Below, piece by piece: positions 1 through 30,452 of a DNA stretch of 30,452 nt. The notes below the pieces were generated by a model. The model searched no databases. It saw nothing but the letters and a program-made list of their open reading frames with translations, and had not been told where the DNA came from. The first letter of the stretch is position 1. Each line of letters begins with the position of its first letter. The DNA comes from a virus, in the IMG/VR virus record IMGVR_UViG_3300027797_000092, positions 1 through 30,452 of that record; one strand, 5' to 3'. The position numbers and the translations under genes are program-made.

Positions 1-1
1 C

Positions 2-940
2 ATCTTCTACGTTTCTGTTGGTTCTGGCAGTTACGACACCGGAGACAACATCGCCGCCGACGCTTACGTTAAGTCTTTGGCTACCGATGTCGGCTGTGCG
101 GCCAAACGTAGCGTAGTTCAGGCTGGTGGTAGCATTCTGTTTCTATCAGACAACGGCGTCTATGCTCTTAGCCCTCAGGCAACCGGAGCCGGGAACACCA
201 ATACCCCAGAGGGCATGCGTCTTCTTACGTTAGCAGAACCATTTTCGGCTCCCATTGATGACGTTATCCAGCGAATCAATAGAACTTACGCTCACCGGGC
301 CTGTGGTATCTATTGGAACAATAGGTACTATCTAGCCGTCCCCCTAGACGCTAATACCAAAAACGGACACGTCATTGTATACAATTTCATCAACAAGTCT
401 TGGGAGTCCATAGACTCGTATCCGGCAGGGTTTGACGTTCAGAACTTTGTTGTGGCAAAGAAAGGCTCTCAACGAAGGCTTTTTGCCCTAGATGACACTA
501 ATGGTCTTTTCCTGATGGAAGAACTAGATGCCGATGAGTTTGGTGCGGCTACCGGAACGCCAATTCTTCCATTTTACCTTCCAGAAACACTTGGTGCGGC
601 TACTTTTGTTCAAAACCTAATCCCAAGCATTTGTGAAACAAGGACTTACATTTTTGACATTATGGAATCTAAACGCTACGCTAGTCTTGAGTACGACTTA
701 GGCATTCCTACCGGGTCGGCTATTCGTGCGTCTGCTGTAACTTTAAACCCAGACAAGGTTAGGGTTATAGATGAGTATGGAGCCGACGCTGACGGACAAG
801 ACGCTACTAGGCGTGTCCCTATCCGCATGACTGCATACGGTATCCGTATTCGGTTTGAGAATCTAAGCAAACGCCCAACTATTCGTGGAGTTCTAGTTGA
901 CGCTATCGTCCCGGGACGGAATACTCAAAGTTCAGACTAA
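2..940 (+). CDS. Tail tubular (nozzle-like) protein, C-terminal part
   Basis: The reading frame is open to the left edge of the window, so the 5' end of the gene is missing; the first in-frame TTG at 77 lies mid-protein and is not a start. The visible 312 residues have alternating beta-rich segments with repeated Trp/Tyr/Gly patterns (for example 'FLSDNGVYAL', 'IYWNNRYYLAVP', 'VYNFINKSWES'), as in propeller-like tail nozzle proteins such as T7 gp12 or P22 gp10. The gene is followed immediately by a tail-fibre gene and ejection proteins, which is the podovirus order of tail tube, fibre and internal virion proteins. The product would line the short tail through which DNA leaves. The assignment rests on pattern and position, not on an alignment; another tail or adaptor protein is possible. 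Confidence 0.6.
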   Translation: MFYVSVGSGSYDTGDNIAADAYVKSLATDVGCAAKRSVVQAGGSILFLSDNGVYALSPQATGAGNTNTPEGMRLLTLAEPFSAPIDDVIQRINRTYAHRACGIYWNNRYYLAVPLDANTKNGHVIVYNFINKSWESIDSYPAGFDVQNFVVAKKGSQRRLFALDDTNGLFLMEELDADEFGAATGTPILPFYLPETLGAATFVQNLIPSICETRTYIFDIMESKRYASLEYDLGIPTGSAIRASAVTLNPDKVRVIDEYGADADGQDATRRVPIRMTAYGIRIRFENLSKRPTIRGVLVDAIVPGRNTQSSD

Positions 941-941
941 C

Positions 942-2126
942 ATGCCTCAATTTAACAAAGGAGAAACTTTTGCGGACGGACAACAGGTTACTGGAGTCCG
1001 GCTTAATAACCTTATAGACGGTGCTACAATTCTTAGCGGAGCCATTACTGACCAGACCAACATTACGGCTAATACGGTTGCCTCTGGTGACTCTATTTTG
1101 CTGTACGACTTGTCTGCCACAGCCTTGCGTGAGGCTAATGTCTCTGATGTGCTTGGGTCTAATTTGCCTATTACAACCTCTGCCGTCACGGCTGGGGCAA
1201 ACAGCGACATACTTATAACGCCTAATGATGGAGTTATTGTCACCGGACAAGCGTACACTTCTGGGGACGGCTTAACTGTCACGGTCACTTCTACGGCTCA
1301 CATTCTAGCGGTAGGACAGGTCATCTTAGTTACAGCCGCTGGGACTGGTTACAATGGCACATTCCGGGTGGCTACTGTTTTGACAAACTCGTTCACTTAT
1401 GTAATGATTACAGCGGCAACCGCTGGCTCTGGCACCCTTAGTTACATTAAAAAAGGTCTAGTTAAAAACCCTGCAAACAATTCAATTACTGAAAACCTGT
1501 ATGTTGATGGCTCTACGGCATTAAATGGCAGTTTTACTGCTAATGGGGCTACTACACTTGCTGGTGCGACCACGCTTGCTGGTGCGACCACGGCTTCTGG
1601 TACTTTTACATCTAGCGGTACTGCTAATTTTACGGGTGCTTTACAAGTCAACGGAACTGTTGGCTATGTGTTGACTGAAGTTTCGGAAGAAACAATGACT
1701 CCGTGGACTGCTACTACTCCCGGAGTTTTTACTGCTGTCTGGACTTCAACCGCATTTGTTAAACCCTCTGAGGAAATCTGGGTGTTTGAAACTGTTTCTG
1801 CTCATTGTGGTGTTGCTGGATGGGGTTACGATTTTGCTTTTAGATATGGAAGTCAAACAGCCCTAAGTGGACAGTATCTTTCATATAATGCCCTATTTGA
1901 CTCAGGCAACTCGGCGTATAAATCCTTTAATGTAATTACGAATAGATGGGTTGTTCCTGCTGGAACTGCTATTGCGTCTGATACAGTTAAGGTAGATGTA
2001 TATGCTGGAAATGGCAGTCAGATGACATTGTTTCAAACTACAATGCCAATTCAAAACATTACTGGCACTTCTGGCGGAACGATTGCCCCTTCCAAGTTCC
2101 GCATCTACAAATACAAGACCGCTTAA
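942..2126 (+). CDS. Tail fibre / tail appendage protein
   Basis: A 394-residue Thr/Ser/Gly/Ala-rich protein starting at ATG 942, one base after the previous stop; an in-frame TTG at 897 lies inside the upstream gene and is less likely. Residues 1-45 ('MPQFNKGETFADGQQVTG') look like a conserved virion-attachment start. Around residues 190-245 there are short beta-helix-like repeats (LAGATT twice in tandem, then TASGTFTSSGTANFTG), typical of trimeric fibre shafts. The C-terminal part, about 250-394, is aromatic and beta-rich and would be the receptor-facing domain. No chaperone or peptidase domain is visible. The stop overlaps the next ATG (TAATG). Fibre is well supported by composition and neighbours; the host receptor cannot be read from the sequence. 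Confidence 0.65.
   Translation: MPQFNKGETFADGQQVTGVRLNNLIDGATILSGAITDQTNITANTVASGDSILLYDLSATALREANVSDVLGSNLPITTSAVTAGANSDILITPNDGVIVTGQAYTSGDGLTVTVTSTAHILAVGQVILVTAAGTGYNGTFRVATVLTNSFTYVMITAATAGSGTLSYIKKGLVKNPANNSITENLYVDGSTALNGSFTANGATTLAGATTLAGATTASGTFTSSGTANFTGALQVNGTVGYVLTEVSEETMTPWTATTPGVFTAVWTSTAFVKPSEEIWVFETVSAHCGVAGWGYDFAFRYGSQTALSGQYLSYNALFDSGNSAYKSFNVITNRWVVPAGTAIASDTVKVDVYAGNGSQMTLFQTTMPIQNITGTSGGTIAPSKFRIYKYKTA
1559..1594 (+). repeat. 18-bp tandem duplication in the fibre gene
   Basis: Two adjacent near-identical 18-bp units encode Leu-Ala-Gly-Ala-Thr-Thr twice in the fibre shaft region. It is an in-frame repeat of the kind that lengthens fibre shafts. Confidence 0.7.
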
Positions 2127-2560
2127 TGCTCCTAACTCAACTGGTGAAGTTCATCAGAGAGGCAGAGGAGCATAAGGACGGGTCTGCCTTTCCGTGGAAA
2201 GATGAAGCCCTGAATCAGTATTTGGCTTGGGCCTTCTCAAAAGATTACCTGTTTCTGTACCTTGACGGGACTGAGCCTAAGGGCATATCTATTGTCTACC
2301 CGGTTGTAAAACCCTACGAAAGTAATCTGGCTGAACTTCTTCCATCCGACGAGGAAGTTCCAAAGGCGGAAGAAGCATCCAAGGACTTGATAATCATGGA
2401 TACCATCTTCAAGGATGACAAGGCCCGGCAGACCCTTACTTCTCAGTTCATGGTCAGGTACCCCAACTGGAAGGAGCAACGTAAGTTTGCTGTAAGAAAA
2501 GGTGTTGTATCGCTATTGAACAATCGTTACTTTGAACTTACCAAAAGACTAAATACATGA
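2126..2560 (+). CDS. Small virion-associated protein, function unknown
   Basis: A 144-residue protein with no signal peptide or membrane segment, mixed alpha/beta, with Trp and charged residues ('FPWKDEALNQYLAWAFSKDYLFLYLD'; C-terminal 'YPNWKEQRKFAVRKGVVSLLNNRYF'). I do not recognise the family with certainty. By position, between the fibre and the ejection proteins, it matches the place of T7 gp13, a small GNAT-like protein needed during virion assembly; a loose GNAT or lysine-acyltransferase-like fold is possible, but I cannot see a diagnostic acetyl-CoA motif. It starts on the A of the preceding stop (TAATG) and its own stop overlaps the next ATG (ATGA), so it is translationally linked to both neighbours. 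Confidence 0.6.
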   Translation: MLLTQLVKFIREAEEHKDGSAFPWKDEALNQYLAWAFSKDYLFLYLDGTEPKGISIVYPVVKPYESNLAELLPSDEEVPKAEEASKDLIIMDTIFKDDKARQTLTSQFMVRYPNWKEQRKFAVRKGVVSLLNNRYFELTKRLNT

Positions 2561-3543
2561 GTTTCCCCGGCATTTTTAACGTTCCATCTCGTCTAGGTTG
2601 TTGCGGTCCACTTGCTCTTATTGGTGGAGCATTGGGCGGTGCTGGTGCCCTTGGGGGAAGTATTGGGTTACTTGGAGGTGCTGGCATTGGTATGGCAGTT
2701 GATTCATACGGCAAAGCCGGAAAAGCCGCTAAAGGGCTTCAGGCTCCTCCTGCCCGTTCCTACTACGGTGAAATGCAAGGAGCCCTTGATGCCCAGCGTC
2801 GCATCCTTCCCAGTATTGGTGAATCCGAGCGTGAGGCGATGCCGATGTATCGTCAGTTGCAGGAAGAATCTCTTATGGGTCAGTTGGGTACCATGGGCAA
2901 CCTTTACGAAAAGTACGCTCCTGCCGGGGCGGCTATCAGTCAGTATAACCTAAACAACATGGCTCCTGCCTATCAACAGGCGGCTGGCATGGCCCGGGAT
3001 ACCTACATGGCTGGCATGGCTCCCGGTTCTGCCGGGCTTCTTTCTACTGGTATGGCTCAAGCACAGCGTGACCTTGATGCTGGCGTTGAACTTACTCCTC
3101 AGATGCAAACGCTTGCTCAGCAGTCTGCCCGGGCCGCTATGGCCGCCCGTGGCCTTACTGGCGGTCAAGCAGTTGGTCAGGAAGTCCTTAACTCCTATCG
3201 CATGGGCCTTGCCCGTGAAGACCGTTCTCGTCAGTACGCTGGTGCCGTGTATGGCCTTGGTGCTGGCGTGGCTGACCGTTCTGCCGCTACCTATGGTGCC
3301 CCTATCCTTTCTAACGTGATGAGCCCGGGTAGCCTTCTTGGTGCCGCTTCTGGCATGACTGGGGCTCAGGGTCCGCAGTTTGTTAACCCCGAGTCTCAGT
3401 ACATGGCTGGCGTTATGGGTCAGCAGTACAGCACTCAGGCTCAGGTCAACATCGCTCGGGCACAGGCTCAGGCTGGCCTTCAAAGCGGCGTCCTTTCTGG
3501 CCTCGGTTCAGTTGCTGGAGCATACCTTGGCCGAGACACCTAA
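2557..3543 (+). CDS. DNA-ejection protein, gp14-like (Gly/Ala-rich)
   Basis: A 328-residue protein with a glycine-rich hydrophobic segment at residues 19-50 (alternating GG, GA and LG, a glycine-zipper type membrane segment), then long Ala/Gln/Met-rich helical stretches (about residues 70-230) and a Gln/Ala-rich C-terminus. Such composition, placed directly before two large internal virion proteins, matches podoviral ejection proteins (T7 gp14, P22 gp16-type) that leave the capsid and form a channel through the host envelope. It overlaps the preceding gene by ATGA. No enzymatic motif is visible. The functional class is likely; exact orthology is not claimed. Confidence 0.6.
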   Translation: MSFPGIFNVPSRLGCCGPLALIGGALGGAGALGGSIGLLGGAGIGMAVDSYGKAGKAAKGLQAPPARSYYGEMQGALDAQRRILPSIGESEREAMPMYRQLQEESLMGQLGTMGNLYEKYAPAGAAISQYNLNNMAPAYQQAAGMARDTYMAGMAPGSAGLLSTGMAQAQRDLDAGVELTPQMQTLAQQSARAAMAARGLTGGQAVGQEVLNSYRMGLAREDRSRQYAGAVYGLGAGVADRSAATYGAPILSNVMSPGSLLGAASGMTGAQGPQFVNPESQYMAGVMGQQYSTQAQVNIARAQAQAGLQSGVLSGLGSVAGAYLGRDT

Positions 3544-3549
3544 TTTACA

Positions 3550-5949
3550 ATGGCAAATCCATTTCAAAGGTATCAATCCGGAAGTTTTGAGGCTGTCCCC
3601 GGAATAACACAAGCCGGAGCAAACATCGGCCAGATGCTTGGTTCTGGGTTTGGCAACCTTGGTGCCAATCTAGCCAGCGGCATTAAGCAGTACTATGAAA
3701 ACACCGCCAAGTCCAAGGCGGCTGATGACGAAATCGGTGTAGTGGGTCAGCAGTTAATGTCTCGCCAACAGGCTTACATGGAAGCCTCCGGCGTAGACCC
3801 TACACTTCTTCAGCGATACCTTAATGATGACCTTGTAGAAGAAAACGGCGACGTTGAGGCATTTGCTAGTCTTGGACAAAACCCAATGGCCCGCTACGCC
3901 AAGCAACTTCAACCTGTTTTAGACTCGTTGAAATCTTCCCCAAACAAGGGCCTTTCTTCTAAGTTGTCTGCCCTTAACTCTGCCAAGGCTTCCTTTGGTA
4001 TGATTGACGAGCAAATGAAGTTGGACGACTTTGTTGCCAAGCACCGTCTTGAACAGAGTGCTAAAGACATTCCGGACACCGTTCAGGTTACGGAAGATTT
4101 AGTTACCCCTAACGCTATTGTTGACCCGAACAATCCGTTCTTTGCCAACGTTCGCACCCTCAAGAAGCAATTGGAGGAGAACTATCCGAACGAACCTGAA
4201 AAGGTTAAAAATGGAATCCGGGAGTACATCGGACGGGTTAAGAACAAGTATAGCGACCAAGAGATGACTCCGGAGCAAAAGGAGGAGTTTGGAACTGCTC
4301 TTAATGCATACGCCGAAGGTCTGCGAACTGACGTTGGCGACCTTACCGACTACGGCGAAGAAGACGCCTTCGTACAGGATTCCGTTGCCAAAGCCTATGC
4401 CGAAAGTCAAAAGGGCCTTAAAGAGTCCGAAGGCAAGGCTGGTGCCAAGAAACAGGGTTCTGAAATTAATGCGGCGTTGGCGGCAAATCGTGCCAAGGCT
4501 GATGAAAACTCTGCGGCACTTACTAAGGCATATAACGCTGGTTTAAAGAATACGCCACAGACTAAGGCCCTTGAAGCCGAGGGACGGGCCTTGTATGAAG
4601 AAAGACAGGCTCTTAATGCTAAGTTAAATGGCTCGGAAACTAAAGGTTCTGATATGGCCGAAGGATTAAAGAAACTTGCAGGAAAAGCCGCAGAAGAACG
4701 CAAGGGACCACTTCAACTTAAGGAACGACTTAACGTCCTTGGTTCGGAAATCCTAAAGGAAGTCACCGACGGATACATTAACCGGATTGCCGATGGAGAA
4801 AAGGTGACGTTAATGGACATTGGAAAGACCATTACAAACCTAGACTCTGAACGCAATCCAACCACTCGGGAGGTAGTAACGCCCGCTGGCGGGATGGGGC
4901 CTTCAAGTCCCGTGCGGGCACCTTCTACCTATACGCCAGCCCGTAGCATTCTTGATGCCGCCGCCAAGAAACTTGGCATTAAGAGTGACACACCGCTTAC
5001 CGCCGACCAGTTCCTTCGTCTTAAGGAAGCCGCTACCGCTGGTGTTCAAACTCAACAACAAACAGCCGCAAAAACTGCTGAAGAAGTTGCTAAAATTACT
5101 CCAGAGTCTGTTGCAAAGGACGCAACAGAAGCCGTTAAGAAAGCCACAACCCCTCAGACTCCTGCCGTTAAGTCCAAGGTATTTAGCGTTGGGGAACTTG
5201 AACTTGGAAGCCGCCTTGTTGACGTCCAACTTAATGCCGCAGAAAGGGAAGCCGCCGCCCGAGACTTTTACTCCAAGCGATTTGGTTCCGTGCCTACTGG
5301 ATTTACTCAGATGTACCGTCAGATGTACCCGGAGGCTAGTGTTCGCATGACTGAAGTAAATGGCGTCCCGGTTATGGTAGACGGCAAAGGCAACGTTACC
5401 GTGCTTAAAACAGGCAACGACCAAAGCAACAAGGAGATTGCCGAGAGCAAAGCAGTTACCTTCAACAATACCGAGATTGCTTCCGGAGTTGTCCTTGACG
5501 GCATCTTTGCTGGTACTGTTGCAGGAGCCCAGTCTTTCCGTAAGGACTATGCCCACATGGCTAACGTCCGTTATGCGGTAGATGAACTTATTAAGATTAA
5601 CGACATGGGATATGAATCCATGTCGCCTACGGCCCGTGCCCGTGCTGACCAGTTGCAATCGGTAATTATTGCCGCCCTCCGCATTCCGATTGTTGGTCCG
5701 GGTGCCATCAGCGAGGCCGAGCAGTTAATCCTTCAAAGAATTGTCGAAAAGGGTACTGGTATCTTTACCCTTGAAGCGTCTGAACGAGCCTCCCTTAAAG
5801 GGCTTAAAGACCGTGTTGATAGTGAAATTGTGAACTGGCCGAAGTCGATGGGCTTGACCGTAAGAGTTGGAGGCCAGCAATCCGATGTTATCAAGCAAGT
5901 TCGCATGCGTCGCCTCCGTTCTCAACGCAACCTTCCTGAATCAAATTAA
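3550..5949 (+). CDS. Large internal virion / ejection protein, gp15-like by position
   Basis: A 799-residue, mostly helical, charged protein. It begins with a Gly/Ala-rich amphipathic part (residues 10-50), followed by long Lys/Glu/Ala helices, with a Thr/Ala/Lys-rich stretch around 505-545 that resembles a flexible linker and a folded C-terminal half with 'DFYSKRFGSVPTGFTQMYRQMYPEAS'. There is no Walker motif, signal peptide or obvious enzyme signature. Size, helical character and position between the gp14-like and the giant protein fit the second ejection protein of podoviruses (T7 gp15 class). Its stop shares an A with the next start (TAATG). Confidence 0.55.
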   Translation: MANPFQRYQSGSFEAVPGITQAGANIGQMLGSGFGNLGANLASGIKQYYENTAKSKAADDEIGVVGQQLMSRQQAYMEASGVDPTLLQRYLNDDLVEENGDVEAFASLGQNPMARYAKQLQPVLDSLKSSPNKGLSSKLSALNSAKASFGMIDEQMKLDDFVAKHRLEQSAKDIPDTVQVTEDLVTPNAIVDPNNPFFANVRTLKKQLEENYPNEPEKVKNGIREYIGRVKNKYSDQEMTPEQKEEFGTALNAYAEGLRTDVGDLTDYGEEDAFVQDSVAKAYAESQKGLKESEGKAGAKKQGSEINAALAANRAKADENSAALTKAYNAGLKNTPQTKALEAEGRALYEERQALNAKLNGSETKGSDMAEGLKKLAGKAAEERKGPLQLKERLNVLGSEILKEVTDGYINRIADGEKVTLMDIGKTITNLDSERNPTTREVVTPAGGMGPSSPVRAPSTYTPARSILDAAAKKLGIKSDTPLTADQFLRLKEAATAGVQTQQQTAAKTAEEVAKITPESVAKDATEAVKKATTPQTPAVKSKVFSVGELELGSRLVDVQLNAAEREAAARDFYSKRFGSVPTGFTQMYRQMYPEASVRMTEVNGVPVMVDGKGNVTVLKTGNDQSNKEIAESKAVTFNNTEIASGVVLDGIFAGTVAGAQSFRKDYAHMANVRYAVDELIKINDMGYESMSPTARARADQLQSVIIAALRIPIVGPGAISEAEQLILQRIVEKGTGIFTLEASERASLKGLKDRVDSEIVNWPKSMGLTVRVGGQQSDVIKQVRMRRLRSQRNLPESN

Positions 5950-8900
5950 TGGCAGACCTACTCCGCAAGAAAGTCGTCGAACCAGTTCAGGGGAGCATGT
6001 TTGCCTCCCCCCAGCAACTCGACGAAGAACAGCAGTTATTGTCTCAGTTAACGCCCGATGAACTTAAAGATGCTCAGGATGAACTTGATAGCCCTATTAC
6101 GGGCGAGGAGTTGGCTCAAATCATGTCCGAGGATACTCGGTACAAGCCAACGGCAGATGAGTATACCGTTTACAAACAATGGATGAAAACCCGTGAGGTT
6201 GACGTCATTGACGCATTTACCTCCGGATTCGGTCAGGTCTTAAGTGACCTTGGTACGGCCGTTGAGGCCGGATGGGAAGCCGACGATAAGGTGGCTAAAG
6301 CCCTGCCCACTATCTTTGAAGGCTTTGCCCGTGGCACCCGTGACTTTTACGGCATGCTTGCCCAGTCTCAGGACCCCAATAGCGTCCTATTTAAGTTTAA
6401 GAACGTACTGGCTGGAGATGGGTCCGACCCGGTAGCCGAGTACGAGCAGTTCCTACAAGCCCGGGAGTTCAATGCTATTAGTATGGACATCTTGGGTGGC
6501 AAAACTTCTGGCTCAAAGGAGTTGTTTGGTGTCGAAATTGACAAGGACATGATGATTCCAGAAATGGCTCAGGCCATCTCCTACATCGCTGACCCTTCCC
6601 TTTTTATTCCCGGTGGAGCAGTAGGTGCTGTTGCCAAGGCTGGAGCAAGGGCTATTGGTGCTGGTCACTTTGCCGCTTCAATCATTCGGGCCGCAGGTCG
6701 TGTTCAGGGCATAAAAGACCTAGTCATGTCTGGTGCCCTCCGGGTTGCTGGAGCCCCCCTTGAACTTATTGGTCGTGCCACTAGCGGTACCATTGACGGA
6801 GCCGTTGCCCGTGGTTCTGCCTTATTTGGTGACATCATTGGGATGTCCCCTCAGGCTTTTCATCAGACCCTTCAGGGTGCTGGTCTAGCCACTTCAGCCC
6901 TCCGGGTTCCCGGATGGTCTACCGTATCTGACGCTTACTATGCCGCCAACGTCATTGGTGGCTTTGGCGAAACCATTGGTGCTATTGGTCGTCAGGTCGG
7001 TCGTGAACAACGTGGTATTCTTTCCTATGCCGCCCGGGCTCTTAAAGCCGAGGCTGGCTCGCTTACGCCTCAAGCCAAGCGGATGCTTCAAATTGTAGAC
7101 GCCGTTGACCCACTTTTTGGCTATGCCTATGCCGCCGGAGATGCCGCCCTTGAAGGTGCAACTATTGGTGGCGTCCTTGGTGGACTTGCCGGAGGTCTTG
7201 AAGGTGCGGCCGCTGGTGCGGGCTCTGGTAGTGCCCTTGGTGCTATTGGTGGAGTAGTTGGCCGAGGAGTTACTGACATTCACAGAGAACGCACCCGTGT
7301 TCAGGCGGACATGGTTATCGAAGGTCTTAAGGATACAGACAAGAATCAGTTTGATTCCATGATGCTTCTTCGAGCCTTAGGTCAGGTTCACGACAAGTCC
7401 TACGACCATATCATTGTTGGCCTTGATACCGTTGCTCCCGGTGCCCGCTTGCACATGCATGACGGAGCAACCTTTGAGGCTTACCTCCAAAAGAACAAAT
7501 TAGTCGACAGGTTTGACCCGGACCGTCCGGGTCGTGTGCTTCGTGGAGAAGACCCGGCTAACCCAACGCAGTACCATCGCTGGGAAGGTCTTGTCGTTCA
7601 GAAGGACAAGTCTGGCAACACGGACATCTTTATCAACACGGAGTGGGCTAGGAAGAACGCCATTGGACATGAACTGTTCCATGGCATTATGCGTTCCTCG
7701 GTCTACGCCAAAAACTTTACCGACGCTGTTACCCAGTCTATCCTTGGTGTGCGTGGAACAAAGGGTGAACTTATCCGTGCTGGCGAAGTCCCGACTGCTG
7801 AAGCCTATGAGATGTTCAAACGGTACATTGACATTGAGTACAAGGACCCGGCCATCAAGAAAGCCAAGATTGACCAGTTAGATGCGGCCATGAAGGAGTT
7901 TGAGACTACCGGGGGCCTCATCTCGGAGTCTGGTCTGGAGGGTCGTTCTGTCCTTGAGAATCTTTCCGAGGAGTTTGGTGCCTATTACTTTAACCATTGG
8001 CTCGACGACAAGTCTCCCGACTACCTGTTCTTTGGTGGGAAACTCCCCGGCGTCCGTGGCGTCGTAGATAACCTTAAGATGGGTTGGCTTTCCTTTACGG
8101 AAGCCCGCCTCAAGAAGTCGATGCCTGACTTTGACTTTTCAAGGAAGGTCATTGACGAACGAACCGGAAAGCCACGTCAGGAGTTCATTGACGAAGTGTT
8201 CCGCCGTGACGGCCGCCGTACCCGCCTGTCATCCCTAGACTTCTTAATGCGTGACTTGGTCCGTGCGGCCGCTGGCATCAACACCGCCGACAACCTTATC
8301 CTCCGGAACATGACCCCGGAGCAACGTGCCAAGTTTACCGAAACCCATGGCCTTGACGGCCTGTTCCGTCGTGACCGCAAGGGCGGTGCCCGGGAGACTT
8401 CCGAGGCCCAGATGCGTCGTGAGAACCAGACTCGGGTTCAGGGCATTATTGATACGGTTAACACTATTCCGGCCGCCGAGCGTGGCACTCAGACTATCGT
8501 CGATGTCAACGGAGACACCGCTGTTATCGGCACCTTTACGGACCGTGAACTAGAGGTCATCGTCAAGAACGGCCACATGTCTCAGGCTCTTGCCGACAAG
8601 TACAAAACCATCCGGGAAGTTGCCGCTAAGGGCGGCAAGGGCGAGAATGTTCTTCAGGCTAACTATTGGGCTGAATCCATGGAGCAGGGCTCTGGAACTA
8701 GTCCGGGCCGTGTGGTCAATGTAGCCGGGGAGGCCCGGGTTGTCCCAATGACCCGTCGTGTGTTTGTCCCTCACTCCCTAGAAACCGTCATTACAATGAC
8801 CAGCAAGGGCGAAGCCAACTTTGGCGTCCTTGCCCACTCCCTAGATTTTGACAACCTTGGCCGACGCAGTCAGGCCGTCTACTCACAGCCAGACGCCCGG

Positions 8901-11900
8901 ACCCTGTACGGCAACGACTACGACTCTTTCCAAGCGGATTTCTATCGCTACCTTCAGAACCTTAGCGACCCCAACGCTATCCCGTCTGCTGACCTCTTTG
9001 GTGGAGGCATTGACGGAGCCAAGAAGCGTAACTTCTTCCATGAGGTCCTAGGTTCTGCCATCAAGCAGGGCGAGTCCTACATCAACCCTCCTCGTCCGGG
9101 TTACGCCGGACCCGCTGGTCGTGGTGAGTTCTTTGCCTATCAGACCCTGCGTATTGACCGGATGAGCCATGTGGCCGTCCGTCCGGACATTGTGCCCTAC
9201 GACCATAAGCAGGTCTATGACCGCACCCGTCGCAACTACAAGCCAAGCGAACTTGAAGCAGAGCAGACTCCTAACGGTACGCTTTATAAGCACCCCCTTG
9301 GCTACAACATCATTAGCAAGGGCTCTATGGCCCGGGCTTATGACTCTCAGGGTAATGCTCTAGGTTCGTTCTCTAGCACGGACCAAGCGTCCCGGGCTAT
9401 TACCCGTGAGGTTAAGCGTCGTGACAAGGAAGTCTATGGTTCCGTTGTTCGTCAGTCTGCTTCTGAGCAGAAGATGTTTAAGCCCGTCGATGGCGACGAG
9501 GCCGCTGAAGCCGTTCGTATTGGCGACCTCTATGAGACTGAGGCCATGAAGAAGTTTACCGATGGCATTCAAAACATCGTAAGGCAAACGGCCGATGAGT
9601 CTTTTGAAGACTACTCAAGGGGTATCCGTAATGGCGTTGTTACTAAACGACAGGCTGAACAGTTGGTTATGCTTGCAGAAAATGCCTACAAGGGCGACAT
9701 GCGGATTGAACAACTTGAACAGAAACTAGACTTACTTGAAAAAGAAGGTGCAAACGGTTTTAGAATGGCCCGGTACAGCCAGCCTATTGAGGACATCATC
9801 AATAAGCACTTTAATCCGCAAAATGACTCTTTTGTTGCCCGGCATCCAATGGCAAACCTTGGTGGTACCGACGCACTTCTAAGGGCCGCAAAATCGGCAG
9901 AAAGTCCTGACGAAGTGCTAATCAACCTAGCCTTTGAGTTGAAAGGGACAAACCGAGGAATGACCATGCCAAGGGCCCGGGCGATTGCCAATGAACTGGC
10001 TCCTCATGCCAATGAACTGTTCAATCAGGTTAAGATGTTCTCAGAAGCAGACAACATTAGGAAAGAACTCAAAAGACCTGCGGCTGGCGAGCGTAACTAT
10101 TACAAAAATAGAACAAACTTAGCCGAACAAGCCAAGAAGGTTAAGGCAGTCCGTGAATACATTGATACCCTAGACCCAGAAAAAGTTTATGACGGCCTTG
10201 GTCGGCATCTTGTAGATAGCCTTCCGCTTCGCCGTATCTACCAGAGTGACGTCTATACCAGCCAGTTTGACACCGGAGTCCCGTTTGTGGCTACCGTGGT
10301 TCATGGCACTCCAAACGTAGACTTACTAAAAGCCAGAGAGATGGACCCGGCCCGTGGCGGACAAACTACCGGAGCCCGTTCTGCTCATAAAGCCGTATTC
10401 TTTGCCGCCTCAGACGAGACGGTTTTGTCTCCTATTTACCAAAGTTCGCCTACCAACCCTGACACCATTAATCCTGATGGTAGCCTAAAGTCCTATCGGA
10501 TGCTTAAGGCTTCTATCAAAGCCAACAACCCTTTTGTGGCGGACATGTCTATGATTCCCCGAGACGACAAAGCCGGGTATCTTGGAATCCGTGGCGTTGT
10601 AGATGAAGCCTTTGGCAAGGGTCACGACGTTGTTGTTATTCACAATGTAATGGATGGTGGGGACTTCGACACCGTGTTTGCCATCCGGAACGACGTCGCC
10701 AAGGACCAGCACCGTGTCATTGAAACAACCTTAGATAAGGAAGCAGGGGCGTCCCCCCTTCCCCGTGGCGAGGGTCCTGACGGCCAGCCTATGACCGTAG
10801 GCACCAAGTACCTTAAGCCCGCCGAAGGCGATATGGCCCCTGATTGGCAGTCTGACCGTGCTAATGCGGCACGAAAAGACCAGCCCCGGAAACTTTGGGC
10901 ATACCCTGACACTCCGCAGTTCAGAAAGTGGGCTGGCGGGCTTCCTTTTATCAAGGGTGTAGCACAGCAATTGCGTCCGGCTGACATGGAGAAAGGATTC
11001 GTAACAACCGTGTTTAAGGGTGTTAGCCAGAAGCGTAACTTTGACGAGTTCGGGGAACGTCAGGTCAAAAAGTACTGGGACCCTAAGACTGGAGAGACTG
11101 TAACAAGGAGAACTGACCAGTATGGAATGAACCTTGCTGGACGCATGGACCCAAACTACTTCATCTCCGAACAGAACACGGCTGAAGGATTTGCAGACAC
11201 CGGAGACATGGCTGACATGTACTATCTCCGTAGCGAAAAACCTGCGGTGCTTACCAAACTGAAAGATGTTTCAAAAAGGAATCCTGAACTAGACAAGGTT
11301 CTCCGCAGTTTCTGGGAAAGCACCGTCAAGGATGAGTTTGCCGATGAACCTGAGTTTGGCAAGGGTACTATGTACGAAGGTCTTGTCGAGTTTGATTACA
11401 ACGCATTTTTAAAGATGGTTGAGGAAGGTCGTTTCCTTATGGATGGGCCTGAAGGTTACGACAAGAAGGACGTTCATTTTAAGGGAGACGAAGAAACCAT
11501 AATGGAAACATGGGGTGAGCGTTGGAACAAGATGAACCGTTTTCTCCTTGAGAACGGCTTTGATGCCGTCGTTGTTCCAGACCGGACCATGAATGATGAC
11601 GCTCCAACTATTATTGCCGACCAGTCCAGCCCGAACGTCAAGGCTTCCAGCAACTACGGCGAGTTTTCCCGGGATGACGCCCGGTACAACTTCAAGCCAG
11701 CCGAAGGTGACATGCCCTCCGGTCCGCTTCGTGACTTCGAGAGCGTCAAGGAAGACAAGAAGTTCAAGGCTTTCGCCAAGGGTACTGAGATTGTAGACCC
11801 AATCGACGACTTCAGCGGTCCGGCAAACTACATCGAGAAACACGGCGAGGACATTGGTTCCTTCGTCAATTTCTGGGACGAGATGGCTAAGGTGTGGTTA

Positions 11901-14900
11901 CAGCCTAATAACACGACTTCCTATTCGACGATGACGCTCAAGAAGGGTGCAACCTTCTTGGCTTATCACGGCTCGACGAGCAAGGAACGCTTCAAGTTCC
12001 TGCGTACCGACATGAAGCCTGAAGATTCCTATTGGGCAAGACAGGGTAGTCCTGATTCTGCCATGGGTACTCACTTCACAAACGATGAGGTTCTCGCTAC
12101 TAACTTCACGCTTCGTGAGGTTGATGCAGACGGCGAAGGATTCACTTGGAGGGTCAATGAAGAAGCCGAATACGAGAAGCCCGGACCTCAGGGCCCGGCT
12201 GGACAGTTGTATGCTGTGGCGGTCCGAATGGACAAGCCCATCTACTTCTCGCACGAAGCCCAGTTACAGGCCGAAATCAAGAACGCCGGAGGTGCGGACA
12301 AACTAAAGGCTAAACTCAAGAAGGAAGGATTCGACGGAATCATCTACAAAATCCATGCCGAGGTCGTCGACCAAGCGAAGAAGGTTTCTGGATACCCCGG
12401 ATTTGAACTGACTCCAGACTTTGCCAATCAGTTCCTCAAAGACGATGTTTATGGCTACGTCCCTTTCGATGCCAAGAAGGTCAAGGACGTCGAGTACAAC
12501 CGTGGCACGTTCGACAGGACCAAGAAGGACATCCGGATGAAGCCAGCCGAGGGCGACCTTGAACCTACCGGAAAGAAGTACGACGTTCTTTCAAAACTCT
12601 TTACCTCAAGGTTCTTGGGACGTTATTCCAAGGAAAACGGAGGCATCCTCGACGGCATTACCATTAAAGTAGAATACGATACTGATACATCTCCTTTTGA
12701 TGCCAACAAGCAAGACCCATACGGAATGACAATTCGTATTGATAACCCGTGGGAGGGCGGTGGCAAGGAACCGATTGCACAGATTGGTGTTCGTTTTGAA
12801 AAGGGTGCAAAGGGTGCCCAGTTTGGCGACCATGCGTTTATCACAAGAGTTGATGTTCGTAGCGACATGCGTAACAAGGGTTACGGAAAACTTATCTATT
12901 CAGAGGCTGGGGAGCGTATACGTTCTATTGGTGCGGAATACCTTTTTGGCTCGGTAGTCAACAGGGATAACATTCCCTTCTACATTCGTGAAGAAATCTT
13001 TGGTAAAGGTTCTACTCGTCAGCCAAACGCTCCGGGTGGTTCTACCATCACTAAACTAGACCCCAACGCTTACTACAAGCCCGCCGAAGATGGCGGCCAG
13101 CCTCCCCGGAACATCAAAGAGTTCTTGGCCGAGCAGGGCAACAAGTTTGACCCAGCCTCTCTTGTTAGTTCTATTATTCGCCATAGAAAAGATGCTGATG
13201 ATGAGTCTCCTATTTACTCTAGAATCTTAGACTTTGGTAAGAATAAGCACGGACAGTTCTACCGTCTGATTGGAGAAAAAAGGTATCAGGAAATTGTTAA
13301 ATCTAATGAGACACCTGCTAGAAAGCAGAGTCTTATCCGTGAAGCGTCTTCAATGTTTGGAGGAGACAGGTTCTCGAACTACAAGGACCCTGCTGACTTC
13401 AACAAGTGGCTTGGACGCATCTACGACGAAGTCCAATTCCCGGGAGCCAACGAACCTAAGGTCGAGATTCCCAAGCCTAAGGCCATCGACACGGGGGCCT
13501 TCCGCACGTTGCTTGAGGACGTCGAATCTACGCTAGACTCCACGTCCTTCACCAAGGACCACACGACCGAACTGTACGGCAACAAGTCTGGCACCAAGAA
13601 AGGCATCCTTAAGACCGCCGCCGAAGCACTAGAAGCCTACGACAAGGCTACGACGAAGGAAGCCAAAGACGTAGCCATCTCGGAGATTGTCGACCAAGTC
13701 GAGTCGCTCCGTGAGATACTTAATGAACTAGAAGATGTTCAATCTAACTCCGAGGCGTTTGAGAACACCGAAGGGTACCAGCGTCGTGAGGAACAGATTG
13801 AGGCCCTTACCGAAGCCGTGGACGTCTTAGACGACGCCATCAAGCCGGACGACATGGGCGATGCTCAAGCGAGCATGAAGCCTGTTGAGGGCGAGGGAGG
13901 ACCTAATGCCATGGTTTCTGACCGTGGCGTAAGCAGTCCGTTGAATCACACCTTTGTGAAGATTCCAAAGGGAGAGAGTCCTGACCCAACTAAACACACT
14001 TTTGAACAGTACCTTGAATGGAAGTCTCGTCCTAAGAACGGTGGTCAAATCATTATTCGTGACGCCCTAGATTTCATTATTGGTCAGGGCGGATTTATGT
14101 CTGCGACGGCTGAGATGTTAAAGATTTTGGTTGAAGATACAAAATCGGTTTATCGTGCCGACGTTGCAAATAGACTCAGTCTTCTTGATAGAACCGTAAG
14201 TCTTTCTAAAAACGGAGGACAAGGCGGTATTGAGAATACTCAACTCCCCGGACCGGGAAGCGACAGAATGCAGAACCAGCCAATGATGGGCACCCTTGCG
14301 GACCTCATTGATTCGTATAAGAAAAAATGGGCCGGAGAGCCCGGTGGAACTCCGGCTAATTCACTTGCCGCACAGGGCATCCAAGGTCGTGGGTTTGAAG
14401 GCGTATTCTTTGAGGAGGTGATGCACACCTTTCACGGAGAAGCACTCCGTCCACAAAAATCAATGGGAAGTAGTACTCCTCCCGGCTATGAGTCTAATGC
14501 TTCTGCGGCAACTGTTCGTAGTCTATTTGTAAGGCAACATGGCGGCAACAACGTAAGCGGACAACAATGGATTACTATGAAGAATAGTTTTATCAATGAT
14601 GTCAGCGTACGCATTAGAAATTATGGGCGTCAGTTAAATAGTAACCTAATTTCTCAATTTGCATACGACGCCAAAATTGATGGAATGCGTACTGAGATTG
14701 CCGCCGCCCGTGTCTTGAAGGTGTACGAGCATGCACTTAATAACCTTGAAGTAGTTAGTCGTGAAACTACTTACGACAGGAAAGCCAACGTTTCGGGAGT
14801 AGTTGTAAAAAAGACAAAACTTATCAACTTGATTAAGAACAAGATTAACATTGTTGACCCAATTGAAAATATGCATGGTAAAAGTCCTTTTGAGTTAGGA

Positions 14901-15797
14901 AGGCATAACCTTGCTGATGGTTCGTACATGAAACGTGAAAGTGTCCTTGTAAGAAAAGATTCTGGCTATGACTTTATGAAGGATGATTCGGAAAGATTTG
15001 GAAAACTTGGTAACAAAGGCATTTACCGATTCTGGAATCCAATAGAGTTTATGATTATGGCGTTTTCTGACCCATACGATACCGCCTTGCTTCGTGACAT
15101 TCCTGCGGTTGACATGGGCGACCTAGATGTTTTTGAGCGTGGTAAAAGTTCATTCCCTAAGGACCCGAATGACCCGCTTGGCAACCCCGTTCGTCCTAGT
15201 GGAGTCCGTGGACTTACTCGTTGGTTTAAGAATCTTGGCGGAGTAATCTCTCAGTACTTTGATGCCATCACTAAGTTTTATGACATTGGAAGCAAAGCAA
15301 AGACCTTGCTTGAGCAAAACGTAGAGGAGTCGCTCCGACTCATTTCTACCCATAGGGAGAAGGACATTAAGCCTCGTCAGGCAAAACCCGCCCCTCCTCC
15401 GACTCCACCTACGCCGCCACCTACGCCCCCACCTACGCCGCCACCTACGCCCCCACCTACGCCGCCGCCTACTCCTCCGCCTACGCCGCCGCCTACTCCT
15501 CCGCCTACTCCTCCGGCTCCCCCGCCTTCTCCGCCAACTCCTCCGACTCCGCCTACGCCTCCAGTCCCGACGCCTAGTCCTCTCCCCGGGCCTGTTCGTC
15601 AGCCAGCCGTTATCTGGAGGTCTTGGACCAACGATACTGCCGCAAATGGCTCCATGTGGCGTAACGGGGTAGGGTATGCTATCACCTATCTTGCAGGGCG
15701 TAAGTTCCGTCTCTACAACCCACAGAACGCACTTGTCGGCATCTACAACGACCTTGAAGAAGCCAAGCGACGAGTCCGTAGAGACGAACCAAAATGA
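5949..15797 (+). CDS. Giant polyvalent ejection protein: zincin, ADP-ribosyltransferase-like modules, GNAT
   Basis: A 3,282-residue virion protein in the gp16-like position. Residues 1-200 are acidic and helical; 215-240 and 391-441 are Gly/Ala zipper-like hydrophobic segments suited to membrane insertion. HELFH at 574-578 with Glu674/675 further on fits a metallopeptidase (HExxH zincin). About 1440-1600 holds a first ADP-ribosyltransferase-like module (His-Gly-Thr at 1452, 'KAVFFAASDE', 'DVVVIHNVMDGG'). About 1640-1910 is a divergent one ending 'GFDAVVVPD...SSPNVKASSNYGEF', and 1990-2190 a third (His-Gly-Ser at 2007, 'GFDGIIYK'). 2298-2352 is a GNAT fold with RNKGYGK at 2308. 2380-2640 is helical, and a degenerate zincin-like EEVMH lies at 2822-2826. 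A Pro/Thr tract (3147-3214) precedes a 68-residue C-terminal domain. Six copies of a Lys-Pro-(Ala/Val)-(Glu/Asp) element separate the modules. Polyvalent proteins of this type are known to enter the host with phage DNA; the targets here are unknown. Confidence 0.75.
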   Translation: MADLLRKKVVEPVQGSMFASPQQLDEEQQLLSQLTPDELKDAQDELDSPITGEELAQIMSEDTRYKPTADEYTVYKQWMKTREVDVIDAFTSGFGQVLSDLGTAVEAGWEADDKVAKALPTIFEGFARGTRDFYGMLAQSQDPNSVLFKFKNVLAGDGSDPVAEYEQFLQAREFNAISMDILGGKTSGSKELFGVEIDKDMMIPEMAQAISYIADPSLFIPGGAVGAVAKAGARAIGAGHFAASIIRAAGRVQGIKDLVMSGALRVAGAPLELIGRATSGTIDGAVARGSALFGDIIGMSPQAFHQTLQGAGLATSALRVPGWSTVSDAYYAANVIGGFGETIGAIGRQVGREQRGILSYAARALKAEAGSLTPQAKRMLQIVDAVDPLFGYAYAAGDAALEGATIGGVLGGLAGGLEGAAAGAGSGSALGAIGGVVGRGVTDIHRERTRVQADMVIEGLKDTDKNQFDSMMLLRALGQVHDKSYDHIIVGLDTVAPGARLHMHDGATFEAYLQKNKLVDRFDPDRPGRVLRGEDPANPTQYHRWEGLVVQKDKSGNTDIFINTEWARKNAIGHELFHGIMRSSVYAKNFTDAVTQSILGVRGTKGELIRAGEVPTAEAYEMFKRYIDIEYKDPAIKKAKIDQLDAAMKEFETTGGLISESGLEGRSVLENLSEEFGAYYFNHWLDDKSPDYLFFGGKLPGVRGVVDNLKMGWLSFTEARLKKSMPDFDFSRKVIDERTGKPRQEFIDEVFRRDGRRTRLSSLDFLMRDLVRAAAGINTADNLILRNMTPEQRAKFTETHGLDGLFRRDRKGGARETSEAQMRRENQTRVQGIIDTVNTIPAAERGTQTIVDVNGDTAVIGTFTDRELEVIVKNGHMSQALADKYKTIREVAAKGGKGENVLQANYWAESMEQGSGTSPGRVVNVAGEARVVPMTRRVFVPHSLETVITMTSKGEANFGVLAHSLDFDNLGRRSQAVYSQPDARTLYGNDYDSFQADFYRYLQNLSDPNAIPSADLFGGGIDGAKKRNFFHEVLGSAIKQGESYINPPRPGYAGPAGRGEFFAYQTLRIDRMSHVAVRPDIVPYDHKQVYDRTRRNYKPSELEAEQTPNGTLYKHPLGYNIISKGSMARAYDSQGNALGSFSSTDQASRAITREVKRRDKEVYGSVVRQSASEQKMFKPVDGDEAAEAVRIGDLYETEAMKKFTDGIQNIVRQTADESFEDYSRGIRNGVVTKRQAEQLVMLAENAYKGDMRIEQLEQKLDLLEKEGANGFRMARYSQPIEDIINKHFNPQNDSFVARHPMANLGGTDALLRAAKSAESPDEVLINLAFELKGTNRGMTMPRARAIANELAPHANELFNQVKMFSEADNIRKELKRPAAGERNYYKNRTNLAEQAKKVKAVREYIDTLDPEKVYDGLGRHLVDSLPLRRIYQSDVYTSQFDTGVPFVATVVHGTPNVDLLKAREMDPARGGQTTGARSAHKAVFFAASDETVLSPIYQSSPTNPDTINPDGSLKSYRMLKASIKANNPFVADMSMIPRDDKAGYLGIRGVVDEAFGKGHDVVVIHNVMDGGDFDTVFAIRNDVAKDQHRVIETTLDKEAGASPLPRGEGPDGQPMTVGTKYLKPAEGDMAPDWQSDRANAARKDQPRKLWAYPDTPQFRKWAGGLPFIKGVAQQLRPADMEKGFVTTVFKGVSQKRNFDEFGERQVKKYWDPKTGETVTRRTDQYGMNLAGRMDPNYFISEQNTAEGFADTGDMADMYYLRSEKPAVLTKLKDVSKRNPELDKVLRSFWESTVKDEFADEPEFGKGTMYEGLVEFDYNAFLKMVEEGRFLMDGPEGYDKKDVHFKGDEETIMETWGERWNKMNRFLLENGFDAVVVPDRTMNDDAPTIIADQSSPNVKASSNYGEFSRDDARYNFKPAEGDMPSGPLRDFESVKEDKKFKAFAKGTEIVDPIDDFSGPANYIEKHGEDIGSFVNFWDEMAKVWLQPNNTTSYSTMTLKKGATFLAYHGSTSKERFKFLRTDMKPEDSYWARQGSPDSAMGTHFTNDEVLATNFTLREVDADGEGFTWRVNEEAEYEKPGPQGPAGQLYAVAVRMDKPIYFSHEAQLQAEIKNAGGADKLKAKLKKEGFDGIIYKIHAEVVDQAKKVSGYPGFELTPDFANQFLKDDVYGYVPFDAKKVKDVEYNRGTFDRTKKDIRMKPAEGDLEPTGKKYDVLSKLFTSRFLGRYSKENGGILDGITIKVEYDTDTSPFDANKQDPYGMTIRIDNPWEGGGKEPIAQIGVRFEKGAKGAQFGDHAFITRVDVRSDMRNKGYGKLIYSEAGERIRSIGAEYLFGSVVNRDNIPFYIREEIFGKGSTRQPNAPGGSTITKLDPNAYYKPAEDGGQPPRNIKEFLAEQGNKFDPASLVSSIIRHRKDADDESPIYSRILDFGKNKHGQFYRLIGEKRYQEIVKSNETPARKQSLIREASSMFGGDRFSNYKDPADFNKWLGRIYDEVQFPGANEPKVEIPKPKAIDTGAFRTLLEDVESTLDSTSFTKDHTTELYGNKSGTKKGILKTAAEALEAYDKATTKEAKDVAISEIVDQVESLREILNELEDVQSNSEAFENTEGYQRREEQIEALTEAVDVLDDAIKPDDMGDAQASMKPVEGEGGPNAMVSDRGVSSPLNHTFVKIPKGESPDPTKHTFEQYLEWKSRPKNGGQIIIRDALDFIIGQGGFMSATAEMLKILVEDTKSVYRADVANRLSLLDRTVSLSKNGGQGGIENTQLPGPGSDRMQNQPMMGTLADLIDSYKKKWAGEPGGTPANSLAAQGIQGRGFEGVFFEEVMHTFHGEALRPQKSMGSSTPPGYESNASAATVRSLFVRQHGGNNVSGQQWITMKNSFINDVSVRIRNYGRQLNSNLISQFAYDAKIDGMRTEIAAARVLKVYEHALNNLEVVSRETTYDRKANVSGVVVKKTKLINLIKNKINIVDPIENMHGKSPFELGRHNLADGSYMKRESVLVRKDSGYDFMKDDSERFGKLGNKGIYRFWNPIEFMIMAFSDPYDTALLRDIPAVDMGDLDVFERGKSSFPKDPNDPLGNPVRPSGVRGLTRWFKNLGGVISQYFDAITKFYDIGSKAKTLLEQNVEESLRLISTHREKDIKPRQAKPAPPPTPPTPPPTPPPTPPPTPPPTPPPTPPPTPPPTPPPTPPAPPPSPPTPPTPPTPPVPTPSPLPGPVRQPAVIWRSWTNDTAANGSMWRNGVGYAITYLAGRKFRLYNPQNALVGIYNDLEEAKRRVRRDEPK
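15388..15585 (+). repeat. Pro/Thr-coding minisatellite (9-bp units)
   Basis: A tandem array of about twenty imperfect 9-bp units encoding Pro-Pro-Thr, with a few Ala/Ser variants near the end. It forms a stiff extended linker between the body of the giant protein and its small C-terminal domain, and is likely to vary in copy number by slippage. Confidence 0.85.
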
Positions 15798-16135
15798 CAA
15801 CCGGACCAGACTACGAAGCGGCCATCCAAGATTTTAAACGAGGAGGATGGATTACCGCTTTGTTCGGTGGTGCCGGGATGCTTGCTCGCTTGTTAGTAAC
15901 AGACGAGGCTCATCCTGCTCTTTGGTGGACTCGGCGTATCCTAGCGTCCGTTATCATTGGAGTGTTGTCCTACTTTGCAGTCTGGCCGCTTGAACTGGCT
16001 GGCATTTATAAGTCTGTAATCTTAACCTTTTCCGGAATGGCTGGCCCTGAACTTATTGACTGGGTCATTAGACAGTTCCAAAACGCACCAGACCTCAATG
16101 GCACCAAACGTAAAAGCAAAGCAAAGCGTCGTTGA
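15794..16135 (+). CDS. Holin
   Basis: A 113-residue membrane protein with three predicted transmembrane segments (about residues 17-35, 48-66 and 70-90) and a strongly basic C-terminus (KRKSKAKRR). Size, three-TM layout and a charged tail fit class I phage holins. It starts within the stop of the giant gene (ATGA) and is followed by two more membrane proteins, forming a lysis cassette at the end of the late gene run. It would make inner-membrane holes that release or activate the muralytic enzyme. No dual start motif is visible. Confidence 0.65.
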   Translation: MTTGPDYEAAIQDFKRGGWITALFGGAGMLARLLVTDEAHPALWWTRRILASVIIGVLSYFAVWPLELAGIYKSVILTFSGMAGPELIDWVIRQFQNAPDLNGTKRKSKAKRR

Positions 16136-16430
16136 AAGCATAATCTTTCTTCAGTCGATTTTCTTAGTAGCCTTTGGGTTGGCCGGGTTCATGGCCGCTA
16201 GTACGGTGGTTGCAGGGATAAAGGCAATTACGAACGCATCATCTGCCGCCGCCATTATCACCGAAGGTAGCATCGTTACGGAAAACGAAATAGTAAACAT
16301 TACTGACGCTAAGAACGTTATTAACAACTTTGAGATAGTATGCACAAGTTCACTAGTAATCGGAATGGTCGTAGTAATCGCAAGCGTCGTTCGCCTTGCC
16401 TTAAAAGCAAAGGGAAAGAAAAATGGTTAG
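16098..16430 (+). CDS. Two-TM membrane protein of the lysis cassette
   Basis: A 110-residue protein with hydrophobic segments near residues 14-37 and 80-100 and a basic C-terminus (LKAKGKKNG). ATG 16098 is chosen because an in-frame TTG at 16056 sits deeper inside the holin gene; the chosen start still overlaps the holin gene by 38 bases in another frame. The loop of about 40 residues between the segments is polar and Asn/Thr-rich. Position between holin and a spanin-like lipoprotein suggests a second holin, antiholin or other lysis factor, but there is no diagnostic motif. Confidence 0.6.
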   Translation: MAPNVKAKQSVVESIIFLQSIFLVAFGLAGFMAASTVVAGIKAITNASSAAAIITEGSIVTENEIVNITDAKNVINNFEIVCTSSLVIGMVVVIASVVRLALKAKGKKNG

Positions 16431-17208
16431 ACCGCATCTGGCAGTTCTTGTTGTCACGCTTCTCACGCTGACCGGATGTTCCTCTACTGAGGTCGTTGAA
16501 CCCGTGGCTAAAGGTGTGGTCAAGATAGTTGAGAACAAGGAGAAGGACGACTTCATTACTCGAATTGAACATGAGGCTTCCGAAGCGGCCGCCGCCTTGA
16601 CGGTGGCACAGCCCGGCGTTAAGCCTCCTCATTCTAAGTTAGTTGAATTGACAACCGAACGTATGGCTGGGGTTAAGAAACCTTCTGCCGAGCAGGTGAA
16701 AAAATACGAGGACGCTCTTAAGTCCGAAGCCCTGATGAACACGGAGAAAGATAAAGCCAAGAAAGTAGACGCCGAGACAACCGAACTTTACACCCGGGTT
16801 GAGCAAGTTGACACCGAGAACAAGGGCCTCAAGGAGAAGTTGCGTTTGCTAGAAGAACAACGTCAGTCCGAGATTAGGCAGGAAGCCTATGAAGACCTCC
16901 GGGATATGTGCCTGTTGCTTTGTAGCATCCTTGTTGTTGCCGGGGTAGGCATCGCCCTCATCGGCTATTGGATGGGCAAGGGAGTCAAGGCAGGGGTGCT
17001 TGTGGCCCTAGCCGGGTTGTCCGTAGGGGCGGCACCGCTTGTCATCCAAGACATTGTCGAGGCCGCTTGGTTTAAGTGGACCGTTGGAGCAGTTGTAGTA
17101 GCCGGGATAGCCTATGGCATCTACGAACTGTTCGACACGGACGTTAAGGTAAGGCGGAAAAAGGCCAGCCAGCAACTCGATGCAGTTCCTGAACGGGGAC
17201 CAGAATAA
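16423..17208 (+). CDS. Spanin-like lipoprotein with coiled coil and three C-terminal TM segments
   Basis: A 261-residue protein. Residues 1-18 form a lipoprotein signal peptide with lipobox LTG-Cys19. Residues 40-158 are charged and helical, with coiled-coil-like heptads at about 95-155 ('LYTRVEQVDTENKGLKEKL'). Three hydrophobic segments follow (161-183, 190-210, 217-236), then a basic tail. An outer-membrane lipid anchor, a periplasmic coiled coil and C-terminal inner-membrane anchoring is the layout of unimolecular spanins (phage T1 gp11 type), which fuse the two membranes in the last step of lysis. Known u-spanins have one C-terminal TM segment, so three is unusual. It overlaps the preceding gene by 8 bases and its 3' end overlaps a convergent gene by 65 bases. 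Confidence 0.6.
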   Translation: MVRPHLAVLVVTLLTLTGCSSTEVVEPVAKGVVKIVENKEKDDFITRIEHEASEAAAALTVAQPGVKPPHSKLVELTTERMAGVKKPSAEQVKKYEDALKSEALMNTEKDKAKKVDAETTELYTRVEQVDTENKGLKEKLRLLEEQRQSEIRQEAYEDLRDMCLLLCSILVVAGVGIALIGYWMGKGVKAGVLVALAGLSVGAAPLVIQDIVEAAWFKWTVGAVVVAGIAYGIYELFDTDVKVRRKKASQQLDAVPERGPE

Positions 17209-17560
17209 CTTCTGACCTGTTGTCGTCGCCGCCACGACAGACTCTAGCACCGTACTTAGCAGGGTCTTTGTAGACGGCCCGGAGGAATTGTTTAAGTTCC
17301 TCTACCCTAAACATGAAAGCCATGACGGCTTGGCCACGTTCGCTAAAGATGTGCAACCAATAGTCTGATTGAGTGGTCGTGATGCCGGATGGTTTATCCC
17401 GACAGCGAAACTCAAACACGGCATTCTTTGTTGTCATCCAAGTGTCTCGTTCAGTCTTTACCTCAACCTTGGCTTGGTCGGTCCCAAGCCACATTAGCCA
17501 TCGTTCGCCTTGCTGGCCAAACTGAAGGTCTGCGTCAAACTTTGGGTTAAAACCCGACAT
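17144..17560 (-). CDS. PD-(D/E)XK-type nuclease-like protein
   Basis: A 138-residue protein starting at ATG 17560, which overlaps the upstream stop (TGATG). Residues 9-35 hold Asp11, Glu19 and then Glu33-Val-Lys35, followed by 'TERDTWMTTKNAVFEF' and 'SGITTTQSDYWLHIF'. The E-x-K pair on a beta strand, a preceding acidic residue and the downstream 'SGI..T..DYW' fit small phage PD-(D/E)XK nucleases. It is the last gene of the minus-strand early operon that also encodes ERF and replication proteins, so a role in recombination or host DNA degradation is plausible. The C-terminal 22 codons overlap, on the other strand, the spanin-like gene. Confidence 0.55.
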   Translation of the reverse strand: MSGFNPKFDADLQFGQQGERWLMWLGTDQAKVEVKTERDTWMTTKNAVFEFRCRDKPSGITTTQSDYWLHIFSERGQAVMAFMFRVEELKQFLRAVYKDPAKYGARVCRGGDDNRSEVILVPVQELHRVAGWPFSALP

Positions 17561-17853
17561 CAAAGTTTCTTAGACGCTTGTTGAATGAGGAAAGCAATAC
17601 GCTCCTCTTTGAAAAGTAATTCATTCTTAAGGAAAGAGTTACGGGAGTTAAGCAACCTTACCTCTGCTGACAATTCATCAACAAACTTTCTATTGATAAA
17701 CTCAACCGTTTCTCCGTCATGCGTAATGATTAGGTTACGCAGTTCAATCAACGGCTTCTTGTCGGTCGACTTGGATTCGTTGGATTCGTTCAACATAGAC
17801 GGGGGTTCGGTCGCCAACATAGGCGTTCTGGATGTTGTAAAGGAAGTATTCAT
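17560..17853 (-). CDS. Small coiled-coil protein, unknown
   Basis: A 97-residue hypothetical protein. The C-terminal half is a likely coiled coil ('VDELSAEVRLLNSRNSFLKNELLFKEERIAFL'); the N-terminal third is Ser/Thr/Asn-rich and low complexity. ATG 17853 is chosen because it has GAGGAGG just upstream, but that gives a 110-base overlap with the previous gene, whose own codons (Glu-Glu-Ala-Asp) create the same bases. ATG 17796 (78 residues, 53-base overlap) is a good alternative and leaves the ordered part intact. Its stop overlaps the nuclease start. No function is recognised. Confidence 0.5.
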   Translation of the reverse strand: MNTSFTTSRTPMLATEPPSMLNESNESKSTDKKPLIELRNLIITHDGETVEFINRKFVDELSAEVRLLNSRNSFLKNELLFKEERIAFLIQQASKKL

Positions 17854-18040
17854 CTGCCTCCTCAAACGTCATGGTCTTGGCTAGTTCCAACAACATTTTG
17901 TTTCGGTCGTAGATGACCTTGTAAGTACCATTATAAATAGCCCAACCAATTATACAGGAATCAAACCCGTCGGCAAACAGGAGACTTTCGTCTCCCGTCT
18001 GCTCAACGAGTTCCTTCCGGGTGTCCCGCTTTCGTCCCAT
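17744..18040 (-). CDS. Conserved small phage protein, unknown
   Basis: A 98-residue protein of a type common in phage early regions: 'LLFADGFDSCIIGWAI', then 'VIYDRNKMLLELAKTMTFEEADEYFLYNIQNAYVGDRTPVYV'. The 'aDGFD..iiG', 'YDr.km', 'eeA.Eyf.yNi..ayvG..TPv' pattern is one I know from many phage hypothetical proteins; no biochemical role is known to me. It starts at ATG 18040, inside the stop of the ERF gene (TAATG), so it is translated with ERF. Confidence 0.7.
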   Translation of the reverse strand: MGRKRDTRKELVEQTGDESLLFADGFDSCIIGWAIYNGTYKVIYDRNKMLLELAKTMTFEEADEYFLYNIQNAYVGDRTPVYVERIQRIQVDRQEAVD

Positions 18041-18780
18041 TAGAATGGAACGTCATCAGCCGGAGCATCAACCGCTTCAGCGGGGGCACCGGATGCGTTG
18101 ATGTAAAGGGCCTTGGCGGTACGCTTCAACTTAAGGTCCTTCTCGGAGACACGGCCCGTCTTTTCAAACGGACGGGGCTCCCAAGTGTTAGCCCAATAGG
18201 AAAGGTCATCCACGGTAAGTTCACCAATCTGCAAGCCCTTGCTACGGCCAAACGGCAGGACCATAGACGGGTCAATGTCCCCGGCCGGGATGGCAGTAGG
18301 GGCAGTAGGGGCGGCAGAGGTAGCCTTGGGCACGGCCCGGGCAACAGGAGCAGAGGCAGGGGCCTTAGCGGCGTATGCAGGGGCACGGGCAACACGGTCA
18401 GACTCTGCGTCGTCATCCGTGGTAGCCAGACCCGCCACGGCGGCCAAGGCATAGCGGCGAAGATAAGAGAACAAGGACCCGGCGTCCTGTCCCTTGAATC
18501 CTTCTGAAGCCACGGGAATAGTGACGTAGTTCTGGATGTAACCGCCATCCTTGTGGATGACCATGGTATTGATGCCGACCTGATTGCCGTCGCCGTGCGG
18601 GAACTGAACGATAGCCAGCCCGTGCTTGGCAAAAATACCCTTGGTCGCTTCGAGGTGAGCCCCGAGCGTGGCGTAGGTGTTCTTGTGGAACGGGTTGGTG
18701 GCGTCAGCAACGACGTCCTTGGTCTGGGCGATAGCGGCCACAAGGGCGGCCGCAAGTTCTGGGGTGATGTTGTTAATCAT
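18040..18780 (-). CDS. erf: ERF-family single-strand annealing protein with SSB-like tail
   Basis: A 246-residue protein. Residues 20-130 carry the ERF pattern: 'NPFHKNTYATLGAHLEATKGIFAKHGLAIVQFP', 'GGYIQNYVTIPV', 'GQDAGSLFSYLRRYALAAVAGLATTDDDAES'. ERF proteins anneal complementary single strands in phage recombination. Residues 133-170 are an Ala/Pro linker. Residues 173-230 form a small domain ('VLPFGRSKGLQIGELTVDDLSYWANTW') like the DUF3820-type 'PFGk.kG..l..l' unit. The last residues, DAPADDVPF, resemble the acidic tip of single-strand binding proteins that recruits partner proteins. No separate SSB gene is visible in the window. The exonuclease partner is encoded on the other strand at 22290. 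Confidence 0.85.
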   Translation of the reverse strand: MINNITPELAAALVAAIAQTKDVVADATNPFHKNTYATLGAHLEATKGIFAKHGLAIVQFPHGDGNQVGINTMVIHKDGGYIQNYVTIPVASEGFKGQDAGSLFSYLRRYALAAVAGLATTDDDAESDRVARAPAYAAKAPASAPVARAVPKATSAAPTAPTAIPAGDIDPSMVLPFGRSKGLQIGELTVDDLSYWANTWEPRPFEKTGRVSEKDLKLKRTAKALYINASGAPAEAVDAPADDVPF

Positions 18781-18801
18781 GTTATTGGGTTGGTGGAAAG
18801 G

Positions 18802-18960
18802 TTAGAAGACGGAACGTTCAAGGGAGGACCTCACGAAATCCGAACGAGACAATCCGTGCTTCTTGGACGTCTTGTTCAAAGCGTTCATAAGTTTCTTCGT
18901 GACACGCACGGTGAGCATCTGCTCGGAGATTGGATTCAGTTTTGGTTGTTTCGTTTTCAT
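18802..18960 (-). CDS. Ribbon-helix-helix DNA-binding protein (52 aa)
   Basis: A 52-residue basic protein beginning MKTKQPKLNPISEQ. 'MLTVRVTKKLMNALNKTSKK' (a beta strand, then helix A) followed by 'HGLSRSDFVRSSLERSV' (helix B with the Ser-Arg-Ser-Asp turn) is the Arc/MetJ ribbon-helix-helix layout. Its ATG overlaps the stop of the muralytic gene (ATGA), so it is translationally coupled, and the ERF gene starts 21 bases after its stop. It probably acts as a small repressor or regulator of the early operon; the operator is not identified. Confidence 0.75.
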   Translation of the reverse strand: MKTKQPKLNPISEQMLTVRVTKKLMNALNKTSKKHGLSRSDFVRSSLERSVF

Positions 18961-19481
18961 GGATAGAAGATGAGTTCGGCCCTTTTAAATATGGCTTTTC
19001 GTTCGATAGTAAGCGACGGGTGTTTGTAATTATGTTCATATCGTTCGGACATACTCATGCCCAAATTGTAAGACATGTAAAGAGAAATCTTGTTTGGCGT
19101 AAAACCTTCTTTGGTCATGGTACGTTCAAGCCAAAGAAGATGCTCCCGGGCAACAGCCCGAGACTTAACCGGGTCAAAGCAATTACTCCGGGAGTAAGCA
19201 TACGATTGTGGAATGCGGCCAAACATTCTCCGGACGGCATCGGTCCAAGCGGCTTCCTTTAACTGAAAGGAACCCAGTTCCCCGGCCCGACCTACGGCTG
19301 TCGCCTTGTTATTGCTTTCAACTATCGCTAACCTGTCGAGATAGTCTTCGCTGACAATGGAAGCCTGAACCGGAAGCGTTAGAAAAGTAAGGGATGCCAG
19401 CCACATGACTGGCACCCCGGCTGATGATATGCAACCCGCAAGACTTAGCCAAGCCCTGCATGAATCAAGATGACGGCACAT
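18957..19481 (-). CDS. Secreted lysozyme-like / lytic transglycosylase protein
   Basis: A 174-residue protein. After a hydrophobic export segment (about residues 24-40, 'VMWLASLTFLTLPVQA') comes 'LDRLAIVESNNKATAVGRAGELGSFQLKEAAW': Glu55 in 'ES.N....VG..GE.G.FQ' matches the catalytic SLT/lysozyme-like motif of transglycosylases. 'LYMSYNLGMS' near residue 145 fits the later Tyr/Asn region of this fold. ATG 19481 lies 9 bases after the upstream stop; an internal ATG at 19406 would give a cleaner signal peptide. It would cut peptidoglycan and is the only muralytic enzyme visible, yet it sits in the replication operon rather than next to the holin. Confidence 0.65.
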   Translation of the reverse strand: MCRHLDSCRAWLSLAGCISSAGVPVMWLASLTFLTLPVQASIVSEDYLDRLAIVESNNKATAVGRAGELGSFQLKEAAWTDAVRRMFGRIPQSYAYSRSNCFDPVKSRAVAREHLLWLERTMTKEGFTPNKISLYMSYNLGMSMSERYEHNYKHPSLTIERKAIFKRAELIFYP

Positions 19482-19490
19482 AAGCGTATG

Positions 19491-20162
19491 TCAAGCCCCG
19501 GCTCCCACAAGGGAGTAGTAATCACGGAACCTGCGGACTAAGGCATTAGCCATCTCCTTGTCATCAAACCTGTCAACAAGGGCTTGCCCGTTAAAGTTAG
19601 TCGTAATGATGGTAGGCTTCATAGCCGTAGTCCTCTCGTCAAGGACGGCAAACAAGTCTGAGGCCAACCGGGGTGTGGCTCTCTCCTTGCCCAAGTCGTC
19701 AAAGATAAGCAGGTCAATCTTGGTAAGGTCGTCCAGCATCCGGGCGTGTGCCTTCTCTCCAAAAGATTCCTCGATAAGCCCCTCAAACTTACGCATAGTC
19801 AAAAACTTGTAGGGAAGGTTTATGTCCTGCTGGGCCTTGTCGACCCACAAGCGATTGACAATATGCCAAGCCAGCCGGGTCTTGCCTACGCCCGTCGTTC
19901 CGTGAAGTAACAGCCCCGACTTCTGTTCGCTCGGGACCCAATCAACGGCCGACTGCAACCGGGGATGCAACTTGGCTACCTCGGTGTTCTTGAACAGCAA
20001 AGGGTAGGACGGTACAAACTGCACCTCCCCAAGCCCGTCGGCCTTGATTCGCTCTGGGTCCATGTGTTCCCTGCACTTGTGGTACCGGGTTAACTTGCCC
20101 TCTGGATTGGCGAGCAGGGCTCCCCGTCTCCCACAATGGCATGATATGTCAAAATTGCTCAT
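19491..20162 (-). CDS. DnaC-like helicase loader (AAA+ ATPase)
   Basis: A 223-residue AAA+ protein. Residues 8-33 hold Cys8, Cys10, Cys30 and His33, a possible small zinc-binding site. Walker A is GTTGVGKT at 88-95, Walker B 'LLIFDDLG' at 151-158, and 'TIITTNF' serves as the sensor-1 region; a trailing Arg-Arg-Phe-Arg may hold sensor 2 or the arginine finger. This is the DnaC/IstB/DnaI layout; the protein loads the host replicative helicase at the phage origin. The start at 20162 overlaps the end of the initiator gene by 14 bases, giving a lambda O-P-like pair. IstB of a transposon is excluded because no transposase is next to it. Confidence 0.85.
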   Translation of the reverse strand: MSNFDISCHCGRRGALLANPEGKLTRYHKCREHMDPERIKADGLGEVQFVPSYPLLFKNTEVAKLHPRLQSAVDWVPSEQKSGLLLHGTTGVGKTRLAWHIVNRLWVDKAQQDINLPYKFLTMRKFEGLIEESFGEKAHARMLDDLTKIDLLIFDDLGKERATPRLASDLFAVLDERTTAMKPTIITTNFNGQALVDRFDDKEMANALVRRFRDYYSLVGAGA

Positions 20163-20820
20163 GGTCGTCTTTGGTTAAGGCTTTGTTCTGGTGTTTAGAT
20201 TTGCGAGAAGGGAACAGCCCCTTCCACCCGTTGCGAATAGATTGTTCAATGCACTCCACGGCTTCTTCAGGAGTCATCTTGTTTAGGAAGTCCACTTGAC
20301 CGACATAGGTCATGTAAGGAACCTTCTTCTTTGGATAGGCATACTCTGCCCACCGAACCCAAGCGGCGGCAAACGCCGGAACCCCCATGTGGGCTGGCTG
20401 TTGAGTGAGCATAAAGTCGGGAGTCTTTGATGCCCTCTCCCCTTGTATCTTATCCTCTTTAATATCATCTTTGTTATATGGGTGCAGTTTTCTGCGGGGG
20501 CCCCCCGCAGTTTTCTGCACCCCTCCCCCGCAGTTTTCTGCACCCCCCAAGGCTATGCTTTCAACCGTGCGAATGATACGGCGACCCTCGACCTCGGCCC
20601 GCTGGATGATACCGATGGCATCCAACTCCGCTAGGAGGACCTGAACACCCCTCTCGCTGACACCCAGAAGGCGTTGGAGGTAGGCGTTGGAGGCGTAGCA
20701 CCCATCATCCCCGTCCAAGCCCGCCACGACCCCGTAAAGAAGTTTTGCGGACGTGGTCAGATTCTTGTTGTTAAACACCGCCGACGGAATCCAGACACCT
20801 GTAAACTTTGGTTGGCTCAT
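20149..20820 (-). CDS. Replication initiator, winged-helix, lambda O-like layout
   Basis: A 223-residue protein. Residues 10-88 are a winged-helix domain ('LTTSAKLLYGVVAGLDGDDGCYASNAYLQRLLGVSERGVQVLLAELDAIGII'), a common N-terminal domain of phage initiators. Residues 92-140 are a polar linker encoded by DNA that carries three iteron-like repeats. The C-terminal part (about 145-210: 'FAAAWVRWAEYAYPKKKVPYMTYVGQVDFLNKMTPEEAVECIEQSIRNGWKGLF') resembles the DnaD/O C-terminal region that contacts the helicase loader. The next gene is the DnaC-like loader. Lambda O likewise carries its origin repeats inside its own gene. ATG 20820 has no Shine-Dalgarno sequence; the upstream stretch 20821-20880 is AT-rich. 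Confidence 0.75.
   Translation of the reverse strand: MSQPKFTGVWIPSAVFNNKNLTTSAKLLYGVVAGLDGDDGCYASNAYLQRLLGVSERGVQVLLAELDAIGIIQRAEVEGRRIIRTVESIALGGAENCGGGVQKTAGGPRRKLHPYNKDDIKEDKIQGERASKTPDFMLTQQPAHMGVPAFAAAWVRWAEYAYPKKKVPYMTYVGQVDFLNKMTPEEAVECIEQSIRNGWKGLFPSRKSKHQNKALTKDDHEQF
20444..20541. other. Putative replication origin: three iteron-like repeats plus AT-rich stretch
   Basis: Three identical copies of GCAGTTTTCTGC lie at 20484-20495, 20507-20518 and 20530-20541, exactly 23 bp apart. Each core is an inverted repeat (GCAG/CTGC around TTTT). Copies 2 and 3 also share C-rich flanks on both sides; copy 1 has the same flanks in reverse. Next to copy 1, 20444-20480 is about one quarter GC, unlike its surroundings, and would be the unwinding element. 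Because 23 is not a multiple of three, the copies are read in three different frames of the initiator gene (AENC, VQKTA, RKLH), so the conservation is at DNA level. Position inside an O-like gene next to a helicase loader mirrors the lambda origin. Confidence 0.7.
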
Positions 20821-20854
20821 AATACCGATTTCATATATGTGTTAAATTGGTTGC

Positions 20855-20923
20855 TCACTCATTTTTAAACAAGATGACGACACAAACGGCGGCAACGACA
20901 GCGACTAATGTCTCGGTGTTCAT
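20855..20923 (-). CDS. 22-residue single-TM micropeptide
   Basis: A very short frame of 22 codons: start MNTETL, then a run of Val/Ala/Ile/Leu of about 13 residues (positions 6-19), then Phe-Lys-Asn-Glu. Its ATG overlaps the stop of the upstream acidic protein (ATGA), as at many junctions in this operon, and it fills an otherwise empty gap before the initiator gene. It would be a single membrane-spanning peptide. Translation is not proven; the coupling and composition support it. Confidence 0.45.
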   Translation of the reverse strand: MNTETLVAVVAAVCVVILFKNE

Positions 20924-21174
20924 TTTCCGAAAGCGTGTTTGTGATGGTAGGAGTCGCCTCCGTCATCGTCCTCGTCGTCCTCGGTGCGAATGCCAAAGGT
21001 ATCGTTGCGGACAAACTTGAATTGGTCGGACGTGAAATGCCGGATGACTCCATCTTTGTCCAAGACAATGGCGAACACGTCGTTTGAGAACGTGCCACCG
21101 CACCGGACATAGATGAGCATACCATAGCCGAGGTCCGTCTCGACAGGCATAGGGTTATTAAACTCGTGTATCAT
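20920..21174 (-). CDS. Small acidic protein, unknown
   Basis: An 84-residue protein with 'GYGMLIYVRCGGTFSNDVFAIVLDKDGVIRHFTSDQFKFVRNDTFGI' followed by a run of Asp/Glu ('TEDDEDDDGG') and a His/Lys tail. ATG 21174 is chosen because the longer frame (from 21246) overlaps the upstream gene by 38 bases. The small beta-rich core with an Asp-Gly turn followed by an acidic tail is seen in several phage early proteins, but I do not recognise a family. Its stop overlaps the start of the micropeptide. Confidence 0.6.
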   Translation of the reverse strand: MIHEFNNPMPVETDLGYGMLIYVRCGGTFSNDVFAIVLDKDGVIRHFTSDQFKFVRNDTFGIRTEDDEDDDGGDSYHHKHAFGK

Positions 21175-21208
21175 AGCGGGCCTTGTGATACAAGGCACCG
21201 CCACGCTG

Positions 21209-21685
21209 TCAAGCGACTTCCTCGGGGTCCGACGGGGGCAGGTCAATAACGTCTCCCTTAAGCATCTTATTGATGTCCTCGTGACTTACCCGAAGGCGAT
21301 GCTCAACAATTACGGCCGGGGCATCCTGCAAGGCTAGGACCTTGTCGGTCATAATAGCCAAGGCCAGCGGCAGTTGACCGGGAGGGATGTTCTCAATTTC
21401 TGCAAGGAGCCGAGTGCTACCCTTGGCAACAATGGCGGCCATCGTGGCGGCCGTGGCTTTCTTCCAAGTGTTTAGGTTAAGCCCGCCGTTGGCATCTTCA
21501 CGGGCCCTACGAACGGCGATGACAGTATGCTTCGAGTGGCCAAGCCGCTTGGCAATCTCTTTCGTACCCACGCCATCGTCGAGCAACTTGTGAACGGCAA
21601 CCCGCTGGACGTCGGTTAGGTTTGTCCCCGTGTGTTCGTTGTTTGGGTCCGTGGGCAATCGCTTCGGCTCGCTATCGTAATTCAT
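21209..21685 (-). CDS. Helix-turn-helix DNA-binding protein, first gene of the minus-strand operon
   Basis: A 158-residue protein from ATG 21685; a longer frame reaches back to 21811 but would overlap the divergent gene. Residues 24-60 ('LTDVQRVAVHKLLDDGVGTKEIAKRLGHSKHTVIAVRRA') form a clear helix-turn-helix of the resolvase/small-terminase type. Residues 70-140 are helical ('WKKATAATMAAIVAKGSTRLLAEIENIPPGQLPLALAIMTDKVLALQDAPAVIVEHRLRV'). It could be a transcription regulator or a small terminase-like protein; a DNA-packaging role would be odd beside replication genes, so a regulator is my preference. It heads the operon that runs to 17144. Confidence 0.65.
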   Translation of the reverse strand: MNYDSEPKRLPTDPNNEHTGTNLTDVQRVAVHKLLDDGVGTKEIAKRLGHSKHTVIAVRRAREDANGGLNLNTWKKATAATMAAIVAKGSTRLLAEIENIPPGQLPLALAIMTDKVLALQDAPAVIVEHRLRVSHEDINKMLKGDVIDLPPSDPEEVA

Positions 21686-21742
21686 AATCCTTACGCTATC
21701 GGTCTTGACTTCCCTTGCAAACGCAATCTTCTCGCCGACGAT

Positions 21743-21943
21743 ATGGAAATACTCGTAATGATTGGTATATGTTTTGTGGCAGTAGGGGTTCCGATACTCA
21801 TAGGCTGTCATCTGGCGGCCCTTATCGGGCTCGGTTCATCTACCAAGCAGAACCCGCCCGGGCCACACATCAATCATCTACACAGATACTACGAACGAGA
21901 GACGGCCGTCTCTTTGTCGGCAAAAAAAGGTCGGCGAAAATAA
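21743..21943 (+). CDS. Small membrane ORF / possible RusA N-terminal frame
   Basis: A 66-residue frame. Residues 1-30 are hydrophobic ('ILVMIGICFVAVGVPILIGCHLAALIGLG'), followed by 'QNPPGPHINHLHRYYERET' and a basic end. Two readings are possible. It may be a small membrane protein overlapping the resolvase gene in another frame. Alternatively its 'PPGPHINHLHRYY' part is the missing N-terminal 'PP..N.hyR' motif of RusA, with a frameshift near 21892 joining it to 'RTRDGRLFVGKK' in the next frame. Confidence 0.35.
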   Translation: MEILVMIGICFVAVGVPILIGCHLAALIGLGSSTKQNPPGPHINHLHRYYERETAVSLSAKKGRRK

Positions 21944-22257
21944 GGCCCTTCCTTGATGCCCTAACAATGGGGGCACGGGCGATGCGACCGCCGGAGCCGT
22001 TGAGTGGCCCGGTGTGTCTGTTAATCCATTGGGCATTTCAAACTCCTATTTGCCGGGTAGGCCGGGGTAAGAAAAATTGCCACCTCGACCTCCCTTGCAC
22101 AGTCCGGCCAGACCTAGACAACGCCGCCAAGGCGGTTATCGACTGTCTCGTCAAGGCCGGATGGTTTACGAACGACGCTATTATCTCCCGGCTCTTGCTT
22201 TGCAAAACGGAAAGCAACCGACCTCGTCTTGACATACAGGCCGAAGATGACGCTTGA
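21769..22257 (+). CDS. rusA: RusA-like Holliday junction resolvase
   Basis: RusA resolves recombination and replication junctions in phage DNA. From the first in-frame ATG (21769; start uncertain) the product is 162 residues. 'VRPDLDNAAKAVIDCLVKAGWFTNDAI' contains the RusA catalytic acids (Asp115, Asp117, Asp136) and Lys121, corresponding to Asp70, Asp72, Asp91 and Lys76 of E. coli RusA. 'TRDGRLFVGKKRSAKIRPFLDAL' fits the segment before the core. The usual N-terminal 'P.PP.N..yR' motif is absent in this frame but present in the overlapping frame, so the gene may carry a frameshift. Its 3' end overlaps the -35 element of the promoter for the exonuclease gene. Confidence 0.7.
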   Translation: MFCGSRGSDTHRLSSGGPYRARFIYQAEPARATHQSSTQILRTRDGRLFVGKKRSAKIRPFLDALTMGARAMRPPEPLSGPVCLLIHWAFQTPICRVGRGKKNCHLDLPCTVRPDLDNAAKAVIDCLVKAGWFTNDAIISRLLLCKTESNRPRLDIQAEDDA

Positions 22258-22284
22258 CGGCTGAAACGAAAAGGGTATTACAAA
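22254..22284 (+). promoter_or_regulatory. Promoter for the exonuclease gene
   Basis: TTGACG at 22254-22259, then TATTACAAA at 22276-22284. The block resembles the promoters upstream of 23399, 25509, 27141 and 28619. The start codon at 22290 is only a few bases further, so the transcript would have little or no leader. Confidence 0.5.
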
Positions 22285-22289
22285 GGGCG

Positions 22290-23141
22290 ATGAATACTCC
22301 CTCCCTCACTCATTCGTTCAGCAATACCAAGGTCCATCGCAACATCCCGGACCCAGATTATCGGGCTATCAAAGCCCTCTCCAAGTCGTCGCTGACTCAT
22401 TTCTTAAAAAGCCCGGCCCACTACCTCGCCTCGACCGAGATGCCCAAGGAGACGACCGATGCGATGATGTTTGGCACGGCCTATCACGCCTATGTTCTGA
22501 CGCCGGACCGCTTCGCCGAAAACGTCGTGATGAAGCCGGAGTGGGACGCCCGCACTAAAGAGGGTAAGGCCATCAAGGCCGAGTTTGAGGCATCCCTTGG
22601 CCGCAAGGTCTACATTAACGACAAGCAACTTGACGCCATCAAGGCGATGAAGGCCGCCCTAATGGAACACAAGGTCGCCTCTAAACTTCTCGCCGGGCTG
22701 ACCGATACCGAGATGGCTATTGAATCCGACTATCACCCGATGCACCCCAAGCCGGGTAGCGTCCGCATCAAGGGGCTTCTTGACGGCTGGGACCACAACA
22801 CCGCAACCATCATAGACCTAAAAACCTGTAAGGACGCCAGCCCCGAGGGCTTTAAGTGGGCCTGTAAAGACTTCCGCTATGATATGCAAGAAGTGCAGTA
22901 TCGGGCCCTCATCAATGCCGCATTCAAAGGCGACACCCACGGCGGCGTCGACCGATTTGTTTTTATCGCCCAAGAAAAAGAGCCGCCTTATGCCGTGGCT
23001 TGTTACACCCTGTCGCACCGGACTCTGATGACCGCCTATGACGAATGGCGGGTTGCCGTTCACAACTTCGGGGAATGTCAGACGAATGCGGTTTGGCCGG
23101 GCTACGCCGCAAGTCTCGTCGAACTAGAAATCGTCCGGTGA
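22290..23141 (+). CDS. RecE-like PD-(D/E)XK exonuclease
   Basis: A 283-residue protein. 'ALSKSSLTHFLKSPAHYLAS' near the N-terminus and 'MMFGTAYHAYVLTPDRF' are the opening motifs of RecE/DUF3799-type nucleases. The active site is in 'IKGLLDGWDHNTATIIDLKTCKDAS': Asp165, then Asp176-Leu-Lys178; 'RYDMQEVQYRAL' supplies the QxxxY element. It would resect double-strand ends 5' to 3' to feed the ERF annealing protein. ATG 22290 is preferred over an in-frame TTG at 22254 because the promoter lies between them. The stop overlaps the next start (GTGA). Confidence 0.85.
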   Translation: MNTPSLTHSFSNTKVHRNIPDPDYRAIKALSKSSLTHFLKSPAHYLASTEMPKETTDAMMFGTAYHAYVLTPDRFAENVVMKPEWDARTKEGKAIKAEFEASLGRKVYINDKQLDAIKAMKAALMEHKVASKLLAGLTDTEMAIESDYHPMHPKPGSVRIKGLLDGWDHNTATIIDLKTCKDASPEGFKWACKDFRYDMQEVQYRALINAAFKGDTHGGVDRFVFIAQEKEPPYAVACYTLSHRTLMTAYDEWRVAVHNFGECQTNAVWPGYAASLVELEIVR

Positions 23142-23356
23142 AGAAAAACCTCGCCGCTGTTATCGAGGAATCGGAGGCCCGCCGCAAGGCGGCCGCCACC
23201 ATCAAGACCGAAGTCCTCCCATTAGTGGAGGGCCTCGTCATTTTGATTGAGGGCGAACTCCAGACGGCCGGGAAAAGGCGGCACAAGGAATTGACCCGCT
23301 ATGTCCAGCCCATCCGAGCAATTCAATATATCTTGCACAAGACGCTTGACGACTGA
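23138..23356 (+). CDS. Small helical protein, unknown
   Basis: A 72-residue, mostly helical basic protein ('IEESEARRKAAATIKTEVLPLVEGLVILIEGELQTAGKRRHKELTRYVQPIRAIQYIL'). The start is GTG 23138, overlapping the exonuclease stop; a longer frame from ATG 23045 runs through the exonuclease gene and is less likely. No family is recognised. Its last codons contain the -35 of the next promoter. Confidence 0.55.
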   Translation: MKKNLAAVIEESEARRKAAATIKTEVLPLVEGLVILIEGELQTAGKRRHKELTRYVQPIRAIQYILHKTLDD

Positions 23357-23375
23357 ACTAAAAGTGTAATACATT
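23346..23375 (+). promoter_or_regulatory. Promoter for the small-gene cluster
   Basis: TTGACG at 23346-23351, 15 bp, then TAATACATT at 23367-23375. A -10 of TACATT at 18 bp spacing is the alternative reading. The first start codon is at 23399. The layout matches the promoters of the GC-rich array. Confidence 0.55.
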
Positions 23376-23398
23376 AGCAATCCCAGCCCATAATAACA

Positions 23399-23779
23399 AT
23401 GACCGCCCGCAAAAAATACAAAGCAATTCACATCAAACCCCACGCCGCCGGGCTATGGAAAGTTGAGCCCGTCGAACTTCCTTGCGACCTCGACGCCGAG
23501 GTTGAAGCCATCCAGAAACTTGTCGGCGGTTACTTCGAGGTCCACACCGCCAAGGTGGCTCGGAAGAATGTCATTATCTATGTCCACGACAACGCAAGCA
23601 ACGAAGGCGAACGCCGGGGGTTTGTCCTTGGAAACAGTCGTCACCTTCTCGGCTCGGCCGTCATCGTCTCGGCCAAAGAAAACGCCGACCTCGAAGTGTC
23701 CAACAAGCAACTCGGCAACGCCCTCCGCTTATTTGAACTTCCTGCCCCTCCCTTGCACAACCCTAACACTAGCAACTAA
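23399..23779 (+). CDS. DUF3846-like protein
   Basis: A 126-residue protein. 'DAEVEAIQKLVGGYFEVHTAKVARKNVIIYVHDNASNEGERRGFVLGNSRHLLGSAVIVSAKEN' matches the DUF3846 pattern ('lq.lVGG.iE......eeg...g...N.....ivG.vvv'), a family frequent in phages and mobile elements, with no settled function. It is the first gene after its own promoter and precedes several small unknown genes. Confidence 0.65.
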   Translation: MTARKKYKAIHIKPHAAGLWKVEPVELPCDLDAEVEAIQKLVGGYFEVHTAKVARKNVIIYVHDNASNEGERRGFVLGNSRHLLGSAVIVSAKENADLEVSNKQLGNALRLFELPAPPLHNPNTSN

Positions 23780-23785
23780 TCTCAA

Positions 23786-23977
23786 ATGAAAAACACATTT
23801 TACATTGGGCTTGAACCCGTTAAGCGGAATAAGTCTTGGATTGCCTCAATCTACATTGTCCCAAGCGGAACGAGTAAGGCTTTGCTCGACTCCGAACACT
23901 CGTTCAAGACGAAGCGTGATGCCAAACTATTTATTAGCGGATGGATGGCATTCCTCGACTGCTACAAGCGTATGTAA
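23786..23977 (+). CDS. Small protein, unknown
   Basis: A 63-residue basic protein ('FYIGLEPVKRNKSWIASIYIVPSGTSKALLDSEHSFKTKRDAKLFISGWMAFLDCYKRM'): two short beta strands and a C-terminal helix. It starts 6 bases after the previous stop and ends right before the first copy of the 39-bp repeat. No family is recognised. Confidence 0.55.
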   Translation: MKNTFYIGLEPVKRNKSWIASIYIVPSGTSKALLDSEHSFKTKRDAKLFISGWMAFLDCYKRM

Positions 23978-24016
23978 CACCTTTTCCAACCCAAACGATA
24001 ACCCGCTATGCCCGAC
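23978..24016 (+). repeat. 39-bp direct repeat, copy 1, covering a gene start
   Basis: A perfect copy of the sequence at 24212-24250, 234 bp away. It holds the intergenic stretch CACCTTTTCCAACCC through the ATG at 24008 and the codons for Met-Pro-Asp. The repeat carries start signals, so the gene between the copies behaves like an inserted unit. Confidence 0.95.
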
Positions 24017-24235
24017 ATTAAACCTAGTTTTGACCACATTCTTCTCTACAAAGACGAGAATGGATGGCATCCGGAAAATTACGGCCCGGACAATGACCGA
24101 TTGATTCCCGTCCACGGCGACCTCGGCGACGCAATCGCCGAAGGGCAGAATTGGTCGAACGAAAAATGTATGCAAGGCCGGGCGGTCTGGCTTGTTCGTG
24201 TCGAGTTTGTTCACCTTTTCCAACCCAAACGATAA
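24008..24235 (+). CDS. Small protein, unknown (start inside 39-bp repeat)
   Basis: A 75-residue protein: 'HILLYKDENGWHPENYGPDNDRLIPVHGDLGDAIAEGQNWSNEKCMQGRAVWLVRVEFVH', a small beta-rich domain with many Trp and Asp residues. Its start is inside copy 1 of the repeat. Its last residues (LFQPKR) and stop codon are encoded by copy 2, so the C-terminus is contributed by the repeat. No family is recognised. Confidence 0.55.
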   Translation: MPDIKPSFDHILLYKDENGWHPENYGPDNDRLIPVHGDLGDAIAEGQNWSNEKCMQGRAVWLVRVEFVHLFQPKR

Positions 24236-24250
24236 CCCGCTATGCCCGAC
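24212..24250 (+). repeat. 39-bp direct repeat, copy 2, covering a gene start
   Basis: Identical to 23978-24016. It encodes the end and stop of the upstream gene, then the ATG at 24242 with Met-Pro-Asp for the next one. Confidence 0.95.
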
Positions 24251-24427
24251 TATACCGCAACATTCACGATTCACCTCACCGCCAGCATCACGGCCAAGGA
24301 CGAAGATTCGGCATCTAAAAAAGCCGAACGCTTGTTTTCCCCGGCCGTCAAAAAGTTGGAGGCCCAACTCCCGCCCGGCATTGAGTGGGAGGTCAGCGAC
24401 TACAACCCAGAAATAAACGAATACTAA
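24242..24427 (+). CDS. Small protein, unknown (start inside 39-bp repeat)
   Basis: A 61-residue protein: 'YTATFTIHLTASITAKDEDSASKKAERLFSPAVKKLEAQLPPGIEWEVSDYNPE', a beta-alpha-beta layout. The next gene has a similar layout ('LETITFVVEIAAEDQKEAMEAGSDFVEGIL'), so the two may be distant paralogues. It shares only its first three residues with the previous gene, through the repeat. Confidence 0.5.
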   Translation: MPDYTATFTIHLTASITAKDEDSASKKAERLFSPAVKKLEAQLPPGIEWEVSDYNPEINEY

Positions 24428-24432
24428 AACCT

Positions 24433-24636
24433 ATGGCCAAAAAAATGTTCTCATATCTTGAAACGATTACCTTCGTCGTCGAAATCGCCGCCGAAGACCA
24501 AAAAGAGGCGATGGAGGCCGGGAGCGACTTCGTCGAAGGCATCCTTGACCACGCCGATAAAGAATCCACTCATATCACCGGGCTCCGCAGTTTTGAGATT
24601 GAGCCGATGGGCGGGCCTAATGTGGAAGAACAATAA
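24433..24636 (+). CDS. Small protein, unknown
   Basis: A 67-residue protein with a beta strand, a helix and a beta strand ('YLETITFVVEIAAEDQKEAMEAGSDFVEGILDHADKESTHITGLRSFEIEPM'). The strand-'a.d...A...a..f' pattern resembles the upstream 61-residue protein. ATG 24433 lies 5 bases after the previous stop; the frame is open further upstream but would overlap that gene. No family is recognised. Confidence 0.5.
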   Translation: MAKKMFSYLETITFVVEIAAEDQKEAMEAGSDFVEGILDHADKESTHITGLRSFEIEPMGGPNVEEQ

Positions 24637-24637
24637 G

Positions 24638-25369
24638 ATGCATTTCACAAGTGTCATTCATTTCTGGGCCGACCGGAGCCGGGTATCCGGTCCGGTGGAA
24701 GCCGCCGCCGCCGTTCGGATGGCCGTCGCCCGGGAATGCGAGGACGCCCGGGTTTATCTAGGCGAGGCCCCGGACGGGTTTTCTATGGCGGGCCTGTTTA
24801 GTGTTCGGGCCCGCAACTCCCCCCGGGCCGAGGATTCTACTTGGCTTGCATTTGCCCATCACGGCGGGGGTGACGAACTTTGCAATTATTACCACGCCGT
24901 TCGGTTGTTAGACCTAGACCTGTTGACCACATTGAATGGGTCTATCCCGGTCGAGGTTGACGCCGCCGAATTGTGCGGCAAAACATTGGAGGTTTTTAAG
25001 CCAACCCTCCCGGCGGGTTTAGAGTTGTCGGATACAATCGCCCAAGCCATTTGGGAGATTGGTAATCGGGAATATTGGGCGACTGAATTGTCCGAAGTGT
25101 TTTACGACCGATGCCAGATTGCCGACCGACGCATTAAGTCCGGGGAGGACCCGGTCGCCGCCCTCGCCGCCTATGACACATTAAACCCGGCCCTAGGTCG
25201 CCGGATGGGATTTGCTTCGTCTAGCATATTCAACGCCGACGCCCGGGAGTTATTTGCCGACGCCCCCGGGCTTCGGCGTCCGGTCCCGCCGCCGAAGCCG
25301 TCGACGGCCAAAGAAAACGCCGACTTGCATCGGGTCCTTTGGATTGCCTTCGTCGATTTCCATATCTAA
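24638..25369 (+). CDS. Hypothetical protein, 243 aa
   Basis: Begins at ATG 24638, one base after the previous stop. The protein is soluble, Ala/Asp/Arg-rich, with 'HFWADRSRVSGPVEAAAAVRMAVARECEDARVYLG', 'AFAHHGGGDELCNYYHAVRLLDLDLL' and a C-terminal Pro/Lys stretch. I do not recognise the family or a catalytic motif. GC content rises sharply from this gene on, and it is followed by an intrinsic terminator, so it closes the unit that began at the 23346 promoter. Confidence 0.55.
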   Translation: MHFTSVIHFWADRSRVSGPVEAAAAVRMAVARECEDARVYLGEAPDGFSMAGLFSVRARNSPRAEDSTWLAFAHHGGGDELCNYYHAVRLLDLDLLTTLNGSIPVEVDAAELCGKTLEVFKPTLPAGLELSDTIAQAIWEIGNREYWATELSEVFYDRCQIADRRIKSGEDPVAALAAYDTLNPALGRRMGFASSSIFNADARELFADAPGLRRPVPPPKPSTAKENADLHRVLWIAFVDFHI

Positions 25370-25426
25370 AAAGTTTTGGGGCCTACGGGCTTCGGGTGCA
25401 TAAAGAAAAGAAAGGCCGCAAGGCCG

Positions 25427-25458
25427 GGCGGGGCTTTTAATGGGGGCCCCGCCTTTTT
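25427..25458 (+). terminator. Intrinsic terminator
   Basis: An 8-bp perfect stem GGCGGGGC / GCCCCGCC around an AT-rich loop, followed by TTTTTCTTTTT. It separates the 24638 gene from the first GC-rich unit. Confidence 0.8.
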
Positions 25459-25469
25459 CTTTTTGGCCG

Positions 25470-25499
25470 TTGACATTCGCCCGGCCCTTGTAATACAAC
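25470..25499 (+). promoter_or_regulatory. Promoter, array unit 1
   Basis: TTGACA at 25470-25475, 15 bp, then TAATACAAC at 25491-25499; the -10 may be TACAAC at 18 bp spacing. Either way the transcript starts within a few bases of ATG 25509, with no room for a ribosome binding site. Confidence 0.65.
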
Positions 25500-25521
25500 G
25501 GCGGTCCTATGCATCCCGCAA
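25500..25521 (+). repeat. Conserved start block, copy 1
   Basis: A 22-bp block containing GGTCCTATGCATCCCGC, identical at 25500, 28610 and 29743. It spans the start codon and encodes Met-His-Pro-Ala. Confidence 0.95.
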
Positions 25522-26972
25522 ATAACGGCCAGCCCGCCGATAAGGGCAAATCCCCCCGCCTCCGTTCATCCTACCCGACGAAAGAAATCCCCCACTTGTG
25601 GGCCAACGGAATCCATCGTTATATCTATTCCCGGTCGTCGTCGGTTCAGATTACCCCGGATTGCACCCGCCTCATTTCCTATGCGACCGCCGTCGCCGTC
25701 CGAACCGAGGTTTTCACCGCCCAAGGCGTCCGGGTTTACCTGTTCACCTCCCGGTCTTATTCGACGACGACCTCCCGGCTTTTGTCGCAAGCCCTTGCCG
25801 CAATCCCGCACAAGGTCCACTTTGTCCGGGACGAACATTGGGACGGCCGCCGGGAAACGATTAGCGAATGCCTAGGCGTCGCCGAAGGGACCCCGGTTGA
25901 CCTCGGTTCAATTACCTTTGCCGTCCCCAATCTCGGTTCGGCCATTGGCTCCCCGGGCCGTCAATCCCACCGGGAAAACCTCGCCGCAATCGTCGACCGG
26001 GCGAAGGCCGAGGTTGCCAAGGCGTCAAAAGCCCGAGCCCGTTTTACTCCTATCCTCGCCGGGGAAATGTTCTCCCAAGCCCTTTGCTATTGGAGGACCT
26101 TCCTCGCCGACGAACCGGACCCGTTGACCGGGATTGACTTCGCCGGGATTGCGGCGGCGTTTGCCAAGTCGAAAGCCCGTCAGAATGCCGCCGAAGCCGC
26201 CGAGAGAGCCGCCCGACAGGATTACGAACGCCGGGAAGATAAGTGGATGGCCGAAGCCGCCGGAGCCCTCGGGGCGTTGGCCAAAGTGGTCCGGAAGTTT
26301 TTAGCAAACGGCGACCCGGCGACCGACGCCCGGGCGGCCGTCCTCGCCTATGAGGCCGGGCAAGAGATTGATGCCACGCCCTCGGCCGGGTTTGCGGACC
26401 TCGGCCTCGCCTTGTCTGAACTTATCCGAAAGGGCTCCGGGTCCGACGATGGCGGGGAGTTTTTTAACCTTGCCGTCAAACGAGTGAAGCCGTCGTTTAA
26501 CTTCGCCGGATATGTTTCTCCTTATCCGTTGCCCCCGGCCCGTAAGGTTTTCGGGAAAGTTATCCGGGACCACGCCCCCCGCCTTTACCGGGTCCGGGAC
26601 GCCGTCGGCCTTCCTTACCTTTCCTACGCCGAGGGCAGTAAGTTTAAACAATCGTTTGGCCGTGAACTTATCCGGGTCGTCGGGGCCGACCTCCGGACCT
26701 CATCCGGGGCGGCTGTCCCGCTTGCAATAGTCCGGGCCTTGTGGGCCCGCCACGGGGATGAGGTCCGGGCGGCGGCGGGCTTGCCTTGTGCGACTCACTT
26801 CCCGGAGGGCCGCAAGGCGTGGCTTTACACTTGGACCGGATACCAAACCGCCAACGCCCCCGCCTTCGCCTCCGGCTCCGGGTCGTCCCTGTTGGTAATC
26901 GGTTGCCACCTAGTCGGGGCCGAGGACCTTGTCCGGCTTGCCCGCCGCCTCGAGTGGCCGGACGCCGAATAA
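25509..26972 (+). CDS. Phage protein of the 'HLWAN...YSTTT' type, unknown function
   Basis: A 487-residue protein starting Met-His-Pro-Ala from the conserved start block. Residues 25-95 ('IPHLWANGIHRYIYSRSSSVQITPDCTRLISYATAVAVRT' and 'VYLFTSRSYSTTTSRLLSQAL') resemble a phage hypothetical family I recall with 'vaHlWan....yS.g.....ia' and 'YS.TT..h'. Residues 165-265 are helical with charged coiled-coil character ('AKSKARQNAAEAAERAARQDYERREDKW'). The rest is mixed, ending with 'GSGSSLLVIGCHLVGAEDLVRLARRLEWP'. The role is unknown. It has its own promoter and terminator. Confidence 0.65.
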   Translation: MHPANNGQPADKGKSPRLRSSYPTKEIPHLWANGIHRYIYSRSSSVQITPDCTRLISYATAVAVRTEVFTAQGVRVYLFTSRSYSTTTSRLLSQALAAIPHKVHFVRDEHWDGRRETISECLGVAEGTPVDLGSITFAVPNLGSAIGSPGRQSHRENLAAIVDRAKAEVAKASKARARFTPILAGEMFSQALCYWRTFLADEPDPLTGIDFAGIAAAFAKSKARQNAAEAAERAARQDYERREDKWMAEAAGALGALAKVVRKFLANGDPATDARAAVLAYEAGQEIDATPSAGFADLGLALSELIRKGSGSDDGGEFFNLAVKRVKPSFNFAGYVSPYPLPPARKVFGKVIRDHAPRLYRVRDAVGLPYLSYAEGSKFKQSFGRELIRVVGADLRTSSGAAVPLAIVRALWARHGDEVRAAAGLPCATHFPEGRKAWLYTWTGYQTANAPAFASGSGSSLLVIGCHLVGAEDLVRLARRLEWPDAE

Positions 26973-27009
26973 CCTTTCCCGGGGGACAACCTCCCGGGGA
27001 TGCATAGAC

Positions 27010-27047
27010 AAGGGGGGCGGCCGCAAGGTCGTCCCCCTTCCCTTTTT
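27010..27047 (+). terminator. Intrinsic terminator, array unit 1
   Basis: Stem AAGGGGG plus GCGGCC pairing with GGTCGT plus CCCCCTT, with a GCAA loop, followed by CCCTTTTT. A second short hairpin, CCCGGGGG / CCTCCCGGG, precedes it at about 26978-26999. Confidence 0.75.
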
Positions 27048-27101
27048 AGGGGCTAAAAGTAGGGCCGGAAAACAGGCCGAAAAAAAGGCGATTAAATTCG
27101 C

Positions 27102-27131
27102 TTGTAATCCGGCGGGACCTTGTAATACATT
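27102..27131 (+). promoter_or_regulatory. Promoter, array unit 2
   Basis: TTGTAA at 27102-27107, 15 bp, then TAATACATT at 27123-27131 (or -10 TACATT at 18 bp). It is followed by AGTCCTATGCA around the ATG at 27141, a degenerate version of the start block. Confidence 0.6.
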
Positions 27132-27140
27132 GTCAGTCCT

Positions 27141-27449
27141 ATGCAATACCGCACAAGCCCCGGCCCGGGTAATAAGGGCCGCCGCCTCGGGGCCGGACGC
27201 CCCGCCCACTCCGCAACCCTCGCCCTCGCCTTCCTCGGCCGGGGCCGCCCAAGCCGGGACAAAGCGAAGGCAACTTTCCGGGCCGTTGGCCGGGACGCCG
27301 CCATCGCCCTGCTCGCCCTCGACGACCTTGTCGCCTTCACCCGGCTGACAAGCCAAGCACCGGGCTCCCACTACTTCACCGCAAAGGCCGCATTCGCCGC
27401 CGTCCGCTTGCGTCGCCTAGTCGACGCAATTGAAGGGGGGGAAAAGTGA
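27141..27449 (+). CDS. Hypothetical protein, 102 aa
   Basis: A basic, Arg/Ala/Gly-rich protein ('GRRLGAGRPAHSATLALAFLGRGRPSRDKAKATFRAVGRDAAIALLALDDLVAFTRL', then 'FTAKAAFAAVRLRRLVDAIEGG'). The second half is helical. The N-terminus could be a flexible nucleic-acid-binding tail. It is the first gene of a four-gene unit; its stop overlaps the next GTG start. No family is recognised. Confidence 0.55.
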   Translation: MQYRTSPGPGNKGRRLGAGRPAHSATLALAFLGRGRPSRDKAKATFRAVGRDAAIALLALDDLVAFTRLTSQAPGSHYFTAKAAFAAVRLRRLVDAIEGGEK

Positions 27450-27859
27450 ACTTCCCCGTTCACTCGGCCGCCCTCTCGACGGCCGAACTCCGCCGGGCGG
27501 CGGGCTTCCTCGGCCTCGGCCTTGGCCGTTGCAACCCCGGCGACGGGGCCAAGTGGCGGGTCGGCCCGGACGCCTTAACGAAGGGCCTCAAGTCCGGCCT
27601 TGGAATTGCCGACTTCAACGCCGTCGACGGCCCGGTCCTCCGGAGCAAAGCCGAGGCGGCCGCATACCTTAACGGGTTTGCCGCCGGGCTCGACCGGGGC
27701 CTCCCGGTTTACCGCCTTCGGGTTGCCCTATCCCTCGCCCTCGACGCCCTCGGCCACCCGGACCCGGTCCCGGTGTCTATGGCCGCCGACCTCATCCGGG
27801 AGGCGTTTGACCTCATCCCGGTTCACCCGGTCGTCGGATTAAGGGGGGAAGTAAAATGA
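27446..27859 (+). CDS. Hypothetical protein, 137 aa
   Basis: Starts at GTG 27446 (GTGA overlap), preceded by a G-run that could serve as a ribosome binding site. It is an Ala/Leu/Asp-rich helical protein: 'LSTAELRRAAGFLGLGLGRCNPGDGAKWRVGPDALTKGLKSG', 'YRLRVALSLALDALGHPDPVPVSMAADLIREAFDLIPVHP'. Unlike the first genes of the units, it lacks the MHPA start. The family is not recognised. Confidence 0.55.
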   Translation: MNFPVHSAALSTAELRRAAGFLGLGLGRCNPGDGAKWRVGPDALTKGLKSGLGIADFNAVDGPVLRSKAEAAAYLNGFAAGLDRGLPVYRLRVALSLALDALGHPDPVPVSMAADLIREAFDLIPVHPVVGLRGEVK

Positions 27860-28401
27860 ACCCCTCCGGCTTTATCTACTTCGCCGACCTCTTTTGCCCG
27901 GCTTGTTCGGACGGGCTCCCGGACCGGGACCCGGAGGGCGGCCACAAGGGCCCGTTTTATTCGATTCAAGAATCGGACGCCCCTTGCAACTGTGGCAAAT
28001 GCGGGGCCTTCATCCCGTCGACCTTAACGGATTACGGGGCCCGGGAATTGGCAACCCGCATCCGGGAAGCAAATAACGCCCTCCCGGAGCCCTTGCCCCC
28101 GGCCCTCGCCGAGTGGGCCGAGTTTCACAAGTGGGCCGAAGGCGTGGGCGACGCCCTCGCCGAACGGACGGCATTTGAGGACAGTCCGACAGTTATCATC
28201 CGGGGCTTTGTCTACCCCCTTGCGAACCCTCAACGCCTCGCCCTCATCCGGCTTGCGGCCCGTTGGAAAGTCGACCTAGTCGACTTAATAACCGGGGCGT
28301 GGCCCGAGGTCGGCAACCCGGCGACGGCTTGCCTAATGGTTTCCATACCGGGCAAGGGCATTGTCATTGGAATTGAAAAGGACGGCTATTCTCACTCCTA
28401 A
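27856..28401 (+). CDS. Hypothetical protein with N-terminal Cys-rich (zinc-ribbon-like) motif
   Basis: A 181-residue protein. Near the N-terminus 'LFCPACSDGLPDR' and then 'APCNCGKCGAFIP' give Cys-x2-Cys and Cys-x-Cys-x2-Cys, a likely zinc ribbon. The rest is mixed, ending in a beta-rich part ('TACLMVSIPGKGIVIGIEKDGY'). ATG 27856 overlaps the previous stop and follows an A/G-rich stretch that could act as a ribosome binding site. A nucleic-acid-binding role is possible but unproven. Confidence 0.55.
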   Translation: MNPSGFIYFADLFCPACSDGLPDRDPEGGHKGPFYSIQESDAPCNCGKCGAFIPSTLTDYGARELATRIREANNALPEPLPPALAEWAEFHKWAEGVGDALAERTAFEDSPTVIIRGFVYPLANPQRLALIRLAARWKVDLVDLITGAWPEVGNPATACLMVSIPGKGIVIGIEKDGYSHS

Positions 28402-28533
28402 ATGACCGCCGCCCTTTACTTCCTCGCCCGGCTCTTTTGGCGGGTCGGCCTCCGGGACCTATCCGGTCGCCTTGCCTACCGGGCTTGGCTCCGGCAAGTC
28501 CGGGACCGGGGCGGTCCGTCCGTCCGGGATTAA
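28402..28533 (+). CDS. 43-residue basic protein
   Basis: A short frame starting directly after the previous stop (TAAATG). It begins MTAALYFLARLFWRVGLRD and continues with Arg/Trp/Gly-rich residues, ending PSVRD. The amphipathic basic N-terminal helix might associate with membranes. It is followed by the terminator of this unit, which supports it as the last gene. Confidence 0.4.
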   Translation: MTAALYFLARLFWRVGLRDLSGRLAYRAWLRQVRDRGGPSVRD

Positions 28534-28541
28534 TCTCCCCT

Positions 28542-28572
28542 AGCCCTCGGCCACCCGGCCGGGGGCTTTTTG
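28542..28572 (+). terminator. Intrinsic terminator, array unit 2
   Basis: Stem AGCCCTCGGCC / GGCCGGGGGCT (one G-T pair), followed by TTTTTG. The next promoter begins 8 bases later. Confidence 0.8.
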
Positions 28573-28579
28573 TTTCCTC

Positions 28580-28609
28580 TTGACCTCGACACCTAGGCCG
28601 TATTACAAC
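28580..28609 (+). promoter_or_regulatory. Promoter, array unit 3
   Basis: TTGACC at 28580-28585, 15 bp, then TATTACAAC at 28601-28609, followed directly by the 22-bp start block. Confidence 0.6.
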
Positions 28610-28631
28610 GGCGGTCCTATGCATCCCGCAA
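28610..28631 (+). repeat. Conserved start block, copy 2
   Basis: Identical 22 bp to 25500-25521, with the start codon at 28619. Confidence 0.95.
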
Positions 28632-29503
28632 CCCCGGACGATAATCCCGCCGCCCCGTCCACGGCCCGCCCCCACCTCGACAACCTCGCCGCCGCCCTCG
28701 GCGTCCGGGTTCACCTCGGCTCCGGTCCTTACGACCTCGCCGTCCCGGTTCTCGACTTCCTCCGGTCGGACCTTTACCGGACTGTCCCCGGCGACATTAC
28801 CTTCAACCGGGGCCTCGACGCCCTCCGGGAAGCCGTCGCCCGGGCCGCCTTCCTCGCCGACGGGCTCGACGAAAATGGCAAGCGTTGGCTTGCGGTCGAC
28901 GCCGAGGTAAACCTCCAATTCTATAACTTTAAGGAGTGGGCCCTCGACGGCCAACCTCGGGAGCCGTGGCAGGAAGCCGCCCTCGCCGGGGCTTTTGTCG
29001 GCTTCCTCGCCCGGGAGGTCCGGGCCGCCGCCCGTATCCGGGACATTTATTGCACCGGGGCCGCCGTCCTCGATTGCGGCAACCCCTCCGGCTTCCCGTC
29101 CGTTACCCGGGTCTTACTTGCCGAAAAGGGCGAACCGGATGAGGCCCTCCCGGCGTCGCCCCCGGCCCGTTACCTTTCCGTTTATTCGCACGAGGTCCTC
29201 AACGGCGGCCCGGAGGAAGGCGGTTGGACTTGGCATAAAAAAATCCTCCGGGCGACTTTCGCCCTCCCGGAGCCGACTGACAACTTCGACCCGGCCGCCG
29301 CCCCGGCCGAATTGATTGCCGTCGCCCGGGCCGCCGCCGACGCCCTCGGCTTAACCCTCCCCGGCGACTCCGTCCCCACCCGGGACGGCGGGACCCGTCC
29401 GGCCCGTCCGGCTTCCTCTTGTGCCCCGGAGGTCGACGGGGTCCTAGTCGTCGAGCCCTTCCCCGGGTCGGATAACTGCACCGCCCCGGACCCGTGGGAA
29501 TAA
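28619..29503 (+). CDS. Hypothetical protein, 294 aa (MHPA start)
   Basis: Begins Met-His-Pro-Ala from the start block and continues with a Pro/Asp-rich segment. The body is Ala/Leu/Asp-rich ('LDNLAAALGVRVHLGSGPYDLAVPVLDFLRSDLYR', 'RWLAVDAEVNLQFYNFKEWALDG', 'YLSVYSHEVLNGGPEEGGWTWHKKILRATFALP'). I see no catalytic signature and do not recognise a family. After the first four residues there is no resemblance to the other MHPA proteins. A frame open from a TTG at 28580 overlaps the promoter and is not used. Confidence 0.55.
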   Translation: MHPATPDDNPAAPSTARPHLDNLAAALGVRVHLGSGPYDLAVPVLDFLRSDLYRTVPGDITFNRGLDALREAVARAAFLADGLDENGKRWLAVDAEVNLQFYNFKEWALDGQPREPWQEAALAGAFVGFLAREVRAAARIRDIYCTGAAVLDCGNPSGFPSVTRVLLAEKGEPDEALPASPPARYLSVYSHEVLNGGPEEGGWTWHKKILRATFALPEPTDNFDPAAAPAELIAVARAAADALGLTLPGDSVPTRDGGTRPARPASSCAPEVDGVLVVEPFPGSDNCTAPDPWE

Positions 29504-29528
29504 CCCCGGCCCCCTAGGCCCTCAACCT

Positions 29529-29553
29529 GCCCCCGGACCTCCGGGGGCTTTTT
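29529..29553 (+). terminator. Intrinsic terminator, repeated copy A
   Basis: A 9-bp perfect stem GCCCCCGGA / TCCGGGGGC and TTTTT. A 33-bp stretch starting here (to TGTGCCCGG) is identical to that at 30343. Confidence 0.9.
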
Positions 29554-29563
29554 GTGCCCGGAC

Positions 29564-29619
29564 GGCCAAACCGGGCTTTTAGCCCTCCCCGGCCGAAAAA
29601 ACCCCCTCGAGGTTTGGCC
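29564..29619. repeat. Inverted repeat in the intergenic region
   Basis: GGCCAAACC at 29564-29572 and GGTTTGGCC at 29611-29619 are perfect inverted 9-mers about 38 bp apart, within the 248-bp gap 29504-29751. The rest of that gap holds a terminator, C/T-rich sequence and a promoter; no gene is seen there. Confidence 0.6.
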
Positions 29620-29713
29620 CTCCGGCCGTTTGACCGGGTGACCCGAACCCTACCCCTCCCCCTTTTCCGGTCCTCGCCCCGGGCCTATGCCTGGTGCCTT
29701 TAACGGATAGGGC

Positions 29714-29741
29714 TTGACCTTAACCCCGGCCCCGGTTTGAT
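29714..29741 (+). promoter_or_regulatory. Weak promoter, array unit 4
   Basis: TTGACC at 29714-29719, with a poor -10 (TTTGAT at 29736-29741, 16 bp spacing). It lacks the TAATACA block of units 1-3 but is followed by the identical start block. Confidence 0.4.
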
Positions 29742-29742
29742 G

Positions 29743-29764
29743 GGCGGTCCTATGCATCCCGCAA
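29743..29764 (+). repeat. Conserved start block, copy 3
   Basis: Identical 22 bp to 25500-25521, with the start codon at 29752. Confidence 0.95.
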
Positions 29765-30312
29765 TCCCGGGCTCCCCCGCCGCCTCGCCCTCGGCCTCAA
29801 CCGCAACCCCCCCGCCCGGATGGGCGGCCGTCGCCTCCCGGTTAACCTTCGCCCTTAACTCCCGGGCGTTTGGGACCGCCGAGGAAGGCCCGGCCTTTCG
29901 GGACGCCGTCGCCGCCGTTATAGACCTCGGCCGGGTCTATGCCGACGCCCTCGCCGAAGTCGACCGGGCCCTCGCCGCCCGGGAGTGGGAAGCCGAGGAA
30001 GCCGTCGCCGTGGCCGAGGCCCGCCTTCGCCTTGCCCGGGACGCCCGGTGCGACTTCATCCGGGCGGTCGGCTTTGCCGCCCAAGAGGGCGAGGCCCCGG
30101 CCAATCCGGCCGCCCGGTTTGAGGACCTTGCCGACCATAACCCGGCGGTCGGGCTCCTATTGAACCAATCCCTCGCCCTCGACCTCGGCCGGGAATTGAT
30201 GGCCGCCGACTTCTCCCTCGGGCAAACGACCTCCGGCTGTCCCGGCCGCCGGGCAATCGCCCACGCCGCCGGGGCTCTCCGGCTTACCCGTCGCCCCCGC
30301 CCCCCGGCCTAA
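29752..30312 (+). CDS. Hypothetical protein, 186 aa (MHPA start)
   Basis: Begins Met-His-Pro-Ala, followed by a Pro/Ser/Ala/Thr low-complexity stretch (to about residue 25). The body is strongly helical and Ala/Glu/Arg-rich ('VIDLGRVYADALAEVDRALAAREWEAEEAVAVAEARLRLARDARCDFIRAVGF'), likely a coiled coil, ending in a basic Pro/Arg tail. No family is recognised. ATG 29752 lies in the start block; an upstream TTG/ATG pair at 29737-29740 is less likely. Confidence 0.5.
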   Translation: MHPAIPGSPAASPSASTATPPPGWAAVASRLTFALNSRAFGTAEEGPAFRDAVAAVIDLGRVYADALAEVDRALAAREWEAEEAVAVAEARLRLARDARCDFIRAVGFAAQEGEAPANPAARFEDLADHNPAVGLLLNQSLALDLGRELMAADFSLGQTTSGCPGRRAIAHAAGALRLTRRPRPPA

Positions 30313-30342
30313 CACCGGACACCGGACAAACCGCCCCACCTC

Positions 30343-30367
30343 GCCCCCGGACCTCCGGGGGCTTTTT
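30343..30367 (+). terminator. Intrinsic terminator, repeated copy B
   Basis: The same 9-bp stem and T-run as 29529-29553, within a 33-bp identical stretch. Confidence 0.9.
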
Positions 30368-30410
30368 GTGCCCGGGCTCCCGTTCACTTTGCGCTGATAG
30401 CGGATGAGGA

Positions 30411-30439
30411 TTGACACCGGGACAAGGCCCGGCTTGGCT
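30411..30439 (+). promoter_or_regulatory. Possible promoter, array unit 5
   Basis: TTGACA at 30411-30416; the -10 is poor (TTGGCT at 30434-30439, 17 bp). It is placed like the other array promoters, just before TCGGTCCTATGC at the window end. Confidence 0.4.
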
Positions 30440-30448
30440 GTCGGTCCT

Positions 30449-30452
30449 ATGC
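30449..30452 (+). CDS. Start of a fifth array gene, cut by the window edge
   Basis: The final bases GGTCCTATGC match the conserved start block up to the edge, so a further unit begins here with ATG at 30449. Its coding content is outside the window. Confidence 0.5.

Follow-up and report, generated by a model that had tools for sequence, protein, structure and literature searches.

Two described systems come closest to the locus we report here. PeSLs are composite motifs of T4-like phages that join an early promoter to a stem-loop terminator (Arbiol 2010; Comeau 2014, both through the account in PMC4503421). As that account presents them, they are repeated intergenic terminator-promoter modules between non-essential genes, and gene content is shuffled between the modules. 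The start-associated sequence (SAS) of cluster K mycobacteriophages is a 13-bp sequence, GGGATAGGAGCCC, which contains AGGAG and lies 3–7 bp upstream of the start (PMC3203893). A role in translation initiation was proposed for it, and gene exchange at the sites was not reported in that paper (PMC3203893).

Our locus shares features with both. Its block, like SAS/ESAS elements, is short and recurs where non-structural genes of different families begin, within a single genome and in one orientation, and the extended part of those elements also comes in subcluster-specific versions (PMC3203893). The block found here differs in that it lacks GGGATAGGAGCCC, reaches through the ATG to codon 4 and is mostly without a Shine-Dalgarno core. 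Compared with the PeSLs as outlined in PMC4503421, each gap likewise holds a hairpin and a TTGAC-type box (a predicted promoter). Gene content differs at the modules in one close relative (L032) and in two further clades (B and D), although homology breaks in clade B are also enriched at starts without a block. Set against the same account, our phage is not T4-like (about 42.5 kb; closest annotated TerL from Phage C75C1, 31.7%), its repeat extends over the start codon into the opening codons of the gene, and the repeated sequence is lineage-specific. Ordinary phage mosaicism also places gene replacement joints near gene starts, but at our locus the joints carry a repeated sequence, and inserted genes have conserved copies of it on either side. 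SAS and PeSLs each cover one half of the arrangement; what is new is that they are combined, that the repeat extends across the start codon and that its sequence is replaced from lineage to lineage. The initial annotation of this DNA knew of no described system with this structure; this is wrong, as PeSL cassettes and the cluster K sequences are closely similar in logic.

The window, by which we mean the whole stretch of DNA that was analysed, is the complete virus record IMGVR_UViG_3300027797_000092 (IMG/VR) of 30,452 bp. A related contig, L005, overlaps both of its ends (30323–30452 at 99% and 1–315 at 96%), which lets the two records be combined into a genome of approximately 42.5 kb, and several relatives are of similar length (41–44 kb). 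The array consists of five units, U1 to U5, and is followed by a C-rich non-coding stretch, a small HTH-like gene and the terminase. G+C climbs from about 0.50 to 0.70 along the array (24500–30452), with a growing negative GC skew, and the non-coding stretch after it (5525–6100 in L004) is very C-rich.

All of the units are on the forward strand. A terminator-like hairpin at 25426..25459, found by the consensus scan and placed by reading the sequence, precedes the unit 1 module at 25470..25521, which reads TTGACA, TAATACAAC, and then GGCGGTCCT running at the start codon into ATGCATCCCGCAA. The U1 gene (25509..26972) encodes 487 aa with orthologues at 62% in L004 and 47% in L007, and the next hairpin lies at 27010..27046. 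Unit 2 has a diverged module at 27102..27154 (TTGTAA, TAATACATT, and GTCAGTCCT running into ATGCAATACCGCA) ahead of an operon at 27141..28533 whose four genes overlap or follow one another closely (27141–27449, 27446–27859, 27856–28401 and 28402–28533), where the block is found at the first gene only. After the hairpin at 28542..28576 comes the unit 3 module at 28580..28631 (TTGACC, TATTACAAC, GGCGGTCCT and ATGCATCCCGCAA) with the U3 gene at 28619..29503 (294 aa, unrecognised, L004 orthologue 68%). A hairpin at 29529..29553 separates it from the unit 4 module at 29714..29764, which has TTGACC, a weak −10 and the same GGCGGTCCT and ATGCATCCCGCAA; the U4 gene at 29752..30312 (186 aa, unrecognised) has orthologues in L004 (70%) and L006. 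Past the hairpin at 30343..30367, the unit 5 module at 30411..30452 is cut by the contig end, and it continues in L005 with the full block and the U5 gene. The hairpins after units 1 and 2 come from the consensus scan, and those after units 3 and 4 from the consensus scan and the repeat comparison.

The repeated block is GGCGGTCCTATGCATCCCGCAA, 22 nt that read identically at 25500, 28610 and 29743; written around the start it is GGTCCT followed by ATGCATCCCGCA. Its 17-mer GGTCCTATGCATCCCGC is exact at 25503, 28613 and 29746, where chance would give 0.08 matches with up to 3 mismatches and none of 100 shuffles reached three. Diverged copies are CAGTCCTATGCAATACCGCA at 27132 in unit 2 (ATG at 27141) and CGGTCCTATGC at the right edge (30442–30452). 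The copies first reported for this block are thus confirmed, three identical and two diverged. Only three other IMG/VR records contain the block. Matches to GTCCTATG inside other genes, including the terminase, are due to chance, and repeats in L077 and L078 that we considered as start blocks are terminators that happen to contain ATG.

A promoter had been proposed for every unit. A TTGAC/TTGNA box (TTGTA in U2) lies 32–33 nt ahead of GGTCC, or of its equivalent AGTCC in U2, in all five units. A TA(A/T)TACA box, 18 nt ahead of the ATG, is present in units 1–3 only. We base the predicted array promoters on spacing and conservation, because the −10 boxes of U4 and U5 are poor and a generic sigma-70 scan lists 0 of the 5. 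The same kind of box occurs elsewhere: CTTGAC-N15-TATTACAA at 22253..22290 on the forward strand, resembling units 1 and 3, stands before the exonuclease gene without a start block, a related promoter-like box lies at 23346–23375, and in L007 three further genes, located outside the array and mostly lacking the block, have the same promoter shape in front of them. From the spacing, transcription would be expected to start near GGTCC, in which case the message would begin with the block. A terminator had likewise been proposed after each complete unit: every intergenic gap has a hairpin with a T-run, and the 42 nt around those after U3 and U4 (copies at 29520 and 30334) are 90% identical. We rely on position and on this copy identity, because the hairpin scan as a whole found 12 where shuffled sequence gave 13.3, which is no excess.

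The initial annotation described the proteins behind the block as unrelated and unrecognised, and both descriptions hold. Profile comparison of the array proteins without their first 10 residues gave no homology among them (probability at most 2%), while orthologues between genomes are 47–82% identical. None of them matched Pfam or PADLOC. U1 has a single match, to PHROG 7247 (E=6e-13, function unassigned), and none in annotated phages; its predicted structure, from three sequences, has a mean pLDDT of 39.5.

The block is conserved at the level of nucleotides. Among orthologues in close relatives whose TerL proteins are 92–94% identical, the −35 box is 94.5% identical, positions −9 to 0 are 91% and positions 0 to +12 (codons 1–4) are 97%, compared with about 78% for the gene bodies. 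Wherever a block has Ala at codon 4 (all MxPA starts), the codon is GCA, which makes up only 5–7% of the Ala codons in array genes, where GCC makes up 77–86%. In U2 the letters CCGCA are retained in a different frame and the protein starts MQYRT. The fixed rare GCA and the out-of-frame CCGCA therefore point to constraint on the nucleotides. An open RNA start does not account for the rare codons, as they do not raise openness, and the start region is predicted to be no more open than other stretches (0.46 vs 0.43 unpaired).

Protein-based scans for further arrays of the window clade returned only L004, L005, L006 and L007. The initial annotation had set gene capture against the case of relatives with matching genes and gene order behind an ordinarily diverging block; genes and order are indeed the same in L004, L006 and L007, but divergence in the block is far below that of ordinary sequence. 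Since these nearest relatives share both genes and order, the array of the window itself is not undergoing rapid shuffling, and it is syntenic in all of the window-clade genomes seen except L032. In L032 (TerL 87%) the start block (1034–1097) and the terminator (1921–1973) at the U5 position are homologous to those of the window clade, and the gene between them is unrelated. When the U5 genes of L005 and L004 are compared, the block and codons 1–15 are shared and the C-terminal part is conserved too, but the middle has been replaced. The boundary of this exchange is 46 nt beyond the ATG, not at the block.

A TerL search gave 397 relatives, of which we fetched 80. Repeats anchored on start codons occupy the same locus with different blocks in different lineages, and some relatives show none. 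In clade B the block is AAATCCTAACTACAAAAATCCT directly followed by ATG; it often holds the stop of the preceding gene and sits in gaps of 14–30 nt with no evident promoter. Seven gene families are variously combined behind it. With letters that denote families within this one comparison, the block-led gene orders are g,h,D,E in L036, C,E in L055, a,G,H,I in L061, x,C,(G),J in L062 and C,D,J in L081. Clade D has a related module, TTGACA and further on CACCACGCAT directly before ATG, ahead of 14–16 genes, and L105 differs from L053 by one extra gene set between two copies of the module. The block of L084 is AACCCACAACCACA followed by ATGAAAA. In these sister clades, genes flanked by the block of their own lineage have been gained, lost or recombined in different orders. 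The earlier claim that different coding sequences stand behind one 5' module is thus borne out, and gene content in relatives changes at the module, in L032 as well as in the sister clades. One block-led gene of clade D is ArdC-like (ArdcN E=6e-21, plus a zincin-like peptidase domain), which suggests that the locus may house anti-defence genes. We found no TerL relative in bacterial genome contigs that could indicate a host, and no host is given for the closest annotated phage.

We counted where DNA homology between relatives ends. Taking both directions of related pairs, so that the counts are not independent, and with a conserved block that by itself attracts alignment ends, homology ended within 20 nt of block ATGs at 20/62 in clade B (5.1 expected) and at 14/60 in clade D (3.1 expected), and no random-position run reached either count. 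As a control we used non-block gene starts outside the array. In clade D these gave 6/84 against 4.3 expected, with no such enrichment, whereas in clade B they gave 28/145 against 7.1, approximately fourfold, so general mosaicism at gene boundaries could explain the clade B breakpoints. The idea of gene capture by recombination at the block is therefore only partly upheld: content does differ at the modules, but clade B breaks also fall at gene starts that have no block. Gene turnover takes place at the modules, and the repeat may be what causes it.

The window has candidates for such an exchange. An ERF-family single-strand annealing recombinase is encoded at 18040..18780 on the reverse strand (PF04404, E=3.7e-16) and is the candidate agent of short-homology exchange; ERF was present in 9/9 relatives searched. 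On the forward strand are a RusA-like Holliday junction resolvase at 21715..22257 (PF05866, E=5e-13) and a PD-(D/E)XK exonuclease, similar to exonuclease VIII, at 22290..23141 (PHROG 412, E=2.7e-62; PF12684, E=6e-28). Proteins of the ERF, exonuclease and RusA types are able to join short homologies. There is also a second repeat that crosses a start codon, unrelated to the array block: CACCTTTTCCAACCCAAACGATAACCCGCT running into ATGCCCGAC, 39 nt, exact at 23978..24016 and 24212..24250 on the forward strand, with the gene 24008–24235 between. Its first copy is non-coding upstream of the ATG, and in its second the first part forms the end and the stop codon of that gene. A repeat that flanks a gene and changes its reading context from copy to copy fits copying by recombination. 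One 88,287-bp contig among the relatives (L082/L110/L111) contains two distinct ERF genes and has roughly double the usual genome length, and for these two reasons may be two joined phage genomes.

We think it probable, with somewhat better than even confidence, that a composite terminator-promoter-start module drives the accessory genes and also offers homology for the exchange of cassettes. The gap between genes in this tailed phage would then hold the terminator of the previous unit, a host-type promoter (TTGAC, then a −10 like TATTACAA in most units), followed by a brief conserved start region, from near the expected transcription start, through the ATG, as far as the first codons. The module would chiefly serve to have accessory genes expressed as separate insulated units, probably early, and the start region may serve transcription start, translation initiation or the binding of a regulator. 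Since the modules are near-identical between units they offer homology for gene exchange, by which genes could be inserted, deleted or replaced through the phage's ERF/exonuclease recombination. The module itself, its selective conservation as nucleotides, its lineage-specific versions and the gene-content differences at modules are observed.

The block may instead be purely an expression signal, a start-associated sequence kept by selection as a phage-regulator site or a non-standard translation-initiation signal, with turnover being ordinary mosaicism in which new genes need the signal. We regard this as possible though on balance unlikely. The nucleotide constraint across the start codon, the conserved gene order in the closest relatives and the clade B breaks at block-free starts all agree with it, published start-associated sequences were interpreted likewise (PMC3203893), and GGAGG in some copies (L004 U2, L007 U1, L032) makes a ribosome-binding role plausible. 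However, Shine-Dalgarno sequences are absent from most copies and from all clade B and D blocks, the RNA of the start region has no greater predicted openness than other stretches, the enrichment in clade D is confined to block starts, and exact direct repeats around whole genes (the 39 nt at 24008–24235, the extra gene of L105) resemble copying. A further reading, which we hold to be doubtful, gives every lineage a start-address sequence of its own, together with a factor that reads it and is replaced along with it; a gene would then have to join the local address to be taken up and expressed, and the block would be both the exchange joint and a lineage barrier to gene flow.

If one ancestral promoter-gene unit had been duplicated in tandem and had diverged, the block would be all that is still recognisable of the paralogy. 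The N-terminal tails of U1, U3, U4 and U5 are similar in composition (MHPA, then rich in P/A/S/G/N/D) and the terminator and spacer copies are also similar, but the profile comparison largely refutes paralogy of proteins whose orthologues remain so recognisable, and L032 has an unrelated gene behind the same block, so we find this improbable. Even less credible to us is that MHPA is an N-terminal tag, for example for virion packaging or injection, on different proteins: MHPA or M(H/Q/P)PA is conserved in U1, U3, U4, U5 and L032, but the identity extends upstream of the ATG, the rare GCA is fixed, U2 has the same DNA letters out of frame, and clade B blocks stop at the ATG with unrelated N-termini beyond. 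Gain and loss of genes bounded by one short repeat would also suit an integron-type cassette system with a dedicated site-specific recombinase that recognises the block. The block is wholly different between lineages, however, no excised or inverted form was seen, and the replication-region proteins scanned include no recombinase besides ERF, exonuclease and RusA, which leaves this explanation with hardly any weight.

The composite module bears on the open question of how phages acquire new small genes and have them expressed immediately. Within one uncultivated phage family, several lineages each have their own fixed start-associated sequence at the same locus. The family thus offers a comparative system in which recombination at repeats can be told apart from selection for expression. 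The block, in turn, can serve as a DNA handle for finding more possible anti-defence genes.

Two other features of these genomes are worth recording. A single gene at 5949–15797 in the window encodes 3282 aa, with a proline repeat, PPTPPPTPP, near the C-terminus; its first 1017 residues have no Pfam match. Some short palindromes are missing altogether: positions 1–24000 have zero GCGC, CGCG, GATC and AGCT (94–104 expected of each), and the array (25401–30452) additionally lacks CATG, GTAC and ACGT (16 expected of each), which occur 84, 62 and 67 times in the rest of the genome. Relatives lack other sets, with L032 avoiding CCGG and being rich in GCGC, and L061 and L053 being (nearly) without seven or eight 4-bp palindromes. 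This absence resembles restriction-site avoidance, and in the window it is wider in the array.
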